DNA from: Byssovorax sp. | GTDB taxonomy: Bacteria > Myxococcota_A > Polyangia > Polyangiales > Polyangiaceae | DNA: 64,000 nucleotides | Assembly (NCBI GenBank): GCA_025362495.1 | Contig: JANYGI010000124.1 | Coordinates: 1-64,000 of the forward strand | Reading direction: 5' to 3' | In this document: positions 1 through 64,000 of the stretch, one piece after another | Layout: each line of letters opens with the position of its first letter | Numbering within the stretch: the first letter of the stretch is position 1 | Made by a program: the position numbers and the translations under genes | Notes under the pieces: model-generated | What the model was told of the DNA's origin: nothing | The model's input: the letters and a program-made list of their open reading frames with translations, nothing else | Databases searched by the model: none

Positions 1-88
1 ACATCCGTGGCCCTCTCTTCCGCGAGCTGGCCCGTAGACCCGAGGTGGGAGCCCGGTGCGGGAAATCCGCTCGCCGGGTTCTGTCCGG

Positions 89-112
89 GGGGCGGCCCGA
101 AAGGGCCGTCCC
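89..112. repeat. GAAA-loop hairpin
   Basis: A 10-base-pair stem (bases 89-98 pairing with 103-112, one G-T wobble) closes on a GAAA tetraloop. It lies about 150 bases past the stop of the DUF255 gene read leftward. No T-tract follows on either strand, so a terminator role is only possible. A REP-type element is equally likely. Confidence 0.5.
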
Positions 113-123
113 TACCGGGACCG

Positions 124-225
124 GAGACGCAGAGGCGCAAAAAGGCCCGGAGCAGAGAAGAGGAAATAAAAATTTCTTCTCTCCTCTCCTCCGGTTGCGT
201 CTCCGCGCCTCTGCGCCTTTGCGTT
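124..225. repeat. imperfect intergenic inverted repeat
   Basis: Two purine/pyrimidine-biased arms, about 124-170 and 171-222, are imperfect reverse complements around an AT-rich centre (AAATAAAAATTT, 165-174 region). Each arm contains a GAGGCGCA-like core. From memory, similar intergenic repeats rich in this core occur in other high-GC bacteria. That recollection was not checked here. Confidence 0.55.
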
Positions 226-258
226 AAATTCTCCTCTCTTCTCCGCTGTTCTCGCTCG

Positions 259-2346
259 TCAGCGCAGCGACGCTCGACCGTCGGCGAGGAGCGCCTCGAG
301 CGCTGCAACATCGCGCACGGGGGCCGAGCAGGCCCGCCCGCGGCACACGTACGCGACGGTGACGCCCGGCTCGCCCGTCTTGCCCGCGGCCGCGATCGGC
401 GCCGCGGCGAGCGACTCGGGGCGCGACGGATCGACGTGGATCACGCTGCGGTTCGGCAGGTACGCGTGGAACGCGACGTCGGCGAGCGCGCGCGTCGCCG
501 GTGAATCGATGGGGCCGACGAGCACCACCTCGGTGCTGCCGTTCACGAGGCGATCGAGCACGAGCAACGTCTGGCTCATGCCCATCGCCGTCTCCATCGC
601 CGCGCCCGCGATCAGCGTGAGCTGCTTCTCGCCCGCCGCGAACTGCGACTCGTCGCTCGTCGTCCCGACGCGCAGGCAGAGCAGCGCGGCCATCGCCGCG
701 GCGGAGGGGATCGCCTGATCGTAGGCGTCCTTGGTCCGGGTGATCAGCGTGTCGCCATCGTCGGGCGAGAACCAGAAGCCGCCCTCGCCGCGGTCCCAGT
801 GGTGCTCGACCATCGCGGCGCAGATCGCGCGCGCGTGCGCGGCGTAGCGCGGCTCGCCGGTGGCCTCGAAGAGGTCGATCGCGGCGTTGCCGAGGTAGGC
901 CTGATCGTCGAGGAAACCAGGGCGATCCGACGCGGCGACGCCGTCCTTGAAGTAGCGGCCCACGCGCCCGTTGCGGACCAGCTTTTCCGCGATGGCGTCG
1001 AAGCCTCGCTCCGCGGCGGCGACCCACGCGGGCTCGGCGAGGGCGCGGCCGGCGTCGGCGAGCGCGCCGAGGAGCAGACCGTTCCAGCTCGCGAGGACCT
1101 TGTCGTCGCGCGTGGGTCGCTCGCGCTTCTCGCGGTGGGCCAGCATCGCGCGCGTCGCTTCGGCGAGCGCCGCGGTGGCCGTGGCGACGTCGACGCCGAG
1201 CTCGGCGGCGACGCGCTCCACCGGCACCACGTCGGAGAGGACCGTCGCGCCGCTCTTCTCGAAGTTGCCCGCGGGCGTGATCCCGAAGTGGAGGCGCGCG
1301 GCTTCGCGAGGGAGCCCCGCGCTCACCGCGGCCTCGAGATCGCCCGGCGTCCACACGAAGAACGTGCCCTCGTGCCCTTCCGAGTCAGCGTCCTGTGACG
1401 CGAAAAAGCCGCCGCTCGCGTCGCGCATTTCGGCGAACAGGTAGCCGACGATCGCCCGCGCCGTCGCCGCGTACTCCGGCGCGCCGAACACGCGCCACGC
1501 GTCGACGTGGAGGCGGAGCAGCAGGGCGTTGTCGTAGAGCATCTTCTCGAAGTGGGGGACGAGCCAGCGCTCGTCGGTCGAGTAGCGCGCGAAGCCGCCG
1601 CGCAGGTGATCCCAGATGCCGCCCGCGCGCATGCGATCGAGCGCGAGCCGGACGCGGCCCTTCGCCACGCCGTCGTCGTCGCGCACGCCCACCCGCAGGA
1701 GCACGTCGAGGGCCATGGTGTTGGGGAACTTGGGGCGCGAGCCGAAGCCGCCGTTCGTGTCGTCGAAGCGCTCGCCGAGCGCGCGCGCGGCCCGCCGGAG
1801 CGCGTCGGGGCCGACGTCGGGCGTGCCCGCGGGCGAGCGCTGCACGCGGCCGATCGCGGCGGTGATCTCCTGCGCTTGCTCCTCGACCTCGCCCCGCTGC
1901 GTGGCGTACGCATCGGAGAGCGCCGTGAGGATCTGGGGGAAGCCCGGCATCCCGAATTTTTCGTGGGGAGGGAAGTACGTGCCGCCGAAGAACGGGCGCT
2001 GATCCGGCGTGAGGAACACCGTGAGCGGCCAGCCGCCCGAGCGCCGCATCAGCTGCACGACGAGCTGGTAGATCTGATCGAGATCGGGGCGCTCTTCGCG
2101 GTCGACCTTGATGCACACGAAGCGCTCGTTCATCAGCGCGGCGATGGCCTCGTCCTCGAAGGACTCGTGCTCCATCACGTGGCACCAGTGGCAGGCCGCG
2201 TAGCCTACCGAGAGCAGGATCGGCTTGTCTTCGCGGCGCGCCCGCTCGAGCGCCTCGGCGCCCCAGGGGTACCAGTCGACGGGGTTGTTGGCGTGCTGGA
2301 GGAGGTAGGGAGAAGACTCCCGGGAGAGGCGGTTCGGGGTTGCCAT
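259..2346 (-). CDS. DUF255 thioredoxin-fold protein (YyaL/SSP411 family)
   Basis: The 695-residue product matches the usual length of the YyaL/spermatogenesis-associated-protein-20 family. The N-terminus has the family opening ([20 protein letters not shown]) followed by the thioredoxin-like DUF255 domain over roughly residues 1-165, with the vicinal motif CHWCHVM near residue 52. The remainder fits the family's alpha/alpha barrel, resembling N-acylglucosamine 2-epimerase or cellobiose epimerase folds. No signal peptide is visible, so it should be cytosolic. The biochemical role of the family is unsettled; a redox or sugar-related function is only suggested by the folds. The start is fixed by the conserved N-terminus, yet it has no Shine-Dalgarno and sits inside a perfect hairpin. 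It lies downstream of the DUF4215 lipoprotein on the same strand. Confidence 0.93.
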
Positions 2347-2380
2347 CGCCCGCGGGACGTAACGTCACCCGCGGGCGATG
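2344..2380 (-). promoter_or_regulatory. perfect hairpin sequestering a start codon
   Basis: A perfect 13-base-pair inverted repeat (2344-2356 against 2368-2380, arm CATCGCCCGCGGG) with an 11-base loop. On the minus strand the 3' arm ends exactly in the ATG of the DUF255 gene. The start codon and its upstream bases would therefore be double-stranded in the transcript. It could be a translational control element, or the terminator of the preceding gene abutting a leaderless start. Confidence 0.6.
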
Positions 2381-2392
2381 GGAAGACCCCTG

Positions 2393-2411
2393 GAGCCTGA
2401 TGACCAGGCTC
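2393..2411 (-). terminator. hairpin downstream of DUF4215 lipoprotein gene
   Basis: GAGCCTG (2393-2399) and CAGGCTC (2405-2411) form a perfect 7-base-pair stem with a 5-base loop. It lies ten bases past the stop codon of the minus-strand DUF4215 gene. No U-tract follows, so intrinsic termination is uncertain; RNA 3'-end stabilisation is an alternative. Confidence 0.4.
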
Positions 2412-2420
2412 AGGACGCGA

Positions 2421-5400
2421 TCAGCGCAGCGTGATCGCCAGGTTGTAGACGAACTGGCCGGACGTGTCGCCGACCGACTGCGCGCCCGGGGCCGCCTCGA
2501 CGAGCAGGTAGTACGTGCCCGCCGCGAGGTTGTGCGCATAGGCGTCGGCCGGGGTCGCGCCCGTGCCGTCGATCAGCGAGCAGAAGCCGCGGCCCGAGTC
2601 GTCGTCGCCGCCGAGGGCCACGCCGTTGGAGTCGAAGAGCGTGACGAAGCTGTCGATGTCGTCCGACTCGCAGGTCTCGGCGTTGCCCTCGACGATCTCG
2701 GCGCGCAGCGATTTGCCTGCGGGGACCGTGATCTTGAAGTAGTCCGAGTCGGTCCCGAGGGCGTGGTTGCCGCCGATGACGACGTCGGAGCCGGGGAAAT
2801 TCGTCGCCGTCGCGCGGGTGTCGTTGGGCTCCACTTCGAAGCCGGCGCTGGCCTCGAACTTCGCCTGGAGCAGGTAGCCGGCGATCGGCAGCGAGTTGGT
2901 GCGCTCGACGACCGACACGTAGTAGCTGCCGATGGGCAGCGAGACGACGACCGCCGAGCAGGTCGAGATGCCGCTGTTGTCGTCGGTGTAGAGCAGCGCG
3001 CCCACGCTGTCGTAGACCGCCAGCGTCGTCTGGATCGAGCAGTCGGTGCCGCTCGGATCGAAGGTCTCGAGCCGCACGATCGTCGGCTGCGCGAGGGTCA
3101 TCTTGAAGAAGTCCTCGTCGAGGGCGGGGCTGATCGCGCCGGTGATCACCGTGCTCGCAGTGATCTGCACCGGCGACGCATCGGCGCCGGCGAGGTCGTT
3201 GTTGGGCTCGACCTCGGCCGTCGTCTCGAGCAGGCAGGTCGCGCCGCAGCCGTCGCCGGCCGTGGTGTTGCCGTCGTCGCACGTCTCGGGGGCGTCGATG
3301 AAGCCGTCGCCGCAGACGGCGATGCGGTCGCACGTCGCGGTGCAGTTCGCGCCGCCGTCGCACTCCTCGCCGCCCTCGACCTTGCCGTTGCCGCAGATCG
3401 CGGTGGCCTTGATCTGGAGCATGTACGCGGGGATCAAGGTGTTGTTCTGGAAGTCCTCGACCTTGACGAAGTAGGTGCCCGCCGCGAGGTGACGCGCGAG
3501 TGGATCGACCGTGGGATCGATGCGCGAGCAGGTGCTGATCCCGCCGTCGTCGGCCGAGGTGACCACCGTGGTGCCGTCGGCCGCGTAGAGCGTGACCACG
3601 GTGTCGACGCCGGAGCAGGAGCCGGGGCCCGTGCCGTCGAAGGTCTCGACGTCGAGGTCCGACGTCGCCGTGAGGACGACCTTGAAGTAGTCGACGTCGG
3701 TGCCGGGGGTGATCGCCGCGGTGATGAGCGCGTAGGGCGAGAAGGGCCCGTTCGCGGTCGCGCTGGTGTCGTTCGGCTCGGTCTCGGCCGTGGTCTCGAA
3801 CGCGCACGTCGCGCTGCAGCCGTCGCCGGCCGTGGTGTTGCCGTCGTCGCACGACTCGGGCGCGTCGACGAAGCCGTCGCCGCAGACCGCCACGCGGTCG
3901 CACGTCGCCGTGCAGCCGGCGCCGCCGTCGCACTCCTCGGACCCGCTGACGACGCCGTCGCCGCAGAGGGCGTTGAACGTGACCAGCATCGTGTAGCCGG
4001 GGATCGCGGTGTTGTTCTGGAAGTCCTCGACCTTGATGAAGTAGGTGCCCGCGGGGAGGTGCCTCGCCGCGCTGTCCGCGGCCTTGGTCGAGTCGATCGC
4101 GCCGCAGCCGTTCACGCCGCCCTGATCACGCGTGACCAGGGTCGTCGTCCCGTCGGTCCCGTACAGGGTGACGACGGTGTCGATGGCCGCGCAGCTCGAG
4201 GGGCCGGTCGCGTCGAAGGTCTGGATCTTCAGATCGGCCGTCGCGGGCACGGTGATCTTGAAGTAGTCGAGATCGGTGCCGGGCGTGATCGCGCCGCTGA
4301 GGAGCGCGTTCGGCTTGAAGGGCCCGCTCGCCGTCGCCGCGGTGTCGTTGGGCTCGGTCTCGCTCTGCGTCTCGTACTGGCAGGTCGCGCTGCAGCCGTC
4401 GCCCGAGGCCGCGTTGGCGTCGTCGCACTGCTCGGGCGCGTCGACGAACCCGTCGCCGCACGTCGGCACGCGGTCGCACGTCGCGGTGCAGGCCGCGCCG
4501 CCGTCGCACTCCTCGTGGCCTTGCTTCTTCGCGTCGCCGCAGAGGGCGTCGAACGTCACCACGAGCGTGTAGCCCGGGATGGGCTTGAAGCTGTTGTAGG
4601 CCGCGACCTTCACGTAATACGTGCCGGCCGGCAGGTGGGCCACCGCGGGGCTGCCCTTGGAGTCGATCTTCGAGCACGCGTTGACGCCGGCGTCGTCGTC
4701 GGTGGCGATCACCGTCGTGCCGTCGGTGCCGATCAGCGTGAGCTGCGTGTCGATGTTGTTGCAGGTCGAGGGGCCCGAGGCGTCGAAGGTCTCGAGGTGC
4801 AGATCGGCCGTCGCGGGGACGACGATCGCGAACACGTCGGCGTCGGTCCCGGGCTGGATCGTGCCGTGGATGATCAGGCCGGGGCTCGGCGTGTACGGCC
4901 CGTTCGCCGTCGCGACGGTGTCGTTGCTGCCGGCCTCGGTGAACGAGTCGACGTGGCAGGTGCTGCTGCAGCCGTCGAGATCGACGCTGTTGCCGTCGTC
5001 GCAGGCCTCGGCGCCAGTCTTGATGCCGTCGCCGCAGATCGTGGTGCAGACGCTGGGCGCACCGGTGCAGGTGTAGCCCGCCTCGGGCTTGCACGTCGCG
5101 TTGCAGCCGTCGCCGGGGGTGGTGTTGTGGTCGTCGCAGGCCTCGCCGAGCGTGACGAGCCCGTCGCCGCAGATCGGCGTGCAGACGCTCGGCATGCCCG
5201 CGCACGCGGCGCCCGCCTCGATCGCGCAGGTGCCGTCGCAGCCGTCGCCGGCGACGGTGTTGTGGTCGTCGCAGGCCTCGCCGAGGGTGACGTTGCCGTC
5301 GCCGCAGATCGGCGTGCAGACGCTGGCCTCTCCCGCGCAGGTCGCGCCCGTCTCGATCTTGCAGTCCGAGTGGCAGCCGTCGCCGTCGTCGATGTTCTTG

Positions 5401-5831
5401 TCGTCACACGCCTCGTCGCTCGCCACGAGACCGTCGCCGCAGGTGCTCTTGCAGACGCTGGGCGAGCCGGCGCACGTGAAGCCGTGCTCGGGCTTGCAGC
5501 TCGCGTCGCAGCCGTCGCCGGCCTTGGTGTTGCCGTCGTCGCAGGCCTCGCCCGAGCCGACGTCGCCGTCGCCGCAGACCACGGGCATGCCGCCGGCCCC
5601 GGTGCTGCTGCTGCTGCTCGCGCTGCTGCTCGCGCCGCCGGTGCCTCCGCCCGCGCCGCCGGTGCTGCCGCTCGTGCTCGTCGTGCCGGGCTCGCCGCCC
5701 GTGCCGCCCGAGCTGCTGGTGTCGGAGATCTTGCTCCGATCGATGGTCGAGATCAGCTCGCACCCCAGCGTGCCGCCGGCGCCGACGCAGAAGATCAGGG
5801 CCGTCGCGATTTGCTTCGCCAACGCGGTCAT
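2421..5831 (-). CDS. DUF4215/PPC-repeat surface lipoprotein
   Basis: The 1136-residue product is predicted to be exported and lipid-anchored. The chosen ATG gives a lipoprotein signal ending in the lipobox TLGC (Cys 24), with GAAGGA about eight bases upstream. The longer open frame to 5966 lacks these. A Ser/Gly/Thr linker follows, then five tandem DUF4215 (myxococcus Cys-rich) repeats of the pattern CGDGxVxxxExCDDxN...GDGCxxxC. After that come five pre-peptidase C-terminal (PPC-like) beta-sandwich units, recognised by D-x-DYFKI-type strands. Short DUF4215-like CGD...CDGG/CDDGN pairs separate the first four units, and only the fourth and fifth abut directly. Such proteins are typical of myxobacterial surfaces and usually have no assigned function. 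No protease domain is visible, so a binding or structural role is inferred. The repeats are also visible at the DNA level. Confidence 0.9.
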   Translation of the reverse strand: MTALAKQIATALIFCVGAGGTLGCELISTIDRSKISDTSSSGGTGGEPGTTSTSGSTGGAGGGTGGASSSASSSSSTGAGGMPVVCGDGDVGSGEACDDGNTKAGDGCDASCKPEHGFTCAGSPSVCKSTCGDGLVASDEACDDKNIDDGDGCHSDCKIETGATCAGEASVCTPICGDGNVTLGEACDDHNTVAGDGCDGTCAIEAGAACAGMPSVCTPICGDGLVTLGEACDDHNTTPGDGCNATCKPEAGYTCTGAPSVCTTICGDGIKTGAEACDDGNSVDLDGCSSTCHVDSFTEAGSNDTVATANGPYTPSPGLIIHGTIQPGTDADVFAIVVPATADLHLETFDASGPSTCNNIDTQLTLIGTDGTTVIATDDDAGVNACSKIDSKGSPAVAHLPAGTYYVKVAAYNSFKPIPGYTLVVTFDALCGDAKKQGHEECDGGAACTATCDRVPTCGDGFVDAPEQCDDANAASGDGCSATCQYETQSETEPNDTAATASGPFKPNALLSGAITPGTDLDYFKITVPATADLKIQTFDATGPSSCAAIDTVVTLYGTDGTTTLVTRDQGGVNGCGAIDSTKAADSAARHLPAGTYFIKVEDFQNNTAIPGYTMLVTFNALCGDGVVSGSEECDGGAGCTATCDRVAVCGDGFVDAPESCDDGNTTAGDGCSATCAFETTAETEPNDTSATANGPFSPYALITAAITPGTDVDYFKVVLTATSDLDVETFDGTGPGSCSGVDTVVTLYAADGTTVVTSADDGGISTCSRIDPTVDPLARHLAAGTYFVKVEDFQNNTLIPAYMLQIKATAICGNGKVEGGEECDGGANCTATCDRIAVCGDGFIDAPETCDDGNTTAGDGCGATCLLETTAEVEPNNDLAGADASPVQITASTVITGAISPALDEDFFKMTLAQPTIVRLETFDPSGTDCSIQTTLAVYDSVGALLYTDDNSGISTCSAVVVSLPIGSYYVSVVERTNSLPIAGYLLQAKFEASAGFEVEPNDTRATATNFPGSDVVIGGNHALGTDSDYFKITVPAGKSLRAEIVEGNAETCESDDIDSFVTLFDSNGVALGGDDDSGRGFCSLIDGTGATPADAYAHNLAAGTYYLLVEAAPGAQSVGDTSGQFVYNLAITLR

Positions 5832-6113
5832 GGGCCAATCCTTCGAGAAAAAAGGGAGGTTTCGTGCGAAGGCGCGGAGTGCCAGTCCCGGTCTTCGCGG
5901 AGCTTTCCCGCCCCGCGGGCGCGCGGCGGACGCCCAAGAGAAGGCGAAGGGCGCCGTGGGCGTCAAGCCGGATCGGATGACGCGGCTCGCTTACGAGCTT
6001 TCCTCCGGGCCGCCTTCACGCTACGCCGCCGCTCGCGGTAGGGGGCCCGCCGCTGAGGATCACGGCCGATCGCCGCCCAGCGGGCCGGGATCCGCGCCGC
6101 AGCTCGCTCCACC

Positions 6114-8324
6114 ATGACGGAACTCGCGCTCATCTTCGGCATCAGCGCCCTCGGGCTCTGCTTCGCCGGCTACCTCGCGCGGTGGGTGCTCGCGCAGCCC
6201 GCCGGCGAGGGCGACATGCCGCGCTACGCCGCGCTGATCCGCGGCGTCGCCGAGACGTTCCACCGCAAGCAGAGCAGCACGATCGCGGCGGTCTCGGCCG
6301 TGCTCGGCGGGGCGATCTTTCTCGCGTACGGCCTGCTCCGGCGCGTGGGCGAGGTCGATCCCGTCCCGGCCCTCGAGCTCGGCATGTGGCTCACCACGTC
6401 GTTCGCGCTCGGCGTCGCCAGCTCCGTCGCCGCGGGGCACGTCGCGCAGTGGATCTCCACCCGCACCAGCGTGCGCGCGGCCGCCGCGGTCCGTCGATCG
6501 GTCGATCACGCCCTCCAGGTCGCGATCCGCGGCGGCGCGGTCAGCGGCCTGTTCCTCTCGGCCACGAGCCTCGTCGGCATGGCTGGCCTCTTTGCCGCGG
6601 TGCTCGCCTACAAGGGCGGCTTCGGCGCCGAGCCCGCCGCGGCGCTCAAGCTCGCGCCCACGATCCCCTGGATGATCGCCGGCTACGCGCTCGGCGCCTC
6701 GTTCGCGGCGCTCCTCGCCCAGCTCGGCGGCGGCACCTTCGCCAAGGCCGCCGATCTCGGGGCCGATCTCGCGGGGCAGGAGAGCGGCGTCGGCGAGGAC
6801 CACCCCGAGAACCCCGCGACCATCGTCGATCTCGCGGGCGATCACGTGGGCGACTGCGCGGCGCGGGCCTCGGGCCTGTTCGAATCGACGGTCGCCGAGA
6901 ACCTGGGCGCCATGCTCGCCGGCTCGCTGCTTTACCGCCAGAACGGCTCGATCCACAGCGCCCTCTCGGTGATGCTCTTCCCCCTTGTCACGCGGGCCTT
7001 CGGCCTCGTCGCGGGGATGTTCGGCGTGATGGTCGTCCGCACCGACGATCGCGAGGTGCCCCTGGCCGCGTTCGCGCGCGGCCTCTACGTCACGGCCGTC
7101 CTCCACGCCGTCGGCGTCGCCGGGGCTGCAAAATGGCTCCTCGGCGTGCACTGGGTCAGCTTCCTCGGCTGCGCCGGCGTGGGCATCGCCTCGGGGATCG
7201 CCTTCTTTCATGCCGTTTCCTACTACAGCGACGCCGCGAGGCGCCCGGTGCGCGAGCTCGCTGAAGCCTCGCGCGCGGGCCCGACGTTCACGTTGTTGCA
7301 CGGCGTTGCCACGGGCCTCGAGAGCGCGGTCGCGCCCCTCGCGATCATCCTCGTCGCCACCTTCGCGGCGTACCGTCTCGGCGCTCGCACCGGCCTCGCC
7401 GAGGGCGGCCTCTTCGGCACCGCCGTCGCCACGATGGGCATGCTCGGCACCGCCTCGTACGTCCTCTCGATGGACGCGTTCGGCGCCATCGCCGACAACG
7501 CGGGCGGCCTCGTCGAGATGACGATCGCCCGGGATCGCCCCGACGTGCGCGGCCGGACCATGGTCCTCGACTCCGTCGGGAACACGCTCAAGGCCCTCAC
7601 GAAGGCCTACGGCAGCGGCTCGGCTGCGCTCGCCTCGCTGCTGCTCGTGGCCGCGTACACCGACGAGGCGCGGCGCCGCGCGGGGCTCTCGGGCAAGGGC
7701 GCCGCCGCGTCGTCGATCAACCTCGCGCTCGATCGACCGGAGGTTTACCTGGGCGCGCTCGCGGGGATCCTGCTCGTGTTCTGGGTGGCGTCGCGCGCGA
7801 TCCTCGCCGTCGCTCGGTCGGGGCGGCGCGTGCTCGACGAGGCCCGCCGTCAGCTCAAGGATCGGCCGGCCGGGTTCGTCCCGGACCACGAGGCCTGCGT
7901 CGAGATGGTGTCGCGCGTGGCCCTCCGCCACATGATCACGCCCGCCCTCGTCGCCGCTGGCACGCCGATCGCGGTAGGACTTGCCTTGCGCTTCGCGAGA
8001 TCGGAGGATAATCCTCTGGTTGCCGCTGATTCGGTCGCGGCCCTGATCATGGCCGGAACGGTGGCCGGCGTCCTCGGCTCTCTCCTGCTAGGCAACGCAG
8101 GCGCCGCCTGGGATAACGCCAAGAAGTACATCGCGACCGGCGCCCACGGCGGCCGACACCTCGTGGATGAGACCGGCGCTCGCGTGGACAACCCGACGTA
8201 CACCGCCGCCCTGGTGGGCGACACGTTCGGCGATCCGTTGAAGGACGCCGCCGGCCCCGCGATGCATGTCCTCGTCAAGATGCTGCCCGTAGTGACGATC
8301 GTGTTTTTGCCATTTTTCTTGTGA
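6114..8324 (+). CDS. hppA: membrane-bound H+-translocating pyrophosphatase
   Basis: This is an integral membrane pyrophosphatase of 736 residues that couples pyrophosphate hydrolysis to ion pumping. About 14-16 hydrophobic helices are visible. The signature DxxxD is kept in KAADLGADLAGQ (around residue 212-222), as are the three Asp of VDLAGDHVGDC (around 240-248), DAFGAIADNAGG, and the C-terminal AWDNAKKY and VGDTFGDPLKD motifs. Lys in GNTLKALTK (near 493) corresponds to the Lys that replaces Ala in K+-independent proton pumps, so a K+-independent H+-pump is predicted. The Lys normally following DVGADLVG is Gln here and the nearby Glu is Ser, which marks a divergent member. It is divergently transcribed from the DUF4215 lipoprotein across a 282-base gap. 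A hairpin follows the stop. Confidence 0.93.
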   Translation: MTELALIFGISALGLCFAGYLARWVLAQPAGEGDMPRYAALIRGVAETFHRKQSSTIAAVSAVLGGAIFLAYGLLRRVGEVDPVPALELGMWLTTSFALGVASSVAAGHVAQWISTRTSVRAAAAVRRSVDHALQVAIRGGAVSGLFLSATSLVGMAGLFAAVLAYKGGFGAEPAAALKLAPTIPWMIAGYALGASFAALLAQLGGGTFAKAADLGADLAGQESGVGEDHPENPATIVDLAGDHVGDCAARASGLFESTVAENLGAMLAGSLLYRQNGSIHSALSVMLFPLVTRAFGLVAGMFGVMVVRTDDREVPLAAFARGLYVTAVLHAVGVAGAAKWLLGVHWVSFLGCAGVGIASGIAFFHAVSYYSDAARRPVRELAEASRAGPTFTLLHGVATGLESAVAPLAIILVATFAAYRLGARTGLAEGGLFGTAVATMGMLGTASYVLSMDAFGAIADNAGGLVEMTIARDRPDVRGRTMVLDSVGNTLKALTKAYGSGSAALASLLLVAAYTDEARRRAGLSGKGAAASSINLALDRPEVYLGALAGILLVFWVASRAILAVARSGRRVLDEARRQLKDRPAGFVPDHEACVEMVSRVALRHMITPALVAAGTPIAVGLALRFARSEDNPLVAADSVAALIMAGTVAGVLGSLLLGNAGAAWDNAKKYIATGAHGGRHLVDETGARVDNPTYTAALVGDTFGDPLKDAAGPAMHVLVKMLPVVTIVFLPFFL

Positions 8325-8331
8325 TCGGCCT

Positions 8332-8357
8332 CGGCCCGCCAGGTTCCTGGCTAGCCG
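8332..8357 (+). terminator. hairpin after hppA
   Basis: CGGC-CC-GCCAGG, loop TT, CCTGGC-TA-GCCG forms a nested stem directly after the hppA stop. There is no T-tract. It separates hppA from the helicase gene that starts about 110 bases later, so it may attenuate or terminate. Confidence 0.35.
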
Positions 8358-8467
8358 AGCTCGCTCCCTCCGCGCTTCACCCGACGAACCCTTTCGTCCC
8401 CCGAAAATCCCGCGCCTCTGCCGTTTCCGTCCGGCGCACGGGGTTCCCACGAAGACAACCGAGGCCT

Positions 8468-11400
8468 GTGCCCCCGATCTCCGACGCCTTGTCCACCCTG
8501 AGCGACCGCGGCCTCCGCCGGCTGCTCGGCGCTCGAACGTTCCTCCGCGGCCTGGAGTACTTCCGCCGTCGCGTCGTCGAGGACATCACCATCAACGAGA
8601 TGACGGCCAGCGGCACGGTCCGCGCGTCCGACTCGGAGCCGTACCCGGTGCTGGTCGAGCTCACCCCCGACGGGATCAAATCGCAGTGCAACTGCCCCGC
8701 GTACGCCAAGGGCGGGCAGCACTGCAAGCACGTCGCGGCCCTGCTCATCAGCGTGCGCGATCAGGCCCGCGGCACGCAGCCGCGCCGTGATCCGCCGCCG
8801 ATGCCGATGCCCGCGCTCCTGCCGCAGACGGCCCACGCGGGCGGGGGAGGGGACACGCCGAGCAAGCGGCTGAGGCGCCGCGATCGGCGCGGCCGCGTGC
8901 AGCCGGCGTCGACGATGGGCAACGGGGGAGGGCCGCCCAGCGCGCCGCACTCGCAGTCCTCGTCGCAGCCGTCCGAGCTCCGCGAGTCGCGCGTGGCGAC
9001 GGCCACGTTCACGGCGGCGCCCGCGCAGGATGCCACGGCGCGCCAGACCGGCATCGGCGCCTGGCTCCCGCCCGAGGGCAAGAGCGGCGGCCGCCGCGTC
9101 GAGTTCCGCCTGCACGTCCGGCAGGGCGGGCTCACGATCACGGTCCTCGACACCGAGCAGCGCGTCCCCGTCCTCCCGTCGCAAGCGCTCGCCTGGCAGA
9201 CGCTCTACCCGACGCCCGATCGCGACGCGCTCCGCCTGCTCGCCCGCTTCGAGAGCGGCAACCCGCGCCACCCCGCCGTCGACATCCGCGGCGAAGACGT
9301 GGCCGATCTGCTCCCGCTCCTCGAAGGCCAGCGCGTCCTCCTCGAGCCGGCGCTGATGCAGCTCCGCTTCGGCGACGAGCCGCTCAAGCCGCGCTTCGAT
9401 CTCGAGCTCGTCGGCGGCGACACCATCATCGTCAAGGCCAGCTTCGAGCGCGCGGGCGACAAGCGGCGCTTCTCGCTGCTCCAGGGCGGCTGGTTCGAGG
9501 GCTGGCCCTCGTGGCAAATCGACACGCAAGAGGGCATCGCGCGCCGGATCGACAAGCGCGTTTCCCCCGCGGCGATGCGGCGTTTGTTGCGATCGCCCAC
9601 CATCGGCGAGCCGATGCGCGAGCTGCCGCGGATCATCATGCAGGGCCTGCCGAAGATCGCCCTCGAGGTCGGCGCCGAGCTCCCCGAGCTCAGCCAGGTG
9701 GCCGACGTCGTCGACCTGTTACCGACGTTCCGCATGCGCGCCGGCGGCTCGCTCATCGACGCCCAGGTGCAGCTCTTCGCGGCCTACGGCGACGAAGAGA
9801 TCGAGGTCCGCGCCGACGGGATCTCGCTCCCGGTGATCATCCAGCCGCCGGAAGAAGGGATGAAGCGCGCCCGCTGCATCCGCGTCGACATCGCCGCGCA
9901 GCAGCAGGCCGCGGCCAAGCTCAACGCGCTCGGCCTCAAGCCCGACGAGACGGGCGAGTCGTTCGTCGCCAGCGGCGACGCCGCGATCCGCTTCTGGAGC
10001 GAGGGCCTGGCCGAGCTCCCCGACGACTGGGATCTCTTCGTCCCGGAAGACCTCGTCGATACCCAGGTCCGCCACAAGCCGATCGGCGTCTTCGCCAAGG
10101 TCACGAGCGGGATGGACTGGCTCAACGTCAAGCTCACCTACGAGAGCGAGGGCATCGCCGTCGATCGCGACGAGCTCCGCCGCTGCATCGCCCAGGGCAA
10201 GAAGTACGTGCGCCTCGAAGACGGCTCGTTCGCGGCCTTCGATCCCGATCAGGTCAAGGCGATGATGGAGCGCGAGGTCGAGATCCTCACGGCCGCCGGC
10301 AAGTCGGGCAAGCTCGCGCTGGCCCACGCCGGACGCGTCCAGGAGCTGCTCCAGCAGGCGCAGGGATCGAGCGTCACCGCCAGCGCGCGCGAGCTCTTCC
10401 AGAAGCTCGGCGGCATCGAGGAGATCGAGGCCACGAAGAAGCCTCGCAACCTCAAGGCGACGCTGCGGCCCTACCAGGAGGCCGGCCTCTCGTGGCTGAA
10501 GTTCATCCACGACATCGGCTCGGGCGGCGTCCTCGCCGACGACATGGGCCTCGGCAAGACGGTCCAGACCATCGCGCTCCTCCTCGCCGTGAAGCAGGAA
10601 GAGAAGCACCTGCGCACGCTGATCGTGGCGCCCACCAGCGTCGTCACCAACTGGGAGCGCGAGCTGGCCCGCTTCGCGCCGACGCTCTCCGTGGCCCTGT
10701 GGCACGGCGCGGATCGCAAGGAGCAATCCGAGGCCGTGAAGGAGGCCGAGGTCGTGATCACCAGCTACGCGCTGCTCCGTCGCGACGAAGAGTTCCTCTC
10801 CAAGCTCGACCTCACCTACGCGATCCTCGACGAGGCGCAGCACATCAAGAACCCGATGAGCGCCACCGCCGCTGCGGCGAAACGCCTTCATTCCAAGCGT
10901 CGATTGGCCCTCACCGGCACGCCGATCGAGAATCGGCTCTCCGAGATCTGGTCGATCTTCGACTTCGTCTCGCCGGGGCTCCTCGGCCCGCTCGATCGCT
11001 TCGAGCAGAAGTACAGCCGCCCGATCGAGGCCGGCGACTACAAGACGGCGCAGCGCCTCCGCTCGACGATCCACCCGTTCATCCTGCGGCGCACGAAGAG
11101 CGAGGTCGCCAAGGATCTCCCCGAGAAGATCGAGACGGATCAGATCTGCGATCTCACGGGCGAGCAGCGCAACGTCTACATGGCCGTCGCGAAAGAGGTC
11201 CGCGCCCAGGTCCTCGGCGAGGTCGAGCGCGTCGGCCTGGCGAAGAGCCAGATCCAGATCCTCGCGGGCCTCACGCGGCTGCGCCAGGCGGCCTGCGACC
11301 CGCGCTTGCTCGGCCTCCCGCGCGACTACAGCGACGAGGACTCGGGCAAGCTGGTGGCCCTGCGCGAGCTGATCTCCAACGCGGTGGAGGGCGGCCACAA

Positions 11401-11854
11401 GGTGCTCGTCTTCAGCCAGTTCGTGATGATGCTCAAGATCATCGAGAAGGCCATGAAGGAAGACTCGGTGCCCTACGAGTACCTCGACGGCTCCACGAAG
11501 GACCGCCAGGAGCGCGTCGACAACTTCCAGAACAACCCCTCGGTCCCGGTCTTCCTGATCAGCCTCAAGGCGGGCGGCACGGGCCTCAACCTCACGGCGG
11601 CGGATACCGTGATCCACTTCGATCCGTGGTGGAACCCGGCCGTCGAGCAGCAGGCCACCGACCGCGCCCACCGCATCGGCCAGACCAAGGTCGTCAACGC
11701 CTACCGCCTCGTCGCGGCCGGCACGATCGAGGAGAAGATCCTCCTGCTCAAGGCCAAGAAGCGCGAGCTGGTGGCGTCGGTCCTGAGCGAGGACGCGGGC
11801 GGCGCGAAGAAGCTCACCAAGACCGATCTGGAAGAGCTGTTCGCCGTCGACTGA
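8468..11854 (+). CDS. SWIM zinc-finger SNF2-family helicase
   Basis: The 1128-residue product is an ATP-dependent DNA translocase of the bacterial SNF2 (HepA/RapA-like) superfamily 2 type. An N-terminal SWIM zinc finger (CNCPAYAKGGQHCKH, near residues 75-90) is followed by a low-complexity Pro/Arg/Ser linker. A bacterial SNF2-associated middle region comes next. The helicase core has ADDMGLGKT (near 690), DEAQHIKNP (near 788), the motif III region ALTGTPIENR, and motifs V-VI SLKAGGTGLNL and QQATDRAHRIGQ (near 1060). It should act on DNA or nucleoprotein in the cytoplasm; the remodelled substrate is unknown. The GTG start has GAGG three bases upstream and precedes a conserved-looking helix. 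The frame is open back to 8321, so a longer start is possible. Confidence 0.9.
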   Translation: MPPISDALSTLSDRGLRRLLGARTFLRGLEYFRRRVVEDITINEMTASGTVRASDSEPYPVLVELTPDGIKSQCNCPAYAKGGQHCKHVAALLISVRDQARGTQPRRDPPPMPMPALLPQTAHAGGGGDTPSKRLRRRDRRGRVQPASTMGNGGGPPSAPHSQSSSQPSELRESRVATATFTAAPAQDATARQTGIGAWLPPEGKSGGRRVEFRLHVRQGGLTITVLDTEQRVPVLPSQALAWQTLYPTPDRDALRLLARFESGNPRHPAVDIRGEDVADLLPLLEGQRVLLEPALMQLRFGDEPLKPRFDLELVGGDTIIVKASFERAGDKRRFSLLQGGWFEGWPSWQIDTQEGIARRIDKRVSPAAMRRLLRSPTIGEPMRELPRIIMQGLPKIALEVGAELPELSQVADVVDLLPTFRMRAGGSLIDAQVQLFAAYGDEEIEVRADGISLPVIIQPPEEGMKRARCIRVDIAAQQQAAAKLNALGLKPDETGESFVASGDAAIRFWSEGLAELPDDWDLFVPEDLVDTQVRHKPIGVFAKVTSGMDWLNVKLTYESEGIAVDRDELRRCIAQGKKYVRLEDGSFAAFDPDQVKAMMEREVEILTAAGKSGKLALAHAGRVQELLQQAQGSSVTASARELFQKLGGIEEIEATKKPRNLKATLRPYQEAGLSWLKFIHDIGSGGVLADDMGLGKTVQTIALLLAVKQEEKHLRTLIVAPTSVVTNWERELARFAPTLSVALWHGADRKEQSEAVKEAEVVITSYALLRRDEEFLSKLDLTYAILDEAQHIKNPMSATAAAAKRLHSKRRLALTGTPIENRLSEIWSIFDFVSPGLLGPLDRFEQKYSRPIEAGDYKTAQRLRSTIHPFILRRTKSEVAKDLPEKIETDQICDLTGEQRNVYMAVAKEVRAQVLGEVERVGLAKSQIQILAGLTRLRQAACDPRLLGLPRDYSDEDSGKLVALRELISNAVEGGHKVLVFSQFVMMLKIIEKAMKEDSVPYEYLDGSTKDRQERVDNFQNNPSVPVFLISLKAGGTGLNLTAADTVIHFDPWWNPAVEQQATDRAHRIGQTKVVNAYRLVAAGTIEEKILLLKAKKRELVASVLSEDAGGAKKLTKTDLEELFAVD

Positions 11855-11873
11855 GCCTCCAGGTCTGATGTGA

Positions 11874-12005
11874 GGCGGGCCTCCGTGCCCGCCCCATGGA
11901 GTCTCTCGAGCGACCACACTCTCATCCGGATCCGCTCTGCCTGAACCTATTTCAGAAGGCGCACGCGGCTCGAGCTGGTCCATGTGGCGGGCACGGAGGC
12001 CCGCC
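11874..12005. repeat. paired REP-like palindromes
   Basis: GGCGGGCCTCCGTGCCCGCC at 11874-11893 and its exact reverse complement at 11986-12005 lie 92 bases apart. Each copy is itself a hairpin with a 7-base-pair GGCGGGC/GCCCGCC stem. Inverted pairing of palindromic units between convergent genes is the architecture of BIME/REP elements. Confidence 0.65.
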
Positions 12006-12050
12006 CCACACCGGAAGGCATTCCTGCTCAGGATCACTCGGAACGCAAAA

Positions 12051-12100
12051 GCAAGAAAGCCCCCCGGGCCGCGAGGCCAAGGGGGCTTCTTTTTGCCTTT
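12051..12100. terminator. bidirectional intrinsic terminator
   Basis: A GC-rich stem (AAGCCCCCC... paired with ...GGGGGCTT) is flanked by an A-run on the left and CTTTTT on the right. It therefore ends in a U-tract whichever strand is transcribed. It lies between the convergent helicase gene and the TolR-type gene ending at 12110. This is the best Rho-independent terminator in the window. Confidence 0.85.
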
Positions 12101-12109
12101 AAATCAAGG

Positions 12110-12760
12110 CTATTTTTTGTTCTTACCGCTGATCACCATCAGGTGATACTTGCCGAACTCGCTCTGGCCGAGCGTGAACAGCACCTCGATCAGCAGGCGG
12201 TACGGCGTCGTCGTGTCGGCGACGATGATCGCCTCCGACGTCGAAGGATCCTGCCCCTTGGCGGCGCGGATCGCCTTGTCCGTCTCGCGCGCGTGCTGCA
12301 GCGAGTTGGCGAGCGGCACGATGTACATGTCGTTCGGGCCGCTGCGCTTGTACTTGGCGTCGACGCCCGACTGCGCGAGCTGCTCCCGCGAGGGCAGCAG
12401 CACGACGGGGTTGGGATCGTCGCCGACGAGGATCTGCGACTTCGAGATCACGACGACGACGCCCTCTTGCGCCGCCTCGGTGCGCATCACCGAGGCCGGG
12501 AGCGAGAGGTCCTTCGACTGCGGCGTCGAGGCCGACGACGCCGCCACGGTCTTCAGCATGAAGACCAGGATGATCGTCATCAGATCGAGCATCGCGGTGA
12601 TGTTCAAGAAGTCGATCTCCGGCTCCTTGAAGTTGCGGCGCTTGGCCTTGCGCAGCGCCGCCTTGAAGCGGACGATGCTGCCGCTCTTCGCCGCGGGCGG
12701 CGGAGGACGGTTCGAGGCCGGGCCCGGCGTACCCGAGGGCGGACGCACCGAGCCGCTCAT
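12110..12760 (-). CDS. ExbD/TolR-type biopolymer transport subunit
   Basis: The 216-residue protein has a basic, Pro-rich cytoplasmic N-terminus and then a single membrane helix containing the proton-carrying Asp of the ExbD/TolR family (NITAMLDLMTIILVFML). A periplasmic domain follows. In this family a TolR dimer sits in a TolQ pentamer and turns proton flow into periplasmic work. It is the last gene of a three-gene minus-strand unit; its ATG overlaps the stop of the preceding ExbD-type gene by four bases (ATGA), which implies coupled translation. The bidirectional terminator lies immediately downstream. No TonB, TolA or TolB gene is nearby, so it should not be called a true Tol or Ton protein. 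Confidence 0.88.
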   Translation of the reverse strand: MSGSVRPPSGTPGPASNRPPPPAAKSGSIVRFKAALRKAKRRNFKEPEIDFLNITAMLDLMTIILVFMLKTVAASSASTPQSKDLSLPASVMRTEAAQEGVVVVISKSQILVGDDPNPVVLLPSREQLAQSGVDAKYKRSGPNDMYIVPLANSLQHARETDKAIRAAKGQDPSTSEAIIVADTTTPYRLLIEVLFTLGQSEFGKYHLMVISGKNKK

Positions 12761-13320
12761 CGCGCCGCTCCGAAGTGGACTTCGGGGAAGAGCTCTTCCT
12801 CGTTGTCGTTGCGGAGCGAGTCCATCACGTCGATCACCGTCTTGTACTCGACGCCGGGGTTCGCCGTGATCGTCACCTGGGTCTCCTCTTTGAACGCGCT
12901 GTTCGCGTTCTTGAGGCGCTTCGCGCACGCCGTCAGGCTCTTGAAGTCGTAGTCGTCGCCGACCTTCGGCACCGTGATGCCGCTGCCGACGTCGTTGCAG
13001 CCCGTCGCGATGTTGCCGCTCGAGGTCTTCAGCGTGATGCCCTGCGTGACGATGAAGCACGCCAGGTTCAGCGACTTCGTCGATGGATCGACGCGCACCT
13101 TGCCGCCGCCGATGGCGGGCGGCGTGGTGTCGATCGACGCGACGAACGACACCGATATGCTCGCCAGCACGAACATCATGATGTTCGTGATGATGTCGAG
13201 GTACGGGATGATGTTGAGCTCACCCGCCTCGTCGCCAGGCGCCGGCTCGTGCGGCTGCGAGAGCCGTCGAATCCGGGAGCGCTGGGCGGCGCTGAGCGGG
13301 GCGTCTGTGGGGTCGGCCAT
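12757..13320 (-). CDS. ExbD/TolR-type biopolymer transport subunit
   Basis: The 187-residue product has a short cytoplasmic tail, the signature ELNIIPYLDIITNIMMFVL with the conserved membrane Asp, and a periplasmic domain. That domain carries three Cys (ACFIVTQ, ATGCNDV, TACAKR) in an insert before the usual TolR fold. The Cys residues could form a disulfide in the periplasm. It is the middle gene of the minus-strand unit. It lies 17 bases downstream of the MotA/TolQ-type gene and overlaps the next TolR-type gene by four bases. Having two different TolR-type partners for one TolQ-type subunit is the arrangement of AglR-AglQ-AglS in Myxococcus gliding. The assignment to such a motor is inference from this arrangement. 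Confidence 0.88.
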   Translation of the reverse strand: MADPTDAPLSAAQRSRIRRLSQPHEPAPGDEAGELNIIPYLDIITNIMMFVLASISVSFVASIDTTPPAIGGGKVRVDPSTKSLNLACFIVTQGITLKTSSGNIATGCNDVGSGITVPKVGDDYDFKSLTACAKRLKNANSAFKEETQVTITANPGVEYKTVIDVMDSLRNDNEEELFPEVHFGAAR

Positions 13321-13337
13321 GGGGGGCGCCGATCGGG

Positions 13338-14018
13338 CTAGTAGCCCGTCTTCCCGCTGACGGTGAGCAGGTTGAACACGCGCTCGGTCGTCGACTCGAG
13401 ATCGTGCTGGATGTTCTTCGACCGCGTGTGAAGAAACACGTGCGCGATCATGCAGACGACGGCGATGCTGAGGCCGAACGCCGTGTTGTACATGGCCTCG
13501 GCGATGCCGTTCGACAGCATGCGCTGCTTGTCGGACGCCGAGAGGCCCTGCGCCGCGATCGACGCGAAGGTCCGGATCAGACCGGCGACGGTGCCGATGA
13601 GGCCGATGAGCGTCGCGATGTTCGCGAGCGACCACAGCGTGGCGATCCGCTTCTCCACCGCGGGCTTGAGCTCGGACAGCTTCTCCGAAAGCGCGGCGTC
13701 GATCTCGTCGGCGCCCTTGTTGGCGTGCGTGAGGCCCGCCTTCACGAGCTGCAAGATCGGGTAGTCGCTCGCGTCGCACAGCTTGATCGCCCGGTCGATG
13801 TTACCGGCCGCGACGAGCTTCTTGATCTGGGCGAAGAACTCTTTCGAGTTCACCCGGTAGCGCCCGAGCTGGAAGGCCGCCCTCTCGACGATGATCGTCA
13901 GCACGATCGCGGAGACGACCAGGTTGAACATGAGGAACGTGGGATTGTCCTTGATGGCGGCAAGCGCCCCGCCCTCGGTCCCACCACCCTCGGCCGCCAA
14001 CATCAGCAGATGACGCAT
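13338..14018 (-). CDS. MotA/TolQ/ExbB proton channel subunit
   Basis: The 226-residue protein carries the MotA/TolQ/ExbB domain. There is a first helix near residues 24-45, a large cytoplasmic loop, and two further helices with ATLIGLIGTVAGLIRTF and the polar-residue helix NTAFGLSIAVVCMI that lines the proton path. A stator-forming pentamer around a TolR-type dimer is expected in the inner membrane. The start MRHLLM is preferred over the longer open frame: it directly precedes the acidic leader and has AAGGGA some ten bases upstream. It heads the minus-strand unit and is divergent from a second, similar set at 14889. The 870-base gap between the two sets presumably holds both promoters. Confidence 0.9.
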   Translation of the reverse strand: MRHLLMLAAEGGGTEGGALAAIKDNPTFLMFNLVVSAIVLTIIVERAAFQLGRYRVNSKEFFAQIKKLVAAGNIDRAIKLCDASDYPILQLVKAGLTHANKGADEIDAALSEKLSELKPAVEKRIATLWSLANIATLIGLIGTVAGLIRTFASIAAQGLSASDKQRMLSNGIAEAMYNTAFGLSIAVVCMIAHVFLHTRSKNIQHDLESTTERVFNLLTVSGKTGY

Positions 14019-14888
14019 CCTCGAAGTCCCTTTCTCTGCGTCGCCAAGTCGATACGCTCTCACGTTCTTGCGACGAACAAAACGCGACTTTTCGCGCCTC
14101 GCGGCGACTATAGCCGCCGCTTCTCCGTGGACGCAAGCTTCCCCGAACGGTCGACCCTTCGTGAGGTGCGCTTTCTTGACGGATGAGGGGGAGCCGACCC
14201 TCGCGCACCCTCGCTCACCCCGCGCTTCGACGGGGCTCCGGCTCACCGGAGCAGCGAGGCGGCGCCGCGACCGCACGGAAAAAGAAGAGCGCGACGCGAC
14301 ACGCCGCCGCGGTCGGGCCGCGCTTCGCCGACCGAGTGCGTTCTCAGCGTAAGGTTTTGCTCGTACGCTAACGAGATCGCAGGCCAAATCTTGCTTGACG
14401 TGCGCGGGTCCGACTCGCGAAGATGCGCGGCTGCCGACGCTTGAACCCACGCTTCCCACGTTCCTCGAGGTGGCCGAGAGGTGCGCAGGACGAATCGGGG
14501 TCTCGAGTGTCGGCGACGATATCGATCTCGGTGGCGCGACGACGAACGAAGCGTCCACCGATTTCGACGATGGAGACGACGACGAACGCTTGCAGATCGG
14601 AGCACCGGTCGGCTAGCGTCCCACCCGCGTCAGCGCGGGCTCCACAATCTCTCGACACGTTGGATCCCGCGCGGATGACGGCAGGAGCAAAAAGAGACTG
14701 TGAAGGCGGAATGCGGATCAAAGATGCAATCGAAGCTCGATTTTCGAGGAACCGAACGCGTGATCCGATGGTCCGAGCGCACTCTCCGGAGCTCGAACAA
14801 GGTTTCTCGGTTTTGAGGCCACACATCATCGAACGGTGACGCGCGGCCTCTCAACGGAGGGCGCTCGGCGAATTGGAGGACAACGAAG
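14019..14888. other. long divergent intergenic region between two TolQ/TolR sets
   Basis: I recognise no gene in these 870 bases. Base composition is less GC-biased than the flanking genes, especially 14640-14830. Two perfect hairpins are visible: GCTCCGG-CTCA-CCGGAGC at 14235-14252, and CGGTCGG/CCGACCG at 14310-14334 with an 11-base loop. A short acidic open frame at 14395-14616 (TTG start) has poor codon bias and is not called. Divergent promoters must lie here, but I cannot place them confidently. Confidence 0.6.
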
Positions 14889-15548
14889 ATGCACGGAGCA
14901 TACGCACATTTTGTAGAGGGTGGATGGGGCATGTGGCCTATCCTTTTCTGGTCGATCGTGACCATCGGCATCATTGTTGAGCGCGCCCTCTTCCTGTTCG
15001 GCTCGTCGATCAACAAGGATGTCTTCCTCGCCACGATGCAGAAATGCATCCTCGCGGGCGACGTCGGCAAGGCCGTGAAGATGTGCTCGGCGGCGAACGC
15101 GCCCCTCGCGCGCATCGTCCAGGCGGGTCTCGTCAAGGTGAATCGCCCCGACGAAGAGGTTCAGGCCGCCATGGACGAGGCCGCGCTTCGCGAGCTCCCC
15201 AAGGTCAGCGCCCGCACCGCATACCTGGCGCTCCTCGCCAACCTGGCGATGCTCTCGGGCCTCCTCGGGACCGTGACGGGCCTCATCAAGTCGTTCGGCG
15301 CCGTCGCCGGCGGCTCGATCGATCCCAGCCAGAAGGCGACCATCCTCGCCAACGGCATCTCGGAGGCCATGAACTGCACCGCGTTCGGTCTCGGCGTCGC
15401 CATCGTCGGCCTCATCGGCTTCGCCATTCTCAATGGCAAGACGCAGGGCATCGAGGACGACATCAACGAGGCGTCCGTGCAGATCCTGAACCTCGTCGTC
15501 GCGAATCGCCAGAAGGTGAACGTCGCGGCGGTGAACCAGGCCGCGTAA
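14889..15548 (+). CDS. MotA/TolQ/ExbB proton channel subunit
   Basis: The 219-residue protein has the MotA/TolQ/ExbB architecture. The first helix (WPILFWSIVTIGIIVERALF) is near residues 14-35. LAMLSGLLGTVTGLIKSFGAV and CTAFGLGVAIVGLIGFAIL form the pore helices. GGAGG lies nine bases before the ATG, a strong ribosome site. It is the first gene of a plus-strand unit with two ExbD/TolR-type genes and a membrane-anchored protein. It resembles the minus-strand TolQ-type protein (13338-14018) in layout but differs in sequence, so the two sets are paralogous modules, not a recent duplication. Confidence 0.9.
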   Translation: MHGAYAHFVEGGWGMWPILFWSIVTIGIIVERALFLFGSSINKDVFLATMQKCILAGDVGKAVKMCSAANAPLARIVQAGLVKVNRPDEEVQAAMDEAALRELPKVSARTAYLALLANLAMLSGLLGTVTGLIKSFGAVAGGSIDPSQKATILANGISEAMNCTAFGLGVAIVGLIGFAILNGKTQGIEDDINEASVQILNLVVANRQKVNVAAVNQAA

Positions 15549-15568
15549 GCACCGAGGTTCGTTCGATT

Positions 15569-15593
15569 GGTGGGCACCCTCGGGTCGCCCACC
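15569..15593 (+). promoter_or_regulatory. intercistronic hairpin
   Basis: GGTGGGC-ACCC, loop TC, GGGT-C-GCCCACC makes an 11-base-pair stem with one bulged base. It lies 20 bases after the TolQ-type stop in a 178-base spacer. There is no U-tract, so it is more likely an mRNA-stability or attenuation element than a full terminator. Such a hairpin could raise the ratio of channel subunit to TolR-type subunits. Confidence 0.45.
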
Positions 15594-15726
15594 TCCTCCA
15601 GGGTCCGTGGGGGAGCGCGGCGTCGCAAGGTGCAGCGCTCCCCGCCTCGGAGGCCCGCACAGCAGTTTCGAGTAGCACGCACGGCGTCCGTTTCGTGGAC
15701 GCCCCCAGATTGAGCGGAGGTTCCCC

Positions 15727-16293
15727 GTGGGTGGTGTAGACGTCGATACCGGTGGCAAGAAGCGGTCGACCAACAGCGAAATCAACATGGTCCCGTTCAT
15801 CGACCTGTTGTTCGTCACGGTGGCGTTCCTCCTGATCACCGCGGTGTGGGTCACGAACTCGCGCATCAACGCGGACGCGCAGGTCCCCGGCCCGCCGGAC
15901 CCGAACAAAGAGCTGACTCCGCAGACTCCCGAGAAGGTTCTGAACCTTCACATCGGCGAGAACGATTTCGGCCTCGTGTGGAAGCAGGGCGCGACGGTCG
16001 TGAGCGAAGTGAAGGTCCCGAAGACGCCTGTCGAGCTCGGCGACGGCTCGACGAAGGTCCTCCGCTACCCGGACCTCGCGAAGAAGATCGAAGAGGAGTG
16101 GAAGGCCCAGGGCGGCCACCGCGACGCGAGCGACAAGAAGCTCGATCAGTGCATCCTCTACAGTGATAACCGGACCCAGTTCAAAGAGCTGGTGGCCGTC
16201 CTCGATGCGCTCTACTCCCCGAAGCGGGAGATGATCCTCGGCAAAGAGACGAAGAAGATCCCGGTCTTCAACATGACGTTTTCCGTGCGTTGA
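15727..16293 (+). CDS. ExbD/TolR-type biopolymer transport subunit
   Basis: The 188-residue protein begins at a GTG with GGAGG about seven bases upstream. The family signature is EINMVPFIDLLFVTVAFLLI near residues 18-37, with the conserved Asp in the membrane helix. A periplasmic domain follows with one Cys (DQCILYSDN). It pairs with the TolQ-type channel encoded 178 bases upstream and with a second TolR-type protein downstream. A function in proton-driven envelope or motility work is expected from the family. The precise process is unknown because no TolA, TonB or Pal gene adjoins. Confidence 0.88.
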   Translation: MGGVDVDTGGKKRSTNSEINMVPFIDLLFVTVAFLLITAVWVTNSRINADAQVPGPPDPNKELTPQTPEKVLNLHIGENDFGLVWKQGATVVSEVKVPKTPVELGDGSTKVLRYPDLAKKIEEEWKAQGGHRDASDKKLDQCILYSDNRTQFKELVAVLDALYSPKREMILGKETKKIPVFNMTFSVR

Positions 16294-16300
16294 GTTTCGA

Positions 16301-16344
16301 TGGGGCCGCAAGCGGCCCCAGGTCGATGGGCCGCTAGCGGCCCA
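16301..16344. repeat. tandem GGGCCGC-type hairpins
   Basis: TGGGGCCGC-AA-GCGGCCCCA (16301-16320) and TGGGCCGC-TA-GCGGCCCA (16327-16344) are perfect palindromic hairpins side by side in the spacer between two ExbD-type genes. A third member of the same family occurs at 41419-41440. They may modulate transcription or mRNA stability within this operon. Confidence 0.6.
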
Positions 16345-16385
16345 AACCCTCGGACTTTGCTAGGACTCTCGGAGCAAGACCCACG

Positions 16386-16988
16386 ATGGATAGGTACAAC
16401 CCCAAAGCCCACCACAACCCGCACGCCCACGTCATTCACGCGCCCGGCGCGCGCCTGATGCACGGCGTGAAGCTCCGGTACGTGTGGAACAAGGTGCAGG
16501 GGCACGGCCACCGAAGCCCGAACGCCAGCCTCAACTTGGTGAGCTTCATCGACTTCCTCTCGGTCATCGTGATCTTCCTCCTGATGTCGTTCTCGGCGTC
16601 GGGCGAGATCGCGGTCGACAAGAACGTCACCCTGCCCAAGGCCGAGAACGTGGAGGCGATCATCGACGCCCCCATGGTGGCCGTGAACGGCAACCAGATC
16701 CTCGTCGACGGCGTGCAGGCCGGGTCGACCCGCTCGATCGAAGAGCTCGGTCGCCTCCAGAAGATCGACGAGCTCTTCGCGCTGTTGAAGAACAAGCGCG
16801 AGCTCTGGAAGCAAGTCCAGCCGAACAAGCCGTTCCCCGGCGTCTGCATCTTGCAGGTCGATCAGAACGTGTCCGCGCTCGTGGTGAAGTCGGTCTTCCA
16901 GACGGCGGCGTTCGCGGGTTACCCGAACGTCAGCTTCATGGTCGGCAAGATCCCCTCGACGTCCGGCGCCGCCCCGGCGGCGGAGTAG
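16386..16988 (+). CDS. ExbD/TolR-type biopolymer transport subunit
   Basis: The 200-residue protein has an unusually long His-rich cytoplasmic N-terminus (six His within the first 30 residues). The TolR-type helix LNLVSFIDFLSVIVIFLLM follows near residues 50-68, with its conserved Asp, and then a periplasmic domain ending in an Ala/Pro tail. It is the second TolR-type partner of the plus-strand set. The His-rich segment could bind metal, but no known family motif supports that. Two perfect hairpins lie in the spacer upstream. Confidence 0.86.
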   Translation: MDRYNPKAHHNPHAHVIHAPGARLMHGVKLRYVWNKVQGHGHRSPNASLNLVSFIDFLSVIVIFLLMSFSASGEIAVDKNVTLPKAENVEAIIDAPMVAVNGNQILVDGVQAGSTRSIEELGRLQKIDELFALLKNKRELWKQVQPNKPFPGVCILQVDQNVSALVVKSVFQTAAFAGYPNVSFMVGKIPSTSGAAPAAE

Positions 16989-17030
16989 CTCTCCCTCCCT
17001 TCTCACCTTCAGTCCTTTCCCGAGCACCCC

Positions 17031-18077
17031 ATGTCGTCCTCCGAGGAGCAAGAGCCGCGGAAGCGGGGGCTGCCCGCCGTCCACGCCGCGCGCGACGCTC
17101 GCGCCGCCGGCAAGGCGCGTTACCCGTCCGTGAAGTTCTGGGGCTACAGCGGCCTCATCCTCGCGGTGGGCGCCATTCTCAACTGGAAATGGTCGAACAA
17201 CGAGGTCGAGAGCGCGCGCCAGGCGCTGATGGCGCGGCAGCGCGCGACGACCATCGAGCTCGGACCGCGGTGGTTCCCGGTGCGCGACAAGATCGAGCAC
17301 TGGACCACCGAGCTGGCGGGTGAGCCGGGCGCCGAGATCATCGATCGCGACGCGCTGAAGAGCTGGGATTTCCGCGACAAGGCCGGCATCTATCTCCGGC
17401 TCCGCGTGCAGGACGCGAAGACGCCCGAGTCGATCCGCGCGGGCGCGAAGGACTCGCTCCGGGACGCGTTCACCTCGTGCCTGATGCACACCGCGAACCC
17501 CAACCCCACGGCCGGCGCCGAGTGCAAGCGCACGCGCGACTGCCCCTCGGGTGAGTTCTGCAACGAGCAGGATCACTGCTCGAAGCTCGCGCAGCCGTTC
17601 AACCTCCGCGAGGGCTACCGCGCGATGCGCGACCTCACCGACGACTGGATCCACGAGGTCCAGGACGCGAGCACCGATCTCCGGCTCCGCGCGCTCGTGG
17701 GTGGCTTCGACGACGCGGTCCGCGACGACATCCCGCGCGTGGTCGAGGTGCTGCAGCGCGCTCAGTACCTGCTCGTCGTGCTCGACGAGGACGTGCCGGG
17801 CATGGCGCTCCCGGGGGCCGACGCCGGCCCCTCCGCAGCGGCCGAGGCCATCCAGGCCGCCGCGCACCTCGCGCGCGTCGGCGTGTGGCGCCTGAGCGAC
17901 GGGAAGCAGGTCCTCCGGCTCCGCCGCGAGGCCGGCGGGCAGCTCCTCGGCGCCACGCCGTCGGTCGACGCCGAGGTCCTCGCCTCGCGGGCCCGCCAGG
18001 CCAACAGCTGCGCCCTCGCCCTCGAGGTCCGCAACGCCATGGGCGACACCAGCGCCGGCTCGGTCCCCGGGCAATAG
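17031..18077 (+). CDS. membrane-anchored periplasmic protein of unknown function
   Basis: I do not recognise the family of this 348-residue protein. A charged N-terminus of about 38 residues is followed by one membrane helix (FWGYSGLILAVGAILNW). The rest is predicted to be periplasmic. Near residue 165 a Cys cluster, CKRTRDCPSGEFCNEQDHC, could form two disulfides. An amphipathic C-terminal half follows. It lies 42 bases after the second ExbD-type gene and is very likely co-transcribed. It is a candidate output component for the TolQ/TolR-type motor, comparable in position to the periplasm-spanning partners in Tol or Ton systems. That role is inference from location and topology only. Confidence 0.75.
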   Translation: MSSSEEQEPRKRGLPAVHAARDARAAGKARYPSVKFWGYSGLILAVGAILNWKWSNNEVESARQALMARQRATTIELGPRWFPVRDKIEHWTTELAGEPGAEIIDRDALKSWDFRDKAGIYLRLRVQDAKTPESIRAGAKDSLRDAFTSCLMHTANPNPTAGAECKRTRDCPSGEFCNEQDHCSKLAQPFNLREGYRAMRDLTDDWIHEVQDASTDLRLRALVGGFDDAVRDDIPRVVEVLQRAQYLLVVLDEDVPGMALPGADAGPSAAAEAIQAAAHLARVGVWRLSDGKQVLRLRREAGGQLLGATPSVDAEVLASRARQANSCALALEVRNAMGDTSAGSVPGQ

Positions 18078-18093
18078 TTGCAGCAGCAACGAG

Positions 18094-18113
18094 ATCGTTG
18101 GAGCTCCAACGAT
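18094..18113. repeat. 20-base perfect palindrome between convergent genes
   Basis: ATCGTTGGAGCTCCAACGAT is a perfect palindrome in the 49-base gap between two convergent stops. Nearly the same sequence, with one central change, recurs at 50470-50489 inside a coding region. Here it can fold into a hairpin for both transcripts and may act as a bidirectional terminator. Confidence 0.55.
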
Positions 18114-18126
18114 TTCGTCGGGGTCG

Positions 18127-19386
18127 CTAGCGCGCGCGGCAGAGGACGTGGAGATCGGCCAGGTTGTGGCCGGTCGGCCCCCCGGCGAGGTGCGAGCCTA
18201 GCGCCCGGTGGATCCGCGCGTCGTCGAACGCCGCGAGCGCATGATCGATCGCCTCGTCGCCGGCCACCGCCGCCATCCCGCGGGTGACGCCGGCGCCGCC
18301 CGCGCCCGAGCTGCCGTCGACGCCGTCGGAGGCCGCGCAGAGCAGCGCCACGTCGTCGGGCAGGCGACGCATCGCCGCGAGCGCGACCCAGCCCGCGCGG
18401 CCGCCGCTGCCGCGCTGCTCGGGCAGCCGCAGCGTCGGCTCGCAGGCGATCACCACCGCCTCGCCCGGCGCGAGCGCGGCGGCGCGCGCGATCCGCCGAT
18501 CGACGATCGTCGCGGCGTCGCCCTCGTCGGGACCTTCCACCGTCGCCCGGAAGCCCGCGAGCTCGAGCCGCTCGCGCATCGCTGCGGCGAGGCTCCCGGG
18601 ATCCACGAGGATCCGCGCGCGGAGCCGCACCGCCGCGGGCACCGAGGTCGCCGCCTCGAGGATCGTCACCGGCGTGTCGGGCTTGAGCGACTCGTCGAGG
18701 AACGCCGCGTCCGCGAGCTCGGGCGCGTGCCGGCGCAGTACCGCGCGCGCGTCGTCGATCGTCGTCGGATCGGGCACCGTCGGGCCGGAGCCGACGTCGT
18801 GCGCCTCGCCGCCGATCACGTCGCTGAAGATCAGCGTGAGCACGCGCGCCGGGATCGCCGCGCGCGCCAGGCGCCCGCCCTTCACGCGCGAGAGGTGACG
18901 ACGCACCAGGTTGACCTCGCGGATCGGCGCGCCGCGATCGAGGAGCGTGGCCACGATCGCCTGCTTTTCCGGGAGCGAGAGCCCCGCCGCGGGGGACGCG
19001 AGCAGCGCCGACGCGCCGCCGGAGATCAGCGCCACGAGCAGATCGCCCGCGCCGAGATCGTTCGCGAGAGCGAGCGCCGCCTCGGCGGCCTCGAGGCTGC
19101 GCTCATCGGGGATCGGGTGCGACGCCGCGAGGGCGCGGACGCGAGGATCGGTGAACGTCGCGATCGGATCCGGCCCGACGACCAGCACGCGATCGATGCG
19201 ATCGGGCCACCGCGTCAGCGCGCCTCGCGCCATCGCCGCGGCCGCCTTGCCCGCCGCGATGATCACCACGCGCGCGCGCCGCGGGGGCAGGGGAGGGAGC
19301 GCGTCGTGCACCAGGCGCGCGGGATCGAGCGACGCGAGGCTCGCGCGGAAGATCCTCGCCAGCGTATCGACGAGCGCGGCGCTCAT
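18127..19386 (-). CDS. glycerate 2-kinase (GckA/MOFRL family)
   Basis: The 419-residue protein matches the DUF4147/MOFRL type of glycerate kinase, which phosphorylates D-glycerate to 2-phosphoglycerate with ATP. Family features are the N-terminal VIIAAGKAAAAMARGAL segment, the glycine-rich LVALISGGASALLASPAAGL (near residue 110-135) and LIFSDVIGGEAHDVGSGPTVPDP (near 195-215). The C-terminal MOFRL part has LLCAASDGVDGSSGAGGAG. It should be cytosolic. The ATG overlaps the stop of the upstream secreted-protein gene by four bases, making it the last gene of an HD phosphohydrolase-secreted protein-kinase unit. No glycerate or serine-cycle genes adjoin, so its pathway here is open. Confidence 0.88.
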   Translation of the reverse strand: MSAALVDTLARIFRASLASLDPARLVHDALPPLPPRRARVVIIAAGKAAAAMARGALTRWPDRIDRVLVVGPDPIATFTDPRVRALAASHPIPDERSLEAAEAALALANDLGAGDLLVALISGGASALLASPAAGLSLPEKQAIVATLLDRGAPIREVNLVRRHLSRVKGGRLARAAIPARVLTLIFSDVIGGEAHDVGSGPTVPDPTTIDDARAVLRRHAPELADAAFLDESLKPDTPVTILEAATSVPAAVRLRARILVDPGSLAAAMRERLELAGFRATVEGPDEGDAATIVDRRIARAAALAPGEAVVIACEPTLRLPEQRGSGGRAGWVALAAMRRLPDDVALLCAASDGVDGSSGAGGAGVTRGMAAVAGDEAIDHALAAFDDARIHRALGSHLAGGPTGHNLADLHVLCRAR

Positions 19387-19997
19387 CGCGCGAGCCGGTC
19401 GCCGGCGTCGACGAGGTGAACGCGGACGGTCTGACGAAAGCTGAACGTGAGCGAGAACAACCCCGCGCGATCGATCGCCCCCGACGCGTCGTCCTGACGC
19501 AGCCGCAGCGCCCCGCGCAGCCCGAGGAACGGCCCGTTGCTGCGCGCGAGGATCGGGATCCCGAGCGTCGTCGCGAGCTCGAGCCCCGGCGCCCCGCCGA
19601 GCCCGTGGCCGCGCGTCGCGTCCCAGAACGAGCCAATTTCCAGGCCGAACGAGTCGACCATCAGATCGAGCCGCGCGGGCCCGTGCTCGAGATCCGAGCC
19701 ATAGCGCGCGAGAAACAGCGGCTCGAGGTGCAGGCCGAACGCGATCGATCGCGTCACGTCGGGAGCGCGCGATCCGAGCGCGTCGGTGTAGTGCGCGTAG
19801 ACGCCGGCCGTGCCGAGGTAGAGCGCCGCCGCGCCCGCCGCGAGCCCCGGACCGCCTGACGCGAAGCCACAGCCGGCCTCGGCGCGCAGCTCCAGATCGC
19901 CGTCGAGGCGCCCGTAGACGCCGTCGTCGGCGCGCGATGCCGCCGCCCCGGTGAGCGTGACGAACACCATCGCGAGGGCCACGAGAGCGCGCCTCAA
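19383..19997 (-). CDS. secreted protein of unknown function
   Basis: I do not recognise this 204-residue protein. It begins with a clear Sec signal peptide (MRRALVALAMVFVTLTGAAA, cleavage after SRA). The mature part alternates Gly/aromatic segments, as in an outer-membrane beta-barrel or periplasmic beta protein (LELRAEAGCGFASGGPGL, ALRLRQDDASG). The start is a TTG that overlaps the stop of the HD-domain gene by four bases (TTGA); it is chosen because it yields the complete signal peptide. The stop overlaps the glycerate kinase start (ATGA). Co-translation with two cytosolic enzymes is unusual for an exported protein. Confidence 0.72.
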   Translation of the reverse strand: MRRALVALAMVFVTLTGAAASRADDGVYGRLDGDLELRAEAGCGFASGGPGLAAGAAALYLGTAGVYAHYTDALGSRAPDVTRSIAFGLHLEPLFLARYGSDLEHGPARLDLMVDSFGLEIGSFWDATRGHGLGGAPGLELATTLGIPILARSNGPFLGLRGALRLRQDDASGAIDRAGLFSLTFSFRQTVRVHLVDAGDRLAR

Positions 19998-21298
19998 CGG
20001 ATCAGCGCCTCTCGCATCGCCTCGCGCAGCTCGGGCGCGAAGATCACCCGCACGCGCGTGATCGTCTCGTTTCGCAGGCGATCGAGCAGGAACGACACCT
20101 CGGCGGGGCGCCGCGTGCGGCCGCGCGAGAACACCACCGTGAGCGACTCGTCGTCGGGGTACGGCGTGTCCGACGCCTCGTCGAGGCCGACGTAGACCTC
20201 GGGATCGAGCCCCGCCGCGCGCGCGATCTCCTTCGCCGTCGCGAGCGCCGTCGCCGGATCGATCGCCTCGTTGGCCTCGTAGCCGTCGCCGCGCCCCTGG
20301 TAGAGCTCGATCGACTTGAACAGGGCGCGCGCCCGCAGCCGCTTGCAGAGATCGGCGAGCACTGGATCCGAGGCGTTCTCCCAGTCGTGGATGGCGCCGA
20401 GCAGCACCTGATCGTCGAGCTCCAGGTAGTCCTCGAGCTCGGGCGTGTCGCCGGCCGCGACGGTGGCGAAGGCCTTCGGCAGCGTCGGCAGGCGCACGCC
20501 GTCGCGCACCTGCGCCACCGCGCGGCGGAGGATCGCCCCGATCATCCACTCGGCCGCGCGCGTCGATTTGTGGAAGTACACCTGCTGGAACATGAAGAAA
20601 CGCGCGAGCAGGAAGGCCTCGATCGCCGCGAGCCCCTTGGCCCCGTCGATCGCCAGCGTGGGGATCGCGCCGGTGCTGTCCTCGCCGAAGCGCAGGCTGC
20701 GGAGGAGCCAGGGCAGATCGTAGTCGCCGTAGCGGACGCCGGTGGCGTGCGCGTCGCGGAGCAAGTAGTCGCAGCGATCGACGTCGAACGTGCCGCTCAC
20801 CGCGTTGGAGAGGTACGGGAGCGGGTGCTTGCCATTGACGAGATCGGCCACGCGCTGCGGCAGGTACGAGTCGTCGGCGACGAGGATCTTGTGCACCTCG
20901 GACGAGGGATCGAGCAGGATGCGCTCGGTCCACTGCTCGTGGTGCGAGGCGCCGGGCAGCGCCTCCTCGAACAGGTGCGAGAGCGGCCCGTGCCCGACGT
21001 CGTGGAGGAACGCGGCGGCGATGGCGTCGCGCGCGCGCTCGCTCGTGACCCGCTGCCAGAAGGGAAGGGCGCTGTCGATCTGCCGGAGCCGCGCCAGGAA
21101 GAGCCGCATCACGTGCGCGGCGCCGATGGCGTGAGAGAAGCGGGTGTGCTCCGCGCCCGGGTAAGCGAACGACGTCAGCCCGAGCTGACGGATGCGACGG
21201 AGACGCTGCACTTCGCGAGTCCCGAGCAGCCGAGTCACGATCGCGTCTTCTTCGCCCTCGAAGGCGACCAGACCGTGGATGGGATCTCGCAAAATCAT
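19994..21298 (-). CDS. HD-domain phosphohydrolase (COG1078, dGTPase-like)
   Basis: The 434-residue protein belongs to the HD superfamily group that includes YwfO-like phosphohydrolases and, distantly, SAMHD1 and dNTP triphosphohydrolases. The opening MILRDPIHGLV is typical of the group. Metal ligands are visible in EHTRFSHAIGAAHV (His 51, His 56), FLHDVGHGPLSHLFE (His-Asp 99-100, His 103) and the later Asp in YLLRDAHATGVRYGDYD. It is predicted to be cytosolic and to hydrolyse a nucleotide or other phosphoester. The actual substrate cannot be told from sequence. It is the first gene of a three-gene overlapping unit. Confidence 0.9.
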   Translation of the reverse strand: MILRDPIHGLVAFEGEEDAIVTRLLGTREVQRLRRIRQLGLTSFAYPGAEHTRFSHAIGAAHVMRLFLARLRQIDSALPFWQRVTSERARDAIAAAFLHDVGHGPLSHLFEEALPGASHHEQWTERILLDPSSEVHKILVADDSYLPQRVADLVNGKHPLPYLSNAVSGTFDVDRCDYLLRDAHATGVRYGDYDLPWLLRSLRFGEDSTGAIPTLAIDGAKGLAAIEAFLLARFFMFQQVYFHKSTRAAEWMIGAILRRAVAQVRDGVRLPTLPKAFATVAAGDTPELEDYLELDDQVLLGAIHDWENASDPVLADLCKRLRARALFKSIELYQGRGDGYEANEAIDPATALATAKEIARAAGLDPEVYVGLDEASDTPYPDDESLTVVFSRGRTRRPAEVSFLLDRLRNETITRVRVIFAPELREAMREALIR

Positions 21299-21843
21299 CG
21301 TGCAATCTCGGGGAGCGTGGCAGCAGGCAGAAGGGACCCGCGGGAATCCTTCATGTCATACGGGGAATCCCGAGACGGGATCGGCCCTCTCGGGATCGGT
21401 CGTCGATGGCAGTTGTGCTGTCGGGGAATAACGCGGCCGCGTCGCGCTTCCAAGGTGTAGCTTCGTGGAGGCGCGGAAAAACGCCATGGCCGTCGCGGGG
21501 GCTGTGGTAGGTGACCTGGGGCCGAACTCGATTTCTTCACCGAACGTGCTGTTCTCAACCCCGATCCCGAGAGCGGCACTTATGCAAGTGTCGGGTCCGA
21601 GGGCTCACTTCGCGCCAGGATCGCAGGCGCCGCGCCTCTCCCGATGACCGGCGCAAACCCCGCGCGAACAAGACATTTTCGGCCCACCACGATGTTGATG
21701 AAGCGCTCCCTTGCCCCCTTCGATTTCGAGTGTATGAAGCGTCCCCGTGATGGTACGTTGGCAATCCGCCCTGGGGCATTGGTCCACGCTGGTGTCGAGC
21801 ACCCGGCCGACCCAGAACGAGCGTCAAAGGGGCAGGGCACCGT
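21299..21843. other. intergenic region without recognised gene
   Basis: No gene is supported in these 545 bases between divergent genes. A 13-base sequence, CTCTCGGGATCGG (21387-21399), recurs as its exact reverse complement at 21561-21573. GGGATCGG is also directly repeated at 21376 and 21392. These could be regulator sites for either flanking gene, which is a guess. No convincing -35/-10 pair was found. Confidence 0.5.
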
Positions 21844-24066
21844 ATGAGCCTCGTTAATGGTCGAAACGCAGGCGGCCCGCGTGGGGCCGACAGCGCCGCA
21901 TCGGGCGAGCGCGCCCGGGCAGACGCGTCAGGTGAAGACGGCGCCCCGCTCCGCCGGCTCGATGTCATTCTGCGTGCTTTGCCCGACTCGGAGCTCGCTT
22001 CGCTGATCAAGCGCATGGCGATCCGGATCGATCCGGCCAAGCGCATCGATACGCCCTCGCAGGTGGCCCGCTCGCTCGTGGGGTTGCCCGACGTGCGCGA
22101 CACCTCGCGCCTCTCGGCCTCCAGTCGCGAGCTGCTCCACCGCATCGCCGAGGCGGGCGGCTCGCTGCTCGTGCCCTCGCTGCCAGCCGGCCTCGAGCCG
22201 CTGCTCATGCGCGGGGTAATCTTCGGCCGCAAGAACGAGCGCGGGATCGAGCTCGTGCTCCCCACGGCATTTCTCCTCCAGCTGAAGAGCTGGGAGGGCG
22301 AGGATCCGCGCGCCCTCCGCGCTTTGCTCGCCCAGGCTCCGTTCGAGACGCTGAGCGCGATCGCCTCGCATTACCTCGGTCGCCCGGCCACGCCGCCCAT
22401 CGCCATCTCGCTCGAAGCAGCCTGGGAGATGGTGAGTGATCCGGCGATCCTCGAAGAAGAAATCGAGAAGCTCCCCCCGCTCGAGCGCCGCCTCCTCGAA
22501 GCGATCGAGAGCGTCGGCGGCGAGGTCGACACGCAGGAGCTGCTCGATCTCGAGCGCGAGCCGATGCGGCTCCGCGGCGCCGGCGGCGTCACGGCCACGC
22601 GCCGCGGCGCAGGGTTCTCGCTGGAGCGGCGCGCCTTCCTCGTGCCGATCCACCCCAACCGCCACGTGATCCCGACCGAGGTCGCGGCCGTCGTCGGCGC
22701 CGATCGACGCAAGCTCCGCGAGACGCGCCGGGCCGAGATCCGCTCCTTCGTCCTCGAGGAAGACCACGCCCCGCGCCGCGCTCGTTTCGCGACGGATCCA
22801 GCCTATCTCGCCATGGCGCTGGCCTTCGCGGTGCGCGAGCCGGGCAGCGACGTGCGCACCGGCGTCGGCACCCCGCGCTCGCTCCTGGTGCGGTTCGCGC
22901 AGCGCTTCGGCCGCGACATGGAGTCGGTGGCGCTGCTGTCGGCGCTCGGCCGCGCCGTGGGCCTGTGGGACCCATCGGCGGCCTCGGCGGCGACGCCCCC
23001 GGGCTCGCTCGCGCTCTTCGATCTCACGCGGATCCTCTTCACCACCTGGCGCCGCGGCGGCGCCTGGGACGAGGCCCGCACCGAGCGCGAGGTGCTCCGC
23101 GTTGCCGAGGGCAGCCGCGACACCAGCCCGATCGGCGCCCTGCGCGAGATGGTCATCGACGCCTTGCAGGACCTCGGCGAGGGCCGCTGGGTCCCGTGGC
23201 CTTCGCTGGAAGGGTATCTCGCGGCCGACGCGCGCCTCGCGGGAATCGATCGCCTCCTCCGCCGCTGGGCCGAGCGCGGCGTCCTCGAGACGCCCGACGT
23301 GCTCGAAATCACGCGCCGGATCGCGCTCGAAACGCTGCCCGCCCTCGGCATCATCGACCTCGGCGGCAGCGCCGACGACGGCGAGGGCGGCCCCTCGCTC
23401 CGCCTCACGCCGCGGGGCCGGGCGCTGCTCAGCGGCAGCGACCCCACGCTCGATCCGACGCCGAGCAAGTTCATCGACACGCAGGCCCTGCGGATCGGCG
23501 CCTCCGCCCGGATCTCCGGCGTCCTCGCGCTCGCCACATTCGCCGAGCTCGGCCGCGTCGGCGACCAGCTCGACGTCCTGCTCACGCCGCAAGCCCTCGC
23601 CCGGGCGCTCTCCGCCGGCCTCGACGGCGACGCGATGCGCCTGCGAATCGAGGCGATCGCGCCTCTCCCCGACACCATCTCGCGCATGCTGATCCAGGCG
23701 AGCGCCGTCGTTGGCCGCGGCTCCCTCACGGCGTCCTCGGGCTTCCTCTGGATCGACGACGTCGAGATCCGCGAGCTCCTGCGCACGCGGCGCCCCGCGG
23801 CGGAGCTCTTCCTCGATCCCTCGCCCCCGGGAGGCCTCCTCGTCGCCCCCGACGTCGACGCCGATCGCCTCGTCCGCCGCTGCCGCAGCCTCGGCGTCGA
23901 GGTCGAGATCGAAGGCGGCGTCTTCCGCGCCGCCGGCGCCCGGAACAGCACGCCTCCCCCCGGCTCCGTCACCGTGAAGCCCGGCACCCCCGCCGAAGGC
24001 ACCCGCGTCCCGTCCGCCGCCGCCCGCCAGCGCGCGAAGACGCCGATGCCCTCACCCCGCAAATAG
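21844..24066 (+). CDS. large cytosolic protein, possibly helicase-associated domain
   Basis: The 740-residue protein has no signal peptide or membrane helix. It starts at an ATG with an AAAGGGG-type site upstream. The sequence is Arg/Glu/Leu-rich, with several winged-helix-like stretches (RLLEAIESVGGEVDTQELL, LREMVIDALQDLGEGRWV). The C-terminal end (ASSGFLWIDDVEIRELLRTR, then LVAPDVDADRLVRRCRSLGV) resembles the helicase-associated (XPB/Ssl2-like N-terminal, Helicase_C_3) domain proteins described in actinobacteria. That resemblance is from memory of the pattern and is tentative. No ATPase motifs are present. It may be a stand-alone partner of an XPB-like helicase, but none is encoded in the window. 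Confidence 0.7.
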   Translation: MSLVNGRNAGGPRGADSAASGERARADASGEDGAPLRRLDVILRALPDSELASLIKRMAIRIDPAKRIDTPSQVARSLVGLPDVRDTSRLSASSRELLHRIAEAGGSLLVPSLPAGLEPLLMRGVIFGRKNERGIELVLPTAFLLQLKSWEGEDPRALRALLAQAPFETLSAIASHYLGRPATPPIAISLEAAWEMVSDPAILEEEIEKLPPLERRLLEAIESVGGEVDTQELLDLEREPMRLRGAGGVTATRRGAGFSLERRAFLVPIHPNRHVIPTEVAAVVGADRRKLRETRRAEIRSFVLEEDHAPRRARFATDPAYLAMALAFAVREPGSDVRTGVGTPRSLLVRFAQRFGRDMESVALLSALGRAVGLWDPSAASAATPPGSLALFDLTRILFTTWRRGGAWDEARTEREVLRVAEGSRDTSPIGALREMVIDALQDLGEGRWVPWPSLEGYLAADARLAGIDRLLRRWAERGVLETPDVLEITRRIALETLPALGIIDLGGSADDGEGGPSLRLTPRGRALLSGSDPTLDPTPSKFIDTQALRIGASARISGVLALATFAELGRVGDQLDVLLTPQALARALSAGLDGDAMRLRIEAIAPLPDTISRMLIQASAVVGRGSLTASSGFLWIDDVEIRELLRTRRPAAELFLDPSPPGGLLVAPDVDADRLVRRCRSLGVEVEIEGGVFRAAGARNSTPPPGSVTVKPGTPAEGTRVPSAAARQRAKTPMPSPRK

Positions 24067-24129
24067 AAGCCGGCTCCCGCGAGCCCCATTGCGCTTCGGC
24101 GCGGCGGCACGTTTAATCGCGCCCCGCCC

Positions 24130-25428
24130 GTGAACAATCCCCCCGCCGCCCTCGATCCCGCCGCAGCGCAAGAGTTTCCCTGCAACAACTGCGGGGCCAA
24201 GGTCAACTACGACGCCGGCACGCAGGCGATGAAGTGCCCCTACTGCGGCACGCAGCAGGCCGTGCCGGTGCAGCAGTACCACCCGGCCGCGGGCGGCGGC
24301 CGCGAGATCCCGATCGAAGAGGGCCTCCGCCTGGCGCAGCGCGGGTTCGGAACGCCCGTCACCCAGATCTCCTGCAACGACTGCGGGGCCTCGGTCAACG
24401 TCACTCCGGGCGAGCAAACGGCCAAATGCGCCTTCTGCGGCTCCGACAAGGTGCTCTCGCAAGAGTCGGCGGGGACGGCGATCCGACCCGAGTCGATGGT
24501 GCCATTCAAGGTCGACAAGGCCAACGCCAATCGTACCTTCGAAGACTGGTTGGGCTCGCTCTGGTTTCGCCCCAACGACCTCAAGAAGATGGCGAAGCTC
24601 CAGGAAATGGGCGGCGTCTACATCCCCTTCTGGACCTTCGATGCGTGGGTGCGCTCGAACTGGACGGCCGACGCCGGCTACTACTACTACGAGACCGAGT
24701 ACTACCGCGACTCGGAGGGTAACAGCCAGTCTCGCCAGGTGCAGCGCACCGAGTGGCGCTTCGCCTCGGGCTGGCGCAACGACTTCTTCGACGACGTGCT
24801 GGTGTGCGCCTCGAAGGGCCTCCCGCAGAACCTGGTCGCGAAGTTCCAGACCTTCGACACCAAGCAGCTCACGCCGTACCAGCCGCAGTTCCTCGCGGGC
24901 TGGCGCGCCGAGTCGTACGCCATCGATCTCATGCCGGCGTTCAACTCCGCCCAGGAGTCGATGGCGCAAACGCAGCAGGGCCGCTGCGCGAGCGACGTGC
25001 CTGGCGACACCCACCGTAACCTCAACGTGCAGAATCAGCTCTCGAACGTGACGTTCAAGCACGTTCTGTTGCCGATCTGGATCGCGGCCTATCGCTACAA
25101 CGGCAAGCCCTATCAGTTCCTCGTCAACGGGCAGACGGGCGAGGTCGTCGGGCTCGCGCCGTGGTCGTTCTGGAAGATCTTCTTCGCGTGCCTCGCGGTC
25201 GTGGCCCTCTCGGTCGGTGGGTACTTCATCTACGACTACACGCAGCAGCGACGCCCGCAGCCGCCGCCGCCGGCCGCCGTCGTCGCGACCGTGACGGCGC
25301 CGCCGGTGAAGGTGCCTGTCGCCAGTCCGCCCGTGATCACGCCTCCGAAGGCCACCACGACGACGCCGCCGAAGACGACGCCCGTGCCGACGTCGACGGG
25401 GATCAAGCCCAAGACCACCACGCATTGA
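24130..25428 (+). CDS. double zinc-ribbon membrane protein
   Basis: The 432-residue protein starts at GTG. Two zinc ribbons lie in the N-terminal part: CNNCGAKVNYD...CPYCG (residues about 21-40) and CNDCGASVNVT...CAFCG (about 82-102). A central globular part of unknown fold contains a Tyr-rich strand (DAGYYYYETEYY). One membrane helix near residues 340-362 (WKIFFACLAVVALSVGGYFI) is followed by a Pro/Thr/Lys-rich tail. Similar zinc-ribbon proteins with a C-terminal membrane anchor are widespread and uncharacterised. The globular part most likely faces the cytosol and the low-complexity tail the periplasm. It is convergent with the next gene across a perfect hairpin. Confidence 0.8.
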   Translation: MNNPPAALDPAAAQEFPCNNCGAKVNYDAGTQAMKCPYCGTQQAVPVQQYHPAAGGGREIPIEEGLRLAQRGFGTPVTQISCNDCGASVNVTPGEQTAKCAFCGSDKVLSQESAGTAIRPESMVPFKVDKANANRTFEDWLGSLWFRPNDLKKMAKLQEMGGVYIPFWTFDAWVRSNWTADAGYYYYETEYYRDSEGNSQSRQVQRTEWRFASGWRNDFFDDVLVCASKGLPQNLVAKFQTFDTKQLTPYQPQFLAGWRAESYAIDLMPAFNSAQESMAQTQQGRCASDVPGDTHRNLNVQNQLSNVTFKHVLLPIWIAAYRYNGKPYQFLVNGQTGEVVGLAPWSFWKIFFACLAVVALSVGGYFIYDYTQQRRPQPPPPAAVVATVTAPPVKVPVASPPVITPPKATTTTPPKTTPVPTSTGIKPKTTTH

Positions 25429-25444
25429 GAGGGTGGCAGTTCGT

Positions 25445-25470
25445 CGGCCCGGCGACGACGCGCCGGGCCG
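25445..25470. terminator. perfect hairpin between convergent genes
   Basis: CGGCCCGGCG (25445-25454) and CGCCGGGCCG (25461-25470) form a perfect 10-base-pair stem with a six-base loop. It lies between two convergent stops and lacks a U-tract. It would fold in both transcripts, so a shared 3' end is plausible. Confidence 0.5.
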
Positions 25471-25479
25471 CCGCGGCCA

Positions 25480-26124
25480 TCACTCGCCGCGCCTGCGGTC
25501 CGTGGGCGTCACCCGGCGGGTCATCCCGCTGACTTGCGGCTGGTGATCGGGGCAGCTCTTGCGCCGGATCTCGCCGTCCTGGAAGGTGACGCGATTGCAC
25601 ACGTCGCACACGCAGAGGCGGCGGTCGTACTCCTCGCGGTGCGACAGCACGTCGACGGCGAAGAGGCTGAGCACGACCCCGCTGAGCGGCGCCGTCGGCT
25701 CGGGCTGCGCGACCCAGTGGCTCTCGGTCTGCATCCGGCGGCGGCGCACGCGACCCGCGAAGATCGCGGCCGCGAGGAAGCGATCGTCCGTCGGCGACGC
25801 GATGAGCCCACGGAGCGCGGTGATGACCCGGATCCGCGCAGCGGCGAGCACGCGAGGCAGCGCCGCCTGAGACGCGGTCGCCTCGTGCCCGCTGCCGTGG
25901 AGCACGATGGTGCCAGCCGCGGGCTCGGTGATCACCATGGGCGCGCGCATGTGCCCGGGGTCGACGAGGTGCTCGGTGAACCAATCGCGCAGCCCGCCGA
26001 CGCCCCAGCCAGGCTGGGCGCTGGAGTGAAGGAAGCCGAGGCCCGCGACGAGCGGGGGACGAGGCTCGGAGCCACGGTGAGCCGGCATGGCGGAAGCGGT
26101 GACGGCGGTGGGCGACGTTGCCAT
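25480..26124 (-). CDS. hypothetical protein with C-terminal Cys-rich finger
   Basis: I do not recognise this 214-residue protein. The chosen ATG (MATSPTAVTASAMPAHRG) avoids an upstream extension that would run into a palindromic repeat; the frame stays open to 26265. The middle part looks globular (MVITEPAAGTIVLHGSGHEA, LIASPTDDRFLAAAIFAGRV). Near the C-terminus CVCDVCNRVTF...CPDH gives a CxCxxC-C-H arrangement suitable for one zinc ion. No signal peptide is seen. It is transcribed away from the divergent region at 29.8 kb, downstream of the kinase gene. Confidence 0.7.
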   Translation of the reverse strand: MATSPTAVTASAMPAHRGSEPRPPLVAGLGFLHSSAQPGWGVGGLRDWFTEHLVDPGHMRAPMVITEPAAGTIVLHGSGHEATASQAALPRVLAAARIRVITALRGLIASPTDDRFLAAAIFAGRVRRRRMQTESHWVAQPEPTAPLSGVVLSLFAVDVLSHREEYDRRLCVCDVCNRVTFQDGEIRRKSCPDHQPQVSGMTRRVTPTDRRRGE

Positions 26125-26247
26125 GCGCGACGTCTTCGCAAGGATCTTGCCACCAGCGTTTCGCGTGAAATCTCCGGCGTCTGGAGCGGAAACGGCCTCG
26201 TTCACGGGATCGCGTCCGCCGTCGCGAACGCCGAGGGCACAGCGCCT

Positions 26248-26283
26248 CGGGCACGTGCCGGGCACGTGCCCGGCACGTGCCCG
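26248..26283. repeat. clustered GGCACGTGCC palindromes
   Basis: Three overlapping copies of the palindrome (G)GGCACGTGCC(C) occur head to tail in 36 bases. They lie just downstream of the kinase stop and upstream of the next minus-strand gene. They can form alternative hairpins, and CACGTG is also a self-complementary protein-binding core. The array may be a terminator, a REP-like element or an operator. Confidence 0.65.
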
Positions 26284-26289
26284 CGCGTC

Positions 26290-29200
26290 TCAGTCGACGG
26301 CGATCGGCCACTCGATGGCGGCGAGGCCACCGGCGATCTTGCGCAGCTCGATCCGGAGCTCGCTCGCCGTGGCGCGGTCCTCCGACTTGCGGCGCAGGCA
26401 GCGCGTGAGAAAGCGCGCGAGGCCGGTGGTGCCGGGGCGCTCGGCGAGCTTGCGGATCGCCTTCGGGCTGCCGTCGTGCATCATGTGCGCGGCGATGAGC
26501 GCGACCTCGTTCGGCGCGTCGAACAGCGTCGTCGTCGTCAGGACCTCGTAGGCGAAGCACCCGAAGCTGTAGATGTCGGCGGGCAGCGCGCTGACGCTGC
26601 CGAGCTTGGCGGGATCGACCCAGATCTCCGGCGCGCCGTACGAGGCCGTCGCGCAGCCGGGCCGGGTGTTGCGGCCGGCGAGCCCGAAGTCCACCAGCAC
26701 CGGTGTCTTGCTGTCGCGGAGGATGACGTTCGAAGGCTTGAGATCGAGGTGACCGACGTTGACCGAGTGCATCGCCTCGAGGCCCGCGAGGACCCCGTCG
26801 AGCAGCGACAGCGCCCGCGGGATCGTCAGCAGTCGTGAGCCGAGGAGCTGATCGCAGCGCGTGCCCTCGACGAGCTCCATCACCAGGATCGGCTTCGGTT
26901 TGGTGGCAGCATCGAATGTCACGAAACGCGCGAGGTTCTCGTGCTCGGGCACGGCGAGGAGCGCGCCCGCTTCTTCGCGGAAGAGCTTGAGGAAGTCGGT
27001 CTCGGAGAGGCTGCGCGCCGCGGTGGCGTCGTAGTCGGGGACCTTGAGGGCGAAGCGCTCGGCGCCGCCGTCGTGGCGATCCTCGATGCGGGTGACGACG
27101 AAGACCGTGCCCGCCGCGCCGCCGCCGAGCTGACGGTGAATGTAGAAGCCGCCGAGCGTGCGCCGGCTCGGCAGCCACGCGGGGAGGCGGCCCTCGAGCT
27201 GCCGCGCGGGATCGAGCGGCGTGGTGAGATCGATCGGCGGATCGACGGGGAGCGAGGCCACGCGCGGGAGGATGCGAGCGACGACGCCCGCGAGCGCCGG
27301 CGGGAGCACGGCGAAGGCGCGCTCGACGGCGGCGGCGATCGAGGGCCGCAGCTCCGTCGCGGGATCGGCGTCGGGCTCGCGGGCGCGATCGGCGGCGACG
27401 GCGAGGCGGAACACGTCGTGCTGCGTGCTCGGGCGCTCGTCGGGCTCGGGCGCCGCTTCTTCCTCGCCGAAGCGGCGGATCGCGGTCGTCGTCAGCTGCC
27501 CGAGGCGATCGATCGCGGCCTCGAGCGCGGTGAGCGGTGAGCCCTCGGCGGCGGCGAGGGGGCGCAGCGACGCGGCGTCCTGGATCGTCGACAGCGCGCG
27601 CAGGAGCTGCTCGAGCGACGAGCGCAGCGCCTCGACCCGCTGCGACGAGTCGGCCGGGAGCTCGACGATCAGGCTCTCCAGAGCGGAGATCCGCGCGCGT
27701 CCGTCGGCGCCGGGGATGCGGCGCTCGGTCTCGACGAAGCGGCCGTAGGCGCGGAGGAGCCGCGTGGTGTCGGGCTGCATGCTCGCCTCGGCGAGGACGG
27801 CGAGATCGCCCGCGCCGGTCGGGCGCACGGCCGCGTACAGGAACACGTCGGCGGGATCGGCCGCGCCGTCGCGCACCAGGGCGTCGAGCGCGCGCGCGAC
27901 GGTGGCGGTGATCGCGCGGCGGAGCGGGTGATCGGGGCGCTCGCCCGCGAGGCGGCCGATCAGCGCGCGGCACGTCGTCGTCAGGCGGTTCTGCACCCGC
28001 CGTCGACCCTCGGCGTCGTCCTCGAGCTCGCTCGTCTCGCCGTCGACGAGGTGGAGCAGCGCGCGGAGCTTGCGCTGGTGGAGCGTGAGATACCGCGGCG
28101 TATCTTCGCCCGCGTAGGGGATCGACTCGCCCGCGAGCAGGATGCCGGCGAGCCGGCCGTCGAGCTCGTCGACGGCGCCGCCGCCGGTGACGCCGTCGCT
28201 CGGGCGGCGGCTGAGCAGGCAGAGGTTGCGGAGCACGCCGGTCTCGAGCAGGTGCACGTCGAGCTCGCGCACCAGGATCGCCGCGGCGCCGCGCCCCTGC
28301 GCCGAGCGCGGATCGCCCGACTCGTCGAGGCCGATCGCTTCGAGCGCCTCGACGGCGTCGGTGGCGCGCTCGAGCGCCGCCTGCGCCAGCGAGTAGGCCT
28401 CGCGGGTGCCCACCTCGACGAAGGCCTCGATCGATTGATCGATCGCGTCGCGGAGGGCGGCGCCGAGGCGGCCCGCGGTGCCGCTCGGGCGGCGATCCTC
28501 GGGGCCGCGGCCGCCGGTGATGTCGAGCAGGATCTCCTTGCCGAGGGCCAGCGCGTCGTCCTCGCCGCCGAGGCCGTCGAGGGTGCTCGCGAGCGCCTCG
28601 GCGCAGCGCTCGACCACCGAACGCGGCAGCGATCCCAGCTCGGCGTGGAGCTCGATCAGCGTCTCGGCGGCGTGGAGCGGCGCGGCCTCGACGATGGCGT
28701 GGAGCAGCTCGGCCGCGGCCTCGGGCTCGGCGTCCGAGGCGCGCGGGATGCCCCACAGCATCGCGGTGGCGATCCCCGGATCGTGGCCGAGCAGTGGGCT
28801 CTTCAGCAGCTCGAGCGCGGCGGGCAGCGCCCAGTCGGGATCGATGGCGACGTTGGCGACGAGCGAGGTCGCGCCGCGGCGCCACTCGGTCGGCGACTGG
28901 CCGGAGGTGACCGCCGTCGCGATCTCGTCGCGCAGGCCCGGGACCGCCGCGCAGAGCAGCCCGCGCGCCACCGCGACGTGGCGCCACACCAGCGTCTCGC
29001 GATCGGCGAGCAGCACGCGGAACGCGCCGTCGATCCCCTCGGACTCGCTCCCGCGCCGCCCCGACGCCGGATCGATTGGACGCCGGATCGCCCTTTGAAA
29101 CAAGCGGATCGCCGTGTCGTCGCCCTGCTTGCCTCGGGCCGCGGCCTCGCGCGCCGCCCGCTCGAGCAGGCGCGCCGAGAGCCGCCGCTCCGGCAGCGAT

Positions 29201-29721
29201 CGCGTCGATCGCGTGCCGAGCCAGTCGATCGCGACCTCGCGCCGGCTGATCAGCGCCAGCGCCAGCGGATCGACCGGCACGTCGGTGAGCCCGGGCAAGC
29301 CCATCGCCAGGGCCACGCGCGCGTGCACGCCGGGGGTGCTGAGGCCGCGCACCGAGCCCGCCGCCATCCGCGTCGCGATGGCCACGAACGTCGCCGCGCT
29401 GCCCTCGTAGAGCCAGAGGCCGACGCGCCGCCCGAGCTCGCGTCGCTCGACGCTGATCGGCAGCACCGCGGCGATCTCGTACACGGCGACGGCGGCGGCC
29501 GGGGCGGCGAGCCAGCTCAGATCTTCGAACAGCCCGTCGGCGAACGCCGTCTGGACGCTGCGCGCGACCGCGGCCCCGTCGACGCCGTCGAGCGGAGCCT
29601 GCCCTGTCGCGGCCAGCGCGATCGACGCGATGCTCTGACGGAACACGCTGCGGCGGTCGGCCCGCTCGTAGCGGTCGAGGTGCAGGATGCCTTCGAGGGA
29701 AAAATCAGCGCGAGCGGCCAT
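26290..29721 (-). CDS. Ser/Thr protein kinase with long N-terminal region
   Basis: The 1143-residue protein has a Hanks-type kinase domain at its C-terminus (about 860-1143). It shows the glycine loop LGGGAAGTVF, the Lys of FALKVPD, the catalytic loop HLDLKPSN, VDFGLAG and SYGAPEIW. Catalytic Asp, Lys and Asn are retained, but the Arg of the usual HRD is Leu, so it is a non-RD kinase and probably not controlled by activation-loop phosphorylation. The first 850 residues are Ala/Leu/Arg-rich and helical, possibly HEAT- or ARM-like; no family is recognised. No membrane helix is visible. The start is the ATG before MAARADFSLEG. The frame stays open upstream but would overlap the divergent lipoprotein gene. 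Confidence 0.88.
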   Translation of the reverse strand: MAARADFSLEGILHLDRYERADRRSVFRQSIASIALAATGQAPLDGVDGAAVARSVQTAFADGLFEDLSWLAAPAAAVAVYEIAAVLPISVERRELGRRVGLWLYEGSAATFVAIATRMAAGSVRGLSTPGVHARVALAMGLPGLTDVPVDPLALALISRREVAIDWLGTRSTRSLPERRLSARLLERAAREAAARGKQGDDTAIRLFQRAIRRPIDPASGRRGSESEGIDGAFRVLLADRETLVWRHVAVARGLLCAAVPGLRDEIATAVTSGQSPTEWRRGATSLVANVAIDPDWALPAALELLKSPLLGHDPGIATAMLWGIPRASDAEPEAAAELLHAIVEAAPLHAAETLIELHAELGSLPRSVVERCAEALASTLDGLGGEDDALALGKEILLDITGGRGPEDRRPSGTAGRLGAALRDAIDQSIEAFVEVGTREAYSLAQAALERATDAVEALEAIGLDESGDPRSAQGRGAAAILVRELDVHLLETGVLRNLCLLSRRPSDGVTGGGAVDELDGRLAGILLAGESIPYAGEDTPRYLTLHQRKLRALLHLVDGETSELEDDAEGRRRVQNRLTTTCRALIGRLAGERPDHPLRRAITATVARALDALVRDGAADPADVFLYAAVRPTGAGDLAVLAEASMQPDTTRLLRAYGRFVETERRIPGADGRARISALESLIVELPADSSQRVEALRSSLEQLLRALSTIQDAASLRPLAAAEGSPLTALEAAIDRLGQLTTTAIRRFGEEEAAPEPDERPSTQHDVFRLAVAADRAREPDADPATELRPSIAAAVERAFAVLPPALAGVVARILPRVASLPVDPPIDLTTPLDPARQLEGRLPAWLPSRRTLGGFYIHRQLGGGAAGTVFVVTRIEDRHDGGAERFALKVPDYDATAARSLSETDFLKLFREEAGALLAVPEHENLARFVTFDAATKPKPILVMELVEGTRCDQLLGSRLLTIPRALSLLDGVLAGLEAMHSVNVGHLDLKPSNVILRDSKTPVLVDFGLAGRNTRPGCATASYGAPEIWVDPAKLGSVSALPADIYSFGCFAYEVLTTTTLFDAPNEVALIAAHMMHDGSPKAIRKLAERPGTTGLARFLTRCLRRKSEDRATASELRIELRKIAGGLAAIEWPIAVD

Positions 29722-29836
29722 GAGCGGGGCGACGCCCCAGCGCATGAGGCGCGCGTTTGCGCGGGAGCGCAAGAGGGCAGGTGGAAGCCCACGTGGAAGT
29801 CGGCTAACGCTGTCGGCCAACGACCAAGGAGATCCC

Positions 29837-31015
29837 GTGTCCCGAGCGCGCATTTCGCTTCTTCTCCTGCTCGCCTTTCCGCTCGCCGCCTGCAGGAAGG
29901 AAGCGCCGGCCCCCCAGCCCGAGCCGAGCGTGAAGGTCGCCGCGCCCGAGGTGAAGCCCACGCCGACGGCGAGCTCGACGGCCGAGATCGTCGCGAGCGC
30001 CGCGCCGAGCGCGAGCGCCGCGCCGACGGCCGCGATCAAGGCGTCCGCGGCCGCTCCCGCGGCGAGCGTCGCCGTCGACAAATCGGCTGCAAAACCCGGG
30101 GTGAACGCGCCGATCGCGCTGCCGAAATCAGCGAGCGGCGTGCTCGCCGCGGGCGCCGCCGACAAGGTCCTCCCGAGCGGCGCGCCGGCCCTGGTGCGGC
30201 TGCTCGATCCGGGCGCCGAGCCGCGCGCCGACCTCAGCTACGCGATCGCCAAGGGCCCCGCGCCGAAGCTCGGCATGGACATGGACATGGCGGTGAGCGT
30301 CAAGGCCGGCGGGCACGTGAACGAGGCCAAGCTCCCGAAGATGGGGATGACGCTCGACGGATCGACCAACGAGACCAACGCCGCGGGCGAGTGGAAGATC
30401 CTCGCGAGCCTCGTGGGGATCACCATCGACGGCAAGGGCCCGCAGGCCGAGCAGATGGCCGCCGCGATGCGCCCGCAGATCGAGTCGATGAAGGGGCTCG
30501 GCATCAACTACTGGTTGAACCCCAAGGGCCGCGTCCGCGACGTGAAAATCGAGCTGCCGAAGGGCTTCCCGCCCGCGGCCGAGGCGCTGGTCCAGGGCCT
30601 CAACCAGTCGTTCGAATCGATGGTCGCGCCGCTCCCGATCGAGGCCGTCGGCCTCGGCGCGAAGTGGCAGGTCGTGAGCCGGATGGCCGCCTCCGGCGCG
30701 GATCTGCTCCAGTCGGCGACGTACACCTTGAAGGCGCGCGACGGCGCCCGCGCCACGCTCGACGTCGTCACGACGCAGCTCTCCGCGAGCGACACGATCA
30801 AGGCGCTCGGGGCCCCGGGCGGCGCCCTCACCCACGTGAAGTCGTTCAGCTCCGGGGGCACCGGCACGACGAAGATCGACACCACGTCGGTCGTCCCCGA
30901 GGGCGGCACCACGACGATGAAGACCGGCATGACGGTCGTCGTGTCGCAGGGCGGCGAGCCCGGTGAAGAGAGCGCGATCGAGACCCGCACCAGCGTCACC
31001 CTCTCGAGGCCCTGA
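29837..31015 (+). CDS. lipoprotein of unknown function
   Basis: The 392-residue protein starts at a GTG with AAGGAG five bases upstream. It has a lipoprotein signal (MSRARISLLLLLAFPLAAC) with lipobox LAAC. A long Ala/Ser/Pro/Lys low-complexity stretch follows (to about residue 100), then a globular domain containing MDMDMAVSVKAGG and repeated Thr-rich beta strands near the C-terminus. Family unknown. It is divergent from the long kinase gene, with only 115 bases between starts, so the two may be co-regulated. It leads an operon: the next gene begins four bases after its stop. Confidence 0.82.
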   Translation: MSRARISLLLLLAFPLAACRKEAPAPQPEPSVKVAAPEVKPTPTASSTAEIVASAAPSASAAPTAAIKASAAAPAASVAVDKSAAKPGVNAPIALPKSASGVLAAGAADKVLPSGAPALVRLLDPGAEPRADLSYAIAKGPAPKLGMDMDMAVSVKAGGHVNEAKLPKMGMTLDGSTNETNAAGEWKILASLVGITIDGKGPQAEQMAAAMRPQIESMKGLGINYWLNPKGRVRDVKIELPKGFPPAAEALVQGLNQSFESMVAPLPIEAVGLGAKWQVVSRMAASGADLLQSATYTLKARDGARATLDVVTTQLSASDTIKALGAPGGALTHVKSFSSGGTGTTKIDTTSVVPEGGTTTMKTGMTVVVSQGGEPGEESAIETRTSVTLSRP

Positions 31016-31019
31016 GATC

Positions 31020-32207
31020 ATGAGCGCTGAACCTCTCGACGTCGTCTCCGATCTCCCCGCGCTGCGCGCCGCCTACTCGCGCTTCCTCGTGGGCGATCGG
31101 GTCCTGCTCACCGGGCACTCGCACCAGGCCTGGCCCGACGTCGCGCGCGACGCGCTCGTGCGATCGTTCGACGACGCGGCCCGCTTCGTCGACGACAAGT
31201 GGGAGCAGGCGATAGCGCCGATGCAGGAGCGCGTCGGGGCCGCGATCCTCGCGCGCATGGGCTTCCGCGGCGGCGACGCGATCGCCTTCGGCAAGAGCAC
31301 GCACGAGCTCGTCTTCCGCCTGCTCTCGTGCTTTCCCGCCGCGTCGCGGCCGCGGATCGTCACGACCACGGGCGAGTTCCACTCGCTCCACCGGCAGCTC
31401 GCGCGCCTCGCCGAGGAGGGCGCCGACGTGGTGTGGGTGCCGGCCGAGCCGCGGGAAGGCCTCGCCGATCGGCTGCTCGCGGCGATCACGCCCGGGACCG
31501 CGATGGTGGCCTTCTCGGCGGTGCTCTTCGAGGACGCGCACGTCGTCCCGCGCCTCGGCGAGATCGTGGCGCGCGCGGCCGAGGTCGGCGCCGTGCCGCT
31601 CGTCGACGCCTACCACGCGTTCAACGCCGTCCCGATCGTGTGGGGCCCCGCGAAGACCCAGCTCTTCGTCACCGCCGGCGGCTACAAATACGCTGAATTT
31701 GGCGAGGGGATCTGCTGGCTGCGCATCCCCAGCACCACCGCGCTCCGGCCGGTCGACACCGGGTGGTTCGCGGACTTCGCGGCGCTCTCGGCCCCGCGCG
31801 CCTTCACGGTCGCCTACGGCTCCGGGGGCGCGCGGTTCACCGGCGCGACGTTCGACGCGTCGGCGTTCTACCGCGCCGACGCCGTGCTCGCGCACTGGGA
31901 GCGCTTCGGCCTCACGGTGCCGAAGCTGCGCGCGATCTCGCTCCGCCAGACGCGGCGCATCCTGGCGATCCTCGACGCCCACGGTCGCTCGGCCGACGTC
32001 GTGTCCTTGCGCGACGACGATCGTCGCGGCGGCTTCGTCGCCGTGCGCCACCCCGACGCCGGCGCCGTCGTCGCGCGCCTCCGCGCCGCCTCGGTGTTCG
32101 TCGACGCGCGCCGCGATCTGCTCCGCCTCGGGCCCGCGCCGTACCTCACCGACGACGAGATCGATCGCGGCACGCTGGCGGCGATCGAGGCGATGAGCGC
32201 GCGGTGA
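31020..32207 (+). CDS. kynureninase-like PLP-dependent enzyme
   Basis: The 395-residue protein is a fold-type I PLP enzyme related to kynureninase and class V aminotransferases. Visible features are TGHSHQAWPDVA near the start, a cofactor Asp/His pair in DAYHAFNAVP (Asp 196, His 199) and the Schiff-base Lys 223 in GGYKYAEFGEG, as in kynureninase. In that enzyme the reaction is hydrolytic cleavage of kynurenine to anthranilate and alanine. No other tryptophan-degradation gene is nearby, so the substrate here is uncertain. It is the second gene of an operon after a lipoprotein, and its stop overlaps the start of a GNAT acetyltransferase by four bases (GTGA). Confidence 0.82.
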   Translation: MSAEPLDVVSDLPALRAAYSRFLVGDRVLLTGHSHQAWPDVARDALVRSFDDAARFVDDKWEQAIAPMQERVGAAILARMGFRGGDAIAFGKSTHELVFRLLSCFPAASRPRIVTTTGEFHSLHRQLARLAEEGADVVWVPAEPREGLADRLLAAITPGTAMVAFSAVLFEDAHVVPRLGEIVARAAEVGAVPLVDAYHAFNAVPIVWGPAKTQLFVTAGGYKYAEFGEGICWLRIPSTTALRPVDTGWFADFAALSAPRAFTVAYGSGGARFTGATFDASAFYRADAVLAHWERFGLTVPKLRAISLRQTRRILAILDAHGRSADVVSLRDDDRRGGFVAVRHPDAGAVVARLRAASVFVDARRDLLRLGPAPYLTDDEIDRGTLAAIEAMSAR

Positions 32208-33154
32208 CGGCGCCGCGCTACGTCCCGCTCCTCAATCGCGCCCTTGTCGAGGAGGCCGCGCGCCAGAACCAGGCGCTCTGGGGCTACGGGCGCACCGACG
32301 CGGAGCACGTCGCGCACACGGCCGCGCAGCTCGATCACGCGGGCCCCGAGCTGCTCCGCTACGTCGGGCTGGTCGGCGATCACGGCCTCGTCGCGGCGAG
32401 CAAGCGCTACGGGCTGCTCTTCCGCGTCGGCGGCCGCGAGGCGCGGGTGATGGGCATCGGCGCGGTGTTCACGCGCGCGAGCGAGCGCGGGAAGGGCCAC
32501 GCGCCCGCGCTGATCGGCGCCATGGTCGCCGAGGCCCGCGATCTCGGGTACGCCGCGGCGATCCTCTACTCGGACATCGATCCCGCGTACTACGCGCGCC
32601 TCGGCTTCGTGGCGCTCCCCGCGGTCGACGCCTTCGCGCTGCCCGCGGAGCTGCCGTCGGCTCGCGCTCTCGCGTTTCGCCCTGCAAACGAAGGCGATTT
32701 CGATCGGTTGAGCGCCTGGTACGAGGCGAGCTGGGCGTCGTCGCCCGGGGCGATCCGGCCGCTGCGCTCGCGCGCGCTGTGGCGCTTCTTCGCGTGGCGC
32801 AACCGGGTTGCAGAGGCCTCGATCCTCTCCGACGGCGGGCGCGACGTGGGCTACCTCCTCGCGAGCCTCGACGATCCGCGGCGCGATCTCCCCGAGCCCC
32901 GCCCCGAGGGGCTGCTCTGGGTCGACGAATGGAGCGCGCCCGGCGTCGATCCCGCGCGCGTCCTCGCCACGATCCGCGCCGTCGCCGAGCACGCCGGCGC
33001 GCGCGAGATCGCGCTCTGGCCGCGCCCCGACAGCCCCGGCGCGCCGCTCCGATCCTCCGCGCGCACCGCGTCGTTCCCGATGATCCTCCCGCTCTCGCCC
33101 GGCCTCGTCGTCGATCCCGCGCGCGACTATCTCGGATCGTTCGAGCACTTCTGA
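32204..33154 (+). CDS. GNAT-family N-acetyltransferase
   Basis: The 316-residue protein has an N-terminal GNAT domain. The acetyl-CoA-binding segment is GIGAVFTRASERGKGHAPAL (the Q/RxxGxG/A loop), followed by the strand AAAILYSDIDPAYYARLGF near residues 110-130. A second, weaker GNAT-like half follows (ALAFRPANEGDFDRLSAWYE), as in tandem-GNAT proteins. Acceptor substrate unknown. The GTG start overlaps the preceding stop, so translation is coupled to the kynureninase-like enzyme. Acetylation of that enzyme's substrate or product is conceivable. Confidence 0.82.
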   Translation: MTAPRYVPLLNRALVEEAARQNQALWGYGRTDAEHVAHTAAQLDHAGPELLRYVGLVGDHGLVAASKRYGLLFRVGGREARVMGIGAVFTRASERGKGHAPALIGAMVAEARDLGYAAAILYSDIDPAYYARLGFVALPAVDAFALPAELPSARALAFRPANEGDFDRLSAWYEASWASSPGAIRPLRSRALWRFFAWRNRVAEASILSDGGRDVGYLLASLDDPRRDLPEPRPEGLLWVDEWSAPGVDPARVLATIRAVAEHAGAREIALWPRPDSPGAPLRSSARTASFPMILPLSPGLVVDPARDYLGSFEHF

Positions 33155-33175
33155 TCGTCGGCGAACGCGCGGCGA

Positions 33176-33901
33176 TCACGGCCCCTGCAGCAGCGCGTCG
33201 ATCGCCTCCTCGAAGGCCTCGGGCGTGAGGTGCGCCGGCGCGAGCACCCGCGGCGCCTCGCCCGTCTTGCCGAGGAGGAACGTCGGCGCGGCGTGGATGC
33301 CGAAGCGCGCCGCCTCTCTGCGCGCCTCGTCGAGCTGCGTGGTGACGGCGCCAGAGCCGCTCTCGGCCGCGGCCCGATCGACGTCGACGAGCGGGATCAT
33401 GCCCGCCACGCGGCCGAGGAACGCGTCGTCGAGCGCGCCGGAGTTCTCGCTCTTCGCGGCCGCGAAGACCAGCGCGGTGAACTGCCACAGATGATCCTGG
33501 AGCCCCACGGCGCCCGCCATCCGCGCGGCGGCGTGCGACTCGGGCCCGAGGAACGCGAGATTGCGGAGAACGAGCCGCGCCTTCCCCGAGCGCGCATACC
33601 GCTCCACCAGCGTCGGCTCCACGCGCTCGGCGAACTCGCGGCAGAAGGGACACTGGAGATCGACGAACACCGTCAGCGTCGCCGGCGCGTCGGGCGCGCC
33701 GAGGACAATCCCCTGCTGCGGGATGTTCGAGAACCGCGCGACGATCGCCGCGCGAGCCGCCGCGGATGGCGCCTCGTCGGCTCCGGCGCAAGCGGTCAAG
33801 CCGGAAAAGGCGAGGGGGATCGCCACCAGCAGCGCGCTCAGGCGCCGCGTCGGAGGGGTGGCGCGGGCGAGGCGTGCGCATGCGGCCGTGGGGTGGAGCA
33901 T
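33176..33901 (-). CDS. DsbA-like thioredoxin-fold lipoprotein
   Basis: The 241-residue protein has an N-terminal lipoprotein signal with lipobox LTAC (Cys 38). A DsbA/thioredoxin domain follows with active site CPFC (84-87) in VFVDLQCPFCREF. The cis-Pro loop is AAPTFLLG near residue 205. It resembles the periplasmic DsbA-like oxidoreductases of the DSBA/thioredoxin_4 group. It should shuffle or form disulfides in the envelope; several neighbouring lipoproteins are Cys-rich and could be clients. It is convergent with the GNAT gene, 21 bases apart. Confidence 0.87.
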   Translation of the reverse strand: MLHPTAACARLARATPPTRRLSALLVAIPLAFSGLTACAGADEAPSAAARAAIVARFSNIPQQGIVLGAPDAPATLTVFVDLQCPFCREFAERVEPTLVERYARSGKARLVLRNLAFLGPESHAAARMAGAVGLQDHLWQFTALVFAAAKSENSGALDDAFLGRVAGMIPLVDVDRAAAESGSGAVTTQLDEARREAARFGIHAAPTFLLGKTGEAPRVLAPAHLTPEAFEEAIDALLQGP

Positions 33902-33943
33902 CCCCGGCGAGGAAGCACGCCGCGAGCCGTCGCGGAGATGCGG

Positions 33944-34447
33944 CTATGCTCCCTTCGATTCCAGCGCGGCGACCGTGGCACTCGCCTCCGCGACCGCCTT
34001 GTTCGCCGCGGCCAGCGCCGCCTGCGCCACCTCGAGCTCGCTCGCGCGCCTCGGCGTGATGATCGTCGCGGGAGGCGCCTTGGCCGCCTTCTTCGCGCGC
34101 TTGCCGGAGCGGCTGGAGAACTTCCACCCGATCTGCTTGAGGTCGGGCATCGCGATGGCGGTGCTCGCCCGGTGCGCTTGACGAAAGGCTCGAACGATCT
34201 GCTCGACGAGCAGGAGAACGCGGCCGTCCTGGAGATCGAGCGCGCGCTGGCTCGCGGTGCGCGTCGGCCTGGCCGGCGCGTGGCTCGCTGCGCGAACGGA
34301 CTCGGCGGCGGCGCGGAGCACGTCGATCTGCGCGCTCCCGACGCAGAAGCGGTCGGTGGACGTCCGATCGGCGGCGGTCCAGCTCGTCGCCTCGGGATCG
34401 TGAATGGCGTCGAGGAGGTCCGCGAGCGCGTCGAGAGCCGTCGCCAC
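33944..34447 (-). CDS. hypothetical protein with basic and coiled-coil C-terminus
   Basis: This 167-residue product is unrecognised. Protein-like codon use is clear. Near the C-terminus a basic patch (KFSSRSGKRAKKAAK) is followed by a predicted coiled coil rich in Ala/Glu. The GTG start is chosen because GGAGGA lies ten bases upstream and because it leaves room for the divergent DUF4276-like gene. However, the same frame continues upstream with good third-position bias to about 34690, with no ATG, GTG or TTG until 34789. The true N-terminus is therefore doubtful, and the gene may be truncated or start by another route. Confidence 0.6.
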   Translation of the reverse strand: MATALDALADLLDAIHDPEATSWTAADRTSTDRFCVGSAQIDVLRAAAESVRAASHAPARPTRTASQRALDLQDGRVLLLVEQIVRAFRQAHRASTAIAMPDLKQIGWKFSSRSGKRAKKAAKAPPATIITPRRASELEVAQAALAAANKAVAEASATVAALESKGA

Positions 34448-34561
34448 CAGCGCGGGATCCTCCGTCGCGGTGTCTGCGGCTGTGTCGATCAGCGGCCGAC
34501 GCGAGCTGCCCAGCGCGCTGACGAGGCCCGCCCGCGTCCGCTCGCGCAGGAGGGCTCCGTC

Positions 34562-35209
34562 GTGAGCGAGCGCGGAGGCGCCGACCTCCTGGGCGACGTG
34601 CCCGCTCTTCTCTGCGCGGACCGCGTCGTCATGGCGCTTCTTCTCGCTGACCAGCTTCCTGGTCTCGTCGACCAGGACCCCGAAGATGCCTGGATCGATG
34701 CCCCGCGCGGCACGGCGGGTGGGCGCGCCGAGAAGATCGCGGCGGCGATCGACGACTGGTGGGGAGCCTGCACGCTGTTCGTCATCCACTCCGACGGCGC
34801 CGGGGATCCCGCGGAAGCCAGGAAGAACTGCATCGAGCCGGGAGTCGAGGCCGCGCGCAAGCGGCGCGCGGAGCTGTCGTTCCCGATCGCTGCGCGCATC
34901 CCGGTGCGCGAGATCGAAGCGTGGATGCTGGCCGATCCCGAGGCCTTCAGGACGATCCTCGGCGAAAGCGCAGCGCCCGCACGCCCCGCGGATCCCGAGC
35001 GTGAGATCGACCCCAAGGCCACCTTGCGGCGCATCCTCAAGGAGGGTGGGGTGAGGCGCCCGCCCGAGCGGCTCCACGCGTTCTTCGGCGAGCGTGTTCG
35101 CTTCGATGCGCTCCGATCGCTCCCCGCCTTCCAGGAGTTCGAGCGCGAGCTCATCGCCGCGCTGCGCGGTCTCGCGACCGCGCCGCCGGATGGTCCAGCG
35201 ATGGCCTGA
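34562..35209 (+). CDS. DUF4276-like (RloG-related) protein
   Basis: The 215-residue product ends with features of the DUF4276 family: the strand TLFVIHSDGAGDPAEARKN followed by IAARIPVREIEAWMLADPEAF and DPKATLRRIL. DUF4276/RloG proteins often accompany restriction, toxin or ATPase genes; their activity is unknown. The GTG start has a perfect AGGAGG seven to nine bases upstream. Still, codons 15-45 are unusually rich in T-ending triplets, and the opposite strand looks coding there. The N-terminal 45 residues may thus be wrong. The confident part is from about 34690. Neighbours (an orphan small ORF and an XRE regulator) give it an accessory-gene setting. Confidence 0.65.
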   Translation: MSERGGADLLGDVPALLCADRVVMALLLADQLPGLVDQDPEDAWIDAPRGTAGGRAEKIAAAIDDWWGACTLFVIHSDGAGDPAEARKNCIEPGVEAARKRRAELSFPIAARIPVREIEAWMLADPEAFRTILGESAAPARPADPEREIDPKATLRRILKEGGVRRPPERLHAFFGERVRFDALRSLPAFQEFERELIAALRGLATAPPDGPAMA

Positions 35210-35212
35210 TCA

Positions 35213-35472
35213 GTCTCCGAGCGCGCGCGCCCCCGGTCCGCCGCCGCCAGCATCTGCTCGATCGCGCGCTGAGCGTCGAGGATCGCGCGCCGCGCCGTCG
35301 CTCGACCCAGCGCGCGCTGCCCGGGCGGTCGCGTCGCGTCGTCGCCGGCCGCCGTCACCTCGTCGATCTGCGTGCGCAGCTCGGCGAGCCACGCGCGCAC
35401 GGCCTCGCTGTCGCGGAAATCGAGCGGATCGGGGCCTTTGCCGCCCGCGGCGGCTTCGTGTACGTCGGTCAT
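35213..35472 (-). pseudogene. small helical protein gene lacking a nearby stop
   Basis: A frame starting at ATG 35472, with GAGG seven bases upstream, encodes about 85 plausible residues (RDSEAVRAWLAELRTQIDEV, ARRAILDAQRAIEQMLAAAD). It then runs without a stop straight into the antisense of the DUF4276-like gene, until 34489. The downstream extension is Ser/Arg-rich and has the character of a shadow frame. A one-base shift near the C-run at 35230-35236 would give a stop at 35210-35212. So this is either a frameshifted or truncated gene, or one whose natural end was lost when the neighbour arrived. Function unknown. Confidence 0.45.
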
Positions 35473-35504
35473 GTCGCAACCTCACTCCCTTGGGGTTTCG
35501 GCGC

Positions 35505-35537
35505 GCCGCCCGGGGGAGGTTCAGTCCCCCGGGCGGC
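35505..35537. repeat. perfect 12-base-pair hairpin in divergent promoter region
   Basis: GCCGCCCGGGGG (35505-35516) pairs perfectly with CCCCCGGGCGGC (35526-35537) around the nine-base loop AGGTTCAGT. It sits between the small minus-strand ORF and the XRE gene. A second, shorter palindrome (TGCGCGC-GAT-GCGCGCA) follows near 35553-35569. Either could insulate the divergent units. Confidence 0.6.
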
Positions 35538-35589
35538 ACCTTCGGGGTCCTGCCTGCGCGCGATGCGCGCACCGCAGGGCCCGATGCGT

Positions 35590-35604
35590 GAACCTTATAT
35601 GTTC
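35590..35604. promoter_or_regulatory. candidate XRE operator
   Basis: GAACCTTATATGTTC is a 15-base imperfect dyad (GAAC...GTTC, five of seven pairs) in the only AT-rich patch of this intergenic region. It lies 26 bases before the XRE gene start. Autoregulators of this family often bind such short dyads over their own promoters. The TTATAT core could also serve as a -10 element. Confidence 0.4.
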
Positions 35605-35629
35605 CATTGTCCCGCTTGCAAGCAAGAAA

Positions 35630-35872
35630 ATGGCTGAGGATCGCGATCTCTTGCTCAGCCAGATCGGGCTGCGGGTCTTGCGGCGTCGCCAGGAGCTGGG
35701 GCTGACGCAGACCGAGCTCGCCGATCGAATCGGCATCGGTCGGCCGAACATCTACCGGATCGAGCACGGCAAGCAGAACGTCACCGTCGACACGCTCTGC
35801 AAGCTGGCGGAGGCGCTGGGGATCACGGCCGTCGAGCTGTTCTCGGGGATGGTGCCGCGCGCGCCGCGATGA
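35630..35872 (+). CDS. XRE-family transcriptional regulator
   Basis: The 80-residue protein consists almost entirely of an HTH_3/Cro-C1 domain (about residues 10-66): GLRVLRRRQELGLTQTELAD with recognition helix RPNIYRIEHGKQN, then TVDTLCKLAEALGI. It is the size of restriction-modification controller proteins and antitoxin-like repressors. The ATG is preferred over the longer open frame because it directly precedes the domain and follows an AT-rich promoter-like segment. A dyad 26 bases upstream is a candidate autoregulatory site. No restriction or toxin gene is evident next to it, though a DUF4276-like gene lies 420 bases upstream. Confidence 0.88.
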   Translation: MAEDRDLLLSQIGLRVLRRRQELGLTQTELADRIGIGRPNIYRIEHGKQNVTVDTLCKLAEALGITAVELFSGMVPRAPR

Positions 35873-36006
35873 CACGTCGTCACGAGGAAGACCACGCGGC
35901 GCCACCTTGTCCGAGATCGCGCGTCGCGGCGGCTCGATCGCGGGACGAAGCGCCGTCGATCACGCGATTCCGATGAAGGCACGTGCCTTGCTGAGGCCGC
36001 CCGTCA

Positions 36007-36570
36007 ATGAACCATTCACTCGCGCTCGCTCGAACCCTCGCCGCCATGACTGCCACTCTCGTGGTCGCCGGAGCGCTGCTCGGCTGTGCCGCCGGCGCGG
36101 CGACATGCCGGGAGAGCTCCGCGTCGGCGCCGCGATCCACCCTGGAAAACAAGGGCGAATCTCGCGCGCACGGGCCCAGGCTCGCCGCCTTTCGTCACGT
36201 GTTCCGGCTCGACTTCGTCGTCTCGACGACCGACGCGAGCAAGCCCGTCAGCAGCAGCACGTACACCCTCAACCTCGAAGAGGAGCGCGGCGGAGAGCTC
36301 CACCTCGGTAGCAACGTCGCGCTCTCGTCGAACGCGCGGCAGGACGTCGGCCTCAAGATCCATTGCGAGTACGAGATGGTCGGCGACGATCTGCTCCTGC
36401 ACAACTCGACCGAGATGAGCTCGTTCGACGATCCGCCCAGCGTCCACAAGATCGCCACCAGCGGGGACGCCGTGCTGGCGCCGGGCAAGCTCGCCCTGAT
36501 CGACAGCCTCGAGGATCCGACCAGCCACCGGCGCTACGAGGTGGCCGTCACCGCGACGAAGCTGCGCTGA
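36007..36570 (+). CDS. small lipoprotein
   Basis: The 187-residue protein has an N-terminal signal (MNHSLALARTLAAMTATLVV...) with a lipobox ending LLGC near residue 27. The mature part is predicted mostly beta (HVFRLDFVVSTTDASKPVSS, KLALIDSLEDPTSHRRYEVA) and fits no family I recognise. A tubular or immunoglobulin-like periplasmic fold is possible. It stands alone, convergent with the next lipoprotein gene 30 bases away. Confidence 0.75.
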   Translation: MNHSLALARTLAAMTATLVVAGALLGCAAGAATCRESSASAPRSTLENKGESRAHGPRLAAFRHVFRLDFVVSTTDASKPVSSSTYTLNLEEERGGELHLGSNVALSSNARQDVGLKIHCEYEMVGDDLLLHNSTEMSSFDDPPSVHKIATSGDAVLAPGKLALIDSLEDPTSHRRYEVAVTATKLR

Positions 36571-36600
36571 TTTCGAGGGGGATCGCGCCGCGCGCGCTCG

Positions 36601-37599
36601 TCACCGCGCGTACCACACGCGGTGCAGCACGACCGGCGCGAGAGCGGGCGTCGCGACGACGGCATCGACCATGGGGATCGCGCCGCCGAGCGAGAACGAC
36701 GCGGCGCCCGGCGCGGCGGTGAGCGACGCGCCGAGGCCGGCGCTGAGGGCGTCGCCGCTCATCACTGACAGGTTCTGCCCGGCCGCGCTCTCCGCGCTCA
36801 TGGTGAGGAACAGGCCCGTACCGGCGATGAAATCGGGCATCTCGCCGGTCCCTCCGGTCGTGGCGACGACGACCACCACGCCGCCGGTGCTCGTGAACTC
36901 ATCGAGCGATCCGGCCCAGCTCTCGCCGAGCTGGGCGAGCGCGCCCGCCGGCGCGGCGTCGAGATCGTGAACGAAGAGCACGTCGTACGCGTGCGACGAC
37001 AGCAGCGCCGGCACCATCGCGCCGGAGGGCGCGACGACGGTCTGCACCTGGCGCCCGCGGGCCACGGCCTCGTCGGCGATCAGGTCGACGGTGTTGGTCA
37101 CCGTGGTGGCGTTCCACTGCGCGAGCTCGCGGTAATCGAGGATGCGCACGGGGCTGTGCTTCGAGGCGAAGACGGCGTTGCCGAGCAGCATCGCCATCGG
37201 ATCGCCCGGCGCGACCGCCTCGAAGCTCATCCCGATGAGGACGGCCTGGCCGGTGACCACGGGGCCCGGAGGCTCGCAGATCCCGGCCACGCAGGTGGTC
37301 CCCGCCGCGCACGCCGTGGCGCAGTCGCCGCAGTGATCCGCCGACGTCGCGAGATCGACGCAGGCCGCGTCGCACGAGGCGAGGCCGTCCGGACACGCCG
37401 AGCCGCCCGAGCCCGAGCTCGACGAAGCGCTCGCGGAGACGCTCGCGCTCGAGGCGCTGCTGCCGGTCGTCGACGGGTCGTGGGCGGGCACGCACGCGCC
37501 GGCGTTCGCCTCGTAGCCGGGCGCGCATTCGCCGCCGACAAGCGGCGTACCGCAGGCGCCGAGCCCGAGCACCGCGAGGATCATCGCTCTGATTTTCAT
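36601..37599 (-). CDS. Cys-rich lipoprotein
   Basis: The 332-residue protein begins with a short lipoprotein signal (MKIRAMILAVLGLGAC). A Ser-rich linker and a Cys-rich module follow (CPDGLASCDAACVDLATSAD, then CGDCATACAAGTTCVAGIC), of the type often seen in myxobacterial lipoproteins. The C-terminal 210 residues look like a globular Rossmann or flavodoxin-like domain (YDVLFVHDLDAAPAG, GGVVVVVATTGGTG). No catalytic motif is recognised. Its ATG overlaps the stop of the OmpA-family gene by four bases, so both are probably made together at the outer membrane. Confidence 0.8.
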   Translation of the reverse strand: MKIRAMILAVLGLGACGTPLVGGECAPGYEANAGACVPAHDPSTTGSSASSASVSASASSSSGSGGSACPDGLASCDAACVDLATSADHCGDCATACAAGTTCVAGICEPPGPVVTGQAVLIGMSFEAVAPGDPMAMLLGNAVFASKHSPVRILDYRELAQWNATTVTNTVDLIADEAVARGRQVQTVVAPSGAMVPALLSSHAYDVLFVHDLDAAPAGALAQLGESWAGSLDEFTSTGGVVVVVATTGGTGEMPDFIAGTGLFLTMSAESAAGQNLSVMSGDALSAGLGASLTAAPGAASFSLGGAIPMVDAVVATPALAPVVLHRVWYAR

Positions 37600-38819
37600 G
37601 GCGTTCTCGCCTCCTCTTCCGGCGTCAGCGGCGCGACCACGCGCCGCCTCACCACCTCGAATTCGACCCGCCGGTTCTCGCGCTGCGCGCCTTCGGAGCG
37701 CTCGTGCCGGAGGGGCTGGCTCATCCCGAAGGCCACTACCTCGAGCACCTCGGCGCTGATGCCGTCGTGCACCAGCTCGGCCCACACGGCCTCGGCGCGG
37801 CGCTGCGAGAGCCGCGCGTTGAAGCGATCATCGCCCGACTCGTCGGCGTGCCCTGCGATCCGCACCCGCACGTACTCGGGGTGATCGTGGAGAAGCTTCG
37901 CGACCTCGGCGACGATCTCCACGTCGCCCGGCGCGACGCTGGCGCGGTACACGGCGAAGTGAACGCGCTGCTCGAGCTCGACGCGATCCTCGATCACCAG
38001 CGCCTTCGTGGGGACCACCGGGGCCTGATCGGGGCAGCCGTCCGCGTCCTCGAAGCCGTTGACGCTCTCGGCGTCGTCGGGGCACCGATCGACGTCGTCG
38101 GGGATCCCATCCTTGTCGTTGTCGAGATCGGGGCAGCCATCGCTGTCCTGAAATCCGTCGACGTCCTCGGGATCGTCGGGGCAACGATCGAGGTCGTCGC
38201 GGATGCCGTCGTGGTCGCGATCGCCGACGAGCGCGGGCGGAGGCGAAGGCGGGCGGCGCTGAAACGCGCCGTGCACGCCGAGCATCAAGAGGCGCGCGTC
38301 GTCGGGCCGCACGCCGCCGCGCACGTTGACGAGCTGGAGCAGCCCCGCGAACGGGCCGAGCGCCACCGCGCCGACGCGGACGTCGAGGCCGACGCGGAGA
38401 TCGACGGCGGGCGCCGCGACGCCGCCGGTGTCGGCGATGCCCGCGCCGCCGGCGATCCAGAGCGGACCGTTGCGCTCGGCGTTCGCGAAGGGGCGCACGC
38501 GGAGCCCGGGCACGGCGAACACGGCCGAGCCCGCGGTGGCAGGCATGTACGCGGGATCCTGATGCGCGGCGCCGCGCAGGCTCACGAAGCCGAGCGGCAG
38601 CTCGACGCCGAGCTTCGGGTGCAGCCGGAGCTCGGCCGCGACCAGGGCCGAGCCTCCCCAGCCGAAGGGGCTCGTACGGTCGCCGATCGCGCCGGCCGCC
38701 GCGCCCTCGGCGTGGAGCGCAAAGCTCTTCTCGGCAGCGGCCGGCGCGCTCGCCAGCCAGAGTGGCAACGCCAGCAGCGAAAGGCCTCGGGCGCCCCAGC
38801 GGGAAGATCTCGTTCGCAC
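37596..38819 (-). CDS. OmpA-family protein with thrombospondin type 3 repeats
   Basis: The 407-residue protein has a Sec signal peptide (cleavage after APAAA, near residue 29) and a region of about 170 residues likely to form a beta barrel. Calcium-binding thrombospondin type 3 repeats follow (DRDHDGIRDDLDRCPDDPED, DNDKDGIPDDVDRCPDDAES). The C-terminal OmpA/MotB peptidoglycan-binding domain (VRIAGHADESGDDRFNARLS...RRAEAV) has the conserved Asp and Arg. It should tie the outer membrane to peptidoglycan. It is the first gene of a two-gene unit with the Cys-rich lipoprotein. Confidence 0.9.
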   Translation of the reverse strand: MRTRSSRWGARGLSLLALPLWLASAPAAAEKSFALHAEGAAAGAIGDRTSPFGWGGSALVAAELRLHPKLGVELPLGFVSLRGAAHQDPAYMPATAGSAVFAVPGLRVRPFANAERNGPLWIAGGAGIADTGGVAAPAVDLRVGLDVRVGAVALGPFAGLLQLVNVRGGVRPDDARLLMLGVHGAFQRRPPSPPPALVGDRDHDGIRDDLDRCPDDPEDVDGFQDSDGCPDLDNDKDGIPDDVDRCPDDAESVNGFEDADGCPDQAPVVPTKALVIEDRVELEQRVHFAVYRASVAPGDVEIVAEVAKLLHDHPEYVRVRIAGHADESGDDRFNARLSQRRAEAVWAELVHDGISAEVLEVVAFGMSQPLRHERSEGAQRENRRVEFEVVRRRVVAPLTPEEEARTP

Positions 38820-38997
38820 CTTACCCAGGACGGCGTCCCGGGCGCGCGCTTGAGGTGTTTACGCGGCGCTCACCGCTTGCCTTTGAACGAGGCCACGACG
38901 AATCCACCGCCGTCGCCCACGCTGCGGCCCGTCGTCAGCGTCGGGGTCTGCTCGCGGTCGTCGCGGCGAGCCGAGGAGATGACGCAGGCGAAACCCT

Positions 38998-39918
38998 TCA
39001 AATACCGGCGTCATCGCGGGTCCCCGTCACGAGGGCCCACGACATGGTGACCGTGGAGCGAGCGAGGCCCCAGCGGCGCGCGTGATCGACGGCGATGAGC
39101 CCGCCGCTCGTCCCGATCTTGGCGGCGAGGCGCGCCAGTACCAGCGTCGCTGCGGCCTCGGCGCTCTCGCCTCGGCCCATCGCGGCGGCGGCGGTGTGCG
39201 CGGCGGCGACGCGGATCATCCCCTCGCCGTGGCCCGTGGTGGAGACGGCGCCGGCCTCGTCGTCGGCGTAGGTGCCCGCGCCGATCAGCGGTGAATCGCC
39301 GACTCTTCCCGCGCTTTTGTTGATCAGGCCGCCGGTGCTCGTGGCGGCGGCGACGCCGCCCGACGCGTCGATCGCCACGGCGCCGACGGTGCCGCCGGCC
39401 CACCCGCTCGCGCCCTCGGTGCCGCGCGCCGCCTCGAACGCCGCGCGCGCCGCGGGCGTGATCAGCGCCTCGTCGCCGACGGGCACGAAGCCCTTCGCCC
39501 GCGCGAACGCCCGCGCCCCGTGGGCCGCGTAGAGCACGTGACGGCCGTCCTCGAGCGCGGCGCGCGCGATGGAAATCGGCTGCGAAAACCCATCGATCGC
39601 GCACACGGCGCCCGCGCGCAGGCGCGTGCCTTCCATGATCGAGGCGTCGTGCTCGACGCGCCCCTCGGCGTTGAGGCAGGCGCCCGTACCGGCGTTGAAG
39701 AGGGGATCCTCCTCGAGCGCGCGCACGGCGTGCTCGACCGCGAGCAGCGCGCTGCCGCCGGATCGCAGCGCCGCGGCGCCGACGGCCGCAGCGCGCCGGC
39801 AGCCCTCGGTGTGCGCGGCGCGGCGCGCCTCGGGTACCGCGCCGGCCCCGCCGTGGACGAGGATGGCGAAGCCGTCGATGGGCCCGCCGAGCGAGACGAT
39901 GGAGACGCTGGTGTTCAT
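38998..39918 (-). CDS. isoaspartyl peptidase/L-asparaginase (Ntn hydrolase)
   Basis: The 306-residue protein is a plant-type asparaginase. It opens with AILVHGGAGAVPEARR, has the LFNAGTGACLN loop, and the autoprocessing and catalytic Thr 177 in AGGTVGAVAID, followed by TSTGGLINKSAGRVGDSPLIGAGTYAD. Self-cleavage before Thr 177 gives alpha and beta chains. It hydrolyses isoaspartyl dipeptides or asparagine. No signal peptide is seen, so it is cytosolic and may serve protein repair or peptide turnover. Its ATG overlaps the stop of the upstream membrane-protein gene (ATGA). Confidence 0.92.
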   Translation of the reverse strand: MNTSVSIVSLGGPIDGFAILVHGGAGAVPEARRAAHTEGCRRAAAVGAAALRSGGSALLAVEHAVRALEEDPLFNAGTGACLNAEGRVEHDASIMEGTRLRAGAVCAIDGFSQPISIARAALEDGRHVLYAAHGARAFARAKGFVPVGDEALITPAARAAFEAARGTEGASGWAGGTVGAVAIDASGGVAAATSTGGLINKSAGRVGDSPLIGAGTYADDEAGAVSTTGHGEGMIRVAAAHTAAAAMGRGESAEAAATLVLARLAAKIGTSGGLIAVDHARRWGLARSTVTMSWALVTGTRDDAGI

Positions 39919-40646
39919 CGGCGGCGCGCACGGTAGCGCGCCGCCGCCCCGTCGAGGAAGAGCATCAGCGGCGCGCCGAGCAACGCCGCCGCGGGGAGCT
40001 GCCCCGCCGCCACCGCCTGGAACGCGACGATCGCCAGCAGCAGCGCCGCGACGCCGATGGCGACGCGCCCCGCCGCAGCCCCGTGCACGCCCCACGTCGC
40101 GGCCGCCGCAGCCCACAGCGGCACTCCCGCGGCGGCGATCGCCAGCGCGATCACCGTGAACGCCGTGGCGCCCCGGGGCAGCGCCGGGGCCTCGCGCGGC
40201 GGCACCGCCACGCGCGACACAGCGCCCCCCGGATCGAGGCGCAGGCCCTGCCTCAGCTCGGTCATCCCGCCCTCGCTCGCGATCCATACGTGAGCCGCCG
40301 CGGGCCGCGGAAAGAGCCCGCCGAGATCCGCCACGCCCGATGCCGCGAGGGCGGGTCCGAGCGCCGCGAGGAGCACGCCGCCGACGATCGCGCCGCGCGC
40401 CGCGCGCACCGGATCGGCTCCAATCGCCGCGAGCGCGCGCAGCTCGCCGCGCCCCGCCGCGATCCGGATCGCCGCGAGCGCGCCCACCGCGCCGGCGATC
40501 GGACCGAGCGCCGCCGCCATCCCGAGCCGCCGCGCGAGCCCCGCGCCCTCGTCGGTCGCCGCGATGATCAGCAGCGTGAACAGCGCGGTGATCCCCGCGA
40601 TCGCCGCCGCGCGCGCCGCGAGCTTCCGATCCCACGCCGAGGTCAC
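39915..40646 (-). CDS. integral membrane protein, LptF/LptG-like
   Basis: The 243-residue protein has about six hydrophobic helices. The layout of helix, cytoplasmic loop with RGELRALAAIGADPVRAARG, helix pair, short periplasmic stretch and three C-terminal helices recalls the membrane core of LptF/LptG (YjgP/YjgQ) lipopolysaccharide-export permeases. The large periplasmic jellyroll is reduced to about 60 residues. It may be a degenerate or specialised relative; the link is tentative. It lies seven bases after a lipoprotein gene and overlaps the asparaginase gene. Confidence 0.65.
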   Translation of the reverse strand: MTSAWDRKLAARAAAIAGITALFTLLIIAATDEGAGLARRLGMAAALGPIAGAVGALAAIRIAAGRGELRALAAIGADPVRAARGAIVGGVLLAALGPALAASGVADLGGLFPRPAAAHVWIASEGGMTELRQGLRLDPGGAVSRVAVPPREAPALPRGATAFTVIALAIAAAGVPLWAAAAATWGVHGAAAGRVAIGVAALLLAIVAFQAVAAGQLPAAALLGAPLMLFLDGAAARYRARRR

Positions 40647-40653
40647 CCGGGCC

Positions 40654-41208
40654 TCAGGGCGTCGGCGCCGCGGTCCGCGTCCCGGCGAGCGAATAGAGGA
40701 TCCCGCACGGCAGTTTGGCCAGCACCGCGGTGCTCCCGCTGACGAGATCCTCGCACGACGATCCCTGGGTCGGCGCGAAGTCGAACTCCAGCTTCCCGTC
40801 GAACGACGCCACGTCGGTGCCGGTCCCGGCGAGCTTGCCGTTCGCCTGATCCGCGCGCCGGATCGAGCACGCCGGGAGCCCGTGGCTGTCCGCCGTGCGC
40901 ATTTTCATCAGCACGCCGGTCGAGAAATGAAACGTCTCGTCGTCGGCGTCGATCGTCCCGTCGATCTGCTCGGCCCCGTTGTTCCAGAAGATCTCCGCGC
41001 CCCCGCGCGCGAGCTTCACGTCGAACTCCCACGTCGCCGCGTTCCCGAGCGCCCCATCCCCGCAGGTGTTCGCGCCGCGGGTCGCCGCCACGTGGTAGGT
41101 GCCGAGCGCGTCGCCGGGCTGATGCGCGTCCTTCGTCCCGAAAATGTCGCCGCACCCCGCGACCCACGGACCGACGAAGAGCACCAGCGCGAGCGACGAT
41201 CGATCCAT
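40654..41208 (-). CDS. lipoprotein of unknown function
   Basis: The 184-residue protein has a lipoprotein signal (MDRSSLALVLFVGPWVAGC, lipobox VAGC). A beta-rich mature part follows with five further Cys (NTCGDG, PACSIR, SSCEDL, LPCGIL). No family is recognised. The start is the ATG that gives a complete signal; the longer open frame to 41535 is not protein-like. It is the first gene of a three-gene unit with the LptF-like membrane protein and the isoaspartyl peptidase. Confidence 0.78.
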   Translation of the reverse strand: MDRSSLALVLFVGPWVAGCGDIFGTKDAHQPGDALGTYHVAATRGANTCGDGALGNAATWEFDVKLARGGAEIFWNNGAEQIDGTIDADDETFHFSTGVLMKMRTADSHGLPACSIRRADQANGKLAGTGTDVASFDGKLEFDFAPTQGSSCEDLVSGSTAVLAKLPCGILYSLAGTRTAAPTP

Positions 41209-41966
41209 CGTCCGCGCGTACCAGCCCGCGAAACGAAGGGCCAACAACGCGGGCTTTCGGACCCCGGATGATCGGGCGCAGGCACGGCCGTGATCGCCCG
41301 CCCTCGTTCCACGATCTCCATCTCGAACGGCCCCGCGAGCCGCGCTTCCTCGGTCGAACGAGCCGCGCGTACCGCTCCAGCACACAAAGGCGCGCGCAGC
41401 GCGCGCAGCGCGCCGGGTTTGGGGCCGCTCGCGGCCCCAACGAAAAACGGGTCGGGAGCGTTTCCGCACCCGACCCGCCCTGGGCCTCTTACTACCGGAG
41501 GCCACTGACCGTGCTGCACCGGTTGAGAAGCGCATCCTCGCGCGTCCGGTCCCGGGAGCGGGCGCCGCGCAGCCTCGTGAGCCGCATCAGGCGCCTTCGA
41601 GTATGGTCAGCTGTTCCCAGCCTCCGGTTTAGAGCCACTGGTACTTTGCATGGTTTCCATCCCTCCTCCGGCGTACCGGCACTCAGGTCCGCGTTGGTGC
41701 TTCCAACCGGCGCAGGTCGAGTGTTCGATTAGTGGTCGAGGCGCAGCGGGCCGCAGCGACCTGATTTGCCCGGGCACCGGGGTGACCCCGGAAGGACCAA
41801 TCCTGGAGCAAGCTCCATCCCGAGGCATTGGACGACGATATCATCGCTCGGGACAACGGCAAGCCTCTCGTGCGGACAGAGTGCGTCGATCGCTCGAGGT
41901 CCACCCCACAAGAGCTCGCCCGGTGTCGCGCCCACGGGAAGCGGTGATCATGGTAGCCTCTCCTGC
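41209..41966. other. long intergenic region with repeats
   Basis: No gene is supported in these 758 bases. A 9-base unit GCGCGCAGC is directly repeated from 41392. The hairpin TTGGGGCCGC-TC-GCGGCCCCAA lies at 41419-41440. CCGGGG-TGA-CCCCGG forms a small hairpin at 41777-41791. From 41500 to 41960 the base composition is lower in GC and codon structure disappears, suggesting non-coding or recently acquired DNA upstream of the HNH unit. Confidence 0.55.
41419..41440. repeat. GGGGCCGC-type hairpin
   Basis: A perfect 10-base-pair stem (TTGGGGCCGC / GCGGCCCCAA) with a two-base loop. It has the same core as the tandem hairpins at 16301-16344, so this is a dispersed palindromic family. It lies 210 bases upstream of the minus-strand lipoprotein gene. 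Confidence 0.6.
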
Positions 41967-42341
41967 GTGAACCCCGCGCCTCGCCCCCGGAACGTGGAGC
42001 ATATCCTCGCCGCTGCTCGTCGCTTGCCGCGCACGGCTCAGGCCGAGCTCGCGGAGCTGCTGCTGCGTGACACCGTCGAGGTGGTCGGGCAGCCCGCGCT
42101 CGAGACGCTGCGGGGGCTGAGCACGGCCGATCTGATGGCGCTCGCTGATGGCGCCGTTGCTCCTGGCCGGCAACGCCGGATGAAGGCTCTCCTGCGAAAG
42201 AACGAGCAGGGCAAGGCCAGCCAAGCGGAGCAGCGAGAGCTCGACGCTCTGCTCGAAGAAGCGGACCGCATCGCGCTGTTGAAGGCCAGGGCCGCCTACA
42301 CGCTGGCGCACCTGCGCGGACCTCGCACAGCGGCGGCGTGA
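41967..42341 (+). CDS. small partner protein of HNH nuclease
   Basis: The 124-residue protein is helical and charged (VEHILAAARRLPRTAQAELA, MKALLRKNEQGKASQAEQRE). It has no recognised domain, though the first part resembles short DNA-associated antitoxin-like helices. The GTG start is inferred. Its stop overlaps the GTG of the HNH endonuclease gene by four bases, so the two are translated together. That tight pairing suggests an accessory or controlling role for the nuclease; I have no family evidence for it. Confidence 0.72.
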   Translation: MNPAPRPRNVEHILAAARRLPRTAQAELAELLLRDTVEVVGQPALETLRGLSTADLMALADGAVAPGRQRRMKALLRKNEQGKASQAEQRELDALLEEADRIALLKARAAYTLAHLRGPRTAAA

Positions 42342-42772
42342 GCGGGATCCGGATCCCGATCCGCCTGCGGGCGCAGGTTCTCGCTCGCGACGCCGAGCGC
42401 TGCGCGTTTTGCCGGAGTGCACCTGGCTTGATGGGTGTCACTTTCGAGATCGACCACATCGTGCCGCGCAGCGCGGGGGGAGCGACGGTGCTCGCCAACC
42501 TGTGCCTCTGCTGCCCGACGTGCAATCGTCACAAGGCGGCGCGCACGACGGTCGCCGATCCCATCGGCGGCGCGATGGTCGCGTTGTTTCATCCGGTGCT
42601 CGACGCCTGGGAAGAGCACTTCGAGTGGCGCGAGGTCGCGACGATGATCGCCGGACGTACGGCGAAAGGGCGAGCGACCGTGGACGCGCTGCGGATGAAC
42701 CGGCCGGCGATCATCGAGCTTCGCCGGTACTGGGCTGCTTCCGGGCGCCATCCTTCGCCAGACGAAGAATGA
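42338..42772 (+). CDS. HNH endonuclease
   Basis: The 144-residue protein contains a compact HNH nuclease domain. CAFC (near residue 24-27) and CCPTCNRHK supply the structural zinc Cys pairs, with the catalytic segment FEIDHIVPRSAGG and NLCLCCPTCN. The remaining 60 residues are helical. It should nick or cleave DNA with one bound divalent metal. Such stand-alone HNH proteins occur in mobile elements, phage and defence loci, and in many cyanobacteria and myxobacteria as small two-gene units. It lies directly behind a helical partner gene. Confidence 0.9.
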   Translation: MSGIRIPIRLRAQVLARDAERCAFCRSAPGLMGVTFEIDHIVPRSAGGATVLANLCLCCPTCNRHKAARTTVADPIGGAMVALFHPVLDAWEEHFEWREVATMIAGRTAKGRATVDALRMNRPAIIELRRYWAASGRHPSPDEE

Positions 42773-42854
42773 GCTGGTCTTGAGACCTGGAAAGGAACAT
42801 CAAAGCTCCTGCGGGTGGCTCCTCTGTCGGGATGGGCGATCGTGACGTGCGAGC

Positions 42855-44228
42855 TCAGTGCACGACCTTCATCAGGTAGAGCTGCCAGTCCGCCATCTGG
42901 TTGCCTCCGGGCGTGAGCCGCATGCTGCCGGCGACGTAGGCGACCTTCGGATCCGCACCGACGGTGACCTTATTGTCGTTCGCGTCGGTGTCTCCCATCG
43001 TGTACCGGTCGCACGGCGCCACCCCGTTCGAACACCAGACGACCGTCACCGGGGCGGGCTCCAGGGTGGTCGCGACGACCAGGTGGTCCGGCCCCGCAGC
43101 GACACTTTCTACTCGGTCCCCGAGCTCGAGGGCGGACTCCAGTTGTCCGCTGTCATCGACGCGGAGGGCGAGGCCCGTGTCCTCGGCCAGGGGGGCCTTC
43201 GCGTAGGGGACATCGACTCCATTGAACGAGACAGGCGTGTGTGTGCCGCCGGCGACCAGCATCCCTTTGCCCTGGGGAACGGCCATCGCGCGAAAGTACC
43301 CGTCCGGTGGTGTCAACGTCGAGGCCCAGAGCGGCTTGCCGCCGGCGTCGAAGCTGGTCACGTAGGAGCTGCCGTAGGCAGGGCCGATGGGCGTGCCGTC
43401 CCAGATCGGCTGGCCGTTACCGCCGTACGCAAACACATTGCCGGCGCTGTCCTCGCCGACGACGCCCACGCCGGCCACGCCGCCGGCGCCGTTCGCCTCG
43501 TGCCAGCTCGTCGGATGTCCCTGCGCGTCGAGGCGCACGAGCAGACCGAGGGGCGCGCTGCCTTTGAGCACGATCGGGCCCGCGCCGAGATCGACGGCGC
43601 CGCTTTCCACGGCGAGTCCGATCAGCAAGCCGCCGTCGGCCGTCGGCGCCATCCCGGTCTGCGTCACTGCGTCCCCGAACGTCCTCTCGCCGAGGAGCTG
43701 CCCGGCTCCATCGTAGGTCTGGAACCCGTGGGGCATGGCGACGTGGATCCGCGACGCCGCGTCGACGATGAGGTCGCCATACGAAAGGTCGCCGACGCGC
43801 TTTGACCACAGGAGCTTGCCGGCCGAGGACACGCGAATCACGACCCCGATTTGCTGCTCGGGATCGAGATCGGCGGCCAGCGGCCCGGCGCCGAGATCGA
43901 AATCGCCGGCGTACCCAGCGAGCCCGACGATCGCGTCTCCGTCGAGCGTCGCGATCGAAGTGGCCGTGACGCCGAACGAGGGGAATCGCACCCACCAGCC
44001 GGACCAGGCGCCTCCGCCCGGATCCACCGTGGTAGGCAGCCCCGGGGAGCTGCCATTGGCCGGCAGCGGCGCGGCGACGCCGTCGGGCGCCGTCCAGGGA
44101 TCGCCCGTCGGCATTCCGCTCGTATCGGGCGGTGTCGAGGGTTTGCCGTGATCATCGATGACGACCACGCTGCCGCAGGCGGTGAGCCCGAGAGCGGCGG
44201 TGAGGAGCACGAGGGGAGTCGGGTTCAT
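42855..44228 (-). CDS. lipoprotein with beta-propeller-like repeats
   Basis: The 457-residue protein has a lipoprotein signal (MNPTPLVLLTAALGLTAC). A Pro/Thr/Gly linker follows, then repeated strand patterns of about 45 residues (GVVIRVSSAGKLLWSKRVGD, GLLVRLDAQGHPTSW, SYVTSFDAGGKPLWASTL, GLALRVDDSGQLESALEL). The recurring V/F-R/D-x-D-x-x-G-x-x-x-W pattern is typical of SBBP or delta-type beta-propeller repeats common in myxobacterial lipoproteins. It is probably a surface-exposed binding protein. The start is the ATG giving an intact signal peptide. Confidence 0.8.
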   Translation of the reverse strand: MNPTPLVLLTAALGLTACGSVVVIDDHGKPSTPPDTSGMPTGDPWTAPDGVAAPLPANGSSPGLPTTVDPGGGAWSGWWVRFPSFGVTATSIATLDGDAIVGLAGYAGDFDLGAGPLAADLDPEQQIGVVIRVSSAGKLLWSKRVGDLSYGDLIVDAASRIHVAMPHGFQTYDGAGQLLGERTFGDAVTQTGMAPTADGGLLIGLAVESGAVDLGAGPIVLKGSAPLGLLVRLDAQGHPTSWHEANGAGGVAGVGVVGEDSAGNVFAYGGNGQPIWDGTPIGPAYGSSYVTSFDAGGKPLWASTLTPPDGYFRAMAVPQGKGMLVAGGTHTPVSFNGVDVPYAKAPLAEDTGLALRVDDSGQLESALELGDRVESVAAGPDHLVVATTLEPAPVTVVWCSNGVAPCDRYTMGDTDANDNKVTVGADPKVAYVAGSMRLTPGGNQMADWQLYLMKVVH

Positions 44229-44404
44229 TTCAGCTTCGAGCCTCTGCGAAATGCATCGCATCGATGGCATATCACCGGTCACAGCAGAGATGATATGGCC
44301 GCGAGCAGGTGAATCGAGCTCGCTCGTACGGTAGTGTCGTCGGCTGAAGTGTTGGGTCTTTCGACGTCGAGTACCACAACGTCAAGACGGGGACCGACGC
44401 GCTC

Positions 44405-45055
44405 TTGCTGCTCGAAAAGCGCATCGCCGTCGAGCTCCCCACGGTCGATCGGAAGCGCCTTCGAAGCCTCTCCGATCTCGCGCTGGGCGTGGCCTATGCG
44501 GTCGCGCAGGTGGATCGCGGCGCCGATGGATCGACGGCGGTTCTCCTCGCGAAGGCGCGTGAGCTGCGCGAGATCCTGCTCGTGTCGGCCGAGGCGCTCG
44601 CGAAGTCCGGCGTGATCCCGGCGCGGCCCGTCGCGAAGATCCGCGAGGGCCGGGGAGCCATCGACTCGGCGCAGGACTGCGTCGATCTGAGCGCCCTGTT
44701 CAGCAAGTATTCGAAGGACGTGAAGGGGAAGACGGCGGTGACGCCGGCGCAGCGGAAGGACGCGGCCGAGGTGGGCACGGAGCTGCTCAAGTGGCTTCGC
44801 CGCAAGGGGACGAAGCGCAAGGACTCGGCGATCGTCGCGGCGGCCATCGACGCCCGCGACCGGGTGTGGACGCTGCTCGGGCAACGGCACGACGAGGCCC
44901 GCCGCGCCGGGATGTGGATCTGGGGCGACGAGGTCGATGCGCACGTGCCGCCGCTGCAATCGCGGGCGATGCCGCCGCGCAAGAAGAAGGCGGTCGAGGC
45001 GCCCGCGGTGGCTGTGGTGAAGCCGGCGCCGGTGGCGGAAGAGAACGACGGCTGA
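44405..45055 (+). CDS. hypothetical protein with damaged or atypical start
   Basis: The 216-residue frame encodes a charged helical protein (SDLALGVAYAVAQVDRGADG, AKARELREILLVSAEALAKS). It ends in a Lys-rich and Ala/Val/Pro tail. The only in-frame start is a TTG at 44405, but clearly coding sequence (FDVEYHNVKTGTDALLLLEK) continues upstream to at least 44360, where the frame is closed at 44345-44347. A one-base loss near 44358 would join it to a GTG at 44350. It may be a frameshifted gene, or it may begin at a non-standard codon. Family unknown to me. Confidence 0.65.
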   Translation: MLLEKRIAVELPTVDRKRLRSLSDLALGVAYAVAQVDRGADGSTAVLLAKARELREILLVSAEALAKSGVIPARPVAKIREGRGAIDSAQDCVDLSALFSKYSKDVKGKTAVTPAQRKDAAEVGTELLKWLRRKGTKRKDSAIVAAAIDARDRVWTLLGQRHDEARRAGMWIWGDEVDAHVPPLQSRAMPPRKKKAVEAPAVAVVKPAPVAEENDG

Positions 45056-45146
45056 TCGAGAGCCCCGCTCTCACTCCGCGCGCAGACGTGCGCGTTGACG
45101 CCGTCGGCGTCCGTCTCCGGGCGCGCGGACTCGACGTCGTCGCCGA

Positions 45147-45392
45147 CCAGCGCGGCACGAGGGCCGCGACGATCTCGACGATCGCTGCGGCGCTGAAGAA
45201 CGGGAGGACGCCGAGGCCAAACGTGCCGAGGGCGGCAGTCGAGGTGGCCGGGGGCAGCGCCGAGATGTCGACGCCGGGCAAGTCAATCTGGTGAAGCAGC
45301 AGAAGCGCAGAGGGCGCGAGCAGCGTGAGCCCGAGCCGGAGCGGCGCCCCCCGTGTGCCGTCGAGCGGCTGCAGGCGAGGAGGATCGCGACC
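45147..45392 (-). pseudogene. SecY-like N-terminal fragment
   Basis: Reading leftward, this stretch encodes about 80 residues that resemble the first two helices of SecY. A first helix (RLGLTLLAPSALLLLHQIDL) is followed by a short external segment (PGVDISALPPATS), then TFGLGVLPFFSAAAIVEIVA and ALVPRW. In SecY the corresponding pattern is VPGID...FALGIMPYISASI...VIPRL. After ALVPRW the frame loses all resemblance, and the remaining SecY helices are absent. No proper start was found. It is interpreted as a remnant of a SecY paralogue in a disrupted region. Confidence 0.55.
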
Positions 45393-45473
45393 GAGAGCGC
45401 TTTGACATGGCGGCGTCCGCCAGCCTGCGCGCCTCGAGCGCGGAGGAGCGCGAAGATGCGCCGCCGGGTGCGG

Positions 45474-46055
45474 CTAGATCATGGCGAGGGCCGTCTCGAT
45501 GTCGGTCTCGGAGTCGCGCGAGCCGAGGGCCGACGCGACATCGACCTTCGTGTACGTGCCGCTGCGGTTGATCTTCGGCGGCGACGAGCGGCGCGGGTTG
45601 ACCACCGACTCGACGGCGAGCGAGGGATCGACGCCGTGGCCATGCGAGGCGAGCGTGGCGATCACCGTGACCGCTTTATCGTCGAGTCGCCGACGGATGG
45701 TCAGCGCGCGCCGCACCTGCGTTTCGTCCTCGGCCCAGGCGTCGAGCCAGGCGTCGAGCTCGACCGACACGGCGAGGAAGCCGAGCCGCAGCGGCGCTTG
45801 CGCGCGAGGATCCGCGGCGGCGATCGTCGACTCGCGAAAGCCGACGATGTCACCGCAGAAGAGCGATCCCGAGCCGGCGACTTCGATGGTGAAGCCGCGT
45901 CGCTCTTCCGGTCGTCGCGCCGGACCACGAGGCGCGGCGCGCCGGGTGATGGGCCCGCTCACCGGTGAGTCCGCTTCAATGGATGATGAAGGCTGATCCC
46001 CCTGTGACGTCGGGGAGGACGGGAGCGAAGGATTGGACACGATGCAACCATACAC
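45474..46055 (-). CDS. hypothetical protein
   Basis: The 193-residue frame is unrecognised. From about residue 53 it is convincingly protein-like (FTIEVAGSGSLFCGDIVGFR, LGFLAVSVELDAWLDAWAED, SGTYTKVDVASALG). The first 50 residues are Ser/Pro/Arg-rich and may not be translated; a GTG at 45962 (VSGPITRR) is an alternative start. No signal peptide is visible. It lies in a disturbed region, beside a SecY-like fragment and upstream repeats. Confidence 0.55.
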   Translation of the reverse strand: MYGCIVSNPSLPSSPTSQGDQPSSSIEADSPVSGPITRRAAPRGPARRPEERRGFTIEVAGSGSLFCGDIVGFRESTIAAADPRAQAPLRLGFLAVSVELDAWLDAWAEDETQVRRALTIRRRLDDKAVTVIATLASHGHGVDPSLAVESVVNPRRSSPPKINRSGTYTKVDVASALGSRDSETDIETALAMI

Positions 46056-46157
46056 GACGTCAGGCCGATGGAGAACGGTCGATAATGCCTATCCTTCGAG
46101 CGCGTAGTACAGCCGACGGAGCATGTGTGTCCCCAACACCGCCTCCCTCCCACATCG

Positions 46158-46280
46158 GGAGCCGGGTGCTTTTCGGCGATCCGGGCGCGGGGCCGGCGTT
46201 GTCGTCGTCACCGTACTTGCGTACGGCTCCTCCTCCGCCTTGGCCGCGCGCCCGGCTCGCCGAAAATCACGCTCGGCTCC
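46158..46280. repeat. imperfect long inverted repeat
   Basis: The left arm (46158-46190) and right arm (46245-46280) are near reverse complements about 33 bases long, sharing the core TTTTCGGCGA-CCGGGCGCG with a few mismatches and a small indel. The intervening 54 bases are GC-rich. It could be a transposon end pair, a MITE remnant or a long hairpin. No transposase lies inside. Confidence 0.5.
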
Positions 46281-46401
46281 GGGCGCGGGGATCTCGCTGT
46301 GCGGAGCTCGGAGTTCGGAGGGGCGGAGTGTGGAGGGTGTAGAGCGAAAGGCGGAGGGGTCGTGGTGCGGGGGCGTACTGGGACGCGATTTGTGCGCGGT
46401 T

Positions 46402-46566
46402 GGGGATGTGAGATGGGGGGTGAAGGAGGGGTGGTCGGGTGGCTGGGGGCTTGTTTGTGCAAAGTTGTGATGGAGTGGGATGCGGGGGGCGGTGGTGGGG
46501 TGGAGGGTGGGAGTTGGTGGTCGGGGGCGGCAGCGGGGCGAGGGGGGGTTATGTCGATTACGGGGG
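46402..46566 (+). repeat. G-run tract with G-quadruplex potential
   Basis: More than ten runs of three or more G occur at short spacing, for example GGGG 46402, GGGGGG 46415, GGGG 46428, GGG 46437 and GGGGG 46445. In the 60 bases 46441-46500 I count 34 G and 5 C. Several non-overlapping intramolecular quadruplexes are possible on the plus strand. Confidence 0.7.
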
Positions 46567-46890
46567 TCAGGCGTGGTGAGGGGTATCGTTGCGCCCGGGT
46601 CAGATAATTCCGTGAGAGCTGGGTGGTGGGGTTTACAAGGGCAGAGTCGGGTCGAATCGGCGCGCGGGGCCGCCTTGAACGGCAGTGTGCAAATGGGAGT
46701 GGCGGAGTCAGGGCGCTTTCGATGAATGGGGCGCGCGACACGGGGGTGGTGGGGGCGTCCATGGCGACACGGGCAGATGCTCGCGCGGGCTCGCTTGCGC
46801 CTCGGATGGCGAGGCGTCGGGCGGGCGCGCGGCGATGGGGGTGATCTTCCTGTGCCTGCTGGCGCGGCTCGCTGGTATGACTGCTCGCTC

Positions 46891-46995
46891 ATGAACCTGG
46901 CGGCCCCGCGGGTACGGGTGGAAAAGGGCCTCGAAGCGCCCCTCTTCGGCCTCGCGGCGCCGAGCCCGGCGATCGACGAAGGAGACGAGGAGTGA
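46891..46995 (+). CDS. 34-codon ORF coupled to aminotransferase
   Basis: A small ORF (MNLAAPRVRVEKGLEAPLFG..., 34 residues, acidic end IDEGDEE) runs directly into the aminotransferase gene, overlapping its GTG by four bases. Third positions are GC-rich, unlike the non-coding DNA just upstream. It may be a true small protein or a leader that couples translation. It has no recognised family, and an upstream in-frame extension to 46726 looks non-coding. Confidence 0.45.
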   Translation: MNLAAPRVRVEKGLEAPLFGLAAPSPAIDEGDEE

Positions 46996-48353
46996 CGGAG
47001 CTCGAGATCAACGTGTCCGAGGCGCCCACCGGTCCGGTGGAGGCTTCGAGCAACCCCACGAGCGAGAGCTCGGCCCCGCGCGGCGGCGAAGCCCACGGCA
47101 TCGGCGCCTTTCGCAAGGTGCCGCGCACAGGGGTGATCTACGTGATGGGCGAGGCCGCGCGCCTCGGCTACCGCCACGGCGGCGAGCCGGGCGAAGACGG
47201 CTGGTGCAACCTCGGCCAGGGGCAGCCCGAGACGGGGCCGCTGCCCGGATCGCCGCCGCGCGTCGAGTCGATCACGATCGACATGGACGATCAGGAGTAC
47301 GCGCCGGTAGCCGGTCTGTGGGAGCTGCGCGAGGCCATCGCCGACTTCTACAACCGCGCCTACCGACGGGGCATGCCCTCGCGTTACACCGCGGAGAACG
47401 TGGCTGTTTCAGGCGGCGGCCGCATCGCGCTGACCCGCGCCGCCGCCGCGCTCGGCAACGTGAACCTCGGGCATTTCCTGCCGGATTACACCGCCTACGA
47501 AGAGCTGCTCGACGTGTTCCGGCTCTTCTCGCCGATCCCGATCTTGCTCGAGGCCGAGCGTGGCTATGCGTTCTCGGTCGGGGATCTGCGCCGCGAGATC
47601 CTGGGGCGCGGGCTCGCGGCGATCCTCTCGTCGAACCCGTGCAACCCGACGGGCAAGCACATCCGCGGCGAGGAGCTCGCGGCCTGGGTCCGAACCGCCG
47701 AGGAACTCGACTGCACGCTGCTCTTCGACGAGTTCTACTCGCACTACGTCTACGGCCTCGGCGGCGAGGCCCCGATGGAGAGCGCGGCGCGCTACGTGGA
47801 GAACGTCGACACGGCGCCGGTGGTGCTCTTCGACGGCCTCACCAAGAACTGGCGCTACCCGGGCTGGCGCGTGACGTGGACGGTGGGCCCGCGCGAGGTC
47901 ATCGACGCCGTGGCCAGCGCGGGCAGCTTCCTCGACGGGGGCGGCTCGAAGCCGATGCAGCGCGCGGCGATCCCGCTGCTGTCGGTCGAGCACGCGCGCC
48001 AGGAAACCGCTGCGATTCAAGCCTCGTTCGCGCGCAAACGCGATCTGATGATCGCCGGGCTGAAGCGGATCGGCGTCACCATCGACAGCGAGCCGCAAGG
48101 CACGTTCTACGTGTGGGGCTCGGTCGCCGATCTGCCGGCCGGCATCAACGACGGACACTCGTTCTTCCGCGCCGCCCTCGATCACCGCGTCATCGTCGTC
48201 CCGGGCGAGTTCTTCGACGTGAACCCCGGCAAGCGCCGCGCCCACCGCGCCTCGCGCTTCCGCCACCACGTGCGCTTCTCGTTCGGCCCGAGCGAGGCGG
48301 TGCTCACGCGCGCCCTCGCCCGCCTCGAAGCGATGGTGAAGCTGCGGCGCTGA
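46992..48353 (+). CDS. class I/II PLP-dependent aminotransferase
   Basis: The 453-residue protein is a fold-type I aminotransferase. Cofactor-binding features are the AVSGGGRIALTRAAAAL helix, SSNPCNPTGKHIRGEEL, LLFDEFYSHYVYG (Asp and Tyr contacting the pyridine ring), the Schiff-base Lys in DGLTKNWRYPGWR (near 285) and the carboxylate-binding Arg in RFSFG (near 437). The first 40 residues are a low-complexity extension. The GTG start has GAGGAG just upstream. The substrate amino acid is not evident. It may be coupled to a 34-codon ORF upstream and is followed, 80 bases on, by a DUF2505 gene. Confidence 0.88.
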   Translation: MTELEINVSEAPTGPVEASSNPTSESSAPRGGEAHGIGAFRKVPRTGVIYVMGEAARLGYRHGGEPGEDGWCNLGQGQPETGPLPGSPPRVESITIDMDDQEYAPVAGLWELREAIADFYNRAYRRGMPSRYTAENVAVSGGGRIALTRAAAALGNVNLGHFLPDYTAYEELLDVFRLFSPIPILLEAERGYAFSVGDLRREILGRGLAAILSSNPCNPTGKHIRGEELAAWVRTAEELDCTLLFDEFYSHYVYGLGGEAPMESAARYVENVDTAPVVLFDGLTKNWRYPGWRVTWTVGPREVIDAVASAGSFLDGGGSKPMQRAAIPLLSVEHARQETAAIQASFARKRDLMIAGLKRIGVTIDSEPQGTFYVWGSVADLPAGINDGHSFFRAALDHRVIVVPGEFFDVNPGKRRAHRASRFRHHVRFSFGPSEAVLTRALARLEAMVKLRR

Positions 48354-48433
48354 GCCTCCGCGAAGGTATCGACGAAGACGTGCGGCTCGGCTATTCGAGG
48401 CGCTCCAACAACTCCGGAATCGAGGCTGCTGCC

Positions 48434-48934
48434 ATGGGTAAATTCACCGTCACTCACGAGATCCGCTGCGACGTCGAGACCTTCTGGAAGACGTTCTTCG
48501 ACAAGGACTTCAATGACAAGCTCTACCTCGAGGGGCTGGGCTTCCCCGCGTACAAGACGCTCGAGCAGAACGAGACCGAGACGCGGATCACCCGCAAGGT
48601 CTCCGGTCAGCCGAAGATGAACATGCCCGGCCCGGTGGCAAAGCTTATGGGCTCGAACTTCTCGTACGTGGAGGACGGCTCGTTCGACAAGGCAGCCAAG
48701 ATCTGGACGTGGAAGCTCACGCCGAGCACGCTCGCCGACAAGATGCGCAACGAGGGCTCGGTCCGCGTCGAGGCCATCGGCGAGGGCAAGGTCCGCCGCG
48801 TGGCCGAGCTGGTAATCGAGGCGAAGATCTTCGGCCTCGGCGGCCTCATCGAGAGCTCGGCCGAGAAGCAGCTCCGCGACGGGTGGGACCAGAGCGCCGT
48901 GTTCATGAACAAGTACTTCGACGCCGCGAAGTAG
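48434..48934 (+). CDS. DUF2505 (START-like fold) protein
   Basis: The 166-residue protein matches DUF2505. It begins GKFTVTHEIRCDVETFWKTF, continues with YLEGLGFPAYKTLEQNETET, and ends GLGGLIESSAEKQLRDGWDQ, a pattern of the SRPBCC/START-like lipid-binding superfamily. It should be cytosolic and bind a hydrophobic ligand; the ligand is unknown. Its position between an aminotransferase and NADH dehydrogenase gives no strong functional clue. Confidence 0.85.
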   Translation: MGKFTVTHEIRCDVETFWKTFFDKDFNDKLYLEGLGFPAYKTLEQNETETRITRKVSGQPKMNMPGPVAKLMGSNFSYVEDGSFDKAAKIWTWKLTPSTLADKMRNEGSVRVEAIGEGKVRRVAELVIEAKIFGLGGLIESSAEKQLRDGWDQSAVFMNKYFDAAK

Positions 48935-49014
48935 CTCGCACACTTCCCATCCGGCCGCTGGGCCCCACGATGCGCGCGGCGGACGGGGCGGCCCGTCGCG
49001 CGGGAGAAATGATC

Positions 49015-50367
49015 ATGGCGGCTCATCGGGTGGTCATTGTGGGCGGCGGGTTCGGAGGGCTCTACGCGGCGCAGACGCTCGCTCGCCACGACGTGCAGAT
49101 CACGCTGCTCGATCGCAAGAACCACCACACCTTCCAGCCTCTGCTCTATCAAGTCGCGACCGCCGGGCTCAACCCGTCGGATATCGCGGTGCCGATCCGC
49201 AGCATCTTCCGCAAGCGAGAGAACGTCGAGGTGCTGCTCGGCAACGTCGCGGCGATCCACAAGGACAGCCGCACGCTCACGCTCGAGGACGGCGCGACGA
49301 TCCCCTACGACACGCTGATCGTCGCCACCGGGGCCACGCACTCGTACTTCGGCCACCCGGAGTGGGCGCACCTGGCGCCGGGCCTGAAGACGATCGAGGA
49401 CGCGCTCGAGATCCGGAAGCGGATCTTCTTCGCCTTCGAGGCCGCGGAGCGCGAGCCGGACGAGACCCTGCGCGCGCCGTGGCTCACGTTCGTCGTCGTC
49501 GGCGGCGGCCCCACCGGGGTCGAGCTCGCCGGCACGCTGGGCGAGATTTCGCGGCAGACGCTCCGCCACGATTTCCGGCACATCAACCCGACCGAGTCGT
49601 GCATCCTGCTGCTCGAGGGCTCACCGGCCATCCTCGGCAGCTACGTCCCCGAGCTGCGCGAGAAGGCCAAGGTGCAGCTCGAGCATCTCGGCGTGAAGGT
49701 GCGGTCCAACGCGCGCGTCGTGACGATCGATGCGGGCGGCGTGACGCTCGCGCCCGTCGACGGCAAGCCCGGCGAGCGGATCCCGTCGCGCACGGTGCTG
49801 TGGGCCGCGGGCGTCGCCGCGTCGCCGCTGGTGAAATCGCTGGGCGTGCCGCTCGATCGCGCCGGCCGCGTGCTCGTCGAGCCCGACCTCACCGTGCCCG
49901 GACACCCCGAGATTTACGTGATCGGCGACGTGGCGGCGGTGAAGCAGGGCGACGGGTTCGTCCCCGGCGTCGCGCCCGCGGCGATCCAGGCGGCGAAGCA
50001 CACGGCGGACAACATCGTGCGGACGCTCGCGGGGCAGCCGCGGACGCCGTTTCGTTACCACGACAAGGGCTCGCTCGCGACGATCGGCCGGGCCTCGGGC
50101 ATCGCCGACTTCGGCCGGCTCAAGCTCTCGGGCTTCCTGGCGTGGATCGCCTGGCTGCTCATCCACGTCTTCTTCCTGATCGGCTTCCGTAACCGCTTCC
50201 TGGTGATGTTCGAGTGGGCGATGTCGTACCTGACGTTCCAGCGCGGGGCGCGGCTGATCACCGGCAAGGTGCCGCTGATGGAGCTGCCCGCGGCGTCGGT
50301 GCGCTCGCCGACGTCCGTGGCGTCCGTCGCGGCAGCGGGCCCGGCCGCACCGCCTCCGCCCTCCTGA
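49015..50367 (+). CDS. ndh: type II NADH:quinone oxidoreductase
   Basis: The 450-residue flavoprotein has two dinucleotide-binding motifs: VVIVGGGFGGLYAAQTLAR for FAD at the N-terminus and FVVVGGGPTGVELAGTLGE for NADH near residue 160. FQPLLYQVATAGL is the quinone/FAD-site signature of NDH-2, and YVIGDVAAVKQGD contacts the flavin. Hydrophobic, amphipathic C-terminal helices (FLAWIAWLLIHVFFLIGF) attach it to the inner membrane. It transfers electrons from NADH to menaquinone without pumping protons. The second of two near ATGs is chosen, because GGAG lies eight bases before it. Confidence 0.92.
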   Translation: MAAHRVVIVGGGFGGLYAAQTLARHDVQITLLDRKNHHTFQPLLYQVATAGLNPSDIAVPIRSIFRKRENVEVLLGNVAAIHKDSRTLTLEDGATIPYDTLIVATGATHSYFGHPEWAHLAPGLKTIEDALEIRKRIFFAFEAAEREPDETLRAPWLTFVVVGGGPTGVELAGTLGEISRQTLRHDFRHINPTESCILLLEGSPAILGSYVPELREKAKVQLEHLGVKVRSNARVVTIDAGGVTLAPVDGKPGERIPSRTVLWAAGVAASPLVKSLGVPLDRAGRVLVEPDLTVPGHPEIYVIGDVAAVKQGDGFVPGVAPAAIQAAKHTADNIVRTLAGQPRTPFRYHDKGSLATIGRASGIADFGRLKLSGFLAWIAWLLIHVFFLIGFRNRFLVMFEWAMSYLTFQRGARLITGKVPLMELPAASVRSPTSVASVAAAGPAAPPPPS

Positions 50368-50442
50368 AAAGCCAGCCGACGCCGAGCGAAGACGTCAAGA
50401 GAAGATGGATCGCGGCGCGGTTGCGGGCGTACGCTGACGACC

Positions 50443-51138
50443 ATGAGGACCTCGCTTCCCGTTCTGTCGATCGTTGGAGCTGCAACGATGCTGGCCGGCA
50501 ACGCCGCGGCGCAGTCGGCCCCGGCGGCGCCTCCGCCGACCGTGATCGTCGTGCAGCAGCAGCCGGGCTACGGGCAGCAGCAGCCTCCTCCGGGCTACGG
50601 GCAGCCCCCGCCGGGCTACGCGCGGCAGCCCCCGCCCGGGTACGCGGCCGGGGCGCCGGTGCCGTACTACGCGCCCCCGGGCGCGTACGGCGCGGCGCCG
50701 ATGGGACCGCGCTACCTCGACTACGAAGAGGGCGACACCATCCCGCCGGGCTACCGACCCGGGACGCGCATCCGGAAGGGCCTCGTCATTGGCGGCTCGG
50801 TGATGCTCGGCGTCGGCTACCTGATCACGATCATCGCGGCCGGGATCGGGCAGCTCGTCAGCAACATCGACACCAACGGGAGCCGGGATTTCGGCCCGCT
50901 GCTCATCCCGGTGGTCGGCCCGTTCATCGGCATGGGCACCACGCACCCGTCGACGGGCGGCGTCTTCGGCCTGGCCTTCCTTGGCGTCGCGCAGACGGCC
51001 GGCCTCGGCATGCTCATCGGCGGGATCGCCGCGCCGAACAAGGTGCTGATCCGCAACGAGGCCGCCGGCGTGAAATTCACCGTTGCGCCGCAATTCGGGG
51101 CGAATTCGGCCGGGGTCGGCGTGGTCGGATCGTTCTAG
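50443..51138 (+). CDS. exported Gly/Pro/Tyr/Gln-rich protein
   Basis: The 231-residue protein has a signal peptide (to about residue 26, AAAQSA). A Pro/Gly/Tyr/Gln-rich segment of PPGYGQ-type repeats follows (residues 40-90), then two hydrophobic stretches (GLVIGGSVMLGVGYLITIIA, GLAFLGVAQTAGLGMLIGGI). A short beta-rich C-terminus ends the protein. This domain order is common in uncharacterised myxobacterial envelope proteins. The signal peptide coding region contains a near copy of the palindrome at 18094-18113. It is convergent with the TPR gene. Confidence 0.75.
   Translation: MRTSLPVLSIVGAATMLAGNAAAQSAPAAPPPTVIVVQQQPGYGQQQPPPGYGQPPPGYARQPPPGYAAGAPVPYYAPPGAYGAAPMGPRYLDYEEGDTIPPGYRPGTRIRKGLVIGGSVMLGVGYLITIIAAGIGQLVSNIDTNGSRDFGPLLIPVVGPFIGMGTTHPSTGGVFGLAFLGVAQTAGLGMLIGGIAAPNKVLIRNEAAGVKFTVAPQFGANSAGVGVVGSF
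50470..50489. repeat. near-palindrome matching 18094-18113
   Basis: ATCGTTGGAGCTGCAACGAT differs from the 20-base palindrome at 18094-18113 by one base. It lies within the signal-peptide codons of the envelope protein gene, where it encodes part of IVGAATM. Confidence 0.6.
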
Positions 51139-51139
51139 C

Positions 51140-51222
51140 GATCGCCGCGGGCGCGCACTGGAGGGGCGAGGCGGCGGGCAGCGAGTCCCGCCCCCTCGGG
51201 CCTCCAGCGCGCGCGAGCGATC
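51140..51222. terminator. long hairpin between convergent genes
   Basis: The sequence just after the plus-strand stop (about 51140-51164, ending GCGCGCACTGGAGG) pairs with 51201-51222 (CCTCCAGCGCGCGC and beyond) with one mismatch and a small bulge. The 36-base loop can fold again. The right arm reaches the stop codon of the minus-strand TPR gene. It is a plausible shared 3' end, without a U-tract. Confidence 0.5.
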
Positions 51223-52741
51223 AGGCGGCGGGCACGGGCGGGGGAGCCTCGTCGATCGACTTCACGGCGCGCTTGGCGCGCTTGCGGACATCGACGTGGA
51301 GCGAGTCGTCGAAGTTGATCGCCGAGAACGCGGCGCGCGCTTCGACGCGCTTGTCGAGGCCCGAGTAGGCCTCGGCCTCGTTCCAGCGGAGCTGCCAGTT
51401 GCGCTTGCCCATGGTGGTGATCTTCGCCGCGTCGGCGAGGATCTCCGCGTATTGCTGCTGCTTGCCGAGCTCGCTCCAGTACTCGGCGCGGAGCTCGTCG
51501 TCGTCGGGCGTGAGGCTCACCGCGCGGGCGAAGAGCGCGAGCGCGTCGTCCATGCGGCCCATGGCGATGTAGGCGCGGCCGAGGGAGCGCCACACGCCGG
51601 AAACGTTCGGGTGCGCGTCGGCGAAGGCCTGCAGCGCGGGCGAGGCCTCGTGGATCTTCTTGATGTCGTTGGCGTCGGCGGGCCAGAAGCGGAACATCAG
51701 CGCCGCGAGATCGCCGGGATCGGCCTCGAGCGCGAGGTTGACGGCGGCGTGGCCTTCGTCGATTTGCCCCGCCGTGGAGAGGCATTTCGCGAGCTCGACG
51801 AGGGCGCCGGCCTTCGCGGAGGGCGTCGCGGCCGGGTTCGCCTCGACCTTGCTGAGGTACGCGTGGGCGGCGTCGAGCGCCTCGGCGTTGCGATCGAGCG
51901 CGCGCAGCGCCGTGACGCGGCCGAGCTCGGCGCGCTCGGGGCCGATCGCCCCGCCGTGAAGGGCGATCGCGCGCTCGGCGGCGGCGAGCGCGACCGCGTG
52001 GCGGAGCGCGCCCTCGTGGTAGGCGAGCTGCTCGAGCAGGTAGCTCACGTCGCGCTTCTCGGCGTCCCACTGGCCGACGAGGTACTCGACCACCGAGTCG
52101 GTGCGCACGTACGTGAGCGAGGCGGCGTCGCGCGGGTTCTCGTAGATCGACGTGAGCACGCCGAGCTGCACCATCGCGTCCATCGCGGCCTGCGAGTCGG
52201 GCTTGGCCTCGAGGGCGAGCACCATCTCGTTGAGCGCCTCGTCCTTCTCTTTCAGCGCGATGTACACCTGCCCGAGGGCGACGTGGTACTCGGCGTCGCC
52301 CTCGAACGTCTTGCGGATGGCCTTGAACTGCTTGAGTGAGCCCGCGAAATCATGGGTGTTGGCGAGGGCCGACGCGAGGTTGAGCTTCGCGACGTGGTCC
52401 TCGGCGTCCATGGTGATGATGCGCTTGAAGGCGACGATGGCCTTCGCGTAGTCGTTCTCGGCGATGGCCTGATTGGCCCTCTCCCACACCGGCGCTTTAT
52501 CGAGGAAGACCTCGAGCCCGCTGACGATGTTCGCGTTCTTCTTGCGCCAGGGGCCGCTCTTGCCAGGCTCGGAGTTGTTGAGGAAATCCTTGGCCCATGC
52601 GCGGGCCTTGTCGATCGACAGGCCCTTTTCGGCGAGGCCTTCGAACTCGGCTATCGGTATCGCGATGTTCGCCGGGAGGCCCTGACGTCGGGCCATCTTC
52701 TCGTCCAGCGTCATCAGCTTCCATCCGCCTTCGTCGCTCAT
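51221..52741 (-). CDS. TPR-repeat protein
   Basis: The 506-residue protein is made largely of tetratricopeptide-like helical repeats (YAKAIVAFKRIITMDAEDHV, AEYHVALGQVYIALKEKDEA, VWRSLGRAYIAMGRMDDALA, ALFARAVSLTPDDDELRAEY). It has no signal peptide or membrane helix, so it is a cytosolic scaffold. The gene lies 52 bases downstream of a receptor-type kinase gene on the same strand. A role as adaptor or substrate in that kinase's pathway is a reasonable inference. Confidence 0.88.
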   Translation of the reverse strand: MSDEGGWKLMTLDEKMARRQGLPANIAIPIAEFEGLAEKGLSIDKARAWAKDFLNNSEPGKSGPWRKKNANIVSGLEVFLDKAPVWERANQAIAENDYAKAIVAFKRIITMDAEDHVAKLNLASALANTHDFAGSLKQFKAIRKTFEGDAEYHVALGQVYIALKEKDEALNEMVLALEAKPDSQAAMDAMVQLGVLTSIYENPRDAASLTYVRTDSVVEYLVGQWDAEKRDVSYLLEQLAYHEGALRHAVALAAAERAIALHGGAIGPERAELGRVTALRALDRNAEALDAAHAYLSKVEANPAATPSAKAGALVELAKCLSTAGQIDEGHAAVNLALEADPGDLAALMFRFWPADANDIKKIHEASPALQAFADAHPNVSGVWRSLGRAYIAMGRMDDALALFARAVSLTPDDDELRAEYWSELGKQQQYAEILADAAKITTMGKRNWQLRWNEAEAYSGLDKRVEARAAFSAINFDDSLHVDVRKRAKRAVKSIDEAPPPVPAA

Positions 52742-52793
52742 GGAAAGAGACGGTAGCGGCCGGGGGCGCCCCAGATCAACCGGATGATCGCGC

Positions 52794-55325
52794 TCAGCCG
52801 AAGAAGAGCCAGATCAACAGGAACACCACGCAGAACGCCACGATCCCGAGGCCGGCGATGGCCAGCGGCGGCATGCCGAGGACGCCGGGCTTGAGCCTGG
52901 CGCGGAAGGCGCGATCGTCGAAGGGCGCCGCCTGCGGGCCGGGATCGGGCGGCAGGTTCGAGTACGAGACGGGGCCCGGGAGCAGCATCGCCGACTGTGG
53001 CGGGAGCTGGAGATGCGCTTGCGAGGGGCGCGGCGTCGCGCCCGCGGCGGCGCCGTCGTAGACCGGCGGGAGGTAGCTCGGGCGGCTCGCCGCAGGCGCG
53101 GGGACGCCGCTCGTCGAGGGCGAGGCGCGGAGCGCCGCGGCGATCGCGGACTCGGGCAGGGGACCCGTGCCGCCGGCGTCGCCCTGTCCGCGCGGGATCG
53201 TCCGCTCGACGGTGCGCGCCTGCTCGAGGCGCTGGGCCGCGGCGGCGAGGCCCGACGTGCCGAGGATGCGCACGGCGTCGGCGGCGATCAGCGCGGCGTC
53301 GGCCGCCATCCGGGCCATCGCGGCGCGGCGATCGGCGCGCATCGCCGCGGCGCGCGCCTCTTCGCTGCGGCGGACGGCCTCGATCGCGAGGCGATCGGCC
53401 TCGGCGATCAGCGCCTCTTCGGTGAGGGCGTGCGAGGGCATCTCGCTGCGATCGAGGACCTGGACGTCGTCGCTGATGCTGTGACGCGCGGTCGTCGGCG
53501 GGCGCGGCGCGGGATCGTTCGTGGGCAGGTACGACGGCCCGGGCGGGGGCGGACCGAACCCGGACGGCGCATACGACGGAGCCGGGCTGAACGACGGCGG
53601 AGGCGGCGCGTACGAGCCGCGGCCGACGTTCGGCGCGGGCGGCGGGAGCGGCTCGGGCAGCGTCGACGGTCGCTGGCGGGTCTCGGCGTCGGTCGGCGGC
53701 GGCAGCGCGCGCGGCAGCGGCAGCGGCGAGAGCTGCGGCACGTTCGGGCTCGGCGGGATCGTCCCGGGGCGCGTCGCTTCGCCGCGAGGCGCTGGGCGCT
53801 GCGGAGGCGGCGGGATGCGGCGGCTCGGCGCCGGGTGGCCCGTGCGCACCGGCGCGGTCGGCAGCTCCTCCGACGAGTCGTCGTTCTCGAGGTGCGCGCG
53901 CGGCAGATCGTCGCCGGTGCGCTTCACCGCCGTGATCCGCTGATCGCTGTCCTCGTCGACGATCAGCGGCGGCTCGATCAGCCCGCGCCCGCCGGTGGCG
54001 CGACGGGCGGCGGCGCGAGCGCCGGCGCGCATGGCCTCGATCGTCGCCGAGCCCTTCTGCACCAGGGTCGGGACCTCTTCGCTCTCGCCGTCGTCCTTCG
54101 CGACGATGCGCGGGGCGCCGCCGAGCTGGTTCTGCCGGGCGATCCGCCACTCGGCGTCGGTGACGTCGGTCTCGTCGCTGTCCTCGTCGTCGAGCGTGGG
54201 CGAGCGCTCCCGCGGCTTCGCTCTCGGCACCGGCGCGCCCGGGATGCGCGGGCGCCCGCCGTCGGGTCCGCGGCCCGCGGCGGCGTCGCTGTACGAGGGC
54301 ACGCGCGGCGGGAGCTGCCTCCCGATCTTCGGCTTGGGCGCGAGCTCACCGGCGATCGCGCGCTCGAACCAGCGCATCTGGCGCATGGCGTTGCGGCGCA
54401 CGAAGCGGCCGAGCGCCTCCTCGTTGCCTTCCATGTAGCCGTGCACGGAGAGCCAGTTTTCCAGGCGATCGGCGATGAGCGCGGCGCTCTGGAAGCGCGT
54501 CCCGGGATCCTTCTCGAGGCACTTGTTGACGATGGCGATGAGCTCGCGATCGATCTTCGGGCGGAGCTCGCGCAGATCGGCCGGGGGCTCGCGCGCGGTG
54601 ACCTGGACCATCTCGAAGTCGCTCTTGGCGAGCCACGGACGGCGGCCCGCGAAGAGCTCGAAGAGCATCACGCCGAGCGAGAATAGATCGGCGCGCGCGT
54701 CGATCTCGTCGGCGCGGGCCTGCTCGGGCGCCATGTACGTCGGCTCGCCCTTGGACATGCCGGTCAGCGTCTTGGTGAGGCGTTGCTTGGCTTTTGCTAG
54801 GCCGAAATCAGCGATTTTCACGTCGCCCGTGAAGCTGACGAGGACGTTGCCCGGCGTGAGATCGCGGTGGACGAGGTTGAGCAATTCGCCGTTGGGAGCG
54901 CGGAGCGCGTGGGCCGCCGCGAGCCCGCGGCAGAGGCGCGCCGCGACGTACACGACCATGCGCTCGGTGAAGACCTCGCCGGTGTCGAACACCGTCTTCA
55001 TGAGCCGCGCGAGCGACACGCCCTGCACCAGCTCGACCGCGAGATAGGAGCCGACGTTGTCGGTGCCCCAGCCCCGCACCTCGACGACGTTGGGGTGGGT
55101 GAGCGCCGAGGTCATCCACACCTCGTCCTGGAACTGCGCCTGGAAGCCGGGATCGTCGGCGACGTGTGGGTGGAGCCGCTTGACGGCGAGGAGCTGGCCC
55201 TGGAGATCAGGCCTCCGCGCGTCGGTCGCGCGACAGAGATCGATCCGCGCGGTGGCGCCCGCCGAGATCTCGGCGAGCACCTGGAACGAGATCGCCCCCG
55301 CCGCGGGATCGGGTAGGACCGGCAT
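52794..55325 (-). CDS. Hanks-type Ser/Thr protein kinase with C-terminal membrane anchor
   Basis: The 843-residue protein has an N-terminal kinase domain (about 10-290): a modified glycine loop (ISAGATARI), Lys in LLAVKRLHPHV, catalytic loop VHRDLTPGNVL, IADFGLAKAK and TYMAPEQAR. A long Pro/Arg/Ser/Asp-rich low-complexity region follows (about 330-800), and one C-terminal membrane helix (IAGLGIVAFCVVFLLIWLFF) ends the chain. It is a tail-anchored, cytoplasm-facing kinase with no extracellular sensor, so its input is probably intracellular. The glycine loop lacks the usual GxGxxG. It lies 14 bases after the preceding gene and 52 bases before the TPR gene. Confidence 0.9.
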   Translation of the reverse strand: MPVLPDPAAGAISFQVLAEISAGATARIDLCRATDARRPDLQGQLLAVKRLHPHVADDPGFQAQFQDEVWMTSALTHPNVVEVRGWGTDNVGSYLAVELVQGVSLARLMKTVFDTGEVFTERMVVYVAARLCRGLAAAHALRAPNGELLNLVHRDLTPGNVLVSFTGDVKIADFGLAKAKQRLTKTLTGMSKGEPTYMAPEQARADEIDARADLFSLGVMLFELFAGRRPWLAKSDFEMVQVTAREPPADLRELRPKIDRELIAIVNKCLEKDPGTRFQSAALIADRLENWLSVHGYMEGNEEALGRFVRRNAMRQMRWFERAIAGELAPKPKIGRQLPPRVPSYSDAAAGRGPDGGRPRIPGAPVPRAKPRERSPTLDDEDSDETDVTDAEWRIARQNQLGGAPRIVAKDDGESEEVPTLVQKGSATIEAMRAGARAAARRATGGRGLIEPPLIVDEDSDQRITAVKRTGDDLPRAHLENDDSSEELPTAPVRTGHPAPSRRIPPPPQRPAPRGEATRPGTIPPSPNVPQLSPLPLPRALPPPTDAETRQRPSTLPEPLPPPAPNVGRGSYAPPPPSFSPAPSYAPSGFGPPPPGPSYLPTNDPAPRPPTTARHSISDDVQVLDRSEMPSHALTEEALIAEADRLAIEAVRRSEEARAAAMRADRRAAMARMAADAALIAADAVRILGTSGLAAAAQRLEQARTVERTIPRGQGDAGGTGPLPESAIAAALRASPSTSGVPAPAASRPSYLPPVYDGAAAGATPRPSQAHLQLPPQSAMLLPGPVSYSNLPPDPGPQAAPFDDRAFRARLKPGVLGMPPLAIAGLGIVAFCVVFLLIWLFFG

Positions 55326-55339
55326 TCACACTCGATGGA

Positions 55340-56011
55340 TCAAGCGCCGCCGCGGGCAGCCGCGATCGCCGCCGGAACCCCGGTCAAGTCTGCCTTGAGG
55401 TGCACGTCGAGGTGATCGTCCTTGGTCTTGATCGCGCGGACCCCGACGACGGGCGTGAGCACCGAGAGCAGCTGCTTCAGCCTGGGGTTGTCGGCGATCT
55501 TCGGGATCTTCATCAGGTCGATCGTGATGCGATCGTCCTTGGCCTCGACCAGCGCGGCGGGGCGCTTGGGCATGAAGGCCGCGAGGTTGCCGGGCTTCGA
55601 CAGATCGAGCGCGCCCGACTTGATCAGGCCGGCGATCGGCGAGGCCACGTCGCTCAGCACGGTGAGGTGCAGGCCCTCGATCCGCAGGCCGATGCGCATC
55701 TCCTCGGTGCTCACGCGCAGCTCTTCGACGAAGATCGTCAGCACCGCGCGGAGCGGCGTGCCCATCGCGTCGACGGTGGCGCCGACGCGCACGCCCGGGG
55801 GCGCGGCCTCGATCACCACGTCTTTCGGGGCGTTCTTTCCCCCGCCGAGCTCGCGCGCGAGGTAGCGGATCGCGTCCATCGGGAGGCCCAGCCGCAGCCC
55901 GAGCGCACCGCGCAGGGCCCGGAAGATCTCCTCGGGGTGTTGCTTCAGGTACTCGGTCGCCTCGTGGAAGAGGATCTTGGGATCGGGCTTCGCCATCTGG
56001 GAGAGAACCAT
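55340..56011 (-). CDS. hypothetical protein in kinase operon
   Basis: The 223-residue protein is not recognised. It is cytosolic in appearance, with a helical N-terminus (FHEATEYLKQHPEEIFRAL) followed by a beta-rich lipid-binding-like part (LRAVLTIFVEELRVSTEEMR, DHLDVHLKADLTGVP). The start MVLSQ has GAGGA about eight bases upstream and is preferred to the internal MAKPDP, which has none. It sits between plsC and the kinase gene with short spacers. A connection with membrane lipid or with the kinase is possible. Confidence 0.75.
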   Translation of the reverse strand: MVLSQMAKPDPKILFHEATEYLKQHPEEIFRALRGALGLRLGLPMDAIRYLARELGGGKNAPKDVVIEAAPPGVRVGATVDAMGTPLRAVLTIFVEELRVSTEEMRIGLRIEGLHLTVLSDVASPIAGLIKSGALDLSKPGNLAAFMPKRPAALVEAKDDRITIDLMKIPKIADNPRLKQLLSVLTPVVGVRAIKTKDDHLDVHLKADLTGVPAAIAAARGGA

Positions 56012-56069
56012 CGCCCATCCTCGTTCGCGCTTGCAAGGGGCAACGCAGCGTCGGCCGCGTCAGCGGCGC

Positions 56070-56885
56070 TCAATCGTCCGCCGAGGCCCCCGAGGCGCGG
56101 CGCGCCGGGGTGGGGAGCGGGGGAATGTCGGCGGGAGCGGGCACGAAGCCCCCGACGGCGCGGTGGAGGTCGAGGACGGCGGCGTGCGTGCGCTCGCGCA
56201 GCTCGTTCACCCGCGCGGACTCGCGGCCCTCGGTCTTCGCGAAGAGGGGCTTGCCGATGCGGACGCGGACCCGCCGCATCTTGCCGTCGCCCGTGTCGAG
56301 CGCGCCCTTCTTCATGAGCTGGTGGGTGCCGTCGAGCGCCACAGGGATCACGGGGACCCCGGCGCGGATCGCGGCGTAGAAACCCCCATTTTTGAAGGGT
56401 CGAACGATGCCGTCCTCGCTCCGCGTGCCCTCCGGGAACACCAGGAGGGGCTTGCCGTCTTTGAGCACCGTTTCGAAGCGGCCGATGACCTGCGCGGCGG
56501 TGCGCGAGCCGGCCTGGCGGTCCACCGGGACGTGTCCGGCGAGGCGCAGGTGCCAGCCGAGGAAGGGGATCTTCATCAGCGAGCGCTTCGCGGCCCACTT
56601 GAAATCGCCGGGGAGCACGGCCCCGAGCACCAGGATGTCGAGGAGGCTCTGGTGGTTCGCGCAGTACACGAACGGCGACGACGGCACGTTCTCGATCCCG
56701 CTCACTTCGACGTCGATCCACAGCGCGCGCGCGCTGGTCTGGCACCAGCGGCGCATCGCCCACAGGCTCGCCGAGCGATCCCGGGTGAGGGGGCCGAGGG
56801 TCAGCGAGACGGTGCCGTACGCCATCGTGCGCGCGGCGAAAGGGACCCACTGGCGGGTCGCGCGCAGGGCGCTGCGGAGATCCAT
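56070..56885 (-). CDS. plsC: 1-acyl-sn-glycerol-3-phosphate acyltransferase
   Basis: The 271-residue protein is a PlsC-type acyltransferase. It carries the catalytic motif NHQSLLD (His 78, Asp 83) and the substrate-binding motif FPEGTRSEDG (near 150-158), with VPVIPVALDGTHQL as motif IV. An N-terminal hydrophobic segment would associate it with the inner membrane. It adds the second acyl chain to lysophosphatidic acid to make phosphatidic acid. The C-terminus carries a Pro/Ala-rich extension. It appears to be the first gene of the plsC-unknown-kinase-TPR unit. Confidence 0.92.
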   Translation of the reverse strand: MDLRSALRATRQWVPFAARTMAYGTVSLTLGPLTRDRSASLWAMRRWCQTSARALWIDVEVSGIENVPSSPFVYCANHQSLLDILVLGAVLPGDFKWAAKRSLMKIPFLGWHLRLAGHVPVDRQAGSRTAAQVIGRFETVLKDGKPLLVFPEGTRSEDGIVRPFKNGGFYAAIRAGVPVIPVALDGTHQLMKKGALDTGDGKMRRVRVRIGKPLFAKTEGRESARVNELRERTHAAVLDLHRAVGGFVPAPADIPPLPTPARRASGASADD

Positions 56886-57000
56886 GAGAGTGTCACGTTA
56901 TGGTCATCCCGCCGCCGGCACAACGCGAAGGTTTGTGCGCAGCGACGGCCCGGGCGGCCACGCAGAGCTCGCCCACGCTTCGCGCCGCTCGGCGGGGATT

Positions 57001-57975
57001 TCAGGGCTCGATCGGCGAGAGGATCCGGCCGAAGCCGACCGTCGCCGGGCGACCCGCACGCTCGAATTTCACGATGAAGAGCCCGGGATCGGGCGAGGCC
57101 TGGACGGTGCCCCGGCGCAGCGTGCCCACCCACTCGGCCCACACGGGCGCGCCGATCTTGGGGGTGAAGCGGGTGGGGATCGGCTGGAGATCGGCCTCGT
57201 CGGCGACGAGCGCGGCGCCCCCGAAGCCGAGGGCGAACCAGCGCTTCGTCTCGCCTTCGGAGGCGGGCGAGACGAGCAGCACGTGGAGCCACTCGTCGCC
57301 GCGGTGGAGCGCGGCGTAGTTGCCGGGCACGAGCCCCTCGACCTGCTTGACGAAGCGCGCGGGCGGGTGCTTGCCGGTGGCCGCGGTGGGCTTGCCGCCC
57401 TGCAAAAGCACCTCGCCCGAGCGGGTGTCGAGATCGGTGAAGCGGACGCCGATCTTGTCCTTGATCGGCCTGGTGATCACCGCGTGCTTGAGCACCCCGT
57501 TCCACTCGGTGAGCACCGCGTCGCCGGGCCTGATCTTCGCGTCGTCGGGGACCGGGATCACGTAGCTCCCGTTGACCTTGTACGACGGGCCTCCGCGGCC
57601 CTCGATGATCAGATCGTCGCCCTCGATCCCGACCACCGTCGCGGCGTAGAGCACGAGGGTGGAGCCGAGCTTGGCGCCGTCGAGCATCCCCGCGGAGAAG
57701 GTGAACACGCGCTTGCCGGCGTCGAGCGTGACGCGGCGAGGCGGGAGCTTGAGCGGGTTGGGATCCTGCACCGTGACCGCGGCGCCGGGCGCGGGCGCCG
57801 GTGGGATCGCCGCGCCTGCGGTGAGCGCGGCGGGCGCGGCCGCCGAGGGCCGCGGGGGCGATGCGGGCGCCGCCGAGGCGATCGATCCCGCGGGCGGCGT
57901 CGGGTCTCCGCAGGCCACGAGGCCGGCCGAGATCAACACGACGCCGGGGAGCCAGGCCTTCACGGCGCCGAGCAT
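57001..57975 (-). CDS. lipoprotein of unknown function
   Basis: The 324-residue protein has a lipoprotein signal (MLGAVKAWLPGVVLISAGLV, lipobox LVAC). An Ala/Pro-rich linker of about 50 residues follows, then a domain of repeated SH3-like or Tudor-like strands (LKLPPRRVTLDAGKRVFTFS, IKDKIGVRFTDLDTRSGEVL, GAPVWAEWVGTLRRGTVQAS). The last part resembles chromatin-type Tudor barrels in pattern only. The start is the ATG that provides the signal peptide; upstream open frame to 58071 overlaps the divergent thioesterase. Confidence 0.78.
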   Translation of the reverse strand: MLGAVKAWLPGVVLISAGLVACGDPTPPAGSIASAAPASPPRPSAAAPAALTAGAAIPPAPAPGAAVTVQDPNPLKLPPRRVTLDAGKRVFTFSAGMLDGAKLGSTLVLYAATVVGIEGDDLIIEGRGGPSYKVNGSYVIPVPDDAKIRPGDAVLTEWNGVLKHAVITRPIKDKIGVRFTDLDTRSGEVLLQGGKPTAATGKHPPARFVKQVEGLVPGNYAALHRGDEWLHVLLVSPASEGETKRWFALGFGGAALVADEADLQPIPTRFTPKIGAPVWAEWVGTLRRGTVQASPDPGLFIVKFERAGRPATVGFGRILSPIEP

Positions 57976-58069
57976 TGCGCGCGACGCCGTGGGGGGCGAG
58001 ACAAAAAGTGACCGCGTCGCGAAGGCGTCGCCGGCGCGGTTCGTCGCCCGGTCATAGTAGGCTGCCGCC

Positions 58070-58513
58070 ATGCCTCAGCCCTTCACCGAGGAGGAGCTCA
58101 AGTCGAATGATCCTCCCCGCTTCACCGAGACGCGGCGCGTCCGCTTCCAGGACGTCGACGCCGCGGGGATCATCTTCTATCCGCGCGTGCTCGAGTACTT
58201 CAGCGACGCGTACATGTCGTGGCTCCAGGAGGCGGGGATCGACATCCCGCGGACGCTCGAGCTCGGCGAGATCGGCTTTCCGCTGGTCCGCGCCGAGGCC
58301 GAGTACCTCCGCCCGCTGCGCTTCGGCGACGTGATCGCCGTGGAGATCGCCGCGGGCAAGGTCGGCGAGACCTCGTTCACGATCGGCTACCGGATCCGCA
58401 CGGGGACGGGGCGTCTGGCGTCGATCGGACAGACGGCGCACGTGTGCATCGATCGGGCGACGTTCCGCGCGTGCCCGATCCCGGACGAGCTGTTGAGCCT
58501 GCTCGTCGGCTGA
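58070..58513 (+). CDS. YbgC-type acyl-CoA thioesterase
   Basis: The 147-residue protein is a 4-hydroxybenzoyl-CoA thioesterase-type hot-dog protein. It has the family signature RVRFQDVDAAGIIFYPRVLE with catalytic Asp 30, and later YLRPLRFGDVIAVEI and GRLASIGQTAHVCID. It hydrolyses acyl-CoA thioesters. In menaquinone synthesis a hot-dog thioesterase releases 1,4-dihydroxy-2-naphthoate from its CoA ester. Because this gene lies ten bases from the convergent menE stop, it is a candidate for that step, though YbgC-type enzymes have other roles. Confidence 0.88.
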   Translation: MPQPFTEEELKSNDPPRFTETRRVRFQDVDAAGIIFYPRVLEYFSDAYMSWLQEAGIDIPRTLELGEIGFPLVRAEAEYLRPLRFGDVIAVEIAAGKVGETSFTIGYRIRTGTGRLASIGQTAHVCIDRATFRACPIPDELLSLLVG

Positions 58514-58523
58514 CGCGATCGGA

Positions 58524-59936
58524 TCAGCGCGCGGGCGGCAACGCGTGGAGGTCCGCGCCGTAGCGCTCCGTCGCGCCGACGCGGACGAGCTTGCCCGAGC
58601 CGGTGACGGCGAGCGCCGCAACGACGCCGAAGAGCCGCGGGCGCTTGTGCGGCGCGAGCTTCGTCGCGATCGCCGCGGCGAGCGCGGCCTCGTCGATCGC
58701 TGCTCCCGCCTCGATCACCGCGGCGACGATCTGCCCCCAGCGCGGGTCGGCGACGCCGAAGACGAGGGCGCGCCGCACGCCCGGCAGCGCCTCCAGGCAC
58801 TGCTCGATCTCCAGCGGGTAGACGTTCTCGCCGCCGGTGACGATGAGATCGGTGCGGCGCGCGTGGACGTGCAGCGTGCCGCCTTCGTCGAGCTCGCCGA
58901 GATCACCGGTGTCGAGCCAGCCGTCGGTGAACGACGAGGTGTCGGGCGCGCGGCCTTCCCCGCGAAAATAGCCGCTCATCAGCGTCGGTCCACGCAGGTG
59001 GATCCGGCCCGCGTCGTCGACGCGGAGATCGACGCCGGGCAGCGCGCGGCCGGATCCGCGCTCGGGTACGTACGGCGATCGCGGCGCCTGCGAGGCGGCC
59101 TGCGAGCACGCCTCGGTGAGCCCGTACGTCGTGAGCGCGGGGACGCCGCGGCGGCCGCACTCTTCGAGCAGCGACCACGGCGTCGCGGCGCCTCCGCTGA
59201 GCACCGCGCGCAGGCGAGCGAGCACGTTGCGCTCGTCGCGCTCCAGCAGCGCCTTCAGCATCGTCGGCACCACCGAGAGCAGCGTCGCGCGCTTCGTGAC
59301 GATCGAGGCCAGCACCGCGTCGGGGTCGAAGCGCGGCTCGAGGATCACGGCGCGCCGCGCGGCGAGGCAGCGCGTGAGGATCGAGAGCCCGCCGACGTGG
59401 CAGAGCGGCATGCAAAGGAGCCAGCGATCCCCGGGGATCCAGCCGAGGTTCTCGGTGCTCGCGGCGGCGCTGGCGAGGAAGGCGCGGCGCGTGAGGATCG
59501 CCCCCTTGGGGCGGCCGGTGGTGCCGGAGGTGTAGACGATCGCCAGCGGAGACGCGGGATCGATCGCCATCGGCGAGGGCGATGCGTCGCGAGGATCCTC
59601 GGCCGCGAGCGCGTCGAGATCGCCCCCGCGCAGCGTGAGAGCCGGCGCCGCATCGTCGACGATGAGCTGCACCTCGGCCGGGGTGAGCCGCGGGTGGATC
59701 GGCACCATCGCGGCGCCGATCGCCAGGAGCGCGTGGACGGCGATCACCGTCTCGACGCGGTTCTGCGCGAGGATCGCGACGCGCGAACCCGCGCGGATCC
59801 CGCGCGCAGTCAGGCCTGCCACGAAAGCGCGAACGCGGGCGTCGAGCTCGGCGAACGAGAGGACGACGTCGCCCGTGAAGAGCGCCGGGCTCGCTGCGGC
59901 CTCGCGCGCCGCGGCGCCGAGGCTCAGCGCGTCCAT
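58524..59936 (-). CDS. menE: o-succinylbenzoate-CoA ligase
   Basis: The 470-residue protein is an acyl-adenylate-forming ligase. It has the P-loop YTSGTTGRPKGAIL, TTYGLTEACSQ, GWLDTGDLGELDEGG and the hinge and C-terminal Lys in VTGSGKLVRVG. It activates o-succinylbenzoate with ATP and loads CoA, the step before ring closure in menaquinone synthesis. Assignment to MenE rather than another acyl-CoA ligase rests on its menA-menC-menD neighbours. Its ATG lies 12 bases before the menC stop, so the genes overlap by 13 bases. Confidence 0.92.
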   Translation of the reverse strand: MDALSLGAAAREAAASPALFTGDVVLSFAELDARVRAFVAGLTARGIRAGSRVAILAQNRVETVIAVHALLAIGAAMVPIHPRLTPAEVQLIVDDAAPALTLRGGDLDALAAEDPRDASPSPMAIDPASPLAIVYTSGTTGRPKGAILTRRAFLASAAASTENLGWIPGDRWLLCMPLCHVGGLSILTRCLAARRAVILEPRFDPDAVLASIVTKRATLLSVVPTMLKALLERDERNVLARLRAVLSGGAATPWSLLEECGRRGVPALTTYGLTEACSQAASQAPRSPYVPERGSGRALPGVDLRVDDAGRIHLRGPTLMSGYFRGEGRAPDTSSFTDGWLDTGDLGELDEGGTLHVHARRTDLIVTGGENVYPLEIEQCLEALPGVRRALVFGVADPRWGQIVAAVIEAGAAIDEAALAAAIATKLAPHKRPRLFGVVAALAVTGSGKLVRVGATERYGADLHALPPAR

Positions 59937-61012
59937 GCGTGCTCCAGAGCGCGGCCCGCGACGAGGAGCCCCGGTCCGCCGCTCGATTGAATTGATCCGG
60001 CGTCGGCGAGCTGCGGGATCGTGAGGCCACCCGAGTCGGCGATCCACGCTTCGAGCGCCTCGTGACGATCGAGCCCGCACGCGAGAGGAGCACGCGGGAG
60101 CGACACGGCGAGCTCCGCCGCGGCGGCCATTGAAAACGGGCCGTCGAACAGGTGAGTGACGACGACGTCGAGGCCGCGCTCCCCGGCGCGGAGCGCGAGC
60201 CGGCGCGCGCGATCGAGGCCGCCGAGCAAGGCCGGCTTGAGCACGAACGCCGCGCAGCCGCGCGACGACAGCAGCGGCTCGACGAGCTCCGGGATCACCA
60301 GCGACTCGTCGGCGGCCCAGGGCACGGCGCACTCGCCGAGGCGATGCAGCTCCGCCGCAGCGACGGGCTGCTCGACGAACGAAGGGGCGATCACGGCGAG
60401 CGCGCGGAGCCGTGCACGCGCCTCGTCGAGGGACCACGCCGCGTTGGGATCGAGGCGGAGTTCGAAGGGTTGAGGCAGCCGCTCGCGCACCTCGCAGAGC
60501 GCCGCGAGCTCGCGAAGGAAGCCAGCATCGTCGCGGGCGCGGAGCTTGATCTTGATCGCGGTGTAGCCGCGCGCCACGAGCGTCGCTGCGCGCTCGGCGA
60601 GCGTGCTCTCCGGCGACGCGAGGAGGAGCCCGTTGACGGGCACGCGCGGCGCCGGGATCCGACCGCCGAGGGCCGTCGAGATCGAGAGCCCACGGCGCTG
60701 GCAGAGAAGATCGAGCAGCGCCGTCTCGAGCGCGAGGCGCGCGCTCGGAACGGGATCGAGGTGCGCGCCGAAGCGAGCGAGCGCGGCGCTCACCGCCTCT
60801 GCCGGCGGCGCGTCGTCGTCGATCGCACCGAGGCGCCGCTCGAAGCCCGCGAGCGCCTGCGCGCAGTCGTCGGCGCTCTCGCGCGAGAACGGGGGCAGGG
60901 GAGCAGCGTCGCCTCCGCCGCTTCGCCCCTGCTCGTCCGCGATCCACAGCACGAGCCGCGGGCGCGGTGGGCGGCGCGAGACCGCGACGTGGATCGGCGC
61001 GACGCGCATCAC
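59924..61012 (-). CDS. menC: o-succinylbenzoate synthase
   Basis: The 362-residue protein is an enolase-superfamily enzyme. Acid-base and metal residues are visible in YTAIKIKLRA (KxK), LRLDPNAAWS (metal Asp), SFVEQPVA (metal Glu), WAADESLV (metal Asp) and FVLKPALLGG (second catalytic Lys). It dehydrates SHCHC to o-succinylbenzoate. The start MMRV lies six bases after the menA stop. It overlaps menE by 13 bases. The N-terminal capping domain is of normal length. Confidence 0.92.
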   Translation of the reverse strand: MMRVAPIHVAVSRRPPRPRLVLWIADEQGRSGGGDAAPLPPFSRESADDCAQALAGFERRLGAIDDDAPPAEAVSAALARFGAHLDPVPSARLALETALLDLLCQRRGLSISTALGGRIPAPRVPVNGLLLASPESTLAERAATLVARGYTAIKIKLRARDDAGFLRELAALCEVRERLPQPFELRLDPNAAWSLDEARARLRALAVIAPSFVEQPVAAAELHRLGECAVPWAADESLVIPELVEPLLSSRGCAAFVLKPALLGGLDRARRLALRAGERGLDVVVTHLFDGPFSMAAAAELAVSLPRAPLACGLDRHEALEAWIADSGGLTIPQLADAGSIQSSGGPGLLVAGRALEHAWTR

Positions 61013-61018
61013 TGTGGC

Positions 61019-61960
61019 TCAGCCTCCGGTGATCGGGACGACGAGCCCCGCCGCGAACAGCACGCCGTAGAGCAGCAGCAGCTTCGCGGTGTTCGCGAGG
61101 CAGGCGTTGAGCGGCGCGCCCTCCTTCGTGGCCAGCGTGCGGATCAGCGTCGCCGCGATCGGCAGCGTCAGGATCGGGAGGAGCACCCACGGCGATCGGT
61201 GCAGCCACACGAGGGCGACGCCCGGCGCGGCGTACGCGACCGCGAAGAGCGCCACGTACTCGCTCACGCCGAAGCTCCGGCCGAAGCGCACCGCGAGCGT
61301 CCGCTTGCCCGCCTTCACGTCCGTGGAACGATCGCGGACGTTGTTGACGACGAGGACCGCCGTCGCCAGCGCGCCCACCGGCACCGAGGAAAGCCACGCG
61401 AGCGGCGGCACCGATCCGAGCTGTACGTAGGCCGTGCCGCACACGGCGACGAAGCCGAAGAAGATCATCACGAACACGTCGCCGAGCCCGTTGTACCCGA
61501 GCGGAAAGGGCCCGCCGGTGTAGGCCACGCCCGAGAGCACCGAGAGCACGCCGATGATCACGATCGGGTAGCCGCCGATCGCGGTGAGGTAGAGGCCGGC
61601 GATCGTCGCGAGCGCGATCGTCACCAGCATGCCCACGCGGACCTGGCGGCTCGTGAGCAGCCCCGACTGCACGGCGCGCGTCGGGCCGAGGCGCTCGTGC
61701 GTATCGGCGCCTTTCTCCGCGTCGAACACGTCGTTGGCGAAGTTGGTCGCGATCTGGATCATGAAGGCGCCGAAGAGCGCCGCGAGGGCCGGGCCGGCGC
61801 GGAAGCCCCCCTGCGCGAACGCGACCGCGGTCCCCACGAGCACCGGCACGAGCGCCGCGGTCAGCGTCTGCGGGCGGCTCGCGAGGATCCACGCCTGCAG
61901 CGATCCCGGCCGCACCACGGCCGCGGCGCTGGCCCCCGTTGCAGTCGCGGTCGCGCTCAC
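61019..61960 (-). CDS. menA: 1,4-dihydroxy-2-naphthoate polyprenyltransferase
   Basis: The 313-residue membrane protein belongs to the UbiA family, with about nine helices and the two Asp-rich motifs [16 protein letters not shown] and [10 protein letters not shown]. It attaches a polyprenyl chain to 1,4-dihydroxy-2-naphthoate with loss of CO2, giving demethylmenaquinone. The GTG start is placed at the overlap (GTGA) with a 17-codon ORF. It gives a 20-residue Ala/Thr-rich leader before [20 protein letters not shown], the conserved beginning. Confidence 0.93.
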
Positions 61961-62010
61961 GGCAGCCGCCGGAGCTTCTTGAAGTCGGGCATCCAGGTCA
62001 CGTCGGTCAT
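61957..62010 (-). CDS. 17-codon ORF between menD and menA
   Basis: This ORF encodes [17 protein letters not shown]. Its ATG overlaps the menD stop by four bases (ATGA) and its stop overlaps the menA GTG by four bases (GTGA), so ribosomes could pass through all three without leaving. It may be a coupling device, a true microprotein, or the residue of a deleted gene such as menH, which often sits after menD. No family is recognised. Confidence 0.5.
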
Positions 62011-63809
62011 GATGAGGCTCCTTCGGGGAAACGATCGGCGAGCTCGGCGCGGACCTCGGTCCAGAGCGCGGCGATCGTCCTGGCGCCGACGCGGGGAGGG
62101 GCAACTGCTTCGATCAGCGTGGAGCCAGCGGCGCTCCACGCGGCGGTTAGCGCCGCGGCGAGCTCGGCGCTCGTCTCGGCGCGCGCGTAGGTGACGCCGA
62201 AGGCCGCCGCCGCGTGGTTGAAGCGCACCGGCTCCGGGGTGGCGAAATAATGCTCGAAAGGCCCTGGATCCCAGCTCTCGGCGATGGGCAGGTGGTCGAA
62301 AATCCGCCCGCCGCCGTTCTGCACGACCACCGCGACGAAGGGCGCGTCGAGGCGACGCAGGAGCGCGAGGCCGGTGAGATCGTGGAGCAGGCTCAGATCG
62401 CCGAGCAGCAGCGCGACCGGCGCCGTCGAGGCGCTCCGCGCGCCCGCCGCGCCCGAGACGAGGCCGTCGATGCCGCTGGCGCCGCGCTGGTGGAGCACGC
62501 GGAGATCGCGCTCGTTCGCCGGGCAGTAGGCGTCGAGATCGCGCACCGGCGTGCTGTTGCCGATGGCGAGGATCGCGCCCGCGGGGCACGACGCGACCAG
62601 GGCCCGGACGATGCTGCCCTCGGAGAGCGCCTCGCCGGAGGTGGCGTGATCGAAGAGGGCGACGGCGCGTCGATCGGCCGCGGCGAGCTGCTCGGCCCAC
62701 GCCGTGACCGGCGGCGAAGATGAGCCTCTAGCGGCGCGGATCCGGGCAGAAATGCGGCCCGCGGCCTCGGCAGGATCGGCGACGACGAGGGCGGTCGCGG
62801 TGCCCGCGGGATCGTTCCACCCGTGCGGCGCGATCACGAACCGCGGCGCCGCCGGGTGCTCGGCGAGGAGGCGCGCGTAGCCGGCCGACGTCGGCGGCGC
62901 GCCGATCTCGATCACCAGCTCGGGCGCCTGCGCCGCGCGGATCGGGAGACCGCGAAGGAGGGCATCGAAGGCCGAGAGCGTGACGACGCCGCGACGATCC
63001 CCGCCAAAGCGAAGCTGACTCGGCCCCTCGGCGAGGAGCGGGAAGCCCGTGGCTCGCGCGAGATCCAGGATCGCGTCGCGCCCCGCGGCGCTCGCGAGCG
63101 GGGCCGGACCGCAGACGATCAGGCCGCGCTCGGCGGTCGAGGCAAGCGTCGCGATCGCCACGATCGCGTCCTCGTCGGCGCGCATTGCGGGGGCGACGAC
63201 GCGCGTCGGACCGCGCGCCAGGAGCGCGCTGACGAGCGGCTCCCAGGTCTCGGGTCCGTCGACCGCGACAGGCTCGAGCGGCTTGCGAAAGCGGGCGTTG
63301 ATGTGGACCGGTCCGGGGACGGGGCCGAGCGCGCGCGCCACGGCCTGCGCGGCGATCCGCGGTACGCCGCGCAGCGCCGACGGTGACGGATCGGGGATCC
63401 CGAGCTCGGCGAAATGGCGGACGTGATCGCCGAACATCTTCAGCTGATCGATCGTCTGCGGGGCCGCGCAATCCTGGAGCTCCCACGGCCGGTCGGCGGT
63501 GACCGCGATCAGCGGGATGAAGCTCTGCGAGGCCTCGATGAACGCCGGGAGCCAGTGGGCGCCGGCCGTGCCCGAGGTGCAGATCAGCAGCGTGGGGCGC
63601 CCGGTGACGCGGGCCTGCCCGAGCGCGAAGAAGCCTGCGGATCGCTCGTCGACGATCACTTGCACCCGGAGCTCGCTCGTGGTCGCGGCGGCGATGGTGA
63701 GCGGCGTCGAGCGCGATCCGGGGCTGAGCACCACGTCGGTCACGCCGGCAGCCGCGGCCGCGCGCAGGAAGAGGCGCGCCCAGGCGAGGTGAAGGTTCGA
63801 GCGGCTCAC
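62007..63809 (-). CDS. menD: SEPHCHC synthase, thiamine-diphosphate dependent
   Basis: The 600-residue protein has the MenD arrangement: [20 protein letters not shown] near residue 26, [20 protein letters not shown] near 53 and [17 protein letters not shown] near 78. The C-terminal ThDP/Mg site ([15 protein letters not shown] ... [14 protein letters not shown]) is intact. It joins isochorismate and 2-oxoglutarate to make SEPHCHC. It starts at GTG, overlapping the menF stop by four bases (GTGA). It is cytosolic and forms the committed step of the pathway. Confidence 0.95.
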
Positions 63810-64000
63810 GGCAGGAGCCCGAGCGCCGCGAGCATCGGCGTCTGCTTCACGCGGGTCTCCGCGTACTCGGCCGTGGGATCCGAGCCCTCGACGATCCCGG
63901 CGCCCGCGTAGAGCCAGGCCTCGTGGCGCGTGAGCGCGCCCGAGCGGATCGCCACCGAGAACGCGCCGTCGCCGGCGGCGTCGAACCAGCCCACGGCGCC
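63806..64000 (-). CDS. menF: isochorismate synthase, C-terminal part (cut by window)
   Basis: Only the last 64 or so residues are present; the gene continues past the right edge. The visible GWFDAAGDGAFSVAIRSGAL and LYAGAGIVEGSDPTAEYAET are the conserved C-terminal motifs of chorismate-binding enzymes (isochorismate and anthranilate synthases). The position immediately upstream of menD, with a four-base overlap, identifies it as MenF. It converts chorismate to isochorismate. The missing part should hold the N-terminal two-thirds and the start. Confidence 0.88.
   Translation of the reverse strand, partial: GAVGWFDAAGDGAFSVAIRSGALTRHEAWLYAGAGIVEGSDPTAEYAETRVKQTPMLAALGLLP

Follow-up and report, generated by a model that had tools for sequence, protein, structure and literature searches.

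Does the back-to-back pair of TolQ/TolR-like modules in the soil myxobacterium Byssovorax sp. make up one machine or two, and what would each module drive? A sequence-only reading of the window (the whole 64,000-nucleotide stretch of DNA analyzed) had described two divergent modules of one Q and two R proteins each, separated by an 870-base intergenic region and unaccompanied by TolA, TolB, TonB or Pal. This description held throughout: each module comprises a Q gene (TolQ/ExbB-type) followed by two differing ExbD/TolR-type genes (R1 and R2), in the order Q-R1-R2 on its own strand, the six genes forming two divergent operons. Pfam agrees, with MotA_ExbB matching the Q proteins (3.8e-25 for Q-minus and 8.8e-24 for Q-plus) and ExbD the four R proteins (5e-8 to 2e-12), all above the curated cut-offs. 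The spacer is exactly 870 bases, from the Q-minus start at 14018 to the Q-plus start at 14889, and no TolA, TolB, TonB or Pal was found in the 30 of about 47 window genes scanned. A fourth plus-strand gene, X, lying within the range covered by that reading, had been left out. The features of the locus are:

12058–12110, both strands: terminator-like hairpins separating the minus operon from the SNF2 helicase gene
12110–12760, minus strand: R2-minus, 216 aa, ExbD/TolR-type, TM Asp59; Pfam ExbD 9.8e-11; M2-R2 clade 100/100
12757–13320, minus strand: R1-minus, 187 aa, ExbD/TolR-type, TM Asp42; Pfam ExbD 5.3e-8; M2-R1 clade 99/95; overlaps R2-minus by 4 bases
13338–14018, minus strand: Q-minus, 226 aa, TolQ/ExbB-type channel protein of the M2 lineage; Pfam MotA_ExbB 3.8e-25; tree 100/99
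14019–14888, no strand: divergent spacer, 870 bases, with little kept beyond the promoter-like elements and start regions
14107–14136, minus strand: putative promoter-like element of the minus operon, TTGCGT - 18 nt - TATAGT
14394–14424, plus strand: putative promoter-like element of the plus operon, CTTGAC - 19 nt - GAAGAT
14610–14621, plus strand: second conserved block upstream of the plus operon, CGGCTAGCGTCC; core in 7/12 spacers
14889–15548, plus strand: Q-plus, 219 aa, AglR orthologue; Pfam MotA_ExbB 8.8e-24; AglR clade 97/93
15727–16293, plus strand: R1-plus, 188 aa, GTG start, AglQ orthologue, TM Asp26; Pfam ExbD 2.1e-12; AglQ clade 99/99
16386–16988, plus strand: R2-plus, 200 aa, AglS orthologue, TM Asp56; Pfam ExbD 6.9e-11; AglS clade 98/96
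17031–18077, plus strand: X, 348 aa, last gene of the plus operon

A proton-pumping pyrophosphatase and an SNF2 helicase (8321-11854) neighbor the minus operon, and genes for a glycerate-kinase-type protein and an HD-domain protein lie on the side of the plus operon. The membrane H+-pyrophosphatase (window 6114-8324, plus strand) is also found near the motor pair in several relatives, and in Anaeromyxobacter terrae one lies directly 3′ of the AglRQS genes, a proton pump adjoining proton motors (further copies at L206:7114-9552 and L219:4425-6563). Farther out, window 2421-5831 (minus strand) encodes a protein of 1136 aa in which DUF4215 occurs in seven stretches and PPC domains three times; it is probably a large secreted or surface protein.

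The descent of the two modules was traced in trees with reference loci from a scan of named genomes (Pyxidicoccus fallax, Anaeromyxobacter terrae, Sorangium cellulosum and Polyangium), in which Pyxidicoccus and a further genome, G185, stand for the Myxococcaceae in place of the M. xanthus proteins. Q-plus is placed in the AglR clade at 97/93; Q-minus joins the second Q of the Myxococcaceae (100/99), and the genome's own Tol/Exb paralogues lie outside (100/99). The R proteins resolve into four clades, namely plus-R1/AglQ (99/99), plus-R2/AglS (98/96), minus-R1 (99/95) and minus-R2 (100/100); the R2 subunits of both motors together form a single clade (99/97), and the two-R composition therefore predates the split of the motors. 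AglR-type Q genes are nearly all followed by two R genes, and those of the Tol/Exb types by one, except at three TonB-type loci. The Pyxidicoccus fallax triad (245/157/194 aa) is close in length to M. xanthus AglR (245), AglQ (162) and AglS (194) (PMC3169522 Table 1). On this phylogeny, the plus module is the subunit-by-subunit orthologue of AglRQS (M1), with Q corresponding to AglR, R1 to AglQ and R2 to AglS. In M. xanthus, AglRQS powers both the Agl-Glt machine for gliding and the Agl-Nfs machine for the spore coat. The plus module has the same composition and gene order, keeps the membrane Asp and pore Thr residues and has a GltG-type FHA partner in the genome; it differs in that its operon ends in the fourth gene, X, it lies head to head with an M2-type module and the Glt cluster is elsewhere in the genome.

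The minus module subunits, in contrast, fall outside the AglR, AglQ and AglS clades and inside those of M2 (Q 100/99, R1 99/95, R2 100/100). Only a single additional close Agl-like Q is present in Pyxidicoccus and likewise in G185, and their minus-type triad adjoins topA. Since M. xanthus also has a single further Agl-like set besides AglRQS, MXAN_3003-5 (PMC3169522, PMC3858216), we infer by exclusion that the Myxococcaceae minus-type set is M2. The minus module groups with this only other close Agl-like set of the family, but the Myxococcaceae version stands alone beside topA and has Lys in place of the Q pore Glu that the minus module retains. The sequence-only reading had likened the composition of both modules to AglRQS: for the plus module the likeness is one of true orthology, whereas the minus module belongs to a separate old lineage. 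Because of that separate lineage, its choice between two related machines and one heteromeric machine shifts in favor of two distinct ones, with heteromerism more likely inside each module (R1 with R2) than in a single heteromeric machine. A further AglR-type group, linked to G4-type F, G and H genes (L204, L207, L213 and L222), falls in the remainder of the Q tree outside both main clades. At L086:9853-11178 and L087:9199-10521, two different Q genes stand in tandem ahead of a single R1-R2 pair and may make hetero-pentamers. The record for G185 (L220), titled Comamonas sp. KCTC 72670, contains a Myxococcaceae-type glt cluster and AglRQS, and its label looks wrong.

The head-to-head layout is a feature of the order. 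When 59 relatives were searched with Q-plus, 55 had close homologues, and a divergent minus-Q lies within 3 kb at 49 of these 55 plus-Q loci among Polyangiales (gap 442-1270, median 776); at least four of the six unpaired loci are near contig ends or on short contigs, and one, that of G003, lies on a long contig from which the minus Q is missing. The complete six-gene layout is present in all 20 Polyangiales loci examined in full, which, together with the 49 of 55, argues against chance. The flanks of the paired loci vary, except for the nearest ones. Outside Polyangiales each motor type is found singly, and in Myxococcaceae the two are unlinked. Recent local duplication is accordingly rejected as the source of the pair, and both motors are older than their pairing. 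A plasmid search returned only distant homologues, and we found no description of the paired-motor arrangement in the literature searched.

The two modules had also been thought to share one control region. They do share one spacer, but a separate conserved promoter-like element points toward each operon: the ACTATA core of the minus element recurs in 11, and the plus element, at a fixed spacing, in 10 of the 12 spacers compared, several of which come from close relatives. The minus element is absent from the listing of a consensus promoter scan. Two conserved elements facing outward make it probable that each operon has its own promoter. No Rfam match to a structured RNA was found over 11850-18200.

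Gene X is kept in Polyangiales as the fourth gene of the plus operon; at the three Myxococcia loci inspected, no X was found downstream of AglS. An AlphaFold model of good confidence (pLDDT 87, pTM 0.79) predicts a membrane-anchored periplasmic protein, with one N-terminal TM in a 63-residue helix followed by an alpha/beta domain. X has no match among Pfam and PDB sequences and no Foldseek match with E below 0.001; its best VIA-align Z is 5.6, to Cj1090c, PelC and similar small periplasmic domains, with TolB and CsgG around 4. Because these structural matches are weak, we draw no function from the fold; that X is a coupling subunit is a guess.

Pore threonines and membrane aspartates are conserved in both modules (in the plus module, R1 Asp26, R2 Asp56 and Q Thr128 and Thr164), and these predicted ion-path residues fit a proton motor of the 5:2 class (PMC9389320). 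The membrane Asp of R2 is present in 152 of 152 triads. That of R1 is replaced by Asn, Ser or Cys in 37 of the 152, all of which have also lost the Q pore Glu and have an intact R2 Asp; these are mainly motors inside transducer clusters (e.g., L093, L151, L217, L174, L204). Both Byssovorax modules retain R1 Asp, R2 Asp and Q Glu. The covariation of R1 Asp and Q Glu comes down to about four changes once relatedness is allowed for, too few events for significance in an independent-pairs test, and is hence suggestive only. A homodimer of such Asp-less R1 would lack any site for the proton, and R1 is accordingly presumed to partner R2, which favors one R1:R2 heterodimer per motor rather than mixing of the modules. 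The literature leaves open whether AglQ dimerizes with AglS or each with itself (PMC9389320). Two orphan R1-type genes occur in the same genome, G000:C65 (L109:8006-8575) and G000:C213 (L110:~8889-9416), one being a close paralogue of the plus R1 and the other belonging to the minus R1 type. The membrane Asp is intact in each, and they are possible spare axle subunits.

Potential partners were sought by comparison with four clusters from G185 (G1, G3, G4 and G5), of which G1 matches the published Glt proteins in length and G3-G5 are labels that we assigned by content. In the Byssovorax genome, C129 carries a G1-like (Glt-type) cluster and C79 a G5-like one. C129 contains GltC/D/E/G/I-like genes (GltG 32% over its length, 1e-54; GltI 8.6e-161), and its FHA protein is similar to GltG over the full length, i.e., a GltG-type transducer is present in the genome. 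A short OPX (polysaccharide-export) protein that combines Poly_export and SLBB domains is encoded in both C79 and G5. In the D-protein tree, C79 groups with G5 and in-cluster homologues (98) and C129 with G1/G3/G4 (100); branches are long in this tree, as they are in that of the E proteins. At G000:C24:81452-85006 lies another GltD-like gene (57% to that of C129), and the genome may therefore hold two Glt/Nfs-type complexes beside C79.

Outside the paired loci, at least two Glt-core genes adjoin 12 of 25 motors of the M2 lineage (clade II), all of them G5-type, although a slow rate of change in G5 may account for part of these best matches; no D, E or F gene was found beside AglR-clade motors in 46 loci. 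Among the 59 relatives, 56 have a C129-type D and 53 a C79-type E. G003 retains the plus motor and a C129-type D, and both its minus Q and its C79-type E are missing; this co-loss is a single event, and G012 and G033 are exceptions with a minus Q and no C79-type E match. From the frequent residence of M2-lineage motors in G5-type clusters, the D-protein trees, the counts in relatives and the G003 co-loss, we infer C79 as the complex driven by the minus module and C129 as that driven by the plus module. In M. xanthus, deleting MXAN_3004 leaves motility and sporulation unaffected, and neither GltG nor NfsG is bound by MXAN_3003 (PMC3169522, PMC3858216); M2 is dispensable for both processes, and the functions of M2 and G5 are given as unknown (PMC3169522). 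These results fit a different partner without pointing to G5 itself. The Group B core complexes of Bradymonadia, Alteromonadales and others (Glt C-D-E-F with motor and G) have a related motor and transducer genes of the same family as C79 and C129, but their motor is embedded in the transducer cluster and their R1 usually has Asn for Asp.

The co-assembly of subunits from both modules, making the divergent operons a single six-component motor, could draw on the strict pairing in Polyangiales, the homology of all the subunits and the orphan R1 genes of both types. Yet each module is complete and occurs without the other in Myxococcaceae, Anaeromyxobacter, G132 and G003, R1 and R2 of each stay in their own clades and the promoter-like elements are separate, which makes such mixing quite improbable. 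A less improbable, but still unlikely, alternative is a single Glt gliding machine in Polyangiales driven by both motors, which would act as its two gears or regulatory states, the M2-G5 link having been lost there. Pairing kept across the order while all but the nearest flanks vary would suit such sharing; however, the retention of the C79-type E in 53 of the 59 relatives means that a candidate partner for M2 persists, and the sole clean loss of the minus Q goes with the loss of that E.

Energizers of the Tol-Pal or ExbBD-TonB type belong to the same superfamilies, but the NCBIfam equivalog cut-offs for TolQ, ExbB, TolR and ExbD are missed by a wide margin (TolQ 62 of 221 bits, ExbB 38 of 206), and the characteristic partner genes are not found alongside. 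The phylogenetic comparison that the sequence-only reading had suggested finds no orthology to Tol or Ton, with the Tol/Exb paralogues of this very genome outside at 100/99. Cut-offs and trees thus contradict this membership, to which we give very little credence. The same genome does have an ExbB-ExbD-ExbD-TonB set (C146, L103:7730-10361) that also combines one Q with two R, but it has TonB and a receptor alongside and groups with the Exb/Tol outgroup. We find equally hard to credit a Zorya-like anti-phage system built from the proton motor and the neighboring SNF2 helicase: the helicase matches the ZorD model (5e-84, 283 bits) and lies near the pair in 9 of 22 pair loci, but this falls short of the 1500 bits set as the cut-off for ZorD, other models for helicases give better scores, most loci have the modules without the helicase and no R subunit has the OmpA/MotB domain (Pfam) of ZorB. 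Zorya membership is rejected on the absence of that domain and the sub-threshold ZorD score.

Computation establishes which genes are present and their orthology, the pairing and its conservation, C129 and C79 as parts of the genome, the ties of M2-lineage motors to G5-type clusters and the conserved ion-path residues. From these we propose, as a fairly probable reading, two separate motors at this locus, both proton-driven and in the inner membrane, each with five Q subunits around one R1:R2 heterodimer (a predicted 5:1:1). The plus operon would be M1 with X as an order-specific extra subunit, and would most likely drive the Glt-type envelope complex at C129 in gliding and/or surface polymer transport. 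The minus operon would be the M2 orthologue, most likely driving the G5-type complex at C79, and, since that complex includes the short OPX protein, its output is probably surface polysaccharide handling. The two motors would have come from separate loci and been brought head to head in Polyangiales with their separate promoters kept.

The locus thus presents known kinds of motor in a conserved arrangement and provides a testable assignment for M2, an orphan motor since 2011: with its relatives, it brings both the M2/G5 function and the dimer question within reach of experiment. Natural R1 subunits that lack the proton Asp argue for heterodimers, and genomic context ties M2 to G5 and its polysaccharide-export protein. 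We tentatively generalize, with rather less assurance than for the locus itself, that AglRQS-type motors may be obligate R1:R2 heterodimers in which only the R2 Asp is universal, that M2 may be the engine of a G5 machine handling exported surface polysaccharide and that Polyangiales may keep both engines as one divergent locus. The conserved head-to-head paralogous motors offer a compact system for how related motors stay separate in one membrane.
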